Source of the DNA: Coprinellus micaceus
Lineage: Eukaryota; Basidiomycota; Agaricomycetes; Agaricales; Psathyrellaceae
DNA: 64,000 nt
Reading direction: 5' to 3'
Assembly (NCBI GenBank): GCA_951394405.1
Contig: OX596335.1
Span: 2,852,001 to 2,916,000, forward strand
Part shown: positions 1-64,000 of the stretch, piece by piece
Numbering within the stretch: position 1 is the first letter of the stretch
Layout of the letters: every line of letters begins with the position of its first letter
Made by a program: the position numbers and the translations under genes
The notes under the pieces: generated by a model
The model's input: the letters and a program-made list of their open reading frames with translations, nothing else
Databases searched by the model: none
What the model was told of the DNA's origin: nothing

Positions 1-361
1 CCGGGTCGATCCGCGCTGGGCCCAACTCGAACCACAACTAGTTGCTTTGTATAACGAATGGTACGCTTTTGACCTCCTCCAGCGTTTCATGCACGTTGAA
101 GCTCGCATAAGTTCTGTAAAGCAGGTCGATGAAACAGCCCTTTCGACCATCATCCGCGACGTCGAGGGCGACCATTCGCTGATCCCCTTGTTGTGTAATG
201 GTGTTCGTAGTGCGGTTCAAAAGTACTACGAACACATGCCCGCGGTCCCCCCGTCTGTCTCTGCCGAGCTCAGGACCGAGCTCACAATCGTTAAGCTAAT
301 TAAGGACAACATGCCGGTTTTCGAAATCGGGACTCAAGACCTGATTAGGAGGTTTTTGTGA
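1..361 (+). CDS. 3' end of an unknown protein gene (partial)
   Basis: An open frame enters from the left edge (first complete codon at base 2) and ends at TGA 359-361, giving about 119 C-terminal residues. The peptide is soluble, with alternating acidic and hydrophobic stretches, and has no signal, membrane segment or motif I recognise. The start lies outside the window, so the N-terminal domain that might identify it cannot be seen. Codon use looks like that of the real genes further right. A GTGAGT donor lies just after the stop, so a different last exon is possible. Function unknown. Confidence 0.45.
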   Translation, partial: RVDPRWAQLEPQLVALYNEWYAFDLLQRFMHVEARISSVKQVDETALSTIIRDVEGDHSLIPLLCNGVRSAVQKYYEHMPAVPPSVSAELRTELTIVKLIKDNMPVFEIGTQDLIRRFL

Positions 362-2293
362 GGTGAGTTGTCCGCCACAACAACCACTTTTCAAAGCTCA
401 AAATGATTTAGGTTCGACTTCGTAACTTGCAGTGTATTCTCCTACGTTTGATACTGGCCGCCTCAGGATCTCGTACTTAGTAAACGTCTCGTATTGCCGC
501 GTCATGTATACCTACTTATGCCCAATTGTGTGTAACATATATGAATCATCGTTCGTGCCGGACCTGGGAGAACGCGCTGAAGTTGGGAGTCTGCAAGACC
601 TCAAATAAAGAAGTACCCCCTTAACACCAAGGGTCTGGAACATATCCGATATTTTGTGAGTACTTCCCTGCTCAGATTGAAGAGAGGTGATTCCGCGGGA
701 GGAGGGACAAAAGACGGCTACAACAGCGATGACCGACATAGGCAGCCAATGAACGAGAAGTGGGGCACACTTGCCACGGCCCACAAATAGGTCTCACATA
801 CCGCACGATTGAGCCCATATTCAGGTTAGCCTGGGCTGAATAATCACGAAGTTTCCTGCTACACGGTATCGTCAAGGCGCCACCATCCATAAACAGAGGG
901 GATCCGCACGTCACCTTAGTTTGGGTACCCCGAGCCAGACTATAGAATTTGAAAATTCCACCCGGGTCCCCGGCAAATGAAAGTATACCCTCTCAACGGC
1001 TCGCACCGTGCCTCGAGTAATAGCATATCTCTTACCAGAGCCGGTACATCCTATCAATGTTCGGCGATCGAGATAATGCTTTCAATCGGCGGCTCTATTC
1101 GCTTGAGCGATCAAGTCCAAGCGCTAGTAGGCGTCCTCCATTTCTGCGTGAACCCTTCGGGGCCATCCCTGCCTTCCGAGCTCGAAAGCAGGATTGGCCC
1201 AGTGAACGCTGTGTCACAGTGCTAGGTTGGCAAACCATCGGTGTGGGAATGGAGCGTACTGATAGAGTGGGGCATGGAATCGGCGTTCCGTAGTAAGTTA
1301 CTGCGGTACACTACACGTAAAAATCCTTTTGTACGTCGATAGAACGCCAGTTTTCGGTTTTGGATGAGCTCCGTCCGGGAACCAACTGTTTCATACGGAC
1401 TCGGATGCTCGCGCCACATATCCAGTGGTCCATTACACTGGGACTTGAACCCCAGGGACGCTCATCCGAGTCCGCACGATTGAGACATCAATGTCGAAAA
1501 GAAGTCCGAAGGCGACCTCGATCCGAGTGCCACAACCCAGTCAGTTGACCTGTATCCTTTTTGAGACCACTTCATCCGAACCGGGACGTACAGATCATAG
1601 ATCGCACATGGCACAATCACTGATAGGTCGGCGGTGATCGACATCAACCAGTGTTGTCCCAGTATATGCGCGAACTGCGACGGAACGTAACGAAAGAACG
1701 AGCTCAATTCACCACATCGCAGCTCAAGGGTAGAATGGGATCAATAGAGGAGGAAGAGAGGAGAGTCCTTCACCCGTAGGACAGCCCGAGCCTGAAGTTC
1801 TTGAGCCAATCGACGCGCCCATCGACAGACCATCATTCCTCTATCTCCCCGCCCGAGCGAAACCTTCAGAAGTATCGGGCCCCTCCTTCCCGATGCTTTC
1901 ATATGGGACCCCAGAAATCCGGAGGTAGGAATCAAAGCTCCCCAGCCGCTGTTACAAATTGCCACCACAGGGAAGCTCTTCCCGTTATCGTGAGGATACT
2001 TCTACTTAGTTAGACTACCTCCAGCAAGTCTTTGCGTCAGTCAAGCGTTTGGGCCTCCTTCTGGGATCCTTCTCTTCGGTTCCCAACCCTCAGGTTCTTT
2101 TGCGGGTTCGGGGATGTTGCTTGACCCCACAAGCCGCGCTGCCATTTAACATGGTCTCAGCAATCAGAGATCCTCGGAGATTCCCCAGGTCACATAAGCA
2201 TTATCCCTTGACCTGCGGAATCTACAACGTATATATGAAACTGCTAACAGGGTGTCTGCGCAGTCCCTGATTTTGATTCCCACACCCGTGGCC
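362..2293. other. gene-free stretch with a structured inverted repeat
   Basis: Only short, mutually overlapping frames without recognisable motifs occur here. The one structured item is the 79-nt inverted repeat at 1396-1474, listed separately. I see no supportable gene, RNA gene or mobile-element domain. Confidence 0.5.
1396..1474. repeat. 12-bp perfect inverted repeat enclosing two smaller hairpins
   Basis: CGGACTCGGATG at 1396-1407 is exactly complementary to CATCCGAGTCCG at 1463-1474. Between them sit two more hairpins: CCAC/GTGG with a 7-nt loop, and CTGGG/CCCAG enclosing a TTCAAG-like loop. Read on the minus strand this resembles a cloverleaf with a T-arm-like hairpin, but the arms are not in tRNA order. 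It could be a structured RNA, a cruciform or the tip of a small inverted-repeat element. Confidence 0.5.
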
Positions 2294-3009
2294 ATGTCCG
2301 ACCGCGACTCCAACGCTCACAAGTTTTTCGACCGCAATCCCATCCAGCCCATCGAGGAAGGGCGACGTTCGACAGACACCGGAGACCCTTCCATCTTCCG
2401 TGTCCTCGCTGGCGAATACCATACCCGAGAGGCAGAGCTAGACCGCATTTCGGTGAGTATCACCCCCCAAGCACTCGGTGTTCGCGTATCCTGACCAGCG
2501 TTCAGCGGGAGTTGAACCGACAGAGAGAAGAGCCATTCGTGAACGATGTGCGCATCGCCTTGCAGAATTTCGAAACCTAGTGAGTCCATTCCTGCTAGCT
2601 ATGGTCGATTGGCGCGAGCCTTATTTCCTACAGCGTTTCGGTCCTGACCGGGTCCATGATGGACTGTGACCCCTTCGTTCGACTCTCCGCGATTCTGATG
2701 TGGACAGGGATGCAGGCAGAGAAGGCGTCTGGGAAGGAGAGAATCGAGAAAAAGGTTCTATTCGATGACAAGAACGGATATCATATGGCTTTACCGGACA
2801 ACATGTCCATGACTTCGCTCGAACTCAACCCCACTCGGCCTCGCTTCCCCGCCCCTCGCGCGACCCCCTTGTACCAGCCCATCGCGAGGCAGCAGGGTGC
2901 CTGCTGCTCCTGCGGCTGCTCCTGCTCCTGCTCTCCTAACGTCGAACGCGAGTCCACTATCAAGCGCTGGAAGAAGTTGTTGGGATTCAGCGGTGCCACC
3001 AGTGACTGA
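2294..3009 (+). CDS. hypothetical protein, Cys-rich near the C-terminus, 3 exons
   Basis: Splicing joins 2294-2452, 2506-2579 and 2634-3009 into one frame of 202 residues. The introns are GTGAGT...TTCAG and GTGAGT...CTACAG. The first two exons give a polar, charged N-terminal half. The last exon carries a cysteine/serine-rich patch (about residues 160-172, alternating Cys with Ser or Gly) and a basic tail. No signal peptide or known domain is evident. Such a short Cys cluster could be palmitoylated or bind metal, but that is inference. The last exon is the least certain part, because its composition differs from the first two. Function unknown. Confidence 0.5.
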
Positions 3010-5408
3010 TGTCGGAGCGCCTCGTGTTGCTTGTACCTATATGCGTCTGGAAACCGAACGATGTAGTTGACTCTTGAGCTGTACGATTGTAAAGTAGACC
3101 GAAGGACGTGGTATGAATACGATTGGGATGTCACTAAGCACACATTTCTTCCCTCGTTTGAAGCCTGCTGACTCTTGTCGCAGTGGCGTCTCAGCGATGT
3201 TGTGACGTCCAGATTCGGGGCAGCGAGCAGTAGCTCGTCTCTGGGCGCTTAACGGTTCGCACTTGGGGGCGCGGGAAGATCCAACTTCATCTCATCACGA
3301 GTCCTGCGTACTCGCGTGTAAAAAGTTACACCTCCTGTCTTCAGAGGGAACTCGGACGTGGCGATGTGATTCCCAGAACCATGAACGGGCGGTTGATCAT
3401 CAGCGAACGCGGTTCAGCCAATATGCCTGCTCACCCCGGAGTTGTTGCTTCTATTTACCCCGACTGCTTATCTCCCCTTTCAGCCTAGTGGCAAATTTGA
3501 GTCGGCCTGAGTGTTCGACGTCGAGCTGGCGGCACAACCCAGCGCTTCGTTCTGTCCCTCCACCACCACCATCCTTCCTCGGGTCAGAGTGGCGGTATCC
3601 CTCTATTCAGGCGTCTTTGATCTTGCTGACCATGCCGAGTGGGATGACGGCTAAGTGGGTCATGAGAATCCCTTCTTCTCAGAGCGGTCGCGGAGTAACT
3701 CACGGTTCTCGTTCAAAGCCTCATCTGCCCTCCGCGTTTGACAGCACCGAGGATCTGAGCAGATCCGTACGAGCCCGCCTTCCAACTTCAGACTCCTCAC
3801 CTAACGCGGTGCTCTCACTCTTGGCTTCCAAGGCTTTCGAATGGGGACCTGCATCCCAAGTCCATTCGCAAGGGTGAAACGCTGGGGGGGCGTAGTGTTC
3901 CTTCGAGTGTGTTCCGTCGTCTCATGGCTGGTGTGATTCCAGAACAACTGGGGCGGAGCCTTCTAATTTGGCCGGGATCGTCGAATTGCCTCACGTTAAA
4001 CGTCTATTCTCGGGATCGACAGGTACATTCGTGAGTACGAGATCCTGGGGGGAGTGGTTCAACTTGATCTATCTTCTATAATCAAAATTAGCCACACTCG
4101 AGACGAGATGCCAGTGGATGATCACGTCTGACGCCTCCATGATGAATACAGAGAATTTGTTGCTCTGGCCTTCGATCCGTCCCTGCCCCGACCATCGTAA
4201 GAAAGATCCGGGGTTCGGGGTTCCCGGTGCCTTGGTCGTCTGCACAGAACACCTATTCGCCATGCATCGATCCGGTCGGTGTGTAATGTTCTGAACCTCT
4301 GCGAAGTTTCATGACCCTACCTCAAAGTGTAGCGCCTTCCGAACGATCTGTGTTATTCCTCGGAGCGTAGAGCTCTGAAGGGTCGTCTAGAATGAGAGGT
4401 TGTGGAGGGGTTATATGGTGTCCTTGACGAGAGAAAGCCGAAGCGATTGTGACACAAGGGGTTTGATGGCCGCGGCGTGTTGGGCGAGGGAATTCCCCCC
4501 GACTTGCGGATGTCACCTGAACCACCATAACATAGTTGCGCTCGTAGCGCGCAAACGCGCGGCGCTCGACTCTGGGGGCACGAATGTAGCGTGATAGCCA
4601 CCTCCGCAGCGACTTCAGTTACCTACTAAGACTATTGCTTCCTCCGGATATCGCTCATGGCTTTCGCACCACAACTGTACATCCCCAAATCTACACCACT
4701 CCTTTCAAGCCGAGTTAGACCTGCTCTTTGGTATCATAGCGCGCCAGAGCGGAAGCCATTCAACAATGGGACCTGGAGAAAGGCAGCCGAACGCGGAGAG
4801 GAGTGCGCCAGGGCGCATCATCGAAATCACCCAACAGCACGAAGGATGGGAGCAGGAATGGAGGCCGCGTGGTGAATCGAAGTGTACAGCTTACCAGAGG
4901 TAGAAGGTATTCAGAATTCTGCGGGGGGTACGTCTTTCGTTTCTTCCATTTTCATCGTGTCCCTGCCTTTGACAACCCCCGTTCGCCCCGTCCTCCACTT
5001 GACGACTCTAATCGACAATCCGTCATCGAGCCCCGAACACAGGCATCCCCCTGCGCTTCCGTTTAGCTGGGCCCTTGTTGTGATGACCAGCAACGCACGA
5101 GCTGGAGCAAGAATATGCAGTAAAGTTCAACGTTGGGCGAGACTAAACGACGGAAAGGGGTGGGAACGGGTTTGCTGGGGATCCTGTCCGAGGAGACGAA
5201 GTTTCTTCCGTCGGAGCAACCGCAGCCGCAGTTGGCAGGCTAAAAAGTTTTTAATCATTATTCATGCTATTTCGGTTTACTAGATCTGCAATCCTCAGTC
5301 TGAGTGAGGGGTTGGGTTTCTCTCGAAATCCAAGCTACCTCCCACTTTAGCCCCACCGCCGTTCAGACAGCCGCTGTGAAGGAGCGCACGGGACTCACGC
5401 CCCCCGGA
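3010..5408. other. gene-free stretch between the hypothetical gene and the cyclin
   Basis: The longest open frame (3263-3877, +) has no domain, a Ser/Arg-rich random-looking translation and no splice pattern that extends it. The frames around 4.3-5.3 kb look the same. I cannot support a gene. The last few hundred bases must contain the promoter and 5' UTR of the cyclin gene. Confidence 0.4.
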
Positions 5409-6382
5409 ATGGCCACTCTACCAAGTTCGCGTCAGGCCGCCGCAGGGGTAAGCAGCAACGCCAGAATTTCGTCCTCCTGCTCACGTTCTGAAAATTCCAG
5501 AGCCAACCAGGGCCCGTCTCCCGGAAGGACCCCTTCTACGGCCACGAGACCATGGCCCGCATGTGCACCCGATTTGTGAAGCACCTCTTTGGATGCTCCG
5601 AGTGTCCTCCCTTGAAAGACCCATCTGGGGCGACTCTTCCCCATTTCATTGCCTACGCTCTGCACAGAACCAAATTGCACCCCTCTATCATGTTCACCGC
5701 TCTCATTCTACTTCAACGGCTGAAAGCCCGCTATCCGACCGCTAAAGGGAGCTCAGGTCACCGCCTCTTCATTTCTGCATTCATAGTTGCCTGCAAGGTG
5801 ATATCCGACGATTCTTATTCAAACAAGTCTTGGCGTGTTGTCGCACAGGGGATGTTCCCATTGGAGGGGATCAACCGAATGGAGCGCCAGCTGTGCAACT
5901 ACCTCGATTGGGAATTGATGGTCGACGTTCCTACCCTATCCAACTTTGAAGAACGCGTTACGACGGATTTTTCCCAAGACCGAAGCTCGTACCCTGATTA
6001 CCCCCTTGTCACTGTCTCAAGGCGTGCTGCGCTGGCCCAACTCGCGAAGTCCAACGCCGTCCCCAACTTCGGCCAGGACGGCAGGCCCTTAGCTGGTACA
6101 CTCCACCCCAATTCCCCGCCGTCACAGGATCCTACGCCCCAACCTTCATCCGCGTTGGCGTCCGAGTTGGCATCTAACTCCAACTCTTGCTCCCCTCGTC
6201 GCCCAGCTACGACATCGCCAGCGACATCAGGGTCGCCAGGAACCGGGTCAGCCGCTCTGAGCGACGACACAATGTCGATACATGACGTCGACCGATTCAA
6301 GTTTACCGTTGTAGACAAGGGCCCTGAGGTCCATCCACTTTGGGGGCAAATGTTCGCATTCTCGGTTCCTTCGAGGTTTTAG
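5409..6382 (+). CDS. Pcl-type (Pho85-like) cyclin
   Basis: Exon 1 (5409-5447) and exon 2 (5501-6382) join across a 53-nt GTAAGC...CCAG intron to give about 306 residues. Residues about 30-160 form a cyclin box: the TMARMCTRFVKHLFGC helix, then HPSIMFTALILLQRLKARYP, the HRLFISAFIVACKVISDDSY segment and the NRMERQLCNYLDWEL helix. These are typical of the fungal PCL1/2/9 cyclins that pair with a Pho85/CDK5-like kinase. The tail (about 190-275) is Ser/Pro/Thr-rich and probably a regulatory, phosphorylated region. Roles known for the family are cell-cycle start, polarity and phosphate or nutrient signalling; which applies here cannot be told. The start is chosen because it keeps the frame across the intron. 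Confidence 0.85.
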
Positions 6383-9149
6383 CCTTTCGCGGGGGTTTCT
6401 CTTTTACGTTTTCTGTCCTGGGTACCCATTCTCTTCGAGCCCCCTGTTAATCGTCGACGATACCGCTTTCTGGTGGACATTCTTTTGCTTGGCCGCATTC
6501 AACTCCATTCACTTCTTCAAGTTGCCAGTGGCCCCAGTGTATGCTTCTCCATCTTCTCATCTTCTACTTCGCACCATTGGCAAGCGTATTAATACAAGAG
6601 GAGATTTCCATTCAGCCCTGCCCCCCTCCCTCCCCAATCCTCAAATAGTATGTTATTTTATTCCTCGAGCCTCCTTCAGCCTGGGCGCTTATTTGGCTCG
6701 GGCTGTGTTTGGCTCGGGCTCTGTGGGTGTGAATCGGTTTGATCGGCATCTCGGCATCCGACTTGCTGCCGGGATTTTCGTTTTCCTTCTTGGTCTCCAC
6801 CAACTTCCCCAGTGCGCTACGGATACCACTCACCAACTCAAAGGCTCGGCAATGCGAAGCGAAGCGGGTTTGAAAAGCCAGCGCAGACACAAGGCCAGAG
6901 CGCCAATGCGTGTGCGGGTTGGGTGCTGTCGGGAACCCAATCATCCTTGTGTTCGACACTAGTGGCCCTTCACAAAGACATCCTCGATACAAGTCCCTTA
7001 TTCGACGATGGTGATCGGACCCCGTAGCATATCGAAGTGAAACATGGAGCAAAATGTATCAACGAATAGAAGCGACCTGTAGCTGGATGACGGTGAGTTA
7101 TCGGTAATCGTGACTTCCCAGTCACTGTGGTTCACCTCCCTCTCTGCCATCCCCTGGGTAAGAAGGGTGAACTCATGTACACGGCGAGCAGCAAAGCTCA
7201 ACTGTCCCCAGTGGGTCATCCGAGGTAATCCCCAACCCTGTATGCGAGCCCGCAACACACCAGCATTGTGATTCCTGCTGACTGTACGCGCTCCAGGTTC
7301 TTTGAACTCAACATTTGACCAGCTGTTCACGATGTCGCCCAACGGTTTGGATCCCCACTCGTTCAATCAAAACACTCCTGCTCACCCGCTTCGATGTACT
7401 CTGGGCCTTCTTCCGGTATGTTCAACACGGCCTTTACATCCCCTTCAACCCAATGTTCTGATATGCTGTCCCCCCCATTGGCTTAGCCCTCGATGAACAC
7501 CTATGGTTGTGGTCGACCAAAATCCAACGTACCTCGTTATGTAAAGTCGATTCGACGCGACGTCCACCCTTGAGTTCATCTTCTACGGAAGTCAGAGGCC
7601 AGAGGCCACTTACGATGCGAGACTTTTCCCTTACCCTTGCATACGACCTTGCTAATCGAGAATGCAGACTATTACGCCGGAGCCTCATGATGCAAGACCG
7701 CCTCTGAAACCTGGGCTGGGGCAAGAACGATGCGTAGTACCGCCCTCATCAGCTACTCCCACGGAGCACTGGCAGGAACCCTTCGACATCACCTGCGTAT
7801 GGCCCTGCAATCCAATCCCTCCCTCTTTACTGAGACCTCCTGCACCATCCTTCAACGCATGGCCATCAGAACCCAACTCCTCTCGCCAAGCTGGTAAGGT
7901 AAGCCGATCCTCGCCTTCAGCTACTTCCGTGTATTCATGTTGCTGATAGCTCCTGGACATGGTAAGACATTAACGCAACCGGCCAAGTTGCTCGTCAATC
8001 AAAACGGCACCCACTCTACCTTGGTGATGTCGTCATTGACTGGCTGCTTCCTCACCGTCATCGAAACCCCCACTCTCGCGCGGAAAGCGACCATTAACCG
8101 TGGAACAGCATTTTCAGGCACCCTGAACTTGTCGAAACAGGGATATGAAGGTTCAGTAGAACATCTTGAAGTACACCTGCGATGGCCTCCAAGAGGGCAA
8201 ATACATCGTACGCCTTCAGTTCCGCAGAACATGTATTCCCCTGTCATGATGTCCCCACACCGTCCTGAGCATGGCACTCCTGCTATGGCGTTCTTCCTGA
8301 TTTGATCTGGACCAACCCTCGCTAATTGGTAGGCGTTTTAGAAGCCTCTTCTTCGGTCGACGAGGTCGTCAGAAAGCAGGGCAGGAATTAGCCCTTTGAA
8401 TGGGGATTGCACTTGCCCGCCATCCGATTGCATGACCAACGATTCAAAGCAAACTCTCCTACTTCCAGGGTAGACTTCAAGGACCGAACGAGACGCATGG
8501 TAGCCTCTTCCGGACACGGCGCCTGAAGGGAGTTGTAGGATGACTATGTGGGTCGGGACGTGGGCGGGGAGTTCGTCGGTGTGCGCGAAATGGTGCGCGA
8601 CGAGAGCTATGCTTCCACAATGGTTATTTCAATCGGCACTAATGTGTTCCATTCCCACCGACCAGGGCATAAGCCTAACGGGAGGCGTCGACGGACTCTG
8701 CACCCCCTCCACGAATGAAAGAGTACTGCCCGACCTCGTGTGGCTGATCACCGTCACACTGGTCGGGGCGCGGAGACCCTTGACTGAAACGCCTGCCTGT
8801 TAAGTAACGTGTGTTACTTGGTATTCGGTGCGAAGCGGCGCGGAAGAGAGAACGCATATGCGTAGCTGCGGCACTGACGATGTGAGGCCGCAGTTGCTCT
8901 GTTTCCGGGGGGCGAGCCCTTACAGGCATCGTGAGCCGCCTGGCTTAGGGTTAACTTGAAGCGTGTCAATGAAGTGCTGAAGTTGGGGACGGAACGCTGG
9001 TCAAAACATCAGGACAACGTAAGCCTTGTGGTTGGTCAGACCTCTTCGGCCTCGGAATGTCTAGCTAGTAGGCCCCCAAACGCGGGCGTGAGCGTCATGT
9101 GCCTCGTGCTGGCGACCCCGTGGCATTGAGTCCGTGATGCAGTCTCAGG
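6383..9149. other. gene-free stretch, no recognisable element
   Basis: Frames here are short, overlap on both strands and show no conserved motif. A frame at 6489-6962 follows the cyclin but looks like random read-through. A GHGKT string near 7950 is not followed by any other nucleotide-binding motif. I see no supportable gene in these 2.8 kb. Confidence 0.4.
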
Positions 9150-9870
9150 TTCCCCCAGTGCTCCTTTGCTTCAAAACCGACTACGACATTCAGAAAGAGT
9201 CCACGCTGGCCCGCGCGGTGGTAGCAGATCTTCGTGAAGAGACTTACCGACAAGGCGAGACTCCCCTTCGACAACGTCAAGGCGAAGATCCAAGAGAAAA
9301 GGTGAGTATAGAATACCCTATGAAACTAAAGTTATTCAACTGAGCCTACTCCTTAGCGCCCGTTTCGAGCCGCGTCAGCGCCGAACCGCTGGAGGACAGT
9401 CGCGCCCTGTAGGACTACAACATTCAGAAGCAGGCCATCCCGGTCGTGAAGACGCTGACCGACAAGACGGGACTTCCTTCGAGGTCGGGACGCCGGACAC
9501 CATCGACAACGTCAAGGCGAAGATCCAAGAGAACGAGCAGCTGCAGGATGTAGGCACTCTTTCAACTGTAACAGTAAGAAAGAGTTGGCTCTTCACTTGA
9601 CCCTCCGCCTCCGTGGCGGCATTCGAATCTTCGTTAAGATGTTCGCCGCCCAGTCTATCGCCCACAAGATCGAGCTCTCCAAGGCCATCGACATGACTGC
9701 TGGGGTTCCATCGAAACAAGGAAACATCTTTACCTCATTTACGCCGGCAAGGGGGACACTCCGTCGCACCACATTGTGCAGAAGGAATTCACCCTTCACT
9801 GGAGTGAGTGGCATATTCGTGGCGCACCGTAACCGACACCTCAATATCTTATAGCCCTTCACATTTGCGG
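9150..9870 (+). pseudogene. decayed polyubiquitin relic
   Basis: At least four ubiquitin-like segments lie in head-to-tail order but in shifting frames. They include DYDIQKESTL near 9180, then QIFVKRLTDK and DNVKAKIQEK up to about 9299, then a probable intron. After it come LEDSRAL-stop-DYNIQK near 9390-9430, TIDNVKAKIQENE near 9500, and LALHLTLRLRGG followed by IRIFVKM near 9590-9640. Last is LIYAGKGDT with HHIVQKEFTLH near 9735-9800. Real ubiquitin reads [27 protein letters not shown], so an in-frame TAG replaces a serine codon and several indels change frame. It is a pseudogene or the remains of a ubiquitin-fusion gene, and is not expected to give functional ubiquitin. Confidence 0.8.
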
Positions 9871-11781
9871 CGGTTTACGAAAACGTTTATGCCCTTAACG
9901 GATCTCTCATTGTACCATACACGAACTCCCTCTCCGGTAAGTCCTTCCCATCCATGGCGGTCTTCGAGAATGCTGACGCTTCCCGCAGGTCTCTCATTGT
10001 ACCATACAGGAGTCCTCTCTAGTCGTACCATACACGAACTCCCCCTCTGTCGACACCATCGCAATCACCACGGGATACGAAGCCGCTCAGCCCACAGTAT
10101 AGTTGGCGTCAGCACGGAGAGACAGGTCCTCTGCGGCAATGACGACGGACAGACAGACAGCCTTCAACACCTCATCGGTACCGTGCTTGTCTCCCGAGCT
10201 TGCCGGTCGAGCGAACATACCTTGTGCTGGCACGAACCATTACTTGCCATGCCTTGCAACTGGTCAGCATGGCACAGCGACCCCCTCTATAGTACCGAAG
10301 TACGTATCATCTCTTCAGTTCACCTTCGAACGCCTCACCCACCTTTCGCAGTGAACTCTCTCGACTGTGACCGTTTTCGAGCCTCTAAAACAACTACCAG
10401 CGTCCCCCGACGGCATCGCGGCTATTATCCGATCCGAAGCTTTGGCCTCGTTCAGGAGGAGGGCGAGCTCAACCACTTGGAAGTCATGAGAGTCGTGAGG
10501 CCGGTTCTTCAGCAGGGCCATAGGCAGCTATTCGAGACGTGTTTAGGTCAGCATGACGTCCGTCCGTAGCTTGGACTGGTCTTTCACCAAACGTACGCAC
10601 CTGTCACTCGAGTATTCTCCGTTTCGCTCCCCACCTGTCCCCATTTTGCTCAATTATGTACTCACCCTTCCCTCAATCGTCTGCTTGCAAGAGCTGCTCC
10701 AGTCAACTTTCATACCTACCAGCAGGTCGCCATCCACGTCGCTCTACAGGACCGTCGTCACACTGTTGCCCTCAAGCTCAACGACTCGTTCAAACAGTTC
10801 CTCGCCCCAGTGTTCTCGATGGCCTCTATCATCTTCTCAACCTCGACCTCAATCTAGGTGGGGACTTCGTGCCTCGTTTAAGGGTGACCTTAGACTTAGA
10901 CGCAAAGCACACGTCTTGAGCCTCGAGATAGTGCTCTTCCCTCCGTTCGTCGGCCCAACCTTGTCTCCACTGCCAGTCCCAGGGCTCGACTATCTGTCCG
11001 CCCCCGATCAAGGCTCACCTCCAGCCGTACGTGCCATGAGATGCTTCGTGAGTACATGAGGTTTCACGATATCACTCGCGGCGACTCTTGCGTGCAGCTC
11101 AAGAAGGTCCCCTCGATGAAGTCGCTAAGACTTCACGTGCTGATAGTATGGTCCTTTCAGTCCATTCGCAGGGGTCCTAGTACTGACTGTAGAATGGCTT
11201 GAGCTCTTCAAAGTTCTCTACAAGTCCTCCCTTTTCTTCTTCGAATAAAACCTGCTGAACTAACCCCTCTAAGTAATGCCGTCCACTCCAACAGGCTCAG
11301 TATGCTTCATAACCAGGGCACCGGCAAGATCGTTGGGATCAAGGATGAACACTATTCGACGTTCCATCACAGTCAGCGTTACTTGAATAGGTCCGGCTGC
11401 GGAATCGCTTTGCTGGGCATCGGGGGTCGGTTATCCAACCATTCTTTTCTTTACCACGGAATTGCGTTGATTTTTCTTGCCTTAGACTTGGATATCACGG
11501 CATGGGAAACCGCTAACGCTGCTCCCAGTGCAGCGTGCAAGAGAAAAGCGTGTCGGCATTATCTCTCACATCGGTAAGACGTCGATGGGCACCTATTAAA
11601 TTTTACTAATGGGTGCGCAGCTTCTACTGGGCGGTTTGCTTTGAGTCAGCGTCAGCGCAGGCCCTGCGGATTTTCCAACACTATCGGGTCCGCCGTAGGC
11701 TGCGGTTGATAAGTGGGGTATATTAGGACTCGCCGTGTAAAGATGCTGCTTTTGGGACTTCCACAGCCCATTGCATCCAAT
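9871..11781. other. degenerate sequence downstream of the ubiquitin relic
   Basis: This stretch holds partial, frame-broken coding-like pieces. One near 9895-10100 repeats the peptide SLIVPYTNS. Another near 10705-10850 reads YQQVAIHVALQDR and KLNDSFKQFLAP. Several GTAAGT-like donors and CAG acceptors occur but do not join into one frame. It may be the rest of a gene that once followed the ubiquitin repeats, now decayed. It also includes the upstream region of the Plavaka transposase. No intact gene is supportable. Confidence 0.4.
9904..10045 (+). repeat. short repeats of a TCATTGTACCATACACGAAC-type unit
   Basis: Three related copies of about 20-26 nt occur at about 9904-9930, 9999-10019 and 10025-10045. 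They are separated by a stretch that itself looks like an intron (GTAAGT to CGCAG). The copies share GTACCATACA, and two continue into CGAACTCCC. They are too few and too uneven to be a CRISPR array. They may derive from a repeated peptide in the decayed gene after the ubiquitin relic. Confidence 0.5.
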
Positions 11782-14700
11782 ATGACCGGCACTCACCAAG
11801 ACGGTCCACCTCCAGCCACTTACGAATGCCTGCATTGCAGCAAAGTATTCAGCGCGCAGTACCTCTTGAGTAAGCACCAGAAAACGTGCAAAATTACGAA
11901 GAGGCGATTGGGGCTGCTCTTGGAGCAGACCAAATCCCATTGGGAGAGCAGGAAGAGGGCCAGAACAAGCGGGAGCGCCGATTCTACAGGTTCCCTGGGA
12001 AATGACTCACTGCAGCCAACGCGAAATGGAGGGGAAGCTAGCGAAAGCCAGGTATCATATCTCCGTTCCCATTTGCGGAATCTAGCAGGCTAACTTTTCT
12101 TCCCCCATCGTAGACCCTCCAACCACCATCACAACTCCTCGAAGCGGCGTCCAGCAGCAGCAATGCGGTCTGTCTCATAGCAATGTCCTAGAATATACCG
12201 CATTCTGACCTTCGAATGACAGGCTCCACCGGACGACCTGAATATCCCCGTCGCTCAACGGAAGGCTGGCAGGGTTCGCCGTCTCCCCAGAAGATACAGA
12301 AGCGACTCCCCGGAACGGCAGCCTCAAGCCGGGACAAGTGGTGGCATTTCCGACCTCGGTAACGATTTTTGGCCTCTGTGATCCATTGCATGCTCACGGA
12401 TCTCTTTTCCTCAGCCCCTCCCGGCCGCGCAGACTCTCCTATGGCCGAAACCGTTCCTGAAACCGTTCCCGAAACCCTCGTAGTTCACGCAACAGAACGG
12501 GATACTTTCGGCGTTTCCAAAGTATATATCTTATCACCAGAGGTCAAATTTCCTCACGTCACCCACAACACCGCCCCGTTAGGCCCAGACCATGCATCCA
12601 GCGTTACCGAACACGCACCAAGTCCACCTTGCATTCGGCCTTTAACGAAACCTTCGCCCTACGGACCCTTCGACAGCGAGTCTGCGTTCTGTATCGCAGA
12701 GTGGTATTGGAATTCGACGAACAAGTCGTTCCGTGACTTTCAGGCTCTCATTGCGGTCCTCAAAAATCCCCAGTTCTCTCTGAACAAAGTCGTCAATGTG
12801 AACTGGAAAGCTGCGTTCAAAGCTCTTGGGTCAAGCCCTGAAGACTCCTCAGCGTATTCCTCTGATAATAACTCCTGGATTGGAGGCGACGGCTGGCGAT
12901 CCACAACAATCTCCATCGAAGTACCTCTTCATACACGGACAAGGAACCCCGGTAACGACGCGCACACCGTGGGCGAATTCCGCCATCGGCCCCTTCTTTC
13001 CATAATCAAGGAGAGGCTCACAAGCAGGTCTTATCCCGGGGTATTTCACTACTACCCCTACGAAGCGTCTTGGAAGGCTACGAAAGATTCTCCAGCGGTT
13101 GAAACATATGGCGAACTATACGCTTCCCGCTCCTTTCGGCAGGTGCATGAGGAAATTCAGAGGCAGCCACACTCAGATAGGAACAAGGGGATGGAGCGCA
13201 TCGTTGTCGCTCTCATGTTTTGGTCGGATGGGACGCAGCTCACGTCATTCGGCCACGCCAGCGTTTGGCCTTGCTACCTTTTCTTCGGGAACGAATCGAA
13301 GGACGAGCGACTCAAGTCTTCCGAGAGACATGGAGAACAAGTGGCGTATTTTATCAAGGTCGGTCAGAAAGCTCACAGCTTATTGTCCTGCTAACTGGTG
13401 GCCCCGCCCAACAGCTACCGGACGACTTCAAAGACCGTCTCACAGAGCACAATCATGGCCGGCTACCAACCGCCGAGTTAATGAAGTATTGCGTGAAAGT
13501 TCTCTTCCACAAACAGTGGTCCATCCTTCTCGACGCCGAGCTATTAGACGCCATGGAACACGGCCTTATTTTGGATTGTCCAGACAAGCAGCGCCGTTGT
13601 TTTTATCCCAGGTTTTTCACTTACTCTGCTGATTACCCGGAGAGGTAAGCTGGAGCAGGACGCGAAATTTATGATCGGCTCACAGTCTGATATAGGATTC
13701 TTATCGCGGGCATTCGCAACAACGGTGGACGACCTTGTCATCGGTGCCTTGTTCCGGACTCAGAACTGGGTATGCTTGGTACCCCGAGCGACAGCGTGCG
13801 GCGGAATGAGAGGCGGTGCGAAGTCGAGCAAACGAAGCTAGTCACGAAGGCCAATGCGGCAATCAAAAAAGGTCGAGCTGTAAAAGGGAAGGCGGTTGAG
13901 GCGCTCCTCAAGAACTTCGCGCTTGTCCCTGTACCCGTCAGTGCATTCTCGCTGGTGACTCTTGATCCGTACTGATCTTTGACTTTTCAGAATGCTATTT
14001 CTATAGCCCTATCCCCGGTGAACTTCAAGTTGATTCCTGCTCTCATTGCAGATATCCTTCACGAGTTTGAAATTGGGGTTTGGAAGAACCTGTTTATCCA
14101 TCTGATAAGAATTCTGAACACTCAGAAGCCTAGCGTTCGTGCAAAGCTCGATTATCGGTGCGTTTACTCACACCGGAGTGATGAGTAAGATATGTACTAA
14201 CGCCTTGCGATGCCGATCCGGAAGATATCGTGCCACACCGACTTTTGGGAGAGACACGATTCGAAAATTCAATTCCAACGCATCCGAAATGAAACGGAAA
14301 GCTGCTCGCGATTATGAAGACTTGCTGCAGGTGAGTGCTATAACGTATTTTGCTTTATAGGCTCACGGGATCATACAGTGCGCCATCTCTGCATTTGAAT
14401 CGATCCTACCCGAGCCGCACAACACGGCACTCATGGCCCTGTTGTATACATGTGCCCAGTGGCACGCCCTGGCCAAACTTCGCCTTCATAATGACTATAC
14501 CATCAGCCTTCTAGAGCGCACCACAATCCACCTTGGGGCTCAGATGAGGGTGTTCAACCGGGATGTCTGTTCGAAATATAACACCAATGAGCTCCAAAAG
14601 GAAGCCGACGCTAGGGTTCGCCGTACCTCGAAGAGTGGCAAGCCATTGAATTCCGGCCGCAAACCGGCATCCTTGGGGGTTTTTACGATCAAGTTCCATC

Positions 14701-16501
14701 TGCTGGGCGACTATTGTGATATAATTAGAACGTATGGAACCACCGACTCATTCTCGTCTGAGGTTGTGAGTTGAAGTCATTTCTCTTCTACCTGTTCAAG
14801 TGACCTAATATCGTTCCATGTGATCAGGGGGAGTCTTTCCATCGTCAACCGAAATCCTGGTATCCGCGAACCGATAGAAAAGATTACCTAGGGCAGTTCA
14901 TGCAAACGGAGCGCCGCGTCACTCATCTCGCTCGAATTCGTGCAGGTCTTGCGCAGGTCGCGCCGTCCCCTGGTTCTAGTTCAACCTCTGCGATGCGGCC
15001 AGCGATCGACGTGCCAGCCGACCAGGAACACGAAGAGCGGCCGGACAATGCGTTGGACTCTTCTAATCACAGTCTTGAGCGTATCGTGTCGTCCCCTGGT
15101 GCCAGCTCAAGCTCTACAACGCAGACAGCGGTCGACGTGCCGGCCGGAGAGGGACAAGAAGAGGAGTCGGACGATGCGTTGGACTCCGAATATGTCATAG
15201 GTTCCAATCAGAGTCTCCCGGTCCATATATCGTCGTTCCGAGAACCCGAAGACACTGGTTATACCCAAAGTTACTTCTCGGTGCGTTCGTGATTCCCTGA
15301 CTACGTTGGATTCATTAATCTCCTGAAATGGGCACTCTAGGACTTCATTCCCATGCTGAAGCAGCACCTGCTCTTACGACTGCTCGCCATCATGGGCTAT
15401 GAGTCGAAGAAGGCGACTGCGTGTGATTGGACGAAGGTGGTTTTCCAGAACGACTACGTTTACCGACACATGACAATGCGAATCCTCTACACGACATACG
15501 ACGCTCGCCGTGGTGAAGATACTATCCATACCAACACTTCCCAGTGCAACGTCATGGTTTTAAACGGCAGCTGGGCCAACGGCAAAAAGGAACCGCCTTA
15601 CCTCTATGCAAAAGTCCTTGGCATCTTCCATGCAAATGTGTCATATGTTGGTCTGCTGCCAGATGGGAAACTTGACCATACGCGCCATCGCATTGACTTC
15701 GTTTGGGTTCGTTGGTACGACAGCCTGAACCACGCTGAAGACTTCAAGTTGGACCGGGTTTCACCCCATCCCTTACAGTCCCACATCGCGTTGGACTTTT
15801 TGGATCCCTTGTACATTATCCGAGCATCCCACATCGTCCCACGTTTCTCTTCTGGAAAGTCGAACAAGTTGACACCTCCGTCTGCACTGGTAAACGAAGG
15901 GCAGCTTTGGAAGGAATATTTCGTCAACCGGTATGGCCCTTTGCCTCTCGTTCAACCTCGACTGACCATTAGTTTTAGGTTTGTAGACAGGGATTCATTC
16001 ATGCGATATCAGTATGGAATGTCTATTGGACATAAGTATATGTATTCGCCCCACTTCCCTTCTCGAGCCGAGGTTCCTCCTATTCCTCCTGACTTCGATT
16101 ACGGTACTGCACCTGCCACAACAAACGGCGAGGGCAAGAGGGGCACGGAGGGAGGCCAAAATCTCTCTGACGGGGAAGATGGCAGCGACAACGCAGACTT
16201 GGGGAACGGGGACCAGAAAGCGTTTCAAGAAATGATGGAGGTGGAGGGTGATGAAGGGGCAGGGGAAGCGGACGAGGAGGGAGAGGAAGGGGATGGAAGG
16301 GGAGAAGAAGGAAAAGAAGATGAGGTGGGGGAGGATGGCAATGAGGATGATAATGGGGACGAGGATGAGGGTGATCCAGAGGGGAGTGAAGCCGAGTATG
16401 ATAATGACCAGGATGAGGAGGAGGAGGAGGAGGAGGAGGAGGAGGAGGATGAAGAGGAGGATGAAGACGATGACGGTAGTGATAGCGATTATCAAGAGTG
16501 A
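11782..16501 (+). CDS. Plavaka-type DNA transposase, 12 exons, intact
   Basis: Twelve exons join without any frame break: 11782-12051, 12114-12167, 12223-12358, 12415-13358, 13415-13644, 13696-13936, 13991-14157, 14225-14330, 14379-14765, 14828-15280, 15341-15930 and 15979-16501. They give about 1366 residues. The N-terminus has a zinc finger (C16, C19, H32, C36). Family hallmarks follow in order: LPRRYR, the PYGPFDSESAF...EWYW block, LFFGNES, PCHRCLVPDSELG, DILHEFEIGVWKNL, the YGTTDSFSSEVGESFHR block and a C-terminal LYTTYDARR...FVDRDSFMRYQ block. The tail is very acidic with a poly-Glu run. Plavaka elements are CMC/CACTA-related cut-and-paste transposons common in Agaricomycetes. The unbroken frame suggests recent activity. 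Terminal inverted repeats were not found by eye. Confidence 0.9.
11782..16501 (+). mobile_element. Plavaka transposon, coding core only
   Basis: The limits given are those of the transposase gene; the true element must extend beyond them. I looked for CACTA/TAGTG-like ends upstream (11.3-11.8 kb) and downstream (16.5-17.3 kb) and saw no convincing pair. Confidence 0.75.
16415..16449 (+). repeat. GAG trinucleotide run coding poly-Glu
   Basis: An almost pure run of GAG codons inside the acidic C-terminal tail of the Plavaka transposase. It is expected to vary in length between copies. Its complement creates long Leu/Ile-rich antisense frames that are artefacts. Confidence 0.9.
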
Positions 16502-19220
16502 TAGTGCGCGGTTCTGCTACGCATATGTTTTGTCCTGTATGGGTTGGAATAATTATATTCGCGAGGGCACATTTATGTATTGTGTTATTTGCGTCATGGT
16601 GAGATATAAATAATGATAGTGGTACAAAGGATGCAACCGCGACGTGCTATCTACTGGTGGTCCCGCCGCATTCACCGGTTGTCCCCGCTTAAAAGTGTCC
16701 CTTGAATTCCTTTCTTCCTTGCCCTGCGACAGGATAGAAATGTCGTATGGGATAGATATACTGTGCGGAACCCCATTAGATCACACTGGATCGGGGTATG
16801 CCTGATGCGCACATCGGGGTGAGGCGATATTAGGTGACCGCATGGAGTTTCCTGTTGCCTCAATTCACGATGTGTTTCTGATTAACTGGGTGTGATGATC
16901 GTGTGAGCGTGTGGAGTGGCCTTCCTCTACCAGCAGTAACATTAAGCACTCAGTAAGCGAGCGGTGTATGGAGGTCCGCCCAGACCTGAAGAGAAAGGGC
17001 GACTGTATAAGCCAGAGGACTCGCTTCCCAAAATGAACACCTGAGCCTGGAGAGGTTTCGGTGCCGGTGCCTGAGGGTGTGGGGCTCGCATTCTGGTTTT
17101 GGCACTAGCTAAGTGAGAGACGCTCTAAACTCAGGCAGTAGGCTAGAGTCCGCTTTTGGGTTTGAATTGTGCCTCACTCAAACTCAGCTTCCGCGCGATT
17201 CTCTTCCCGGAACTCTCCTGGTCGATGCCAGGTGTTGTCTTACAATAGAGGTGCGACCCAGGCCTTCTTTCTACGCCTCGGGACTTGGGGTGATACAAGG
17301 GCTCCTGATAGACTGCGGTTGACAAGTCCGCAGGAGCGCTGAGGATCACTGCCACACACGCGCTGCGCTTCAATCTAACTGGAACGCGTCCTTCACAGCC
17401 GGTTCAGGTGAACTGCCAGGTGTATATCAGACCCACCAGGCCTGTCAGAACGGCGGGGATGGCAAGTCGTGGCAAGTCTGTGTCACCGATCAGGAACCTC
17501 TATTTCGGTGCTGCGCAATCACCCGTCTTGGATGGGTAGGGAGGTTCATAGGGACCATTGCTAGGGGATAATAGCAGAAGACTGAATGTGGTAAAACGTC
17601 CTAGTTGGACTTCCCGGCGGAATCCAACTTTTGCTCCCTGCCATTGCGAGGGCAAGCGGGACCTTTCTCCCCGCCATCCCTCTTCAGTCTCGCCTCCCCT
17701 CTCCCATTCGCGTTGCGGGGTCAAGGCCGATACTGAGTGTGAACTGGGCTGTGGCTGAACATGTGTGGGACACGGCAGAAGGCATAGGCGCCAATGGGGG
17801 ATATATATGTAGACTAGATTAAATCAGAGTACGCTGAGCCGGCATGGCCTCCACGAGCGTCGCCAGGGCGGCTTCATATGTTCCCTCACGATCAGGGCCG
17901 CCCTCCTTGAATCACTGAATCCGGCTCGGTACTATTGCATTGTAAAGGCCAGGGATGTATTGCTCGAAGACGGTAGGGTTTGTACGGCGCGTATCCGATG
18001 GATCCTGTCGAAATCGCTGGTGTATGGCGTTGATCATATACGGGGCGTTGCATGGATGTGTTTGGTCCCACTTGCCGGAGTTAATCCATCCGGTTCGGCT
18101 CAGCTCGCAAGATCTTGCAAGATCTTGACTCGACACCTACCACCGGCTCGCTTGCCTTCCTTTGTGACACTTGCCTTAGCTTCGATAATATCTACAAGGT
18201 CCAGACAGCACGCCATTAGTTCCAACGGCTCCGTTTCACTTGCTGTCTTTGCATTTTATTTGCATTGGATAATACTCCAACGAATATGCATGGAAGCCCC
18301 TCCCTGGCATGGGGCGATATTGGACACTACTCAGCAAGGCACATTGACTTGCCTGATTTCGAGGAACCCTTCCCCCTCCCAGGCTTCAATTTCGTGAGTC
18401 CTCAGATTCACTGTCGATTTGAACGGCTCAGAAGGCAGTGAATATAGCGACCCAGGGTGGGCTACTCGAATTCAAGGTGGGAACATCACTAAGCCATGCT
18501 TGGGCTTGGAAATGAACATGAATTGACAGTCCGTGCCCCTTAGTTTCAGCGCTGAGATGAGCGCGAAGTATTCAGCACTGCGTGGCTGTGACTTTGAAGC
18601 AGGTAGTTGGGACGTTACATTGAAGCAGCCACCCCACCGCTCATCGATCATCGTAGGGAGGTAGCCCTGGAGCCGAGGAGAGTTCATACCACAGCCCCGG
18701 GCTGGGGCGCATCGACAGGCCTTGAACCAAGTTTGGAGTGGCTCGACGCCGACTCACATGCACGACATCAGAACTTTGAGCGGAAGCCTGCAGACTCTTC
18801 CCGGCTTCGAATGACCATATCGGCCCACCCGTCGTAATACGCAGTGACTGCGCCGCCCGAACTACGTTACTGCGCCCGGCACAAATGAAGACAGAGGGAG
18901 CTGCGTTGCACTGTGGAGTTCACCCTCGGTCTAGTTTTCTTCAGGTCCCGTAGCAGCCCTGCGTATTTGTAATGGCAACCGGACGAGTGTAATGGTCAAT
19001 CATTGATGACCCAACGGATTCGAGCTTGCCCGATTATACCGGACATCAGACATGGACCAGCTGGGTTCCCCCCCAATTTAGAACCCCACGCAGCATGGGC
19101 CAGCGGGGTCAGCTGCGGCACTGCATCGCCACAGCCTCGGATCAGCACTGACGGGCGTTTAGATAAGGAACTTGGTATTTTTTTTTTCGTTGCGATGTCC
19201 CTTTCTCTCCTCCTCCCACC
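16502..19220. other. gene-free stretch between the Plavaka gene and the TET/JBP gene
   Basis: No frame here has a recognisable domain, and no splicing chain could be built. The left end of the KDZ element probably lies in this stretch, but I could not pair a terminal inverted repeat with the region right of 39 kb. A ten-T run at about 19180 lies shortly before the TET/JBP start codon and may be part of its promoter or 5' UTR. Confidence 0.4.
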
Positions 19221-20788
19221 ATGTCTGCGTCCCCGTCACCCAACCGTCACAATGGCCTCCCTGACTCTCCCAACAATGATCGTGGGCACGCCCTCCCCTC
19301 TGGGAGTGGACCCAAACAAGCACCCCCTTCGCCACCAGCCCCTCACTTGGACAACGGCTCAGACTCGGGCTCGTCCAGCTTCGACGATGTTTACGAGGAT
19401 AGGTCAGACACCGAGCACGCCGAGCCACGACCCCTCCCCTCGGGCATTCCGTATGGCCTCAAGAGCCTATTCATTTACGTTGAGTACGCCGTGGGCCTTT
19501 TTCGAGAGAAGGCAGGGAGGGTTCCCCTAAGAGCTGGGGCTGGGGTTCTGGAGGGGGGTAGGATACCCATAGACCTACGGGCAGAGGTCGAAATGCTCAC
19601 TGACGCTGTCCTTCGCGCCTGGAAGAATCCTGGTACGTACTGTACTACCTTTTCTCTATTTAGCATGTCTAACCATCTCACGATGGCAGTCCGTCTCGAT
19701 TTCAGCATCGTCGAGGTTTCCAATCTCCTTGACTCCGGCGGATCGCTACCCAAAGACGAGCTCCTCCTGCAGAGGTTCACCCCTCCCCACCTGCGCAACC
19801 CCGATGGTTCTCTGCCCCTCATCGACGTTCCTACCGTTTACGTGGATAAGGACGGTCGGGTTGTGGCGTGGTACATTCCCAACGCCTTCGCTACTCGTCG
19901 TTCGGTAAGTCCGGCTCTCGTTCGCACCTCGTTGTATCTGACGACCACTTGTAGGATCAAATAACGAATGTGGTACGAAAGTTTGGCGAAGGGGTTTTAA
20001 GTATTGGAGGGGACAACTGGAGGGAGTCTGAGCAGAGCTACGCTAACCCGAAGAAGTGCCTCATGCCCCCTGGGACTGGGAACTTCAGCGTTAGTTGGTA
20101 CAACCGGGGTTTCAATGTGCGTGTTCTTAGGTTTACTAACAGTGTCTGCCTTGTGTTTACTTATGATTCTGTGTCTTCCTTTGGACAGCACCTCAATTCT
20201 CTCCCTGGGCCCTCCGCAACTCTCAAGCTCGACGCAGGGCGAGAAATCCTGCACCGCCTCCGCACCATTAACGCCCTTATCGGAATTCTCCTCTTTCTAG
20301 TCCATCCTCAAGCATTCGATCAGGCGATGAACGTCTTCCTCGAGCTTCTCCAACATCCCGAGAAGACATCGGACCCCGAGACCACTATGGCCATCTTTGA
20401 TGATTGGGCGACCCCTTTCAGTGGCTTCGCCTTGATCTCCAATCGGGAGACTAAGCTTCACAGAGATACGAGAGGCGGTCGATATTCTTTGGACATTCTT
20501 TCGGCCTTCGGATCTTACACAGGTGGCCGGCTTCAGGTTTCTCTACTCGGTGGGCGGTATGTGTACAGCCCTGGGACCGCATTTGTTCTCCCCGGCTATC
20601 TTTTTGAACATGGTGCAGGCCAGACTGCAGGAGAACGGCTTTGCCTCGCCAGCTTTTTTAGGCCAAACGTCGGGCGTGGGGCGTTGGGGAAAGCGTACAA
20701 GGATCTCCTTCCTCCTACCTTAGGTTTCCTCCAGTCTACATATTCATCTAGGCTCCCCGAGGTCGATGATAAAGATATCTGGAATTAG
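19221..20788 (+). CDS. TET/JBP-family 2-oxoglutarate/Fe(II) dioxygenase
   Basis: Four exons (19221-19632, 19690-19904, 19955-20116, 20189-20788) give about 462 residues. The 72-nt third intron is a multiple of three and free of stops, but has GTGCGT, CTAAC and CAG signals. Residues 1-75 are low-complexity. The C-terminal half is the double-stranded beta-helix core: iron ligands H354 and D356 in LHRDTRGG, H404 in FEHGAG and the 2OG-binding R413 in GERLCLASFF, with SPGTAFVLPG between. This matches the basidiomycete TET/JBP class that oxidises 5-methylcytosine (or thymine in JBP) in DNA. All ligands are present, so activity is predicted. It sits next to a KDZ transposase, as in other basidiomycetes. 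Substrate preference cannot be read from the sequence. Confidence 0.88.
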
Positions 20789-21501
20789 CTACTTATTACA
20801 TTCTCTCAACTTTTTGATCCACTGGTCTGTCTTCTCTACCCCTTTGCTGTAATGGGCCAAAGCTTCCTCAATAGTAATGACTTCCCTATCGATCTCCTGC
20901 AGCGCTGTTCCAAGAGAATGGCGGAGCCTCATCTCGGAGGAGTGAGTTTGGGGAGGAGTGGCGAGCCCGAGGAGGTCGTCCCAGGCGCGGAAAAAGTCGT
21001 TGAACAAGGAATTGGGTGTCGTCAGAGGGCGCCCAGGTGCCCACCAAGGATGGATGGGGAAGTGGTAAGGCAGCTTCGCTAGGGGCAAGTCTTCGAGCAT
21101 CTCCCCGTCGCATAAGGCCCTCCAAAGGCCCGCGTCGCTCCCCACTCGGCCGAGGCACATAATGACCCACTTCAGTCCCTCGAACTCATGGCCAATACCA
21201 ACACAAACTTGGTGGCCCTGAAGGACCACCGAAGCCTCCTTAAAAACCGCGTTAGGTAGGGGGAAACAAGAGAGGAATAACTTTACCGCACCACTTCCGC
21301 CATGAACATGGCGAGAATACGCTGATCTCTTGCTTGTTGACGGTGGGGTCCTGCGTTGCTTTCGAGGAAGCACCGGCGCCGCCAATAAACGTAGCAACTA
21401 AGGGCGCGCCATTCCCATTTCAGGAGGTGTTGCATCGCCCTATTACGATGGGGAAGGGGACAAGGTTTGTAGAGAGAAGAAGGGTTGCAGAAATTTCGCA
21501 T
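20789..21501 (-). CDS. unknown KDZ-linked protein
   Basis: The stop complement (20789-20791) directly abuts the TET/JBP stop, so the two genes are tail to tail with no spacer. The best model has exon 1 at 21292-21501 and exon 2 at 20789-21238, joined by a 53-nt GTGCGG...TTTAAG intron with a CTAAC branch site, giving 219 residues. The protein is Trp/Pro-rich in the middle (LPYHFPIHPWWAPGRP) and ends in a helical charged segment. I recognise no family. The donor site is not ideal and the start could lie further upstream. Overlapping transcript ends with the TET/JBP gene make antisense regulation possible. Confidence 0.5.
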
Positions 21502-21644
21502 TGGGGCTCAGGTGTGATGGTGTAAGCGAGAGTACACGTGAGAAAGGTAGAATACCCGAGTAGAAGCGCTCGCCAAGTCCCCTAGATCGTGAAAATCAGC
21601 TTGGAGAGGAGATGGAGGGACATCGGGGTTGCTTACGGTACCTC

Positions 21645-22456
21645 TCACCGATCCTCATCTTCGACGACGTCCAGGTTCTGCATTAGACGTTCAACGAAGG
21701 CGATACTTGCGTCGAGTGATCGAATGTGCTTTAACGTCTCGATCGACTCCATGCTGGCTTCTTGAACTAGCTGTTCGGACGTCCTGAACGCTGAGTGAAG
21801 CTCCAAACGGGAGAGGGGCAGGAGATCGAGGTAATCTTGTGTCTGGGTTGTCTCTCGGCACTTCAAATACGCCCTTTGTTTCTTCCAGCTTTCGTACAGC
21901 AGTTCTGGAATGACAGGCTCTATCTTCGCGCCGTTAGGAAAGCCTGACCACCAGTCGGCTTCGTACTCCTGGAGCAGGCCCTCGTCGCAATCCGGATCGC
22001 CTGCGACAATGTCCGCGATTGCTGTTACATCTCCCAACTGCCCAAAGGAATGCAAATTGACAAGCTTTCGGATGATAATTGGAGGGTGTACGTTCCCAGC
22101 ATGGTAGAGATGACCCAGGCCGACCAGAAACGTAGCACAATTCTGTAAGCACATAGAACCAATATTAATATATTGTGCCATTCCAGGAGTAAGCAAAAGA
22201 TGCGTCGCACCAACTCGACCTCAACAAGGGACAGAAATGAATTCATCTCGGACGAAGGAAGCTCTCCCATTACTTCTTTGCACCTCGTCGTCCAAGCGCG
22301 ACAACGACTAGCGAGATAAGAGACGAGCAGTCGATAGGAGTCGACATCCAGTTGTCGAAGACTTCGCATAACGGCTGGGTTTACAGGCATTCGAGAAATC
22401 GTACACGGGATGCAGAGACAAGGCGAAGAAAGTGACCGGCTATAGATTGTGGACAT
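21645..22456 (-). CDS. unknown helical protein downstream of the KDZ transposase
   Basis: Two exons (22211-22456 and 21645-22142) join across a 68-nt GTGCGA...TTACAG intron into 247 residues. It follows the KDZ transposase on the same strand, with its ATG only 39 nt after that gene's stop. The protein is mostly helical, with a pair of cysteines and Leu-rich segments, a central acidic stretch and a charged C-terminal coil ending DVVEDEDR. No domain recognised. The spacing leaves almost no room for its own promoter, so the start may be within the transposase 3' region. Confidence 0.5.
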
Positions 22457-22494
22457 AGCTAACCCTAATGATGGAGTCTGATGATGGAGGGCAA

Positions 22495-25400
22495 TTACAA
22501 TACGCCCACAACCACTCCGCTCTTTTTCTCAAACTCTCCGGCGGCGTAGCGTCCAAGGCGGTACCACATGTTCGCCTGGCGGTACGCATATGAAGAGTGC
22601 CCCGCAGTAGCCCCATTTTCAGCCCAGTCCGTCGCTCGAATGTAACGATGCTTGCAGAAGCGGACGAACCACTCCATCTCTGATTTCAGCATCACCACCT
22701 CCTCGGTCCACCGATCAACCCGAGAGCGAGCGCGAATCCAGTTTACACGGTATACTGGTTGCATAGTGAGTATGTGTTTCAAGTTCTCATATACAATACG
22801 CTGCAACTCACAATCTTGGACATACTTATCCGCAGCATTCGGATCGGAGGAAGAGACTTGGATCTTCCAAATCCAGGTAAGCTGGCTATCTCTCTGCCCC
22901 TGTGCGTTTGGGTTCCATATAGATATGACAGCCCTCGTGTCTTGGTTCGTAAGTTCCTCCAATTCTGGATATTTGTCGAGGACTTTGAGGCGAATAAGCG
23001 CCCGTCGCGCGAGATCGTATCGGTTACAGTGAAGCCGCATTGCGGATTCGATCGTGTTTATTTGGCCGTAGATCGTCTTCCGACCTCTTTTCCCGCTAGC
23101 GAGCTTCTTGTTTCCCCTGTAAAGGTAGGACTTGTGAGCAACGAGACTCCGAATACTTTCCAGTGCTTCATGGGCCTGGGCGACCCGGAGCCTTTCCTCC
23201 TTCCCAATCTCTGCCTTCCACCTCCGAGGAAGGTCAACGGCAGTAGACGGGAGAGGGATAGGGATATCTTCAACCTCCACTTCGTCGGTGTCGTCATCGC
23301 TGGCCGTCCCGATATCTTCTTCACAGTTGCATTCATTGACGGGATCCTCGCAGATACAGAGGTTTTTGTCCTTTGTAGTATCTGCGTCGAGTGATTCCAG
23401 ATCAAGCCCGTCAAAGAGTTCAGCGCCCTTCTCGTAGAACGCTTCGATCTTCTTCAAGAGGTTCGCTCGTTTACGTTCAGCTTCAATGGCGGCAGCTCCT
23501 GGCTTCGCGTCAGACGCAATTCCCCTCACAAATGCACGCAAGTCAATTCTGTTTCGGCCGAGCGTTAGCGTTAAGACGAACAAAATCACTGAGGACGCAC
23601 TGGTCCGATTGTATTTGGATTCCCTTCGCGATCCACTCTGCCACCCCCCGACGAGTTTTGGTCTTCCGCTCCTGTTTCATCAGATCGACTTGTGCTTCTA
23701 ATTGTCCCTCAGCTGAATTGAAGGCTTTAAGGTCACAAACGAGGTCTGCTAAAAAGAGTTAACTCGCCTTCATAACTCTCGGTTTTATAGACGTCCATTG
23801 CGGTGGTATCTCCTGCCACTCGCCTCGCATGTGCGTCCGCCATCACTGCCTTCCACTCGGTTCGTTGCTCCGGCGAGCAGTTCTTGTCGACCAGGGCAAA
23901 GTCTTTCTCTGCGACCGAGATACCCTTCGTGGCATCGGCGTACTGCTTGATAAGGTAACCCACTAGACCATACAAGGTTAATATCTCAAGCCCCTCGCCC
24001 CAGACGAGAACTCACCCATATTCAATAACTTCTTCCAATTACTATCGGCCATGCAGGCATCAAGGACGGCCACTCGATGCGCCGCGGTCATATTGCGGGT
24101 GCTACTGGCGACGCCGATAAGAGTGGACCATAACGATTCCAAAATTTCACCTGCGACCACACCAGCCCCCGGCGCGAACGTGGGGGCAAAGCGAGCGAGG
24201 CACTCTTCCTTGTGACCATGCACGTGGAAGAGGCCAATGAGAAATACGATCACCGCCTCGTCTGGTATCGATTCCCTCAAAATTGGGTCTTGGAAGCGCC
24301 GGCGGAACTTCACGCAGTACTGACAATTCACATCGTATGCGAACATGAGGCCTAAAAGCAAGGCAGCACCCGTCGTTTCGTATGCTTGCGCAAGGGAGTA
24401 GTCCCCGTTCTTCTGTCTATGAGGGGGTCAGTCATTAATTCGGAAGACGTGGCTCAGCACGCTTGCCTGTCGGACGAATAAGTCAGCTTTTATCTCGGCC
24501 GAGGCTCGTGGCGAAAGCTACCTTTCGCCCTTCTGCATGTCCACCACCGACCCTGGTGCGAAACAGCCGTGCCTCGTGCAGGCGCAAGCGAGGATCCCCG
24601 TTGAATCAAAGCCCTTCTTGCCCTTATTCTTGTCTGTGATGGCTCGTAGTTGGTTGCAGGTCAGTGTCTGTTCGTTTTGTCATGGTCACCTCCTGGTACG
24701 ATGACGATGATTATGGCTCACCTCCTTCCCCTCTTTTCCATCTCCCAGAAAGGTGTTGAAGCCCGTCCGCTCCGCAAAGTAGCCCGCACCGTTCATCAAC
24801 CAAACTGCATTGTCTGGATTGTTCACAATGAGGTGATCAAGTACAAAATTACCATCAGCAGTGAGGAACCTCCAGAAGCGCCACCTAAGGGACCATTAGT
24901 TTCTTCAATGAATGTCGGAGCCCGAGCACCCACTGGTCGTCAAGCTCCCTCCAGTTATCCGGTAGATTCACGCCTGGTTGGGGACACACGGCGCAGTACA
25001 GCGCGAGCTCACCCTTTCCTGGGGGAGATATCTCCAGGCAGACAATACCCATGCCGTTCCTCTTCAACGTCGTGAGGTAGTTGTATTGTTGCCAGACCCG
25101 AGTGATCTCCCGCTGTCTCTCCTGTGAAATGCATTACTTGAGCGGCTATCCACGGTCTGAAATGGACAGACGTTACCTTAGACTGGGATGGGAAAACATA
25201 ATTACTTAGCCGGCGCAGGAGTGCACAGTAGTGCTCGACGGATATTTGAGAGTCGACAATGCTGAGGTGGAGGTGTTTCAGTAATTCGAACGTGAAGACG
25301 GTCTGAGGTTCGGCCGAGGTCGCGGGATAAAGATTGGACTTGACGAGTTGGATGTCGAAGGCTGGGGCGTTTGAACAGAAACATTGGAAGACGGGGAGCT

Positions 25401-26301
25401 CATGAAATCCATTAGGGTGAACAACAGTCATCATGCAAGCACCACCCAGCTGACCAGTGGTCGGTCTTGCTCCGTACGTGGGGTCGTCAGGGAAGGTCCG
25501 CTCCTCCTCCAGGTCTTGAGCAGTCATTCGGATAACCATATCCTCGATGTCGTCTCGACTCTTCTTGTAATATGGGCAGGGGGATATCCCGTGGCCAAGG
25601 CAGATCACCGTCCCTACCTGCCACAACCAAGAAGGCTGCCACCGGTTCTCGACCCATGTCTCGATCCGATGGAAGGGGTTTTTTCGGTGCTCGAGGCGGC
25701 AGCAGTCCCGACAAAGTCGCGGCGTCGAAACACAGTCAAGGCATCGCGTCTCAACATTTCCCAACCCGCATTCCTCGCAGAACAGAGCGCACTGCCCCCC
25801 TCTCTCCAGTATAGCGGCTAGATATGATTGGGAATGGTCGCGGGCCCAAGCATCCATGTATTCGTGTGTCGTCTAAGTGCGAGATATAAATTTGCGAGAA
25901 TGAAAGTGATGGAATTTCCTTACCCGCCCTTGGCTGGTTTTGCCTGTGTGCGACTGGGTGATGCCTTCCATGAATATTGGAGGGGCTTCGTTGTCATCGT
26001 CCGATGGGTTGCTATCGTTTACCTGGGTTGAACTATCGTCGCACGCGAAGTGAGGTGTGTTCCAAGTGACGGGTTGGGAGGAGTCGGTGGGTTCGACGGG
26101 TATATCTTCGCCATCTTCAAGGACAGCGTCGCTTCGCTTCCTTTTCTTCGACCCTTCTTCCGTTGTTTGCTTTGCTGAGACTTCCACGGGCTTTATCTTG
26201 AGCCTCGAACCCCTGCCTGAGGTCGACTCCACAAACTCAACTTCCACATTATCCTCGGCATCTTGAGAGGCATTTGGGCGGCGAAGCTGACGCAGCGCCA
26301 T
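22495..26301 (-). CDS. KDZ transposase, 9 exons, intact
   Basis: Exons, 5' to 3' on the minus strand: 26301-25924, 25872-25177, 25121-24934, 24884-24722, 24667-24522, 24416-24016, 23962-23768, 23712-23601 and 23548-22495. They join in frame to about 1110 residues. The CxC2-type cysteine cluster lies at about 154-194 (C154, C158, C161, C170, C173, C180, C183). It is followed by the VVHPNGFHELPVFQC block, the RHGCFAPGSVVDMQKGER block and the RNase H-like core with D552 (FAYDVNCQYC), HVHGH and GE614ILE617SLW. The end carries the conserved LKSEMEWFVRFCKHR segment. One intron (23713-23767) is GC-AG. The ATG at 26301 is preferred to an upstream non-ATG frame extension. No stop or frameshift is seen, so it is potentially active. 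Confidence 0.93.
23713..23767 (-). other. GC-AG intron in the KDZ transposase
   Basis: The donor reads GAAG|GCGAGT and the acceptor TTCAATTCAG. Only this 55-nt intron keeps the transposase frame; a GT donor with the right phase is not available nearby. Confidence 0.7.
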
Positions 26302-26424
26302 TGCCAGAAACGCTGACACAAACCCGTAAGCAGAAACGGGGAGATGAGAAATGCGTGATAAATTTATGAAGAATCAAGATTCTGCCATCACACCGGATAA
26401 TTGCATCCATCGTTCTAACCCACC
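26302..26424. promoter_or_regulatory. bidirectional promoter between KDZ transposase and HMG-like gene
   Basis: Only 123 bp separate the two divergent start codons. The spacer is AT-richer than its surroundings and has a TATA-like TGATAAATTTATG near its middle. Both genes are probably co-expressed from this short region. Confidence 0.55.
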
Positions 26425-29400
26425 ATGTCCCTACCTCCTTCGTCTCTTCAAGCTGAAGTGCCTGCGACCACCCAAGGGGGTTCGTCCTCGCCAGTAAATG
26501 GGGCGCCTGCAGCTGCGACGCAGCCCTCCGCATCTCTGAAATCGTCCAAACTCAGCCCGCCAGGGGAAACAATTACCGACGCCGTAATCACGGCAGAAGA
26601 AGAGCTCCTCGTCCAAGACCATTCCCTGGACGCCCGGTTCACTGCCAATCAACTCTCTGAAATGACCGCAATGATCCCAGAGTACACGTTCTCTCTGCGA
26701 AAGCAGAAGAGCCACATCACCCGCACCCTCAGCGACAAGTTCATCAAGGAGATCCTCGATAGTGGGACGGAGTTGGATAAGGTAAAGCGGGCTAGAGTAC
26801 TGGAGGTGCGTCAGCAGCTGTCCTGTGATGACCTCTAGAGACTTATTCCCCCCTCCCCCTCTCTCCTCCCAGAACGTCCAGTATTGGTTCACCCAGCGGT
26901 GTCGCGTGAGGGAGGCTACCCCAACCTTCTTCCACCCTTACAGCAGCCGCCAAGTGTTCTACAAGGAAAATGCCTTGGCTGTCAAGAAGATGCAGAGGAA
27001 GCTGTACTGCAAAGCTACAAATAGGCCCCTCCCAGAGGTGGCGGATTCGGACGACGAACGAGAGGACTTGGACGCGGTGGAGGACGAAGAGAGCACTTCG
27101 TCCGAGGGAGGCATCAAGGCCAATGGAAAGCCCGTCAAGCCGTTTGATTTCTTCCAAATAGCGATTTCGAAGGAGTTCAACAAATTGAGTAGCAAGGAAA
27201 AGGCGGAGTACGAGAAAAAGGCCTTGGAGTGGAGGGTTCAGGGTCCAACGGAGGACGTGAAGCAAGAGTGCGTACAAGGAAGGAGCCAAGTTCGATTTGA
27301 TGTCGGCCGGGAAAAGCTGACTTCATCTTTCCCAGGCGTGCTGAGAAGGATACTGGGCGCCTTCTCTTCTCAGTCGCTGAACATATGTTCAAGCAGATGG
27401 GGGTCAAGTTGTATTTCTTCGTCTCATATAAAAACACTAAAAATCAAACTGTTCGTGGTGAGTAAGAAGTGCTGGTAATTCATACCATCACGGTCTGAAC
27501 GATTCCGTTACTAGCTCAACACGACTTCGGGAAGAGGTTATACGGATCGAACCAGAATTTCCGAGAGATTGCACGCCCAGCGATCATGAGGTCCGGGGTG
27601 TGGAACCGCTGGATCCAGTTCACTCGAGACGAGAACACCAGCCCTAGCACTGATGTAGGTTCTGAGACGGCCGGGGATCTCCTACATCTCCCCTTCAATG
27701 AGTACAACGAGATTGTCGTCCCCGACCCCGACGAGAAAACCTTTCCCAAAACCGACCAACCGTTCAAGTACCTGCAGAAGGTGATGCGCTGCGTTATCTC
27801 TCATGCCAATGGTAAGGCCCTGTTCGCCCCGGGGTTTCAACGCGCTGACCTTCGGATAGCCCTCGCGATGGGCAAGCCCATAGAGAACTACAAGCCAACG
27901 GAAGAAAACTGCTGTCGTTGGGGAACTATAGAACAAGATCCATTCAAATTTATCAAGAAGGAGTGCTTTCCTAACGGGGAGACTCAACTATCTGACCCCT
28001 CAGGTCTCAGGAAGGCTCGTACGTCTAAATTTGTCAAACATTGGTGGGACCGCCAGCAGGAGGGCTTGCCAGCACTCGAGTTCCACAGTTACATGGACTC
28101 TGCAGGGAACATGCAGCCTGCCTTCCCGCGAAGGAAGGCCGGAGAGGAGGCAGCAGATCCTCCCCGGCGTAGTGGGCGAAGCGTGAACAAGGGTGCCGTG
28201 AACGATGGGGATCATACTTCGGAGGAGGAGGACGAGTTACGCACCAAGACGAAGTCGCCTAAAAAGCGGAAGGCTGTTTCAAGAAAGGGTATGAAGTCGG
28301 GGGGCAAGGGTAAATATTTGGGAAAGCGCAAGTCGCCCGCCTCTGCAGAATCGGATTGCCCTGCCCCTTCTTCGGATGAATCTTCGGATGAATCTTCGGA
28401 TGAATCCTCTTCGGACGACGACACAAGATCTGTCAGTCAGAAGGAAGCTCGCAAGCGTCGGAGGGTCGACGACACAGACTCAAGCTCGTCTGACGAAGAG
28501 GGTACGCCTCCCCGATCCAAGAAGACCACCTCTAAGAAAACGGCTTCAGGTGCCAAACGGCATCAAGAAACCCCGTCAGAGCCTGGCTCGCCCTCACCGA
28601 TATCTCCTCCACAAACACCTCGACGCGGCTTGGCTGCGTCGCTGCCACAGACACCTGATCGAAGGCGCCAAGTCCACACTCCACTCGACGTCTCGCCTGC
28701 ACGGTCGAACGACCTGAATGCTTTCTTTACTCCTCACGCTGAACACCAGGTACCACTATCCCCCGACGACCACTCCCACTCCCAGGCCCTGTCGCCCATG
28801 CTCCCGTATCAACCGTTCGCATTGACGGCTCCTCGACCTCATCCATCTCTAGCTCCCCAACCCCAGACCCACGCGGCCCCAGTGTCGGCCCCGCCTCAAC
28901 AGCAGGCCCCAGCACAGCCCATCCCTGCGCCTGCCGTGGATCTGAATGGCCTCATCCTTTCTCACCTCGCGTCTATGCTTCATCCACAGTCTGCCCCAAG
29001 CATACAACTGCCCGTTCAAGTTGGGCAACAACAGGCGCTAGCCCAGCTCTTAGCTTTACAGCTCGCCCAGACCTCTCCCCAAGCTATCCAAACCCCTTCA
29101 CGTGCACTCGCAGACACCTTACAGCAGGTCCACATAGACACCTCCCCCAGTAAGCCATCCACTTCGTCAGATTCGCGATCTCTTGCGTTTCCTGGGGAGA
29201 CGCCCATGGATGTGGATGGGGGGACAGAGGAGTGGGCACCAAAGACCCCAGGATCGAGAAGCAGGGCCAAGGCAAACGAGAATCTGGAGGTCGACCAAGA
29301 GGGGAGCAAAGATGTGCGGAGAAGGGAGCGACTGTCAAAGGAGGCAGGGAAGTCGAAGGTTAATGAAGACGGGGAGGAGGACATGGAAGTCGATCAGGAG

Positions 29401-29991
29401 GGGAGGAAAGGCGTGCAGAGAAGAGGGCGATTGTCAAAGGAAAAGGCGAAGGCGAAGGTGAAGGTGAACGACGAGGAGGAGGAGGACATGGACGTCGAGC
29501 AGGAGGGGAGAGATATGCGGAGAAGCAGGCGATCATCGAAAGGGGAGGGGAGGTCGAAAGAGAAAGGGAGGTCGAAGGTGGTGGAAGACGGGGATGGGTT
29601 ACCCAAGAAAAAGCCAAAATTCGAGGCAGGATCTTCGAGGAAGGGTAAGGGTAGAGCGAGGGACCCGAACTGTGGATCCGAGGAGGAGGTGTCCGCACCA
29701 GACAAGGGACGTGGCGGGTCGGGAAAGGGAGCTGCCGGGGGTCGCAGCACAGAGTCAAGGTCCAAGGGAAAGGCCACCAAGACGAAGTCCACCAAACCCA
29801 GTGACTCTGGTGGCCGACAAGAGGAGGGTGGGGCGAAGAACGACAGGCGGAGAGACCCCAAGACCTCCGAAGCGCCAGCACCTCCCAGTCCGAGCAAGGC
29901 GGATCAGCGCATGTTGGATTACACCAAAACGTTGGTGGGTGGATCGATTAGCACAAAGCGAACGCACAAGAAAAAGGTTCGGGACTCGTAG
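26425..29991 (+). CDS. divergent HMG-like chromatin protein of the KDZ element
   Basis: Four exons (26425-26805, 26873-27267, 27336-27457, 27515-29991) give about 1124 residues. After a low-complexity start, residues about 75-140 form a helical segment ending in VQYWFTQRC, which resembles the third helix of homeodomain-like folds. Residues about 150-250 resemble a split HMG box (FYKENALAVKKM, then FDFFQIAISKEFNKLSSKEKAEYEKKA). The second half is disordered: SSDE repeats, a Pro/Gln-rich block (about 600-720) and three acidic-then-basic repeats (DMEVDQEG type) with a strongly basic end. KDZ transposons are known to carry a divergent HMG protein; this is probably it. Role inferred: DNA or chromatin binding, perhaps target choice. 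Confidence 0.7.
28369..28404 (+). repeat. three perfect 12-nt units coding SSDE
   Basis: TCTTCGGATGAA occurs three times in a row in the HMG-like gene and encodes acidic Ser/Asp/Glu repeats. It is a small coding minisatellite likely to differ in copy number between element copies. Confidence 0.9.
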
Positions 29992-30760
29992 CCGTCTGTT
30001 CAGTCGCTAGTTTGTGAGAAATGTACATGTGCGAATTTGGTACCCAGAGCATCGGCGCTGGCATCAGCTCGGAGGCCGAATCTAAGGCGTCTTGAACGTG
30101 GAAAAGCTGTGCTTTTTGCGAGATGCATCGGCCGAGCTCAAGTGTGTCTACACCCTCGTTCTAGTGATTCAACGATCCTCCTACCCTTCTGGTACACTAT
30201 AGCCGACCGAACCTCATCTGAGATCCCAGGACACCCCAAAGCGACGCAATGTCTTCTTAGCCAAAGAAAGAATATGATTCAAACTCCAGGTATTGTCGAG
30301 TAGGTGAGCGTTGTTCTGACTTTCTGGTTGGTTCAATGTTGAAGCGCGCTTCAACATTTCTTATTCCAGCTGCGAACTAACGACCGTCTATTCACGAGAG
30401 ACAGCATTTCAGCTTATGCCATTCATGGGCGTGGATTCGAATGCGCCATCTATCGAGACCTCGGACGACGCCTAGATAATACCGCCGTTTGCTCCCGTCT
30501 CTCCACGTACCCTCCAACGGAGCCGGAACTCAGGGCTGTGTCGTAGGCGAGGAACTATCCAGCTGCTACTCTGATTGTCAACAGTCGGATGGCGGCTGAA
30601 GTCGGACGAGAAGTCGGATAGAGACAGGAAAGTCCTCCCCTTAGCGCCCGCCGTCTGCCCTTGCCTCGTCCGACTGAACCGTGTCACGGGACAACTAGCC
30701 AATTGGCCTATCCTTGGCGTTGAGCTGGTACTGGATGCAACCTAAACCATCACGACCGTC
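29992..30760. other. intergenic stretch with a perfect palindrome
   Basis: No gene seen. It contains the 24-bp palindrome at 30335-30358 and, toward its right end, the promoter of the small gene starting at 30761. Two GTCGGA/CGTCCGA motifs lie at about 30600-30670. Confidence 0.45.
30335..30358. repeat. 24-bp perfect palindrome
   Basis: The half-site AATGTTGAAGCG is followed immediately by its exact reverse complement CGCTTCAACATT, with no spacer. It lies between two cargo genes of the KDZ element. It may be a site for a dimeric DNA-binding protein or a hairpin in a transcript end. Confidence 0.85.
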
Positions 30761-31495
30761 ATGGAGAAAACACCATTCACCGATGCCGAGGTCACTGCGG
30801 TCTCTCTACACATGGATGACGCGCTCAAAGTGAGTACGAACAATAGTACGAGGTGATTTTTGTTGCGAACATCACAATCCAGACAGGGCTCTTCTCCTCA
30901 GTCAAGTGTGCTTTGATTGGTGCTCAGTGCAGTGAAACCCAACGGGTTTCAGTGCTGCTACATCCAGCCGTGGCTGAGAAGTCAAGAAATATCGATCTGG
31001 TTACAAGTCCCTACTTGCAGGTGTACACGGAGCCCGAGGTTGGGGTGCATATGTGCGAGGATTCTTGGTGCATCCGTCGCTACCCTGGGGGAAAACGGGA
31101 TCAGCCCTTCTTTTGGTCCATTTTTACACCAGAGCTGACAGTAAGTCGTTGTCCCCATCCATTTCCGCTATACTGAAACCAACCCCAGGCTCGAGTCAAG
31201 AAAGCGTTGCGGTTTCCCAGAAACGAGCTCTACGATCGTTTCAAAGGGCCAGAAGGGACCTTCCAGATGACAGGCAACATCCTGATAGCCAAGTCCGATT
31301 GCGAAGGTGTCCTGTGCGACGTTCTAGAGCGGGATTTACTCTTTGTGGAGATGCTGGTGGTTAGGTGGGCATATTTCCGTACTCACTCATGTCCAATCTC
31401 ATTCATGTATTCACAGCTTTTTTGAGGACGGCGCTGATAGAGGAAGTGTCCCTCATTCGGATCACCCCTTGATTCGGCCCATGGAGGGGAGGTAG
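30761..31495 (+). CDS. unknown 193-aa KDZ-linked protein
   Basis: Four exons (30761-30829, 30883-31140, 31189-31364, 31417-31495) join in frame across introns with good signals (GTGAGT, GTAAGT and GTGGGC donors). The protein has an N-terminal acidic helix, then a beta-rich region with scattered cysteines and an aromatic centre (QPFFWSIFTPEL). It ends with a helix and a Pro-rich tail. No signal peptide, membrane segment or family is recognised. The clean four-exon splicing supports a real gene. It lies only 51 bp before the next gene on the same strand. Confidence 0.6.
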
Positions 31496-31546
31496 AAGAG
31501 GCGCTCGACGTGGGAATCTGATTCTTAGACCACCTTTTCTCCAACC

Positions 31547-33004
31547 ATGATGGACTCCTACACAACTTTTCTTTTGCAATGCCATCTCCTTCTCATCGTC
31601 GCTTTCGAGCTCTCGTTCAAAGACCTCCTCCGCTTCCGCCACTTACCAGGGTTCGCGCGTATGGCGTTCAACACGGAAATCACCCGTCGCATCTTCCGCT
31701 CTTTGAATCCTTTCATCCCCACCACATCGGCCCCTACCTTTTTCGCTCGCCTTGAGGAATGCGGTGGAATAATTACCGGGTCCATCGTACGCGAAATCCT
31801 CCTCCTCAACATCAAGACGCTTGAAACATTTACGACCCTAACTATCATCATCCGCCACCGGGCCCCAAGCCCAATGCAGAAATTTTTGAAGCAGCTCGGC
31901 TACGCCGCGAGGGACCTTACCCAGAAGGACCCCGAGGCGAAGCTGGTAGATTTGCGAGACGGGAAGAACGTCGTCGAGAGCGTCGAGCTATACGAACGCG
32001 TGGACAACTCGGGAACCGTGGGTGTATCTGATTATGCAGAGAGGTTTCCTATCTCACCTGAGCTGCAGAAGTTCTCCATTGTCCTCTTGGTTTGCAAGCG
32101 GGAGCCTGTCAGCCTACTCGTCTCATGCGACAATACAGCCGACATGGTCGCGATTTCCCGGAACACCATCGTCGCCTATTACCCTCGCCTCACATTTGCG
32201 GACGAGGGGCTCTTCGTCAACGATTGTGTTGACGTTGGCAGCTATCAGATGGAGATTACGACAGGCGACGGATCGACTCTGTACTCGGATAATAGCCACT
32301 GGAAGAAACCATGTGGCATATACTGCCCATCAATATGGCGGCATTCCTACGACGACGACGGCGTCCTCACGGTCAACTGGGAGTGCCCCAGGGAGGTGAC
32401 CAGTGGTGCGGGGGTTCCTGAGACCCAGGGCACAGGGGTTGGATCAGGATCGCCGGTCAGTGGAGGTGTGGTGTCTGTTGAGGCTTCGTCCGAGGGTCAG
32501 GGGGCGGAACGTTATGGTGATTCGCCCGAGGGAAAGCATCTGGAACCCGATGTAGGCTCGTCCGATGGCGAGGAGGATCAGTCGGGTCAGGGAGCGGAGG
32601 ATTGTGATTCTTCGCCCGAGGGAAAGCGTCTGGAACCCGACGTACGCTCGTCCGATGGCGAGGAGGATCGGTCTGGGGAAAGGCTCGGTCTGGGGGAAGG
32701 CGCAGAACCCTTTGGAGGTTCATCCGATGCTGGGAACTGGGGAGTCGTGTCGGCAGGAGGATCTGCCGGGAGCTGGGGAGCGGACGTGGGTTGGCAAGTC
32801 GCTGACGCCTGGAGGCCAGAAAAGGACGTCTGGCGACAAGCTTGGCGTTCGTCTGCGCCATATTTCGATGGTAACATCCCCTCCTTGAACAATTTCACTT
32901 ACGGTGAGATTTTCAGGTGGAGAGTTACGAACCGTTGCAAAAACGGCGAGTGTCCGAATTCCCAATTGCACGATGTCCTCCTTGAATACGGAGTCCTCCT
33001 TTAA
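31547..33004 (+). CDS. protein resembling a degenerate nucleotidyltransferase-fold family
   Basis: A single exon of 485 residues. Residues about 60-230 resemble a family frequent in Agaricomycetes, with an ITGSxVRE segment (like the GS motif of NTase folds), a region of about 25 residues where catalytic acidics would be expected, a long helix and a late strand before YYPRLTF. The usual aspartate pair is not evident, so it may be inactive. The second half holds two copies of a roughly 34-residue acidic repeat (SPEGKxLEPDV and SSDGEED) and a Trp/Gly-rich end. The similarity is from memory and weak. The function in the KDZ unit is unknown. Confidence 0.55.
   Translation: MMDSYTTFLLQCHLLLIVAFELSFKDLLRFRHLPGFARMAFNTEITRRIFRSLNPFIPTTSAPTFFARLEECGGIITGSIVREILLLNIKTLETFTTLTIIIRHRAPSPMQKFLKQLGYAARDLTQKDPEAKLVDLRDGKNVVESVELYERVDNSGTVGVSDYAERFPISPELQKFSIVLLVCKREPVSLLVSCDNTADMVAISRNTIVAYYPRLTFADEGLFVNDCVDVGSYQMEITTGDGSTLYSDNSHWKKPCGIYCPSIWRHSYDDDGVLTVNWECPREVTSGAGVPETQGTGVGSGSPVSGGVVSVEASSEGQGAERYGDSPEGKHLEPDVGSSDGEEDQSGQGAEDCDSSPEGKRLEPDVRSSDGEEDRSGERLGLGEGAEPFGGSSDAGNWGVVSAGGSAGSWGADVGWQVADAWRPEKDVWRQAWRSSAPYFDGNIPSLNNFTYGEIFRWRVTNRCKNGECPNSQLHDVLLEYGVLL
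32490..32700 (+). repeat. two tandem ~100-nt coding repeats
   Basis: The segment coding GQGAE, SPEGKHLEPDV and SSDGEEDQS is repeated once with few changes directly downstream. It is a recent in-frame duplication within the NTase-like gene. Confidence 0.8.
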
Positions 33005-33195
33005 TCTGTCAATGTATTCGATGTGTACAATCCTTGTAATTTGCATGTGCGCTGCCGTCTTTTTTTTCTCGTCCGAGTCCTTCGTTCTTCCCCTCTCGTC
33101 TGTATTCGACCGGTTGGTGTGAATGTAAATTGTCACTTGTGTCCGAAACCTGGTATTATTATCCGAATCAATGAAGCAATGTTTATTCTAGTTCT
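33005..33195. other. convergent 3' intergenic region
   Basis: A T-rich run at about 33060-33067 lies between two genes that end toward each other. No gene is present. Transcript ends of both neighbours probably fall here. Confidence 0.4.
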
Positions 33196-36100
33196 CTAGA
33201 GATTATCTGGGTTGGAATCATCTGAGGCAGTTGAGGGTTGGGGTGGGGTAGGAGGCAGGGAGGTCAAAGGGGAAGAACTGGCCGTGGACCCCCGATTAAC
33301 GAAAGGCGAATAATGTGAGAACCTTGTCGATGGACCCACACCCGAAATCAAGGACCCTCGGCTCGAAATAGCGTCAATGTTGACAACTGTGGACTGATTG
33401 GGATCTAACAGCATCTCTTCTTCATCCATCTCCCCATCCTCCTGTTCAAGTTGTCTGCCCTTACCTTTGTTCGGCCCACCCTCTGATGCACCCCGAGAAC
33501 GAGTGTCCACGGGTCGGTTCGGACGACTCCATCCGCTGACGGATTGAGGTTCAGCTGAGTTTTGAGCAGTCGTCGGCGCAAGATCGGGATTGAAGGCCAG
33601 ATCTTCGTCTCGGAGGGGGGCTTGAAGCGATGCAAGTAACCCACCTGGGACGGGGGAAACGCCTGGTAGAATTGGTGACATACGTCCGGGAGAGTGCTCG
33701 CCATCACCTGTCGCGTCGCCTGTCGTGGGACCAAACATGGCAGAATTTCCACCGAACCCGTCAAGGGACACCCCGCTCTGGGCATTCACGGGCCCTGCCC
33801 AAAAGACTTCTCGATCTACTTGCTCCTCAGGTCCCGTGGGCAACTGGAGGTTTCCACCCATTCCGTAACCCCCGAGGTTCTGTCCCGGGTGCTGACCCAT
33901 TCCGACGACGAAGCCTCCTTGATGACGACTTTGCCCGGACAGCGTAGCGCCCATACCTTGGTATGCCCCATGCTGTGCCATTCCCGGTATTCCTGGTCCA
34001 TCGCGAGGACTATTCCAAGCCCACTGCGACGACACGAACCTCCTAAAGCTATCGAGCTGAGCATCAATGTCTTGGCGGATGGAGAAGAGCTGTGTCTGCG
34101 TCTCCTGGCGCGCGTGTACCCCTTCCGCCTTGATCCCAAACATAATTGTGCGCAGGGCATTGTTGAGGCTCATCGCGTTGATATCCACTGCCGATTTCAC
34201 ATGGCGGTGATCAGTCTCGATGTGGTCTAGGCGACGACCAATGTCGCTGCACTGGGCTTGAATGTTGGCGAACATAGTTCCGATTTGCCCACCGGTAGCG
34301 TTGTCGCGGTTAGTCTTCAGGCCTTCCATGGCGTCAACGATTACTGAAACTGCCCTCTCAATCCGTTCGAGTCGCTCTGCCAAGCCTTGTCCTTGTGTTT
34401 GGCCAACCTCCACGAGTGCTCTGATCTCCCCGATGGATTCTCGGACATCCCCCGCTTCCTTGACGTCTCCCTCCGCCCTTTCCAACCTGTCCTCAAACGC
34501 CTTCTTGTCCTTGGAGAGCTCGTCCGTTTTCTTCATCACCGCTTGGGCCGAGGCCTCGGCCTTGCTCACTCTCGCCTCAACTGAGTCCACCCTCCCATCA
34601 ATGTCCTGATCCCGAAGACGCGCCTCCTCTTGCATCGTCCGAACGCTCTCGTCCGAATCTCTCTCGGCCTTGTTAACCTTGTCTTCGAGCGCTCGTACAC
34701 GTGCGGTATCGCCCCTGTTGCTTTCGACCTTCTGTATGCGCTGGAGGAGTTCCGCTTTCGTAGTCTCAGCTTCCTGCGCCAGCTGGGCGATATGGTCGAT
34801 CGACTTGTTGTGCTTCTCGCCGAAGTCGACGATATCTCCATCGTGTGCGTCTGTTACGGCGTCCAATTTCCTCAGGGCCTCGCGATCGCTCTGGTACCAT
34901 CTCAGCTCGCGTATAACAGTGGAAGTTCGAGCCTCGACGTCTGCCAAACGGTGTTCGAACATATGCTGGCGTTCCCTTACGCATGCCAAGGTCTGTCGAG
35001 TAGTATCCGGGGCGAGCTCAACTTCGTTGCTGGGGGCGACTATCTTCGACCGGGGTTTCAGAACTTGAGGTCCAAGGGGTCCGTCGCCAACTAGCACCTG
35101 CCCCATTTTCCGTCCATCCAAAGCGTAAATCGTCAGTGGAACGGGGATCCCAGGGGTGTGAATGCCTTACATTTTTGTTAGTATTGACGGGTGTCTCAAT
35201 GTTGACTGAGGTCCCGCGCTCACCCAGGTCTTCTGCTGTGGCCAACGCTTTGTTCTTGGACAGTCCCTTTCTTTCTCTGGAGTCGGCGCCTCTGGGCTTG
35301 GGGGCCACGTTGGGTTGAACGCGTTTCTCTGGGGGCGCTTTGTCTGACGCGTTCTCGCCTATAGGAGTGTCGACGTGGGAGGTGGTCTTGGTCGTGGGTT
35401 TTCCAACGTCGCGAGGAGGTCCCGCCATGCTGGTGGGATTCGCCGTCTTCGCACTGCTTCTGACACCCTTGGCGTACGAGCACTTGAGCTTCGATGGCTT
35501 GCACCTTTGGCAGGCATTACCAAACCTGATGTAGACGCAGTCCCTCTTGTTTTCTGCAAGACACCTATCGCAAGCGGGGTCATATCGGCCTAGCTTATCC
35601 GGGTCCTGCTTGGTGCGCTTCGAGGGGCCCGAGTCGGGATGATTGTCCTCTTCGCCCGTTGTGTCGACGGTCGCCGGCGATTTGCGTTTTTTGGTCTTCT
35701 TCGACGCCTTGGGAACAGGCTTGGGCTTCTCCTCGGTGGTGTCTACATTCTGGACCTTGCGAGGTTTGGGCGGATCTCCCATATACTCGCTACCATCGCT
35801 CCCACTCTCCTCCACCCATTCGTCATCCCTCGCCATTCCCCGTTTGAGCGGGTCTCCTCCGTTCCCTTCGCTAGCGGGTCGCGGGATTCTCGGCACCTCT
35901 CCCTGTTTCGCTTTCGCTCTGTGGGTCTCAGCGCCTCGCTCTTTTTGCTCTCCTTGAGGTTCGTCTATTTCCTGCGAGCGTTTGCTGGTGGGGAGCGTGT
36001 CCCCCATGGCTTCACGAAACGTAATGAGATCCAGCGGTTCCTTGCGCTTGTTAAGATACGGGATGCTTCCCCCATAGTTGAACCAGGCCTTGACGCGAGG

Positions 36101-36377
36101 GGTCCGCTCCTTGGCGAAGTCCGTGCTGAACATCTTCGCATGTTTACCGATGCGGATCTGGGGATTGGTGAGACGCGTTCCGGGAAGGGGGGATAACACG
36201 TACTGAAATGCTGCAGAGGATACCTCTCGCCTCCAGAAGGTTGTCCTCGTCCGTCCAGCTGGACGATTGATTAAGGAACTCGTCGAGGAAACGGAATAGC
36301 TGGCGAACGTCCTCGGACGACTCTGCGACCTTCTTGGTGAGTTTGGCACCTTTCAGTCGAAGCTCTGGGTCAATCAT
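33196..36377 (-). CDS. Zn2Cys6-like, long coiled-coil KDZ-linked protein
   Basis: The main exons are 35171 to about 36,210 and 33196-35097, joined by a 73-nt GTAAGG...GGGCAG intron (35098-35170). A first exon from the ATG at 36377 codes 50-odd helical residues in another frame. No normal intron reconnects it near 36,210-36,230, so there is either an unseen intron or a 1-nt indel. The first half is basic and disordered, with a cysteine cluster C-x2-C-x7-C-x8-C-x2-C-x6-C (CDRC...C...CQRC...C), close to the fungal Zn2Cys6 DNA-binding motif. Then come about 320 residues of heptad-rich coiled coil and a Gly/Pro/Ser-rich tail. Probably a dimeric DNA-binding or scaffold protein. Function inferred. 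Confidence 0.62.
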
Positions 36378-36541
36378 AGTGGACTTTGGCTCGGAGGGAG
36401 GAATACCGAGTCAACCAATGCGGCTCAGGATATAGTACCCGGCCGTGGCCCACAAAATCGATCGTAGCGAGAGCTCAATATTTGGCTTGGCGCCATTATG
36501 TTTCCAAAAATAGTAACTGGTGCACCTTGACCCCTCCCATC

Positions 36542-39034
36542 ATGGCGTCTAAAGGTCGCAAACCTGACCCGGAAGCAGGAAAGCGCATCCCAGGATCTGA
36601 ATGTAAGCGTCGCTTTTCCTCTGGAGTTCTGAGATGCATTACCTTTGACAAGATCCAGTCAGCCTGAAAACAGCAAGCCTCCAGAGATCAAGCGGGCCCC
36701 AACCCAGAGAAAAAATGCCATCAGCTCTAGAAGGTTGGATAGGGAAATCATATTCAGATGCACCTCGAAGGGTCGTCGAGGCAGTAAAGACTATGACCTC
36801 TCTTTCCGAGGACGCCCTACAAGACTTGCTGCCAGGTCTCAAGACGATTTCGCAAGTTGCCAAATTCGCCCTACCCCCCCAAATGCGCAAAGGCATTGTC
36901 TTCAAGGCCGAAAGTCGCTTCAGCCTTGCTCGGCCGAACATCTCACTCGCTCAGCTTTTGAGCCGAGACAGCTTGAAGATTCCTAACAATTCAGTGATTG
37001 AAGACTTTGATGATTGTGTCGGCCAGGCTGTTCTCGATCGCAGGCTCTCCGTCGAGCTATGGGGGTTTGAAGGGGATAGAGTGTACGCACCATTAACTGT
37101 GGTCGAGCTGTGGAAGTACCTTGCAAGGGCGGTCGCCGCGAAAGTCGCTTGGAAGCCAGCAATCAACTGGTTCAACTCCATTGTCGCGAATATCGACCTC
37201 GAGCTCAAGAACCGTGTTACGAACGTTCTGGAATGCTCGCCGTGGTATGGTTCCATCCGAGGAGTCCACGACTCCATGACCATCACCAAGGCCGCTGGGT
37301 TTCTTGGCAACATGGATCTCAACACGTCGCACATCAACGCCATGCTCTTGCAATTGCAAAAGTGTGTCGGAGATGATGTGCTGGTCGGGTCTGCGGCCTT
37401 CGGGGAGTCCGTCCGGAACCTCCCTTTGAATTACCCAGCAAGTGCCCAATTCGAAATTAAGCGCCTTGGTACGTTCACACCATTTCGTCCACGAATGGCA
37501 CAGTAACTTACTATGAACAGGAGGGCTCGTAAAGGACAACCCCACGAAGTATCAGATCGTCACCGTCGTCCACTTGCCCTACGATCATTGGGCGGCTTTA
37601 TCTATCGATGCACACCAACAAGACGTTGTGATTTCCTATGGCGATTCTCTCGGGTTGACTCCAGAGGACAATCTCATTGATTCTATTCGACGATGGCTGA
37701 ACTACTATTTCCCAGGGCGGCGTTCCACCGTCGAGAATTGGAAACACGGGGTCCAGTTGGATTCGACGTCCTGCGGCATCGTCTCCATTAACACTTTGAA
37801 GCACAACTTGTTTGGGGGGCCCATTTGGGTGCAGAGCCAGCGCGAACTATTCCGCCTCCGTGAGTTCTGCGACATATTCGAGGGGGCCTTCCCTAGCCTC
37901 CTCGGGCTTTCTGATACAGTCTCTCCACCAAAAAATTTGGAGGTCGTGGCCCCGGTAGCAGAAGCCTCTGCGAAAGCCGTAACTCCTTCTTTGTCGCCAT
38001 CGGAGCCCGGGTTCTTGAAACCTCATTCCCCGACTTCTCCGAAACAATCGGTACTGCGTGTTGTTCCGTCACCGACATCACCTGTCCAACCACTTCGACC
38101 GCCCCAAGCATCCTCGAACAGAATGTCGACGAAACGCCAAGCCATCGCACCAGGGGATGAGTGTTACCTTGAATCGAAGAGGGCACGGGTGTTAGGACCC
38201 CCAGAGGCATCGTCAGGCGGCGATGGGGGGAACAGAGAGGGAGAGGTGATTTCCGATAGTGAGGGGAGCGGCGTTGAGGAACTGGGCCCTCTGGATATTG
38301 GCGGTGCGTAACACTATCAATACTTGGTTCAAAAGTTGAGATTCCGAGTCCTCCCTCAGATCTGTACGCCGATGAGTCCATGCTGGATTTGCGTGATATG
38401 GAAGGTGTGTTAATGGCTCTTCGGGCATGATCGTATGACGGCCTAACGTTCGGCCGCAGAGAGTCCCACATTCGAATGGCTGACCGCATCCGGGGATGAG
38501 GTCGATTTCCTTCGCTCTGGATCGAAATCTCCAGAAACTACAATGCCCCGTTCTGTGGCGGAGGGGAAAAGGCCAGCCGTGTCTAGGGCTCTCGCCAGTC
38601 CTTTTCAGCCTTCAAGGGGGCCAATTTTGGAGAGGAACAACAGGTTCAACGCACCGGTAGCTCCCTTCTCGGAGGCCGATGGTACTAGGAGCGCCGGCGG
38701 TACTTCTCATCCGATGGGGTCAGGGCCGGTAGACGGGGCTGTTCCGTCTTCGATACATGGCTCTGACGCTGGGGCCTTATTGGGACTAATCCATTCCCTC
38801 GACTGCTTGGAGGTTTCACGGAGGTTGCTGCAGCAGCACCATGCTGACTTGCTTTGGATGAGGGGAAGGGTCCAGAACCACCATCGCGATGTCATTCGAG
38901 TTCGCTACCTTGCCGAAAGGGTCATGCACGCCGCGTCGAGAGGTTTAACGATTCAGGGAAAGGGGGACGAAGTCTTGCGATCCCAGACATGGGAGGTCGA
39001 AGGGGCGGGGGGTAGTGGCGCGGTTAGGGCGTAG
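36542..39034 (+). CDS. Ulp1/C48-type cysteine protease
   Basis: Five exons (36542-36602, 36659-37468, 37521-38303, 38360-38404, 38460-39034) give about 757 residues. A 3'-site shift of six bases at the first intron would add two residues. The catalytic domain covers about 90-420. It shows H312 in DHWAALSID, D331 in YGDSLG, Q368 in GVQLD and C374 in STSCGIVS, the H-D-Q-C arrangement of SUMO/NEDD8-deconjugating Ulp1 proteases. The C-terminal third is Ser/Pro-rich and disordered, with a final Leu/His/Arg-rich helix. In this context it is transposon cargo, and may remove SUMO from chromatin proteins or from element proteins. The intact triad predicts activity. Confidence 0.85.
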
Positions 39035-39183
39035 CGTAGAGGAGGACATATCCCTATACCAGCTGTTCGTGGAATAAATACTCGCCATCGAATGAAACAC
39101 ACGCAATGGGGCCTTGTGCTGAGCTGGAGGCAGTGTTGAAGAGAGATTTATATTTCTCAGGTTCACTGAATGTCAATGCTACT

Positions 39184-39457
39184 ACTCGGACTTGCGCATC
39201 ATTGAGGTTTATGGTGCATCTTCTGGGGGAAGCAAAGGGTGAAACTTCAGACACGTCCGACCATTGATTTTCATAAGGACTTTTAGTCGTGCCCTCTTGG
39301 TGCCCTCGGACGAAATGCGGCGAAGTTGCAAAGACAAGGTCGAGTAGAATACGGGCGAGGGTTTCGTGCTCCGACGAGAACAGAATTGTGAGTGATCATT
39401 CGGACGACGTAAGACGAGGTTTGATTCGAGAACGAAAAGGGTATGATATTGGCCAGG
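39184..39457 (+). repeat. 0.2-kb dispersed repeat, copy 1
   Basis: The stretch from ACTCGGACTTGCGCA to GATATTGGCCAGGGTT recurs at 39893-40096 with about 90% identity. This copy has about 75 extra bases in its middle. It contains several TCGGACGA or CGTCCGA motifs. Confidence 0.85.
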
Positions 39458-39773
39458 GTTGCCACTACAGTTGAATCTCTCACCGAATAACGTCGGGGCG
39501 ACCATTTTCTTTAATCACTATGAGAATTATTCACAACGAGAATATAACCGAGGATGTAAATACTTTTCCATAGCTATAGGGCTGTAGGTGAGATGGAACT
39601 CACATGTTCTCTATCTAAAAATCGAGGCATGTATGTCTCCTTGAGCGCCGATCGGCACCAGATCCAGAGTTTCGCTGCGTTCTCGCTTGGTGCGAACCAG
39701 GGCACAGCGGGTCAGCACCGCAGAACCAAGAAGATCCCGGCTGCCTGGCGCGCCCGGGTCTGCCAAACTACTA

Positions 39774-39883
39774 TCTCATACTGAATAATGCCCTGAAATC
39801 TCTATTCAATTCACTTTTATTCACTTCCGTCATTTTCCCCGTGAAAGGCAGTGGAGAACAGCCAAAGTCGATTCAGTATGAGA
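39774..39883. repeat. 13-bp perfect inverted repeat, 110-nt span
   Basis: TCTCATACTGAAT at 39774-39786 pairs with ATTCAGTATGAGA at 39871-39883. It lies just left of the second copy of the 0.2-kb repeat. The layout suggests a very small MITE or a hairpin at an element end. Confidence 0.6.
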
Positions 39884-39892
39884 AAGTCAACT

Positions 39893-40096
39893 GTACTCGG
39901 ACTTGCGCACCGTTGAGGTTTGGTGTGCATCTTCTAGGGGAAGCAAAAGGGTGAAACTTCAGACACGTCCGACCATTGATTCTCATAAGGACTTTTAGTC
40001 ATGCCCACTTGGTGCCCTCGGACGAAATATGGCTCGGACGACGTAAGACGAGGTTTGATTCGAGAATGAAAAGGGTATGATATTGGCCAGGGTTTG
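39893..40096 (+). repeat. 0.2-kb dispersed repeat, copy 2
   Basis: Direct repeat of 39184-39457, lacking the middle 75 bases. It is followed at about 40108-40155 by a further partial unit (ACAGAATT..GAGTGATC..TCGGACGA..AAGACGA) that also occurs inside copy 1. The repeated TCGGACGA motifs resemble subterminal transposase sites. Confidence 0.8.
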
Positions 40097-41039
40097 GGGC
40101 TTGGGATAACAGAATTTCGAGTGATCCCTCGGACGAAGCAAGACGAAATTTCATGCTAGACAGAACAGGGCAGCGTAGAGTAATGGGGAGAGAGCGTTGC
40201 GTGCATATCCGTGATTATTGAATAAAGGATTCCGCAGCTGGTGTATCAGATGGGACGGCTACGTACCTTGACGAGACTGCCATGGTAGGGAACCCAAAAT
40301 GAAGGTAGGTGACACCGAGGACCTAGGGGGTATGCAAACATTACAGAAGGGCGAGGACTATGATACAACATCTTTCAAAAGATCATCTGCACACCATACA
40401 GTTACCAAGAGCCAATGGCAGAGTGCTCAAGTTCGATAGGAGCTATTGAATTTCCCTGGTACCCGAGCAAGCTAGTTGTTATAACTCGTCGGGGACCGAG
40501 TATCCAAGTCTTGGGTAGGACCAGCTCCAAGGCATGTTTGTGTGCTGACAAGGGTTAACCGGGGTACGGAAATGCGGTTACAACAGTGGGGGAATCGACT
40601 GACCCCACTGTGCACCGCTAGTATGGTAGGTTGCACTGATAAAGGAGCACTATCAACCCAGCAAACAGGACCACTCGGGGACCGAATACCCAACCCACGG
40701 GTCGGGAGTCGGATAGCTGGCCCAGCTGGGTTATGGGGAATGATGAACGGACACAGTCAGCTGAGCCATGAGAGTCGCCGAGCGAGGGGGGCCCAGCGGA
40801 CTCCGCCACGTGGGGAGGCCAGCTGAGCCCCAGTGGTCCATCAATGATTGGGCACATCAAACTCCGTTGGGTCATGTACCATGTGACAGAGTGATGTCGC
40901 CTAGTGTTTTCTTGTCGCTGTGACCTTGCCAGGCCCGCCAGGTCTGATCAGACTATATCAGAGTCAATATCAGACCGACAATGATGATCCCGCTGACGGC
41001 CTCGATCAGGCGTGATCAGACCTCATCAACCTTGATTGG

Positions 41040-41581
41040 ACTTCGTGATGGATCGCCGAACCTGGTTGGTATGGTCAACAACCTTGTCACCACGAATATC
41101 GCGTATGGGCGTGATTTCCTGTACTAATCCTCTTCGTACCTCTCCAGGTCGCTCTTTGCGTCGTCTTCTTGTACAGGATTCTCGGATGGAGTTTTGCATT
41201 TCCCCCAGGCATCCAATCTTCCCTCCGACACGAACTCGGCCCTGATGTGACCGTCATCACCGTCGCTCATCGACTGCACACCATCATGGACGCAGACAAA
41301 ATCGTAGGTCTTTTTGCACGAGTGTTTGATACAAAGAATAGTCGGCTAACTATGCTACAGATGGTTCTTGACGCAGGGGAGATCGTAAGCATTTGTTTCT
41401 TTGAAAGGCAGGTGTCCGAACAAAAGTTGCAGCACTGACGGACACGTGGCATCTGTTCCAATAGGTCGAATTTGACAAGCCGTCCGAGCTGCTGAAGGAT
41501 CCAAAGGGCAAGCTTCGAGCGCTAGTGGATGAGTCGGGAGACAGGGAGCATCTGTTCGGGATGGCGAAATTCCAACAATAG
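41040..41581 (+). pseudogene. relic of an ABCC/MRP-type ABC transporter
   Basis: At about 41,047-41,200 short pieces match the first membrane domain of fungal multidrug-type ABC transporters (MVNNLVTTNIAYGRDFL, then VALCVVFLYRILGWS). They run straight into the end of the second ATPase domain, VTVITVAHRLHTIMDADKI, with its H-loop histidine in AHRL. Two proper introns follow (41305-41360 and 41385-41464), then the closing VLDAGEI and EFDKPSEL segments to TAG at 41579-41581. About 1000 residues between the two parts are missing, including both Walker motifs. It is a deletion relic, not a transporter. It converges on the RRM gene. Confidence 0.8.
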
Positions 41582-41729
41582 GGAGAGCAGCAAGCCCAGG
41601 AGCGGTACATAGCGACAACATATATTACGGCATATACAAAGACTAGCGGGAAAGCACGTAAATTCAGGTAGAAGACCGAAAGCAAGGTTGAGGGGCAGGG
41701 CAACAAGACATAAGAGCGCAGGGTAATGC

Positions 41730-43587
41730 TTAGGGCCGCCTGTACGGAGCAGGTTCGACCTCCCGACCACCAGTACGAGGGGGAGGACCAGGAGGGTAGT
41801 CCCGACGAGGAGCAGGTGGAACGTTGCCAGAATAGCCGTTGGCAGGGTACATGTCGTAGTGAGCAGGAGAGCGAACATTGGCAGGCACAGGGCTGATAGA
41901 ACGGCGGCTAGAGGAGGCTTGCAGTTAGGTAATTGGCCAGTTACTGGGTCTTTGAACGTACCGAGCACGCGCGTAAGGAGGTTCAACGCTGGTACGAGGA
42001 TAGTCTCCAGGAGGGTAACGTGGGGGTGTCAAAGGGCGACCACGATAGTCAGGGTAGTCTCTGTGGTATGGCCGATAAGGATATGGATGTGTGCAGTGTG
42101 GAGGCAAAGACAGACTTGCCTAGGAGGAGGAGCCGCGCGATCATAGTCCCTGGGTGGGGGAGAGCGTCCCCTGCCACCAACCGAGGGTGGCGGGGGATAA
42201 CCTGGTGGATAACGTTCACCAGGAGGGGGGCCACGTCTGTCGTACCTATCATATGCCGCAGCAGGAGGCGGGGGGCCAGAGTACCCGCGGTAGGAGTCCG
42301 GGGGTGGGGGACCATATCGTCCCCTTGCGTAGTCACCTGGAGGGGCTGGTGGAGGTAAAGCACCATATCTGTCCCGTTCGGGAACAGGGGGTGGAGGCCC
42401 ACGCCTGCCATAGTCATCATACTCACGGCCCCTTGCAGGGGGAGCAGGATAGTCGCGATAATCCCGGGGTCCAGGGGAGGGGGGTCGGCGATAGTCACGA
42501 GGCGGCGGTGGAGGGTAGTCATAACGAACATCACGAGCAGGAGGGTAGCGAGGGGGATACTCATCCCTGGGGGGCATACCTCTCGGAGGATAGTCGCGCT
42601 GGGTTCTGTCGAGCGCAGGCCCTTCGTTGTAGTTGCGAGGACGCTGATTATTATTTCCGTGAGATTGGTTTGGGCATTCCCTAGGTAGAGGAAGGATTGA
42701 GCGGATGACATGATGAGGCCGGGAACAAAGCACACCTTGCCCAGTGCCCTTGCTGTCCGCATCTGAAGCAGGCACCGGGCTCGCCTGCATACTTCGCGGT
42801 GCGTCCACCGCCGTGGGAGAGCTCGACGCGAATTTTGTTGCCCATGAAGTAGCCTTCGTGGTACTTTGCAACACTCTCTTCCGCTGCCTCCCGACTTTCA
42901 AATTCCTGATGAAGGTTTCAGACGCGCCTGCTGTTGTAAGCGGGGAACAGGACACACCACGAAGCCGTACCCAACTCTACGCGGTATTGAGTGAGTGTCA
43001 CACTTCTAGGTGGCAAGAACGACGTACTTGAGCTCTATGTTGACGATTTTTCCGATTTTGCCAAAACAATTTTGCAGGTCTTCCTCTCTGGTATTTTCCG
43101 GAAGGCCACCGATATAGACTTTGTTGGGCTGCGCAGTAGACAGAGACATTGTAAACACCCAGTCCAGACAAAGTCACGTAAAGACCAAGCGCAAGCAGGA
43201 GGAGTCATGACACCGGGAGGCGAAGGGTGTAAAACAGAAAGCCGTCAAGTGTGGCGCACCGCGCGACCCGACCTCACAGCAGAGGTGTGTAGGGGAGTGC
43301 TAGAAAGCGAGGGAGATAGGCACCTTGACTTGTTTCTCGCCACGATAGTCCCCCTTGGAGGCGCCATTGGCACTGGTTGCACCAACGCTGGATCCGCGAG
43401 GAGGTGGGAAGTCGCCGTTGCTGTTGTCAGTGTCATGGCTGGGAATGTGCTCGTCGGCGGGCATAGACGCGCCATTTGCAGACGGGCCGTTGCCGTGAGA
43501 GGGTGTACCCATGACCTGGTCGTCTTGGGAGGGCCAGTTGTTCTGCTGCAGGGCAGCGTCGTCGGGCGGGGTGTTGACGGCGGCCAT
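41730..43587 (-). CDS. RRM and zinc-knuckle protein with an RS/PY-rich tail
   Basis: Seven exons (43587-43324, 43128-43028, 42976-42958, 42905-42736, 42680-42120, 42060-41962, 41907-41730) give about 463 residues. The RRM spans about 90-160, with RNP2 VYIGGL (92-97) and RNP1 VGYGFVEF (123-130). RNP1 starts in a 19-nt exon. A CCHC knuckle follows (C174, C177, H182, C187). The rest is an Arg/Tyr/Pro/Gly-rich tail with RDY repeats. The layout resembles SRSF7/RSZ-type splicing factors, though tail repeats are RDYP rather than RS. Likely a nuclear pre-mRNA or mRNP factor. The fifth intron (42061-42119) is GC-AG with donor AG|GCAAGT. The start codon is followed by a polar, Asn/Pro-rich leader of about 85 residues. 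Confidence 0.85.
42061..42119 (-). other. GC-AG intron in the RRM/zinc-knuckle gene
   Basis: The donor CCTAG|GCAAGT is a perfect GC-type site and the acceptor is ACCACAG. Splicing here keeps the RDY-repeat frame on both sides. Confidence 0.75.
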
Positions 43588-43851
43588 TGAGGAGGAGGAT
43601 CAAGTTGTGTCGTGACGTCTGAGAAAATTTGTGCGACGTGTTTCAAACTCCGACCACAAGGTCTGTGCGTTGCTCAACACTTCAGGCCTGGCGTTGGAAA
43701 GAAAACGAGTGGAAGGGTGTATATTCGTACTAGCAGAAGTCCAAAGAGTATGATAAACGGGGCGTGGTATCGAATCAACTACATAAAGTGTCCATTAGAT
43801 CCGTATCGTCAGTGAGGGAGCAAGTCCGAACGGCTGAGCGTCCATATAAAT

Positions 43852-45729
43852 TTAAACAAGGGTCCAGACAGCGCTGGCGAGGGTGACAACGCCCATGACA
43901 GCAATGCCGGCGAGGGTGTGGGTGGATGCAGCACCGTTGCCATTTCCGCTGCTGCTGCCGCCATTTCCGCTGCTCCCTCCGGACGCACGGGTGCTGGTGG
44001 AGGCTGATCCACCGGCAGTCGTCGCAGGGGCGCTGGGGACAAAGGTCGCTGAAGGGCTGGCAATGCAAGAGCTGGCCGCAGGGGCAGCAGACGCCTGAGA
44101 GGCAGCGTTGACGGTGCCGTTGCCCGCGAAGTCACAAGCGGTGGCCTGCTTTCCGTTGGCCTCGTAGTACGAGCTCATGACGAACGAGAGCTTGACAACT
44201 GGAACGCATGTCAGTGCTGGTGCTTCCCAAGGAGACTACGAAGATACTTACTAGGGTCGCAGCCAGAGAGGCGGCCGTAGACACCAGTTTGACCGTCACC
44301 ACCGATTTCAGTGCAGGAGCCTCCCGACTCGCCAAGCAGGCTGCAGCCGGTGTTGATGAGTTCACCAGCGACGACCGAGTAATTTGATGTTTGGGGGGTG
44401 AACTGGCAAGAGAGGGCATTCTCCAAGCAGTTGCAAGCCGACTCGTTGGGAGTAGGGGGGAGGGTGTTTGAGGCAAGGAAGGCAGTAGTGGCGGAGGGGC
44501 AGGTTCCGTAAGTGGAGGCAGAGGCAGAAGACTGGGCAGGGGAGTTGGGAGGGGAGACACCGCCATACTGGGTGACGAGCCTGTCCCAATCGCTGCTGGT
44601 AGTAATGGTATTGCCATCGGTGGAGACGGTCACCATTCCGAACTGGCCAGCGGCAGAAGCAGCAGGGAAGTAGGAGAAGGCAATTCCTCCAGACCAGACA
44701 GGGGACATATCTGAACTCAGGAGGGCAGCCGCTTCTGTCCAGAGACGAGGAGGAGAGGATATGCAACCGAATTCAGAGAAGTAGGCGACAACGTTGTAGT
44801 CGGCAAACTGACTCGTCGTTCCAGCATATGAGCTCTGGAAAGATGAGTCACCACACCAGGAACTAGGGAAAGGTTCAATATCGCTTCTGAACGGGACCGA
44901 AAGATAACGTACTAGTCGTTCAAGCCGTAGAGATCGATGGCGGTTGCGTCTGACCCACAAGAAAGGTAGTCGGCGAGAACGTTCCTCCAAGTGGAAGCGC
45001 CATTAATGGCGGCATAGCCGACGAGAACATCACTGTTCTTGGATTTGCTGCAAATCTCAAATCAATATGTAACCCACGCCAAGCAAGACTTTGGCTCACA
45101 GATAGGCCTTGACATCACGGGCAGCAGCCTTGACGTAGGGTGCGAGCTGCGTGCTGTCACCCAAAACGACCTCATTTCCAATGTTATAGGCCAGGACGTT
45201 GTCGTACTTGCTGAAGACATCAATGGTGTTCAGGTACTGGTTCAAGAGGTTGGTGGACCATGAGGGGGCGTCGCGAGCGATAGAACCGTTCAGGGGGAGA
45301 GCCAAATCAATGCTAGATGGGAAACACGGTCAACAGTGGGCGCTGTCGGGATTAGGGGGACTCTTACATCGTGTAGATACCTGCGTCACTGAACGTCTTC
45401 ATGCAGGAGTCGTGGTTCAGGGTCGAGTTCACGCTGTACACACGAATGGTGTTGATGTTGGCCTGCTTGAGGTACTCAACGTCACGAGTGCAGGCGGCGG
45501 GGATGGCGAGGGGGTCGATGAAGGTGGATGGCTCGAGGAATTGATTGTCGGCCGACTCGACAACCTCGCCTTGCTCCTGGTAGGCAATGCCGCGAATGTA
45601 GAAACGAGTGCCGTCGTCCTGGTAGAGGAAGCGGCCAGTGCGAGTAACCTTGGGGATGGCGGCGACACGAGAGGCGAGCAGGGTGGCAACAGCGGTAGCG
45701 AGAACGACTGGCTGAAGAGAAACCAGCAT
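43852..45729 (-). CDS. GPI-anchored beta-1,3-glucanosyltransferase (GH72, Gas/Gel family)
   Basis: Five exons (45729-45368, 45312-45100, 45047-44913, 44862-44252, 44198-43852) give 555 residues. There is a signal peptide (about 1-24). The GH72 domain has acid/base E167 in YNIGNEVV and nucleophile E267 in YFSEFGC, close to the spacing in yeast Gas1. A cysteine-rich X8/CBM43 module follows (about 350-455), then a Ser/Gly/Ala-rich stalk and a hydrophobic GPI-attachment end. The enzyme cuts and re-joins beta-1,3-glucan chains in the cell wall and acts at the plasma membrane. All key residues are present. No unusual features apart from a short intergenic gap to its neighbours. Confidence 0.93.
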
Positions 45730-46185
45730 CGTGGAGGACGGCTCTGAGGGGGATGAAGGAAGGACAGGATCCACGCGAAGACTGCGCACTCGGGTTATAA
45801 ACAACGGGAAGAGAATAAAAATATCCTTGGCTCTCGCCTCGTTGTCAAAACACCCACCCGTGGCTGTGTCCAAAAACGGCTGACAGCTTGCACTCTCCAT
45901 CACACTGAGTCCCTTGCGGCCCTCGAGGCTCGAATACTTATCCCGTTTCACCCCAAAATATTGCGCCTTCACTCTCAATGGATCCTGGCAAGGTCCCTCT
46001 ACCCAAGCGCCCATCATCCTCCCTCCGAAATCAGATCAGACGGAACATGAATTTAGCCCGTGTAGCAGAACATCACAAATCCGTATTGGTTAGCGTAAGT
46101 AATATGTAGTCGTTCAGCGAAATCGTAGTACAGTTAGCTCGTAAGTTAGTTCGTGCGGGTAACCGGATAGCGAGAGGACCAGCCG

Positions 46186-47297
46186 TCATCCTCGCCAAGT
46201 GCAACATCTGCAAACAAGGGCGTGAGCAATGGTATTGGAGCATTGGGAATGAACTTACGAAATCATATAGGGCACAACGGACAGGAGCAACGCACCAAAC
46301 GCGCCCCACAGGATAGAAAGGGCAGGACCGGCCGAAATGCTCATGCCAAACTCGGCCACAAAGTTGCCTGCAGTGTCCTCGAGCGGTCTGCTCTGGATGT
46401 CCTTCACCCTGTTGATCACCACGGTCCAGATGCTCGCGCCAATGAGGAGGAGAATGGTTCCTGCAACCGAGAATAGAGTGGATATAAGGAAAGTCTTGTT
46501 GTTCTTGAGAATGCCTCTGTGGGGTACCCGGTCAGGAATCGCCGTGAATTGCAGTGCTCGGAGACTCACGTTACAAGGGCCAGTGCGGCGCAAATTGTTC
46601 CAAGGAGAATCATCCAGTATGCAGCCTTGGTGGACTTGCCGGTATAGTTGGAATCCTTGAAGTTGTAGTCTGAGGGTATCAGGTTCAGGGTAAACATGGA
46701 ATAGTTGCTTCGCATATCCGAGGTAATGGCCTCCAATGGTTGAAACTGTTGTCCGGTGGTATGGTCGTTGCAGTTTCCTGCGGTCTCGTTATTATAGGCG
46801 CAACGTGCGTAGAGACCGAATTTGTAGGTCTGCCTGAGCCCCGCGCCCTGGGCCAGAGGTGCGCTTGCGTTGGTGGTATACAAGCCGAAGATCGGATTTT
46901 TCGTGACTTCCTCCAGGGCAGCTCTAACTCAAAATTGAGGTTATTGGCGGGATCGAGCGATCGACTTACTCACCCGTAGCCTGACACATTGAGCTCCGCC
47001 TGCCAACAGGAGGTCAATGTGTGCACTGGGAGAAGGCGCCTAAATTTCATACCATGTAGAGACTCCGGGGAACTTTGGAGGTATTTATTTGAGCAACCTG
47101 ACCATCCGAGCGTGAGCATTCAAGGTCTGCAGGTCCAACGATCCTTGCATACATGGACAAAGATGAGGAGCAGCAGGGAGAGGAGGCTAGGCCGCAGCGG
47201 TCAGTGCACCCGCAAACGACGTCAGAGGACACGGATGGACTCACGACAAGACGGAGGCGGCGCCAATGCAGACCTCGCCGCGCATACTGACGCGCAT
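46186..47297 (-). CDS. SUR7/PalI-like four-span membrane protein
   Basis: Seven exons (47297-47245, 47186-47153, 47097-47053, 46999-46974, 46923-46570, 46516-46259, 46207-46186) give about 263 residues. Several exons are very small (22-53 nt). The N-terminus is a hydrophobic segment (LLSLLLLIFVHV), followed by an extracellular loop with two cysteines (ARCAYN, GNCNDH). Three more membrane helices follow near the C-terminus, separated by a short basic loop. The layout is that of SUR7/Rim9/PalI proteins of cortical patches and pH signalling; which subgroup cannot be told. It is divergent from the ATG26 gene, with 195 bp between start codons. Confidence 0.75.
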
Positions 47298-47492
47298 GTT
47301 GGAGGCAGATAAGGGGAAGGAAAGGGACTAGGGAGAGGACGCCCTTGGGGGTGGCCAAACGCACGAGGACTCGGGCATGTTCTGTTCATTCTGGTGATGT
47401 ATTAGTAACGGCTGATGATCCCGGCGCCATTACCGAACTGGGGCTGAGCACTGCGGCCACCTGCTCTCCAACACTCCTGTCTCCTCGCCACC
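47298..47492. promoter_or_regulatory. shared promoter of the SUR7-like and ATG26 genes
   Basis: 195 bp between divergent start codons, with a CT-rich stretch just upstream of the ATG26 start. No other gene fits. Confidence 0.5.
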
Positions 47493-50400
47493 ATGTCTGA
47501 GCAGGACGCCCATCTCTCCAGCCTCACACACCGGCCCTCAGCAGCACCCACCCTCAACACGTCCCCCGATGCTCTCCAGATGCCAGACCAGCCCTCCCCC
47601 GACGATCCACAGCGGTCTCAGAGCCACAGTCGCGTCAAGCGCATATCGACAACCATAGAGAAGACAGTAGACAAGTTCACCAGGGGCGCCAGCGCCAAAT
47701 CCGCCTCACCAACTCCAACGTCCACCAGTCCCCGTCGCGTGTTCAGCTTGTCCAGGAAATCGAGGCATCATCCTCCTGCCAGTGGAGACAACTCAGGTTT
47801 GCCCAGCTGCTCTTGGTTCTTGCCCTTACGTTTTCACCCACATTCGTCAAGGCCAAGCATCGCCCACAGGAAGTTCCCTCGTTGTGAACACGTCCTCCAA
47901 GACAGTGACAATGCCCGGCGATGATTCCCCATTCATTTCCCCGCCCTCTCCCCCTCTTCGGCCCTCGCTCTCGCCCTTCCGAGGGGACGGATCCGTACGT
48001 CATGGCCAACCACACATGTGACGATCCCCTGCTCACATCTCCGGGCCTACAGATGCGCGCCGGAACCCAAACCCTTATCCAAGCCTTACAAGCACTGCCA
48101 TGGTTGGCTGGCGATGACGACGAAGGCCCGGGGGATGTTCAGTCCGAGCCGGAGAGCGAGGAAGAGCGGCCGGGATGTGAGCTACAGTCGCCCATTTTGC
48201 AGCCATCCCCCTTCGTTAATTATTTCCATGCAGTTAGCCGGCTCTCCTCGTCGATCCATGCTATCTATAGACCTTTGGCCAGGTCGAAGCGGATGGACAG
48301 CAGTTTATTTGTCAAGGATAAGCGGTCGGCGTCCCCGGTTGCTGAAGAGGATGCTGCTTCTGAGGATCCTTCCGTCTCTGAGGACGAAATAGAACCCGAT
48401 TTCGACAATACTCCACGGCCCACCCATGCCAGTACAGGTCATGTTAGGCAGCATTCACAAGACACTGGCATCTCATTACGACCCAGCTCCGAGCGCCAGG
48501 GCAGTGCATCGACCATGCAATCCCATCATAGACGAGAACGCCTCGCCGACAAACTCAAGGAGATCTTTGAGTTGGAGGGCATACACGAGGTCTGGGCAGG
48601 TAAGCCTGATTACTATCTCCACTGCGCTGCCCAAACCTAATTTGCGCCCCAAGAAATGCCTTGCTGGCTGCTGCGATCGGTTCGTACGTATACCCCAGTG
48701 GATCATTTACCTTCAAACGTAACTAATTCCTGTGCAGTCCTACAGGGTTACATGTACCTGACCGACAATTACTTGTGCTTCTTCGCACACATGCCGACCA
48801 GAGAGGTACCCAAATGACAAACTCGGCGAATTCGATGCTAATCTCCCCTCGCAGGACCAAGTCCTGAAGTCGGGTTCCCTGAGTAAGCGAGCCCAACGCA
48901 CGAAGCGGTGGGTAAAGCACTGGTTTGTACTCAAGAATGACGCCCTTTCGTGGTATCAATCATCCTCTGTAAGGCTATTTCTCATTGCCTCCCCTTAGTC
49001 ACATTCTGACCCATCCCTAAGGATCCCTATTTCCCTCATGGCATAGTTGATCTCCGCTACGCAGTCACCTGCGAGCCATACGGGGACAAGGAGTTCCGAT
49101 TAAGGACCCACCAGAAGACAGTGCACCTGTCAGCAGATTCGGTACCCAGTCGTGACGAGTGGGTCAAGGCGATCAAGAAAGTCATCTTCAAAGCTCAGAA
49201 TCTGGGTGATACGGTCAGAATTGCCATCCCGTACTCTGTAATCCTCGACGTCGAGCGGTCCTCTGCCATGGATTTCAGTGAGACCATCGAGGTGAAAGTA
49301 GTCGATAAGGAGGATCAGTTTTCTGTCGATTCCTATTTCTTCGCTTACTTCCACGACCTTGTGGCCGCGCTCGAACAAATTAGGGAGGCTGTTCGCGCTC
49401 ACCGCAGCCTCCCAGATCAACAAATCGAGCATCCACTACTTGATACAACCGCGACGCGCACAACGACCGGAGCTACTCCCGAGCGCACAACGGGTACTCT
49501 CTCGACCGATGCAGTGGCCCCCAAGCCCTCAACCTCGGGTTTCAGGCTCGCCTCTTTGCTCCGCCCCTTCTCAGATACGATATCCCTCCATCGAACCGTC
49601 TCGGTCCCCGTGGACCCGCACGTTCTGAACCAGGATGACTATACCTTAGTCTCCCAACGTGGGGGATCGTCCTTTGTTCCCTTCACAACCTCCCCGAAGC
49701 CACTCGAACGAAGCACCCCAACTACATCTACCAAAGAGCATTTCGAGTTCAAGTCCAAGCCCTCAACGAACTCTTTGCCCACCTCCACTTCTACCGAGCA
49801 CACGTACCCACCGTCTACTTCAACTGCCTCGTCACTCGATCCTAACCTTCTTTCCTTGACCAGGGAATCCGCAAGCTCATGGAGTGTGGGTGTGCCTTCT
49901 TGGCTGAAGAATAAGCGGATGTTCGGTGCTACCACGTCGTATCTGCCTTCGACTGCCACAGAGTCGTCGACGGAGGTCGTGAAGGAAGTGTACTCGTCGC
50001 CTGTGTCGGCGTCCGTGTCCCAGAGTCGCTTCGGAACAGGGGACCTGGCGTTCAGCATTCTCGAGACGCCGAATATGCCTGTAGATGTTGAAACAACGGA
50101 GAAGTTCCGAGCATATTTCGCCTACGACGAAAGGGAGACACTCCTAGGCTGTGAGTACACTACTATCTCTCTTCAGTCAAGATATTGAAGGTCCTGTAGA
50201 CTTCCCTGGATACATCTACCGCCTGCTGCCCGTATTCGGACGGCTGTATGTGTCGACAAACTACTTTTGCTTCAAGTCCACAGGTGCCTTGGCATCCCGA
50301 ACTAGGGTCCGCATCATCCCGTGTACCTTGCACTCGTACCCCATTGACTCCGTTCATTAGATGACCCTCCCAATCAAGGACATTCTCTCCCTGGAGAAGT

Positions 50401-52570
50401 CGAAAGCGACCCGCTTCGGCCACCATGGCCTCATCATCATGGTCAAGGGCCACGAAGAACTGTTTTTCGAGTTCGGAGCTTCTGATAAACGGGACGCCTT
50501 CGTTCGGTTGCTCGAACGGCAGATGGACGATGTCCGGTTGAGGCTCGCCCTACAGAATCCTGAGCTTCCGTCCCCTGGAACCAAGGCCGCCTTGACCCTG
50601 GAATCCCTGGAGCCCTGCAAGGGAGACGAGACTGACAACGAGGACCCGGCGCCACCCCCAGATAACGCTGCAGACGACTTGCCCGCGGTCATGTTTACGT
50701 CGGCATCCTCGACGTTCTTGACCTTCAAGCCGCAGAAGCCTTTACACTTTACATTTTTGACGATTGGGTCGCGGGGCGACGTGCAGCCGTACATCGCACT
50801 GTCGAAGGGGCTGATGGCTGATGGACATAAGTGTCGAATCGCGACGCATGGGGAGTTCAAGGAGTGGATTGAGGCCGTATGTGCTTGTGTTTTGGTGCCT
50901 AGAGCATCCATACTGACGCCCTCCCCAGCAAGGTATCGAGTTTGGCTTTGTAGGAGGTGACCCTGCGGAGCTCATGCGGATCTGTGTGGAGAACGGCATG
51001 TTCACCGTGTCGTTCTTGAAGGAGACACTGCAGAAGTTCAGAGGGTGGCTCGATGACCTACTCAAGACGTCTTGGGAGGCGTGCCAGGGAACGGATGTCC
51101 TCGTCGAGAGTCCAAGCGCCATGGGCGGCTACCATATTGCGGAAGCTTTAGGTATCCCATACTTCAGGGCGTTCACGATGACTTGGACGAGGACAAGGGC
51201 GTACCCACATGCCTTCGCTGTCCCTGAGCGCAAGATGGGTGGTGGCTACAACTACATGGTATTTATCTTTGTTTCCTCAAAAGCATTGTACTATGTGCTA
51301 ATCGCACTTCCACAGTCCTATGTCATGTTTGACCAGGTCTTCTGGAGAGCCATCGCTGGTCAAATCAACCGATGGAGAAGAGACTTCCTCCACCTCGGTC
51401 CCACCAGCCTCGACAGGATGGAACCCCACAAGATCCCCTTCCTCTACAACTTCAGCCCAACCGTCGTCCCCCCTCCCCTCGACTGGCCCGAATGGATTCG
51501 CGTCACAGGCTACTGGTTCCTGGACGATGCAGATGTGAGCGCCAAGATATGGACACCCCCTGACGCCTTGGTCGAATTCATCGACAACGCGCATGCCCAG
51601 GGCAAGAAGGTCGTGTACATTGGCTTTGGAAGCATTGTTGTGTCGGACCCAAAGACGATGACGCGGTGCGTTATTGAAGCCGTCGTCCAGAGCGGAGTGT
51701 ATGCGATCTTGTCGAAGGGATGGTCCGATCGTCTGCACGTGAAAGATAACGACGCGGCGGAGCCTGAGGAACCGTTGCCTCCCCAAATTTACCCTATCTC
51801 TTCGGTTCCGCACGATTGGTTGTTCAAGCGCATTGATGCTGCCTGCCACCACGGAGGAGCTGGGACGACTGGTGCGAGCTTGCGAGGTACGTTGAATGGT
51901 GCCCCGTTATAAAGCTTGCCTCATTTAAGGACATAGCTGGGATCCCGACCATCATCAGACCGTTCTTTGGCGACCAGTTCTTCTGGGCCGACAGGGTGGA
52001 AGCCTTGGGGGTCGGTAGTGGGGTTCGCAAACTCACTGTGGCGACCTTGAAGGACGCTTTGGTGAAGGCAACGACAGACCAAAAGACGGTCGACCGTGCT
52101 AGACTTATCGGGGAACAAATCCGAGCAGTACATCTATTATCCCTTTGTGCTTACTTCGTTATGCTGACAACTCTTCGTAGGAGAATGGTGTTGCAACTGC
52201 CATAGAGTCCATCTACCGCGACATGGAATACGCTCGGTCCTTGATCAAGAGGGCTCAGGCCGCCGACATCGAGAGTGATGATGACGACGACGGCTCTCCC
52301 TCCAAGAGAGCCGATAAATCAACCACTTTCTCGGTCTCTGGGTACAGCTCCAGCACCTCAGGTCACGGTCGAGCGCCCAGCGATGATTGGAGCGTAATTT
52401 CTGACCAGGAAGACGGGGATGGTTCTCCTCGTCGTGGGCGCTTGGATGACGGGAAGATCAAGCAAGATAAACGTAGGAGCTTCACCGCCGCCGTGCTCTC
52501 AGTCTTACCGGATTCTCTTACTCCAGGCTCTCCGCAGCGGCCGACGTCGCCTTCACTTCCCTCCCAGTAA
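47493..52570 (+). CDS. ATG26: UDP-glucose:sterol 3-beta-glucosyltransferase
   Basis: A multi-exon gene of more than ten exons coding roughly 1400 residues. Domain order is diagnostic. It starts with a disordered, Ser/Pro-rich leader. A GRAM domain is split by a PH domain ([20 protein letters not shown]...), and a second GRAM follows ([19 protein letters not shown]...). Then come the glycosyltransferase N-terminal fold ([20 protein letters not shown]) and the UDP-sugar signature [20 protein letters not shown] with FFGDQFFW. The C-terminal tail is acidic. It glucosylates ergosterol at membranes; in some yeasts and fungi it is needed for pexophagy. The gene ends 152 bp from the convergent oxygenase gene. 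The start at 47493 opens a frame with a clean first intron. Individual exon ends near 48.6-49.0 kb are less certain. Confidence 0.92.
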
Positions 52571-52721
52571 TTCAAACACGATAGAGTTCCCAGCACTACC
52601 TCCCCACTCCTACCCTCCATCCTCGAGTTAGTTTCCGGCCTTCAACCTGATATCTTGTATTTTAAACGTTTGCTGGCATTAGATGCTTCCACGCATGTAC
52701 ATTTTCTATGGAAGCTGTAAT

Positions 52722-54253
52722 TTACGGCTCTTCGTAGTGCTCCTCGAACACCTTCCTGCTGAACTGACCGAACGTCATGATCGACGAGAGTTGCTCGTTG
52801 ATGTTAGGTTGCATGAAGAGTGCAAAGGTCTCACGAGACATGTTGAGCGCGTCGGTGGTAGGGACGACGCGAACGCAATGTGGGGTAGCGAGGAGTTTCC
52901 TGCCGGTAGCAATCTCAAGGGCTTCGCCAGTCTGGAAAGCCAGGCAATCAACAGGGATGGAGACCTTAGTGAGCTTGCCTCCTCTGGTGTTGATGTACAG
53001 ACCCGCTTTGGGCGACGGGGATGGGACTGGCTCAGGCTCTCCTTCTCCCTTGTTGCGCAGGAACATTGCCTGTGAACGCGAACGTTAGAGGGCAAGTTTC
53101 CACGGATAGTAATGTAAGGCGAGACATACTGAGCACAACCCGGTAAGGAGCGAGTGATCCAAGTGGAAACCACACCAGCTGTCGACAGGGTCGTCTTCCT
53201 TCGGCCCCTGGGCTATATCTACTTCCGAAGGAGGAAAGTAATGGAGGAGCCGAGCCTTGGTTGTTTGCGACGTTCGGATGAGCTCTTGCAGAGGCAAGGT
53301 GTCGTTTGATAGTTCGTTGAGAGCTGAGGTGAATGCAGTATCAAGTACACCTTCGCAGAACGGTGATGGCGAATGCGCGTACCAAAAGGCTGACAAGCAG
53401 CAGCGAGTTCGCATCCAACCCCGAAGATGAACTTACCGAGGTCTTTGAATGCGTCTTCAAACCCTTCCACTCCTTTTTCGTCTCGCGCGGGCCCTGTAAA
53501 TACGCTCGTAGTCAGAGGGGCGAGACGGAACGAATGCAACAGTTACTTGCAGATGTTCTCGCCATAGTATTCCGGGAACGTGGTCCGCTCATCATCAGAT
53601 ACCTTGGGTTTGTCGACAATGGGGTTGGCATAGTAAGATCCTTTCAAGGTGTCTACAGGCGGGGCTAAGTACCACCCTCGGAGGGTAGAAACGGGTAGAC
53701 TGACCTGGCTTCCCGTTCATGATTTCCTGACGACATAGGTAAGGTGAGCGAACCGCCCTTTCGGGGGTACCAAGAACATACCTTGCCATGAGACCATCCG
53801 AAGCTATGTGATGTAATCTTGTTAGATCCGTTTTGCCAACCACCTCAGACTCAGACCCACCTATACTTGCTCTTCGCATCGACATACTTCTCGCGCGTAT
53901 CTGCCTTCAAAGTCCCAAATTTATACGCCAGCTTCAAAAGGCGCTCCCGATATCTCGCATAGTCGTGGGGGAGATCTTTCACGATAATGATACCAAGACA
54001 GTCAGGCTGTGACCCAAATCCTTTCTCTGTATAATGTCGATTTGAATCCGGAACTTATCCTCCCAATTGAAAAGCAACGGAACGGACCGATGGAAGGTGC
54101 AAGAAGGTGCGGGGACGATTTTAGGTCGTTATAGGTGATTTCCACCGCTCCCTCTGGGGTGTACGAGATCGGCAGTAGTCCCTACTCTAGCTCGTCAGTC
54201 CCTGTCACTTATGGGTGCTAGTGTATGAGCAGTAGTACCTCAGACGCTGCCAT
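52722..54253 (-). CDS. 2OG-Fe(II) oxygenase of the isopenicillin-N-synthase type
   Basis: The gene starts at ATG 54253 with a tiny first exon (MAASE). It joins after a 60-nt intron to the segment GLLPISYTPEGAVEITYNDL. Further exons carry FGSQPDCLGIIIVKDLP and FGWSHGKEIMNGKPD. Next come SYYANPIVDKP and DERTTFPEYYGENIC, then the iron site. H-x-D is seen in CGFHLDHSLLTGL, the distal His in ATPHCVRV and the 2OG-binding Arg in MSRETFALF. The total is about 370 residues over six or seven exons. The fold is the plant/fungal non-heme oxygenase type; the substrate cannot be inferred. It is unrelated in sequence to the TET/JBP enzyme at 19-21 kb. Confidence 0.82.
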
Positions 54254-54584
54254 TGTCGGCTGTGTGGTGCTGATGAAGGCAAAGCAAGAGAGATAAGCGC
54301 AACGTGTCCAACGTGTCTAAAAATCAGCGTGGAATTATTCATGTGTTCAGTTAGCTCCATTCTGGAGCATACTGGGCGAACTGGGCAAGGGTGGCCCGGA
54401 TGGGATATGCAGCGGCACCCGTGCCAAAACCTCGTGAATGTTCCAAGAAGCGCCCATACGGCTCCATACCGTAACTGGTGGAAGCAATTGCATCGTGGCG
54501 TGCAGAAGGGCACAGTTCTCTACAGTTCTCTACCTCTCTCTACGGTACAGATATACAGATGCGGTATCTACTCAGGGGGTTCGC

Positions 54585-57500
54585 CTATTCTAGACTAGGT
54601 TCATCTAAATGGAGTTCTCCAACTGCATTTCGCAGCGCGCTTCCAGTCTCGTCGATAGAGTGAAGGAAGCGAAGTAACTCCTTGGACAGCTCCCACTCCT
54701 TGTCCTCGATAGCGCATCTGAGGAGGGCGACCACCTCTGTGCTTCTGGAATCCAGCTGTTCCAACGTGTGAAGCACGAGTAGATATGATCCCGCAGTCTT
54801 CAGCTTTCGTTGGGAGAGACACTCCTGATCCACAGTGTCAGTGGGGCAATATATGAGTAGCAAGAAGGAGCCAACCTCGAACAGGGACATGGGATTGCCA
54901 ACAATATCAAATAGGCGCCGCCAACGATCGACTTCGGTCTTCCGCGCGCATCCCACAACCACGTCTAGTGACACGTCGAAGTGGTCCAGAAACTCGACGG
55001 CCGTCGGTAAGACGGTTCCCGACTCATCTCCCGTTGGTCTGTCCGCTTCCGCCTCAACAACTGTGTGCAGAAGGATCTCGAGTGCATGAGAGAAATAAAC
55101 AAGTTTTCGATAATGTGTGGCGAACTGCACAGCACTCCTGACTTGTTTCGCGCTGAGGTAAAATAGGAGGATGTGCTGGAGGAATAGATGAGACTGGGAA
55201 CTGATTAGCCTTCATCGTATAATTGAAATAAATAGCTGAAGAACCGCACGCTGGTAGTATGCCTGAACATCACAAGGGGCAGGTTCATCCTCGTCGCGAC
55301 CTCGTGTTCAGCACCAATGATGATACCTTTGTCCATTAGCACAGCTTGCGAAACATTGTCAGCGATACTGCACACCCGCCGTGAGTAAACGAAGACCTAC
55401 AGAGAGGGTAAAAGTCCAAGGGTATATTCACACTCTCCTTCACATTCAACTCATTCGCATCTTGGGAAGAAGGTTTCTCGATTGCGAGCGCGTTCAACCA
55501 GATCCGCATACCATGGGCGTCATATGCCCATAATGAATTCTCCAGTGCGCCTATGCCGCGGAGATGAATCCAGCAAAATTCTATCCGGTCTGCAAAAACC
55601 TGCAAGTCGTAATTGACTTCTTGGTTCGCGGTCTATGCCATTGTGTTAGAACCTGTCTGGGAGTTGTGTGTGCTGCTTACTTTGCGAGGCCGGAGAAGGA
55701 TCAGTTGGCCACCGACAACCATGAGTACGGTCGCTACAGATAAATCGTCGACAGGGTCTCCGAGGTCTACAAAATCTGTTCACACTAGATTGAAAAGTCG
55801 CAGCGTCGAGACTCACGTTTCTGTGAGGTGGGTATCATCCAACTCAACATCCGCACGGCGGTGGGAGAAGCGACGACGCCCTGGAAGGATATACTTCCAC
55901 ATAGGTGCAATCGAATCGAGTCCGCTGTTGGCACAATCAAATAATGGTGGAGAGTGTTGTCAAGGGTGTAGGCGAGAAGCGAGTTGTCCACCAGCGATAT
56001 GATGACGACCGGGGACGCCAGGCTTTCCCTATGAAGGATGCTCTGCGCTGATAGGTCCATGTCTCGGGAATATAGTCGAATCTATGGACCGCTCAGGGTG
56101 CAGCGGGGGAAAGGAGCGGGTGGCGACGAACCTGGTAAGATCTCGACGCTTCTGTTGCAGCTATCAGCACATGATGGAACCAAAGCAACCCTCCGCGCAC
56201 TGTGAAAGACTGCTCTTGAACCTCGTCCCCAAATAGCTTCCACCGACCAGAGGTAGAACTATAGTGTATGAGACCACGCCTGCCTGCAATGGCGATCAAC
56301 CTCCCGTCGGAACTGAGCGACGAGTACTTGATTGGCCAATTTGTGGCGAGGTATCGCTGGGGTATTTTGATATGCTGCCATACATCCGCCTCCGGGCTGA
56401 TCACACTCATGTCTGGTTGGTCTGCACCGCGGTATACTAGTACCCGGTCGTCCTGTTGGAGGAAGGCATATCGTGTGTTATCCTGGGTGATGTCAGCACG
56501 CATATATGCTGTCGGAGTGCAAGTACGAACAGGGCTAAGTTGTCCAGTCGTGGCACTTTTGGCGAAAGGGACCACGAACACCTGTGCGTCGCTTTGGACA
56601 GTCCTTAGGGGCAACATAAACAGATCGAAGTTTCCAGGACCCCAAAACTGTAAAAACTCAGGGCGTTAACTCACCTACACACTAACTCATTTGCAGACCT
56701 TGTCTTTCACTCACCAAATTCCGTACTCCAAACATGAAGGTGTCTTGGAACCTAGAAGTTTCGTCAGAGTGTTGTCCATGGTGAGTGGCAATGGATTGGC
56801 GTACTTCTCTCTGTTAAAGTTATGCTCCATGTTGAAACTTGAAGCTAAGCACCTCCCTCCAACACTAAACACCCCCCAACCGTTGGTCCATCCCACGGCA
56901 AGCACATAACCATCAGAGCTCCAATCTAGGCTTTTGACCTCCCCCGACGGTCGGTTATAAGGGTTGGGAATGGGTATCTTCTGGGATTTAGGTATAACAC
57001 CCTCTTGGGAAGGAAAAGGTGTGAATTCAATTGTGCCGCTTATCGTTCCAATGGCGAACAGAGAAAAGCGAGGGTTGACTGCAACGGCGGTAGCTCTGCG
57101 GGTTTCCCCCCATACCCTGCGATTGGGGTCGTGGGGTCCAGCGCCTGGGTCACGGTACCGCTGCTTCTGTACCCACCTCGGGGTCTCGAAGTTGTGGATG
57201 CAGGTGCCGTACCAGCCTACTTGTTCCGGCCTTTCAAGAGAGACTCCATCTAAAGTGTCCTGGTCATCGTGGTCGTGGTTGCCCCTATTCGCCTCAGTCA
57301 CCCCTTCGTGCAACTGAACCAGATACACCCTCCCCTCCGACGTAATCCATGTTTCCGAGGTAATTGCACGGGAGTATGTTATGTCGACCACGGAGACTGG
57401 GTGGATGCGTTATAGACGGCCGCCACGAAAGTAGTGTAGACATACCGTCAGGTTCCGCTATCCACGCGAAGTCGTCATCATTGACAACCCATCTATCGTA

Positions 57501-58228
57501 GCCCACTTGTACCGGCCGCTCCATCTCTGAGGGTTCCTCGTCCATAGGCCAGGGCATCCTTTGCACGGTAGCTGGGTTCTTAGTAGAGAACAGCAGGTAG
57601 CGCTTTCTGGGTGATACGCTGAGAAACGTTGTAAGGCTTGCTGCGCAACACAACCTGATGTCGTTTCAACCGTACACACCTCAACAGTTCTCCCTCCACC
57701 CTAATTACCCCCTCGAAGTGAAGTACCACCGTTTGCATTGGAAGGCCTTCTCCTGGCCCAGCGAGAAAGCTTCGCTGGGCGTTGAGCGAGATATTCGGCG
57801 CGCCGCACACAAGTTCGTCCTCCTTGTACTCCACCGACACAAGCACGAGGTACGATTCCGAGGTCTGAGGTATGTTAGTGCATGACGTCGAGAACTGCGC
57901 TGCTCCGACATACCTTCACCACGATCTTGTCACCTTCTGGAGACCACCATGCATCTACGTTCTCGCCATGTTCCAAGATAGACGTCGGGGTTCTCGAGAG
58001 GAACGCTAAAGCCGCGGCAGGCTACGCCAGTGACCGAGTTACATCTGACCCAGAGGGAGCTAGAAGGCCACGTACCCGAACCACCCATATTGCGACCCCA
58101 TTTCTCGTTAAAAGACAGAAGAGCGATCTTCGGGGACTCGGCACGAGTGCTACGACCTTCTCGGGAGGGATATTGGGAAGGGCGGGGATGGACGCAAGCT
58201 GTCGGGCTGCTGCAATTGGGAAGTACAT
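54585..58228 (-). CDS. RIC1: RIC1-like subunit of the Ypt6/Rab6 exchange factor
   Basis: A long gene of a dozen or so exons from ATG 58228 to TAG 54585, coding roughly 1000 residues. The N-terminal half is a WD40-like propeller: MYFPIAAARQL, VVALVPSPRRSLFC, NGVAIWVVR, ENVDAWWSPEGDKIVVK, LDWSSDGYVLAVGW. The C-terminal half holds the helical RIC1 domain, including AVQFATHYRKLVYFSHALEI and a cysteine-containing DVVVGCARKTEVDRWRRLF. RIC1 acts with RGP1 at the Golgi to load GTP on Ypt6 and supports endosome-to-Golgi traffic. Small exons in the 55.1-55.9 kb section are the least certain part. It is oriented like its neighbours and starts 377 bp after the PRELI gene stop. Confidence 0.87.
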
Positions 58229-58605
58229 CGTAGCGAGTGCGAAGTCCGGCGGATGCGTCTGGATTTCTAATGTTTCACAATATGTTCATCGTAGGTAGAG
58301 GGCGAGATTCGGAGCACACTTTACAGCGATGACGGTAGGGAGTAAGTTATGGGAGCATGGGAAGATGGGCCACGCCACGTGAAGGCAATTGGCTGACTTG
58401 AGTTTACCATACAGATACACGAGAGCCTAACGCTATTACTACAAGTACAGTGGTGACTACGAGCAATGGACTATAATATAAACAAGATGCGAGGTGGGGT
58501 GAAGCAGCGGCAAGTGGTTACGAATGAGGGTAAAGGAGGGGATACCGCCAACGCTTGCCTTGATTGATATAGTGGATTATGGATGAAGTGCACTTTTGCG
58601 AAGAC

Positions 58606-59441
58606 CTACGACCGTGGAGGATAGAACCAGTTTCGGACTCTGGACCAAGCGCCGGGGGTGGTTGGTAACAAAAACGTTGATTGGGATTCCTTGTATGCCT
58701 CTTTGGAGGAATCCGATGTCGGTGTATGGAGGGGGAGACTGGGGAATGGACCATGCCCAATGGCCATGGGTTGGAGTCGTGACTGGCGGATGAGTCCAAG
58801 GATGAGATGGACGCCTTCCCGGGACTAAGAATGGTGAGACAGAAGGAAAGAGAAAGTCTGGGTACACCGCTCACCCGTTGGATGTTCTGCTTGAACTTCG
58901 TAATCCCATACGTCTCGATCCGCTTCGTCAACCCCCACCCAAACCCAGACGTAATGCGAACTTCGGTGTGTTGCAAAGTTTTGCTACACGGGGTGGACTT
59001 AGCGACAAAGCGCCCCCCAAATAGCCACGGAACTCACTTTTCGTCGGTTTGCCGGAACTCGACCAATTCCTCCACGCGCATGACCTTGACATTGTCCAAA
59101 TTCCGCGTCCGGCACTTGACGACCTTTCCATAAGGATCCACCTCGCTCTCCTCAATGAGCCAAGATTCTGCCCGAGATACGAACTGCTTGGGGAACCATC
59201 GGGGTAAGTTGCCGCGCTTGAGAATGAGCCTGGTGGTTAGGAGTGTGCCAGTGGGCGTCTGCTCGCGCGAGACGACATCGCAAGATAGCACATGCGATGC
59301 GTAAGGGTTCGGATAGCGCAAGAAGTACGCCAAGGATACGATAGGCCAGTTATCACTGGAACGGGCGTCAGCAAGCGACCCCCGGCGGACCTGACGGGAA
59401 CATACTCACTCGTACAAAAACGACTGGGAGAAGAACTTCAT
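58606..59441 (-). CDS. PRELI/MSF1 domain protein (Ups-like lipid carrier)
   Basis: Four exons (59441-59410, 59355-59038, 58983-58875, 58824-58606) join in frame to 225 residues. The PRELI/MSF1 domain fills residues 1-170. It starts MKFFSQSFLYDDNWPIVSLA, then RYPNPYASHVLSCDV, LILKRGNLPRWFP, RAESWLIEESEVDP, NKTLQHTEVRI and the GFGWGLTKRIETYGITKF helix. These proteins (yeast Ups1-3) carry phosphatidic acid or phosphatidylserine across the mitochondrial intermembrane space, usually with Mdm35. A Pro/Ser-rich tail follows. The last intron (GTGAGC...TCTTAG) must be spliced to avoid an unrelated reading frame. Confidence 0.9.
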
Positions 59442-59635
59442 GGCGACTGGGAATGGGCCTTCACGGCTGGCGCTAAGAGCCAGATCCGGCTTTCAGGATG
59501 GTCCTGGAGCAATGATAGAGGAATGTAATGTCGGAGGGAAGGGAAGCAGGGTGTGGAGACAAGTTCGCCCAAGCCGAGACTCCTGCGCACGGCACCACGT
59601 GAGAAATTATATTGGGCATGATGTCTACTGGTCTA

Positions 59636-61149
59636 TTAATAGCTACCGTCCGTCACCTCTACAGACCCATCCGAACTGGCCTTGACGGATATTCGCAGCC
59701 CATCGTGAGCAGGGCGCATCCACACCTCGCCGCCCTCCCCGAGCAGCTTCGACCCCTCCTTCTCATTGTCGCTGAGTGTATCCAGATCGTATTCCACTCC
59801 TCCAGCGATTTCGCCGAGCCTAACGTACTCATCGTGAGTTACCTCGTGCGAGAAGCCGGTAAGATACGTCCTTGCTGCGTTGACCCGTCTTGTAGCGCTC
59901 ATGGCCTGTTCTAGACCAAGGTGCGAGGTATGTGGTTTCAACCTCAAACAATCCAAAATGAAGACAGCCAGTCGTTCTTCGCCACCTTCTTCTGTTCTTC
60001 GCGGCTCGAGAAGTGGCCAGATGTGGTCCGGGATATGCGAGGCGTCTGAGATATACGCCAGGCGGTTTTCAATCTTGAAGCCGAGGGATAGGTAGGGGTA
60101 TATCTTCTCTTTCTCCTCCTCCTTCTGCTTCTGCTCGTCGCCATTCACTTGCAGGAGGTCGCTCGCTTTTGACAGACTATTCGAGCGCGAGATCGGAAGG
60201 ACGGCCACTTCAGCCTTCGGCGTTGGAGGCAACGTCGCGTTCGGCGTCACGGCATAGGACGGAGGCGGAACCCTAGAGAAAAAACGCCCATGGTGGACTG
60301 TGGAGGGTGAGAAGGGCTTGTGTTTGGCCAAGGGTACGACGCACCAGCGAAAGGTAGGATCTTGATGCCAGTTTCCCCGATTTCGAAAGGTTCCTGGTCG
60401 TTGATAATATGCCACTTAAATTCCGGGACCTAGAAAGGCGCAATGAGCAAGTGAAAGCATGCAGTCAACGGGCATAACGGACATCACCTCCACCAGATGC
60501 GAATTGCTTTGCCACGAGGTAAGGGAAGGCTCTCTGAACTTCAATGAAGGTGTGTTCGGAAACGTAGAGGTCGATGTGGGGTTGGATAGCCTTATTTAAG
60601 GTCCAAGCTACGATCCTAGTTATTCCCAAGGGTTATCCATTGCCAAACATCGTCACCGACCTCGCAAATCGTCCAGACCATTCATCGCTTCGTCGAGATA
60701 AACGATGTCAGAATCCACTGATCTCGGCTTAAGTACGCCACATACCGTCTGCGTGAGGGTGAGTAATCAGTAGAGCGTCTATCCTTCGAAGCTGGTGCTT
60801 GGGGAACCACTCCAAAGCAGCAGCTTGGAAGGTCTTCCCTGCGTCGATAACGATTGTCCTGTACCAACATTGAGATGTCAATCCTTCCACCCAGGCAGTT
60901 CCAATAGACCTACACCGGGTTGCCATCCTTTCCCTTCATTTGCAATACGGCGCCGGTATTGCGACGCATATTCCTCTTCCCCTCTGGATGCAACGTCGAT
61001 AGGCAAGTACGACATGGGGCCTTGGCGCTATCGGCGGGTTCGGTGAGGCACTCTATGTGAGGCACGCTGCTTGAGGTACCGGTTCCAAGGAAGATAAGAT
61101 CGACATCGGATTCGTGTTGAGAGGAGCTGTGGGGGATGAAAGAAGGCAT
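59636..61149 (-). CDS. metallo-beta-lactamase-fold hydrolase
   Basis: Six exons or so from ATG 61149 give about 390 residues. Motifs in order: LIFLGTGTSSSVPHIECLT, the cysteine-containing CRTCLSTLHPEGKRNMRRN, IVIDAGKTFQAAALEWFP, and the metal-binding ITHPHADAMNGLDD. Later come IVAWTLNKAIQPHIDLYV and VHHGRFFSRVPPPSY, then LGFKIENRLAYISDASHIP, LILDCLR-like FILDCLR and HTSHLGLEQA, and the closing TYLTGFSHEV. This is the PhnP/RNase Z-like branch of the superfamily, conserved in fungi but without an assigned substrate that I know. The metal ligands His, His, Asp and a later Asp and His are all present, so it should be active. Confidence 0.85.
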
Positions 61150-61810
61150 GGCATGGGGGTCAGAATGGACTGCTCTTGGAGAACTTGCGTTTTTATGCGG
61201 CCTGATGACTTACATCTCATGTCGGCGGCAGGGGAACGGGCGATCTTCCGTGGGCATCCTGATCTTGCCGACTCAAATGGTGATACTTGATTTTTACGTC
61301 CATATGGAGGTGTCCTATGCTGACAAATTGGTCCTGATTTGCCTTTAAAGTAGTCACCAATCTTCCCGATTGGCGCCCTCTCAGGGCAAAACATATCATA
61401 CCCGAAGACGGAAACGCTAATTAGCGCTCTGAGGGCGAACCCATGTACGCCAGAAAGTACTGGTTCCTGTCATGCTATACCAATATGGTCGGTGGCAGTG
61501 GATAGCACGGCAATCTGCGAGATGCGAGGAAGGGAACCCAGCGTCACGACATTGTTGGGTGACCCTTTCCCAGCTAGTACCGGACATTGCCAGAGATAAA
61601 GGTCGCTGGAATCAGTATTACCGCATCCATCGCAATAGAGAGAACAGACGCCGGATACAGAGCCGGCTCCTCCTCGGATGGAGAGCGTTGGAAATGGGGA
61701 TGAGAATAGATGAGAAGGGGTTAGATCGAGAGACATTGGCCCCCGTAATAAGATTTCGATTCCGATCCAAGCCTCTTTCCACTTTCCAAATCGTACATGA
61801 GTGGCATCCA
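61150..61810. other. intergenic stretch between DRG1 and the hydrolase gene
   Basis: No gene seen. A minus-strand frame reaching 61470 is read-through of the last DRG1 exon. The region should hold the DRG1 3' UTR and the hydrolase promoter. Confidence 0.45.
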
Positions 61811-63840
61811 CTACTTCGTGAAGACTGCGAATGTCATGTCAGCACGGGGCCCTCGAAAGTCTGCGAGATCGCGCTCACTGGATACGACATCGTCATCTTG
61901 AACTTGGTGTGCTAAACTGACTTTTTGTGCATAAGGAGAAAACTTGCTGGATTTTCCCTGAGGGGGATGAGTCGCGCAATCGTGAGTAATAATCACCCAT
62001 GTGACATACCCTGGAGACCGTAGAAGTTAGTCATAGATTAGGGATGCAGCGTATTCTCTCGCACTCACCACACCAGAGCATAACGGAAATTGGGTGCAAG
62101 GCTTCGGTGAACGCCGTTACACACATCCTAGGATGACCTCATTAACGTGGGCGGAAATAGATGCAAGATGGTTGCTATACCTCGATGGTGGCACCCTTAC
62201 GGAGGCAGATAGGATCTGTCAAGTCAGGATGTTCTCCGCGTTTCTTGGTGTACACCTTGACCAGTTGCAGTTTATCCCACATGCGGTCGATCAGGTAGTC
62301 GAGACTAAGATAAGCACATTTTCAGTGTCCCAAACTCCCGCCATAAAACACATTCACCAACTTTAGATCCATTTCACAACTGATGACCACAGTGTTTGGC
62401 TGTCGGGCGAGTTTGTCAACCTGTTCGAGGCTGATTGCGTCGACCTTGTTGTAAACATCTATCCGGGGAACCAGCTTTAGGGGTGGGAGGTGACCGAAAC
62501 GCAATGCAACACACATAGACATGGCATGTACTTCCGCGTACCTGCAAGCGAGTATTAGCATGTTGGATGAAATGACGGGCCCAATCATTTACCAATGAGC
62601 ACGTCAATGAACTCATCCGTGGTAATCTACAATGCTTAGTTAACCAGTCAATCGGTCTTCAAGGGGTGACCTACATCCTCTCGGATCATGACATCGCAAT
62701 TGTGAATTTTGTCTGATGTGCAATGGTCAAGTCTGGTGTGTCCACCAATCCGTTTATATAGAACCCACATCCTGCTAGAATCGTCCTGATCGTTCTTCCA
62801 TCGGTCTTGGTCAGTTTAACCGTCACGTTCAATGTGATCTATCCATGAGTATCAGTCAACGGCCTATGCCGAAGAATAGGACCCGAGACGCACTCCTCCT
62901 GTGGTCTTCTTCTTGAACACCACGTCAGGCTTGGATTTGTTTAATCTGATTCCGATAGCATCGAGTTCGATTTCCAGTAGGCGTTTCTGTTCTTCCGATT
63001 TCGTCGCGTCCAGGACAACCACGATAAGGTCGGCAGTTTTGGCGGCTGGGGAATGTCGGATTATCAGATACACGGAAAGATCACACCATTTCACCCACTT
63101 GCTACTACTTGGCGACCCCGACCCCGACCTTGGCTAGCACCTTCAACGATACCGGGTAGGTCGAGCAATTGAATGCGAGCACCCTTGTATTCGATGACTC
63201 CTGGGATGGCCTAAATGCGGTGGGGGGAACTGTTGATCTATGCTCTGAATGCGCTAAGTAGAGGGCCTAAATCTCACAGTCAAGGTCGTGAACTCATACG
63301 CAGCGGCCTCTGATTGAGTGTGCGTGGTTTTTCCTAGAAGGGTAGACTGTCCGGCGGTTAGACAAAGGACAATCGAGGCGACGGACTGTTGTACCTTTCC
63401 AACAGATGGAAATCCTATCAGTGCGATACGAGCATCCCCGGATTTCTGCACTTCAAAGCCTGTTCCGGCTCCACTTGATTTTGTCGTTGGCTCGAGAAGT
63501 TGAGCGCGATACCGGGCAAGCTTGGCTTTAAGGAGACCAAGATGGTACTCCGTAGCCTACTTCCTTGGACATTAGAAGAGAGTCTGGATGCAGCACTGAG
63601 GCGACATCATCACCTTATTCTTCTGCGCTGTTTAACCCTAGGTTGAGTGAGCCGGATCGATGAGCAAGATGGATTCAACTTGCTTCTCGCCATCTCCTCT
63701 GAAGCACGCAGATCGTCAGAACGGTAACAAACCGAGTGCGTTGTGTTCTAACCCTCAATTTGTTTGATCTAAGCGTTCAACGACTCAGCATCCAAAGGCC
63801 GCGGCGTGTTGAAGACCCAAACCTTCTCTAGAATACCCAT
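61811..63840 (-). CDS. DRG1: developmentally regulated GTPase 1 (Rbg1/DRG1)
   Basis: About fifteen exons from ATG 63840 to TAG 61811 code roughly 365 residues. The start reads MGILEK then IKQIEEEMARTQKNKATEYHLG. The GTPase motifs are G1 ([19 protein letters not shown]), G2 and G3 ([20 protein letters not shown]), G4 (NKVD) and G5 near [12 protein letters not shown]-type C-terminal domain holds [13 protein letters not shown] and ends in [19 protein letters not shown]. Rbg1/DRG1 binds translating ribosomes with Tma46/DFRP1. The gene has unusual splicing: a 14-nt exon (63614-63627), a GC-AG intron (63628-63683) and an apparent 1-nt exon (62010). The exact set of small exons at the 5' end is inferred from protein conservation. 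Confidence 0.9.
61958..62068 (-). other. two introns flanking a probable 1-nt exon (G at 62010) in DRG1
   Basis: The upstream intron is 62011-62068 (GTGAGT donor, TGACTAAC branch, CTCCAG acceptor). The downstream intron is 61958-62009 (GTATGT donor, ACTCAC branch, CCTCAG acceptor). One G lies between them. Including it restores the frame and the conserved Trp-Gly pair (YALVWG). Skipping it needs a different acceptor and loses the conserved WGxS motif. Confidence 0.65.
63628..63683 (-). other. GC-AG intron in DRG1
   Basis: The donor AGAA|GCAAGT and the acceptor TTAAACAG bracket 56 nt. Splicing here gives the conserved MARTQKNK segment. The following exon is only 14 nt. Confidence 0.7.
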
Positions 63841-64000
63841 GGCGAATGCAGAGGGAGGATGCGATAGTGGGAGAGGATCAAGCTTCAAGTTCCGTTTTGC
63901 GACAAAGATCTCTCAGGACCAAAGCCTTCCATTTCCGTGCAACGACGTCACAATCATTCGTCCGCAATAGACCTGTTTCAACCCTGAGATGCACTGCAGC
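63841..64000. other. upstream region of DRG1
   Basis: Contains the DRG1 promoter. A GACGTCAC (CRE-like) motif lies at about 63944-63951. No gene seen to the window edge. Confidence 0.4.

What the first reader, a model, noticed from the sequence alone, without database searches (positions are those of the whole stretch)
19221..39034. A roughly 20-kb KDZ transposon carrying an unusually rich chromatin-modifying cargo
The sequence shows nine genes around an intact KDZ transposase. They include a TET/JBP dioxygenase, a divergent HMG-like protein, a Ulp1-type protease, a Zn2Cys6-like coiled-coil protein and a NTase-like protein. KDZ with TET/JBP and HMG is established; the protease, zinc-cluster and NTase-like genes as part of one unit are inference. 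Together they could oxidise methylated DNA, strip SUMO and bind chromatin at insertion sites.
Basis: partly seen in the sequence, partly recalled or inferred. Interest (0 to 1): 0.88.

Follow-up and report, generated by a model that had tools for sequence, protein, structure and literature searches.

The report
Mushroom transposon with six-gene anti-silencing kit
A complete 22-kb jumping gene in what is probably a mushroom-type fungus carries, besides its transposase, five more genes that have travelled together (among them a TET-type DNA-oxidising enzyme and a SUMO-protease-like enzyme), and its DNA is dotted with a repeated 8-letter word that could be its own address label, which looks like a fungal counterpart of a known plant trick for escaping silencing.

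Summary
Confirmed and extended. Window 18942-40906 is a complete TET+ Kyakuja (KDZ) transposon, 21,965 bp: 5'-CA..TG-3' ends, no terminal inverted repeat, 7-bp target duplication TTTTCTT. It holds six genes, not nine, all with open models: TET/JBP, KDZ transposase, HMG-like, an unclassified "NTase-like" protein, a Zn2Cys6-like coiled-coil protein and a Ulp1-type protease with catalytic residues kept. Between the two, dS is similar in all genes (1.3-1.7) and dN/dS is 0.08-0.29, so the cargo moved as one constrained unit. A third copy, 99.95% identical to C8a over its left 8.1 kb, shows recent movement. New: TCGGACGA is the most over-represented 8-mer in both elements (22 and 15 sites; 1 in 41.9 kb of flank). 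TET+ Kyakuja is known; I found no description of the protease and zinc-cluster genes in it, within the papers I could search. Likeliest reading: a multi-part anti-silencing module resembling plant VANC/KIU Vandal elements. Function is inferred, not shown.

The parts
18935..18941 (.). left target-site duplication TTTTCTT
18942..40906 (+). complete TET+ Kyakuja element, 21,965 bp, 5'-CA..TG-3'
   Evidence: ends set by alignment with C13, C8a and C8b (left) and C13, C8a (right)
40907..40913 (.). right target-site duplication TTTTCTT
19221..20788 (+). TET/JBP dioxygenase, model 486 aa, introns 19633-19689 and 19905-19954
   Evidence: PF12851 E 7.7e-16; CcTet 7vpn E 1.9e-29; model
20789..26301 (-). 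KDZ transposase, model 1467 aa, 13 introns
   Evidence: PF18758 E 5.1e-39 over 4-217 of 217 and PF18803 CxC2 E 2.4e-18, tested on residues 1-1095; model
26425..29991 (+). HMG-like protein, model 1116 aa
   Evidence: PF09011 E 0.0017, 19.4 bits, under the 22.4 cut-off, residues 1-501 tested; model
31547..33004 (+). NTase-like protein of unknown class, 485 aa, single exon
   Evidence: no Pfam; relative P0001 of Coprinellus aureogranulatus, 34% identity
33196..36377 (-). Zn2Cys6-like coiled-coil protein, model 1020 aa, introns 36203-36158 and 35170-35098
   Evidence: model; PF00172 E 0.0012 under cut-off, 63-residue piece tested; no relative at E <= 0.001 among the 7,990 candidates scored
36715..39034 (+). 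Ulp1-type cysteine protease, model 718 aa, H274/D293/Q330/C336; introns 37469-37520, 38304-38359, 38405-38459
   Evidence: model; alignment; 1euv E 2.3e-8 with the profile
24470..24477 (+). TCGGACGA site in a transposase intron, intact in C8a at the aligned place
30461..30673 (.). three TCGGACGA sites between HMG and NTase-like genes (30461, 30602, 30666)
33069..33076 (-). TCGGACGA site between NTase-like and coiled-coil genes
39306..40136 (+). five TCGGACGA sites in the right non-coding end (39306, 39400, 40018, 40034, 40129), partly in duplicated blocks
39466..39882 (.). nested repeat, 88% identical to C6:1305595-1306012

Best explanation
The locus is one cut-and-paste transposon of the Kyakuja branch of KDZ that moves six genes as a unit (about 0.95 on the sequence evidence). 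Proposed mechanism (inferred, about 0.5): the transposase mobilises the element; the TET/JBP enzyme oxidises 5mC placed on it by host silencing; the Ulp1-type protease removes SUMO from silencing or chromatin proteins on it; and the Zn2Cys6-like and/or HMG-like protein brings these activities to the element by binding TCGGACGA words in its non-coding DNA. Shown here: ends, target duplications, co-inheritance and constraint of the six genes, recent mobility of the family, motif enrichment with turnover of its positions. Inferred: every biochemical step, and which protein (if any) reads the motif.
For: Ends and 7-bp duplications in the window and the C13 copy, TCGCGACC (8 bp) at C8a. C8a: 21,265 bp, the same six genes in order. 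dS window-C8a: TET 1.41, KDZ 1.73, NT 1.52, CC 1.32, ULP 1.36 with overlapping bootstrap ranges, HMG 1.39; dN/dS 0.08-0.29 against 1.03-1.92 in shifted forward frames (five genes). C8a and C13 differ by 4 of 8,131 bp at the left and 0 of 1,306 at the right, with different flanks and duplications: recent transposition. Diverged family C8c keeps TET+, KDZ-, HMG+ ... coiled-coil-, Ulp1 C-terminal part+ and has a separate PF02902 match. TCGGACGA: 22 sites against 1.83 expected in the window element, 15 against 1.53 in C8a, rank 1 by z in both; 1 in 41.9 kb of flanks; 3 rows in 66.9 kb of other loci; 14 of 22 window and 12 of 15 C8a sites lie in DNA not aligned between the copies. Precedent: plant KIU Vandals join a Ulp1 domain with motif-directed hypomethylation (PMC13317346, passages).
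Against: No expression, methylation or biochemical data. HMG and Zn2Cys6 matches are under cut-off and the NTase-like protein is unclassified. Only 4 of 22 KDZ loci with a TET within 20 kb have a detected Ulp1-type gene within 20 kb (read off the lists), so the protease is not general; in C8c the right-end gene lacks the protease part. The motif was found after the fact. 12 of its 22 window sites are in coding DNA, some are in duplicated blocks, the left 8,131 plus right 1,306 bp that C13 shares with C8a hold 1 site against 0.52 expected, and C8a has none in its last 5.6 kb. No genome-wide motif count was possible. C8a has in-frame stops within the aligned stretches of four of five genes counted (KDZ 2; NT, CC and ULP 1 each; TET 0), from introns or decay.
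Confidence: 0.6

Rival explanations
1. Same transposon, but the extra genes serve transposition itself (architectural HMG, zinc-cluster end-binding protein, protease acting on transposase or repair factors), and TCGGACGA is an iteron for the transposition complex or a promoter element rather than an anti-silencing target.
For: All six genes are co-inherited and constrained, which this also predicts; five window sites lie in the last 1.7 kb of the element; iterated binding words are usual in transposons (recalled).
Against: Sites are absent from the first 3.3 kb of the window element and from the last 5.6 kb of C8a, so they do not sit near both ends as a transposase iteron would; TET has no role in strand transfer that I know of.
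Confidence: 0.3
2. A TET-KDZ-HMG transposon next to fixed host genes, or two adjacent mobile elements.
For: C1:616304-619588 carries coiled-coil and Ulp1 sequence, and no listed TET match is nearby.
Against: One pair of ends and one 7-bp duplication enclose all six genes; C8a repeats the set on another contig with its own duplication; on C1 the similarity starts exactly at the right end of another repeat, so I read it as a remnant.
Confidence: 0.03
3. Part of the cargo is passenger DNA kept for a host benefit or by hitch-hiking.
For: The region between HMG and coiled-coil varies: an NTase-like gene here, F-box-like (by eye) and 793-aa ORFs in C8c.
Against: dN/dS 0.20 for the NTase-like, 0.24 for the Ulp1 and 0.29 for the coiled-coil gene between two diverged mobile copies argues for a role in the element's own life.
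Confidence: 0.1

Closest known systems
[quoted passage not shown] Kojima 2025, PMC12730594; abstract, introduction, sections 3.2 and 4.2 and found passages read)
   Same: KDZ transposase plus TET/JBP gene, 5'-CA..TG-3' ends, 7-bp target duplication, no TIR.
   Different: The paper's main text has 0 occurrences of HMG, Ulp1, protease, zinc or nucleotidyltransferase; its supplements were not available to me. Here the element is 22 kb with four further conserved genes and an enriched 8-mer.
KDZ elements with TET/JBP and divergent HMG (Iyer et al. 2014, recalled; not held)
   Same: TET-KDZ-HMG core.
   Different: As I recall its abstract, it mentions additional proteins including a divergent HMG; I could not check whether it lists the Ulp1 or zinc-cluster genes.
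Plant Vandal MULEs with VANC and the Ulp1-bearing KIU genes (PMC13317346, passages)
   Same: No-TIR DNA transposons with an anti-silencing factor acting through short motifs in non-coding regions of related elements, and a Ulp1 domain of unknown role.
   Different: Other transposase superfamily, kingdom and demethylation factor; homology to VANC not tested; motif function not shown here.
CcTet of Coprinopsis cinerea (7vpn, 8jkk)
   Same: TET domain, E about 2e-29, HxD..H and R aligned (their catalytic roles recalled).
   Different: Here a gene inside an intact element; activity untested.

Membership tests
Kyakuja (KDZ) | KDZ transposase domain with CxC cysteine cluster | tested here: met
   PF18758 E 5.1e-39 over 4-217 of 217; PF18803 E 2.4e-18
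Kyakuja (KDZ) | 7-bp target-site duplication | tested here: met
   with ends CAG..CTAGTG: TTTTCTT (window) and CAAAGTT (C13) are 7 bp, C8a shares 8 bp TCGCGACC; the window could be read as 8 bp if the right end were one base shorter
Kyakuja (KDZ) | 5'-CA..TG-3' termini without TIR | tested here: met
   CAG...CTAGTG in window, C13 and C8a; 12 of 30 terminal positions match the reverse complement; a subterminal inverted similarity beats 300 of 300 shuffles in the window (28 against a maximum of 24) and 295 of 300 in C8a
Kyakuja (KDZ) | transposase groups with Kyakuja in a tree | not tested
   no reference set of transposases at hand
Zisupton | 8-bp duplication and TIRs | tested here: not met
   7 bp in two of three copies, no TIR
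TET/JBP dioxygenase | domain with Fe(II) HxD..H and 2OG-binding Arg | tested here: met
   PF12851; alignment to CcTet keeps H, D, H, R
Peptidase C48 (Ulp1) | His-Asp-Gln-Cys catalytic set in a C48 domain | tested here: met
   H274, D293, Q330, C336 invariant in 4 of 4 rows; profile to 1euv E 2.3e-8; single protein under Pfam cut-off; fold not modelled
HMG box | Pfam HMG match over cut-off | tested here: inconclusive
   19.4 of 22.4 bits
Zn2Cys6 binuclear cluster | six-cysteine cluster over cut-off | tested here: inconclusive
   19.3 of 21 bits
Nucleotidyltransferase fold | GS motif and DxD acidic residues | tested here: inconclusive
   GS present, no DxD seen by eye (motif recalled); no Pfam; models pLDDT 36 and 35
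VANC/KIU anti-silencing system | homologous anti-silencing protein, motif-directed hypomethylation | not tested
   only the analogy and a candidate motif

The most novel reading that the evidence does not exclude
The element is a self-addressed anti-silencing machine: an element-encoded zinc-cluster or HMG protein reads TCGGACGA words scattered through the element and brings its own TET dioxygenase and SUMO protease there, in convergence with plant VANC/KIU. A diverged family in the same genome, which has TCGCCCGA often instead (14 sites, 10 distinct contexts; no expectation computed), would then carry a co-evolved address.
Probability: 0.28. Interest if true: 0.88.

Novelty: new variant of a known kind. 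Interest (0 to 1): 0.66.

Why it matters
TET genes in fungal transposons are thought to fight silencing, but how they would find their own element is open. A complete element with a co-evolving SUMO-protease-like gene, a candidate DNA-binding protein and an enriched 8-mer makes that testable in one locus, and suggests that a fungal transposon and plant Vandal transposons converged on joining DNA-demethylation control with a SUMO protease.

Tried and rejected
Cargo exchange in C13: C8a and C13 share both ends almost exactly but differ inside (11.8 kb against 34.1 kb), which first looked like a cargo swap. The 34-kb insert begins (after one base) CATCA and ends TGATG, the PlavakaB ends given in PMC12730594; a 10-kb piece of it has 62 match rows elsewhere in the genome, and C1 holds a 98-99% partial copy. 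I read it as a nested element with a deletion, not cargo; none of 10 of its ORFs had a convincing Pfam match, and no matching short duplication flanks it by eye.

Segmental duplication instead of transposition: rejected, flanks differ and duplications differ.

NTase fold: two structure predictions failed (pLDDT 36 and 35), so no fold search was run.

Relatives: the coiled-coil model had none at E <= 0.001 among 7,990 scored candidates; the NTase-like and Ulp1 proteins had one each. Recurrence of the gene set in other species could therefore not be tested.

Papers: searches for Zisupton+Ulp1, Kyakuja+HMG and TCGGACGA gave 0 papers. Kyakuja, Dileera or Zisupton gave 68 papers, 30 listed; of these I opened only PMC12730594. 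Plavaka+protease gave 4, listing seen only. Ulp1+transposon searches gave 186 (15 listed) and 8; I opened only PMC13317346. TET+SUMO protease+transposon+basidiomycete gave 1; the passages shown have SUMO protease once, in the reference list, and no Kyakuja or KDZ. Only open-licence papers are searched.

In one search the two HMG rows used wrong frames and are discarded; the HMG value is, which had no shifted-frame control. One search printed useless output from a faulty search and was replaced.
Full report
What was tested. The window lies at C2:2852001-2916000 of an unnamed 50.3-Mb genome in 17 contigs. The protein relatives found come from Agaricomycetes (Coprinellus; Hygrophoropsis; CcTet of Coprinopsis cinerea; their class recalled), so the host is probably a mushroom-type fungus; it was not identified.

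Boundaries. Searching the genome with 18.5-30.5 kb and 30.5-41.5 kb gave related copies: C8a (C8:1625571-1646835), C8b (C8, left end at 259885) and C13 (881683-925236). Aligning the ends shows similarity starting sharply at CAG(G/C)(T/A)CC(C/T)GTAGCAGCC and stopping at GTGATGTCGCCTAGTG. The window element is 18942-40906, 21,965 bp, flanked by TTTTCTT on both sides; C13 is flanked by CAAAGTT; C8a by TCGCGACC, 8 bp. At 0 mismatches the left-end pattern occurs 4 times in the genome and the right-end pattern 3 times; two more left matches, at 3 mismatches, are within the control's level. There is no terminal inverted repeat (12 of 30 positions match). These are the rules given for Kyakuja by Kojima 2025 (PMC12730594, section 3.2: 7-bp duplication, CA..TG, no TIR).

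Genes. Six models are open throughout: TET/JBP 486 aa, KDZ transposase 1467 aa, HMG-like 1116 aa, NTase-like 485 aa (single ORF), coiled-coil 1020 aa and Ulp1-type 718 aa. Splice sites are predicted from consensus and open frames only. The transposase matches PF18758 over 4-217 of 217 (E 5.1e-39) and CxC2. TET aligns with CcTet, keeping HxD, H and R. Ulp1 has H274, D293, Q330 and C336 invariant in 4 of 4 aligned proteins; the 4-row profile hits yeast Ulp1 at E 2.3e-8, while the window protein alone is under the Pfam cut-off. HMG and Zn2Cys6 matches are below their cut-offs. The NTase label found no support.

One unit. C8a holds homologues of all six genes in the same order and orientation. Between the window and C8a, dS is 1.41 (TET), 1.73 (KDZ), 1.52 (NT), 1.32 (CC) and 1.36 (ULP) and 1.39 (HMG); the five bootstrapped ranges overlap, so the six genes look as if they parted at one time. 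dN/dS is 0.164, 0.078, 0.198, 0.293 and 0.236 and 0.188 for HMG, against 1.03 to 1.92 in the two shifted forward frames of the five genes. Of the antisense frames, one per gene also gives low values (0.17-0.39), as expected when third positions still face third positions; the others give 1.07-2.70. Only alignable stretches count, which favours conserved parts, and dS near saturation is rough. An earlier run on ORF pieces gave dS 1.30-1.42 for the six genes and 1.70 for the Ulp1 C-terminal piece.

Mobility. C8a and C13 differ at 4 of 8,131 bp on the left and 0 of 1,306 bp on the right with different flanks and duplications: recent transposition. C13 also holds a 34,118-bp nested element with PlavakaB-like ends and lacks 11.8 kb of the C8a interior. 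C8b lacks the transposase core and the right part.

Other elements. Of 31 TET matches in the genome, 28 lie within 20 kb of one of 63 merged KDZ loci (from 107 rows); 22 of 63 KDZ loci have a TET within 20 kb. Ten Ulp1-like loci were pooled (four; six, two of them only at relaxed E-values and under the cut-off); 5 of 10 lie within 20 kb of a KDZ locus, chance about 0.05 each (binomial tail 6e-5), but copies are not independent, and 4 of the 10 are over 100 kb from any KDZ locus. A diverged family, C8c with a twin on C10 that is 99.7% identical over the parts compared, keeps TET+, KDZ-, HMG+ ... coiled-coil-, Ulp1 C-terminal part+, with F-box-like (by eye) and 793-aa ORFs in the middle; its ends were not determined. 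In C8c the right-end gene shows no protease part, while another PF02902 match sits between transposase exons.

Motif. TCGGACGA is the top 8-mer in the window element (22 sites, order-3 expectation from the element itself 1.83, rank 1 by z of 430 words seen four times or more) and in C8a (15, 1.53, rank 1 of 477). Elsewhere: C1 Kyakuja remnant 4 in 3.75 kb (expected 0.34); C8b 3 in 11.9 kb (0.23, rank 7 of 103); the parts C13 shares with C8a 1 in 9.4 kb (0.52); flanks 1 in 41.9 kb; nested PlavakaB part of C13 4 in 34.1 kb (1.76); C8c 5 in 38 kb (2.21); other fetched loci 3 rows in 66.9 kb (these loci overlap in part, and two of the three rows come from overlapping loci). In distinct contexts the word has 18 in the 22-kb window element and 12 in C8a, where the next best words have 12 and 8; the best word of the 41.9-kb flanks has 12. 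10 of 22 window sites are in the 6,071 non-coding bp, in 7 distinct contexts, while the next 8-mer has 4; hand-chosen C8a intergenic and intron stretches (3,380 bp, chosen after the sites were known) give 7 distinct contexts of 9, the next word, which overlaps it, 6. Of the window sites, 14 of 22 are in DNA not aligned to C8a, and of the C8a sites 12 of 15; 3 of the 8 aligned window sites are intact, against 8.8% of aligned 8-mers. At least one unaligned pair (positions 14578 and 14573) looks homologous by context. So the word is kept while many positions turn over. In coding DNA the choice of TCG-GAC before Asp/Glu is 4 of 10 against 1.4 expected, too few to judge. C8c instead has TCGCCCGA often (14 sites, 10 contexts), though GA-rich and CT-rich words score higher there.

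Reading. The transposon is a TET+ Kyakuja; that kind is known. I did not find the conserved Ulp1 and zinc-cluster genes, or the enriched 8-mer, described; Iyer et al. 2014 was not available, nor the supplements of Kojima 2025, so prior mention cannot be excluded. The closest working parallel is the plant Vandal group, where VANC acts through short motifs in non-coding regions and KIU versions carry a Ulp1 domain of unknown role (PMC13317346, passages). I therefore favour an anti-silencing module, with the address step as the boldest part.

Noticed in passing
L046-L049 (C13:889815-923931) and C1:598354-616304: A 34-kb element with CATCA..TGATG ends nested in a Kyakuja copy, with many related stretches in the genome; on C1 a partial 98-99% copy also ends exactly against Kyakuja coiled-coil/Ulp1 sequence.
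   Followed up: partly
L050-L053 (C8:1798001-1836000), L057: A diverged Kyakuja family whose C10 twin has its TET-KDZ-HMG core in the opposite orientation to its coiled-coil part.
   Followed up: partly
C8:1830693-1831258 and C10:1730584-1731149: A PF02902 (Ulp1-like) match lies between transposase exons of the C8c/C10 elements, on the opposite strand, and resembles a different Ulp type by eye.
   Followed up: partly
C2:1643813-1643971: A weak Ulp1-like match 2.1 kb from a KDZ locus without a TET match within 20 kb.
   Followed up: no
C8a element positions 20203-20330 (C8, near its right end): A piece of the TET N-terminal region is duplicated near the right end of C8a and C13 (89% to positions 539-666).
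   Followed up: no
window 39183-40189: Duplicated blocks around a 417-bp repeat that is 88% identical to C6:1305595-1306012; probably a small nested insertion.
   Followed up: partly
C8c, TCGCCCGA and TCGCACGA: The TCGNNCGA frame occurs often with other central dinucleotides (CC 14, CA 10) in the diverged family.
   Followed up: partly
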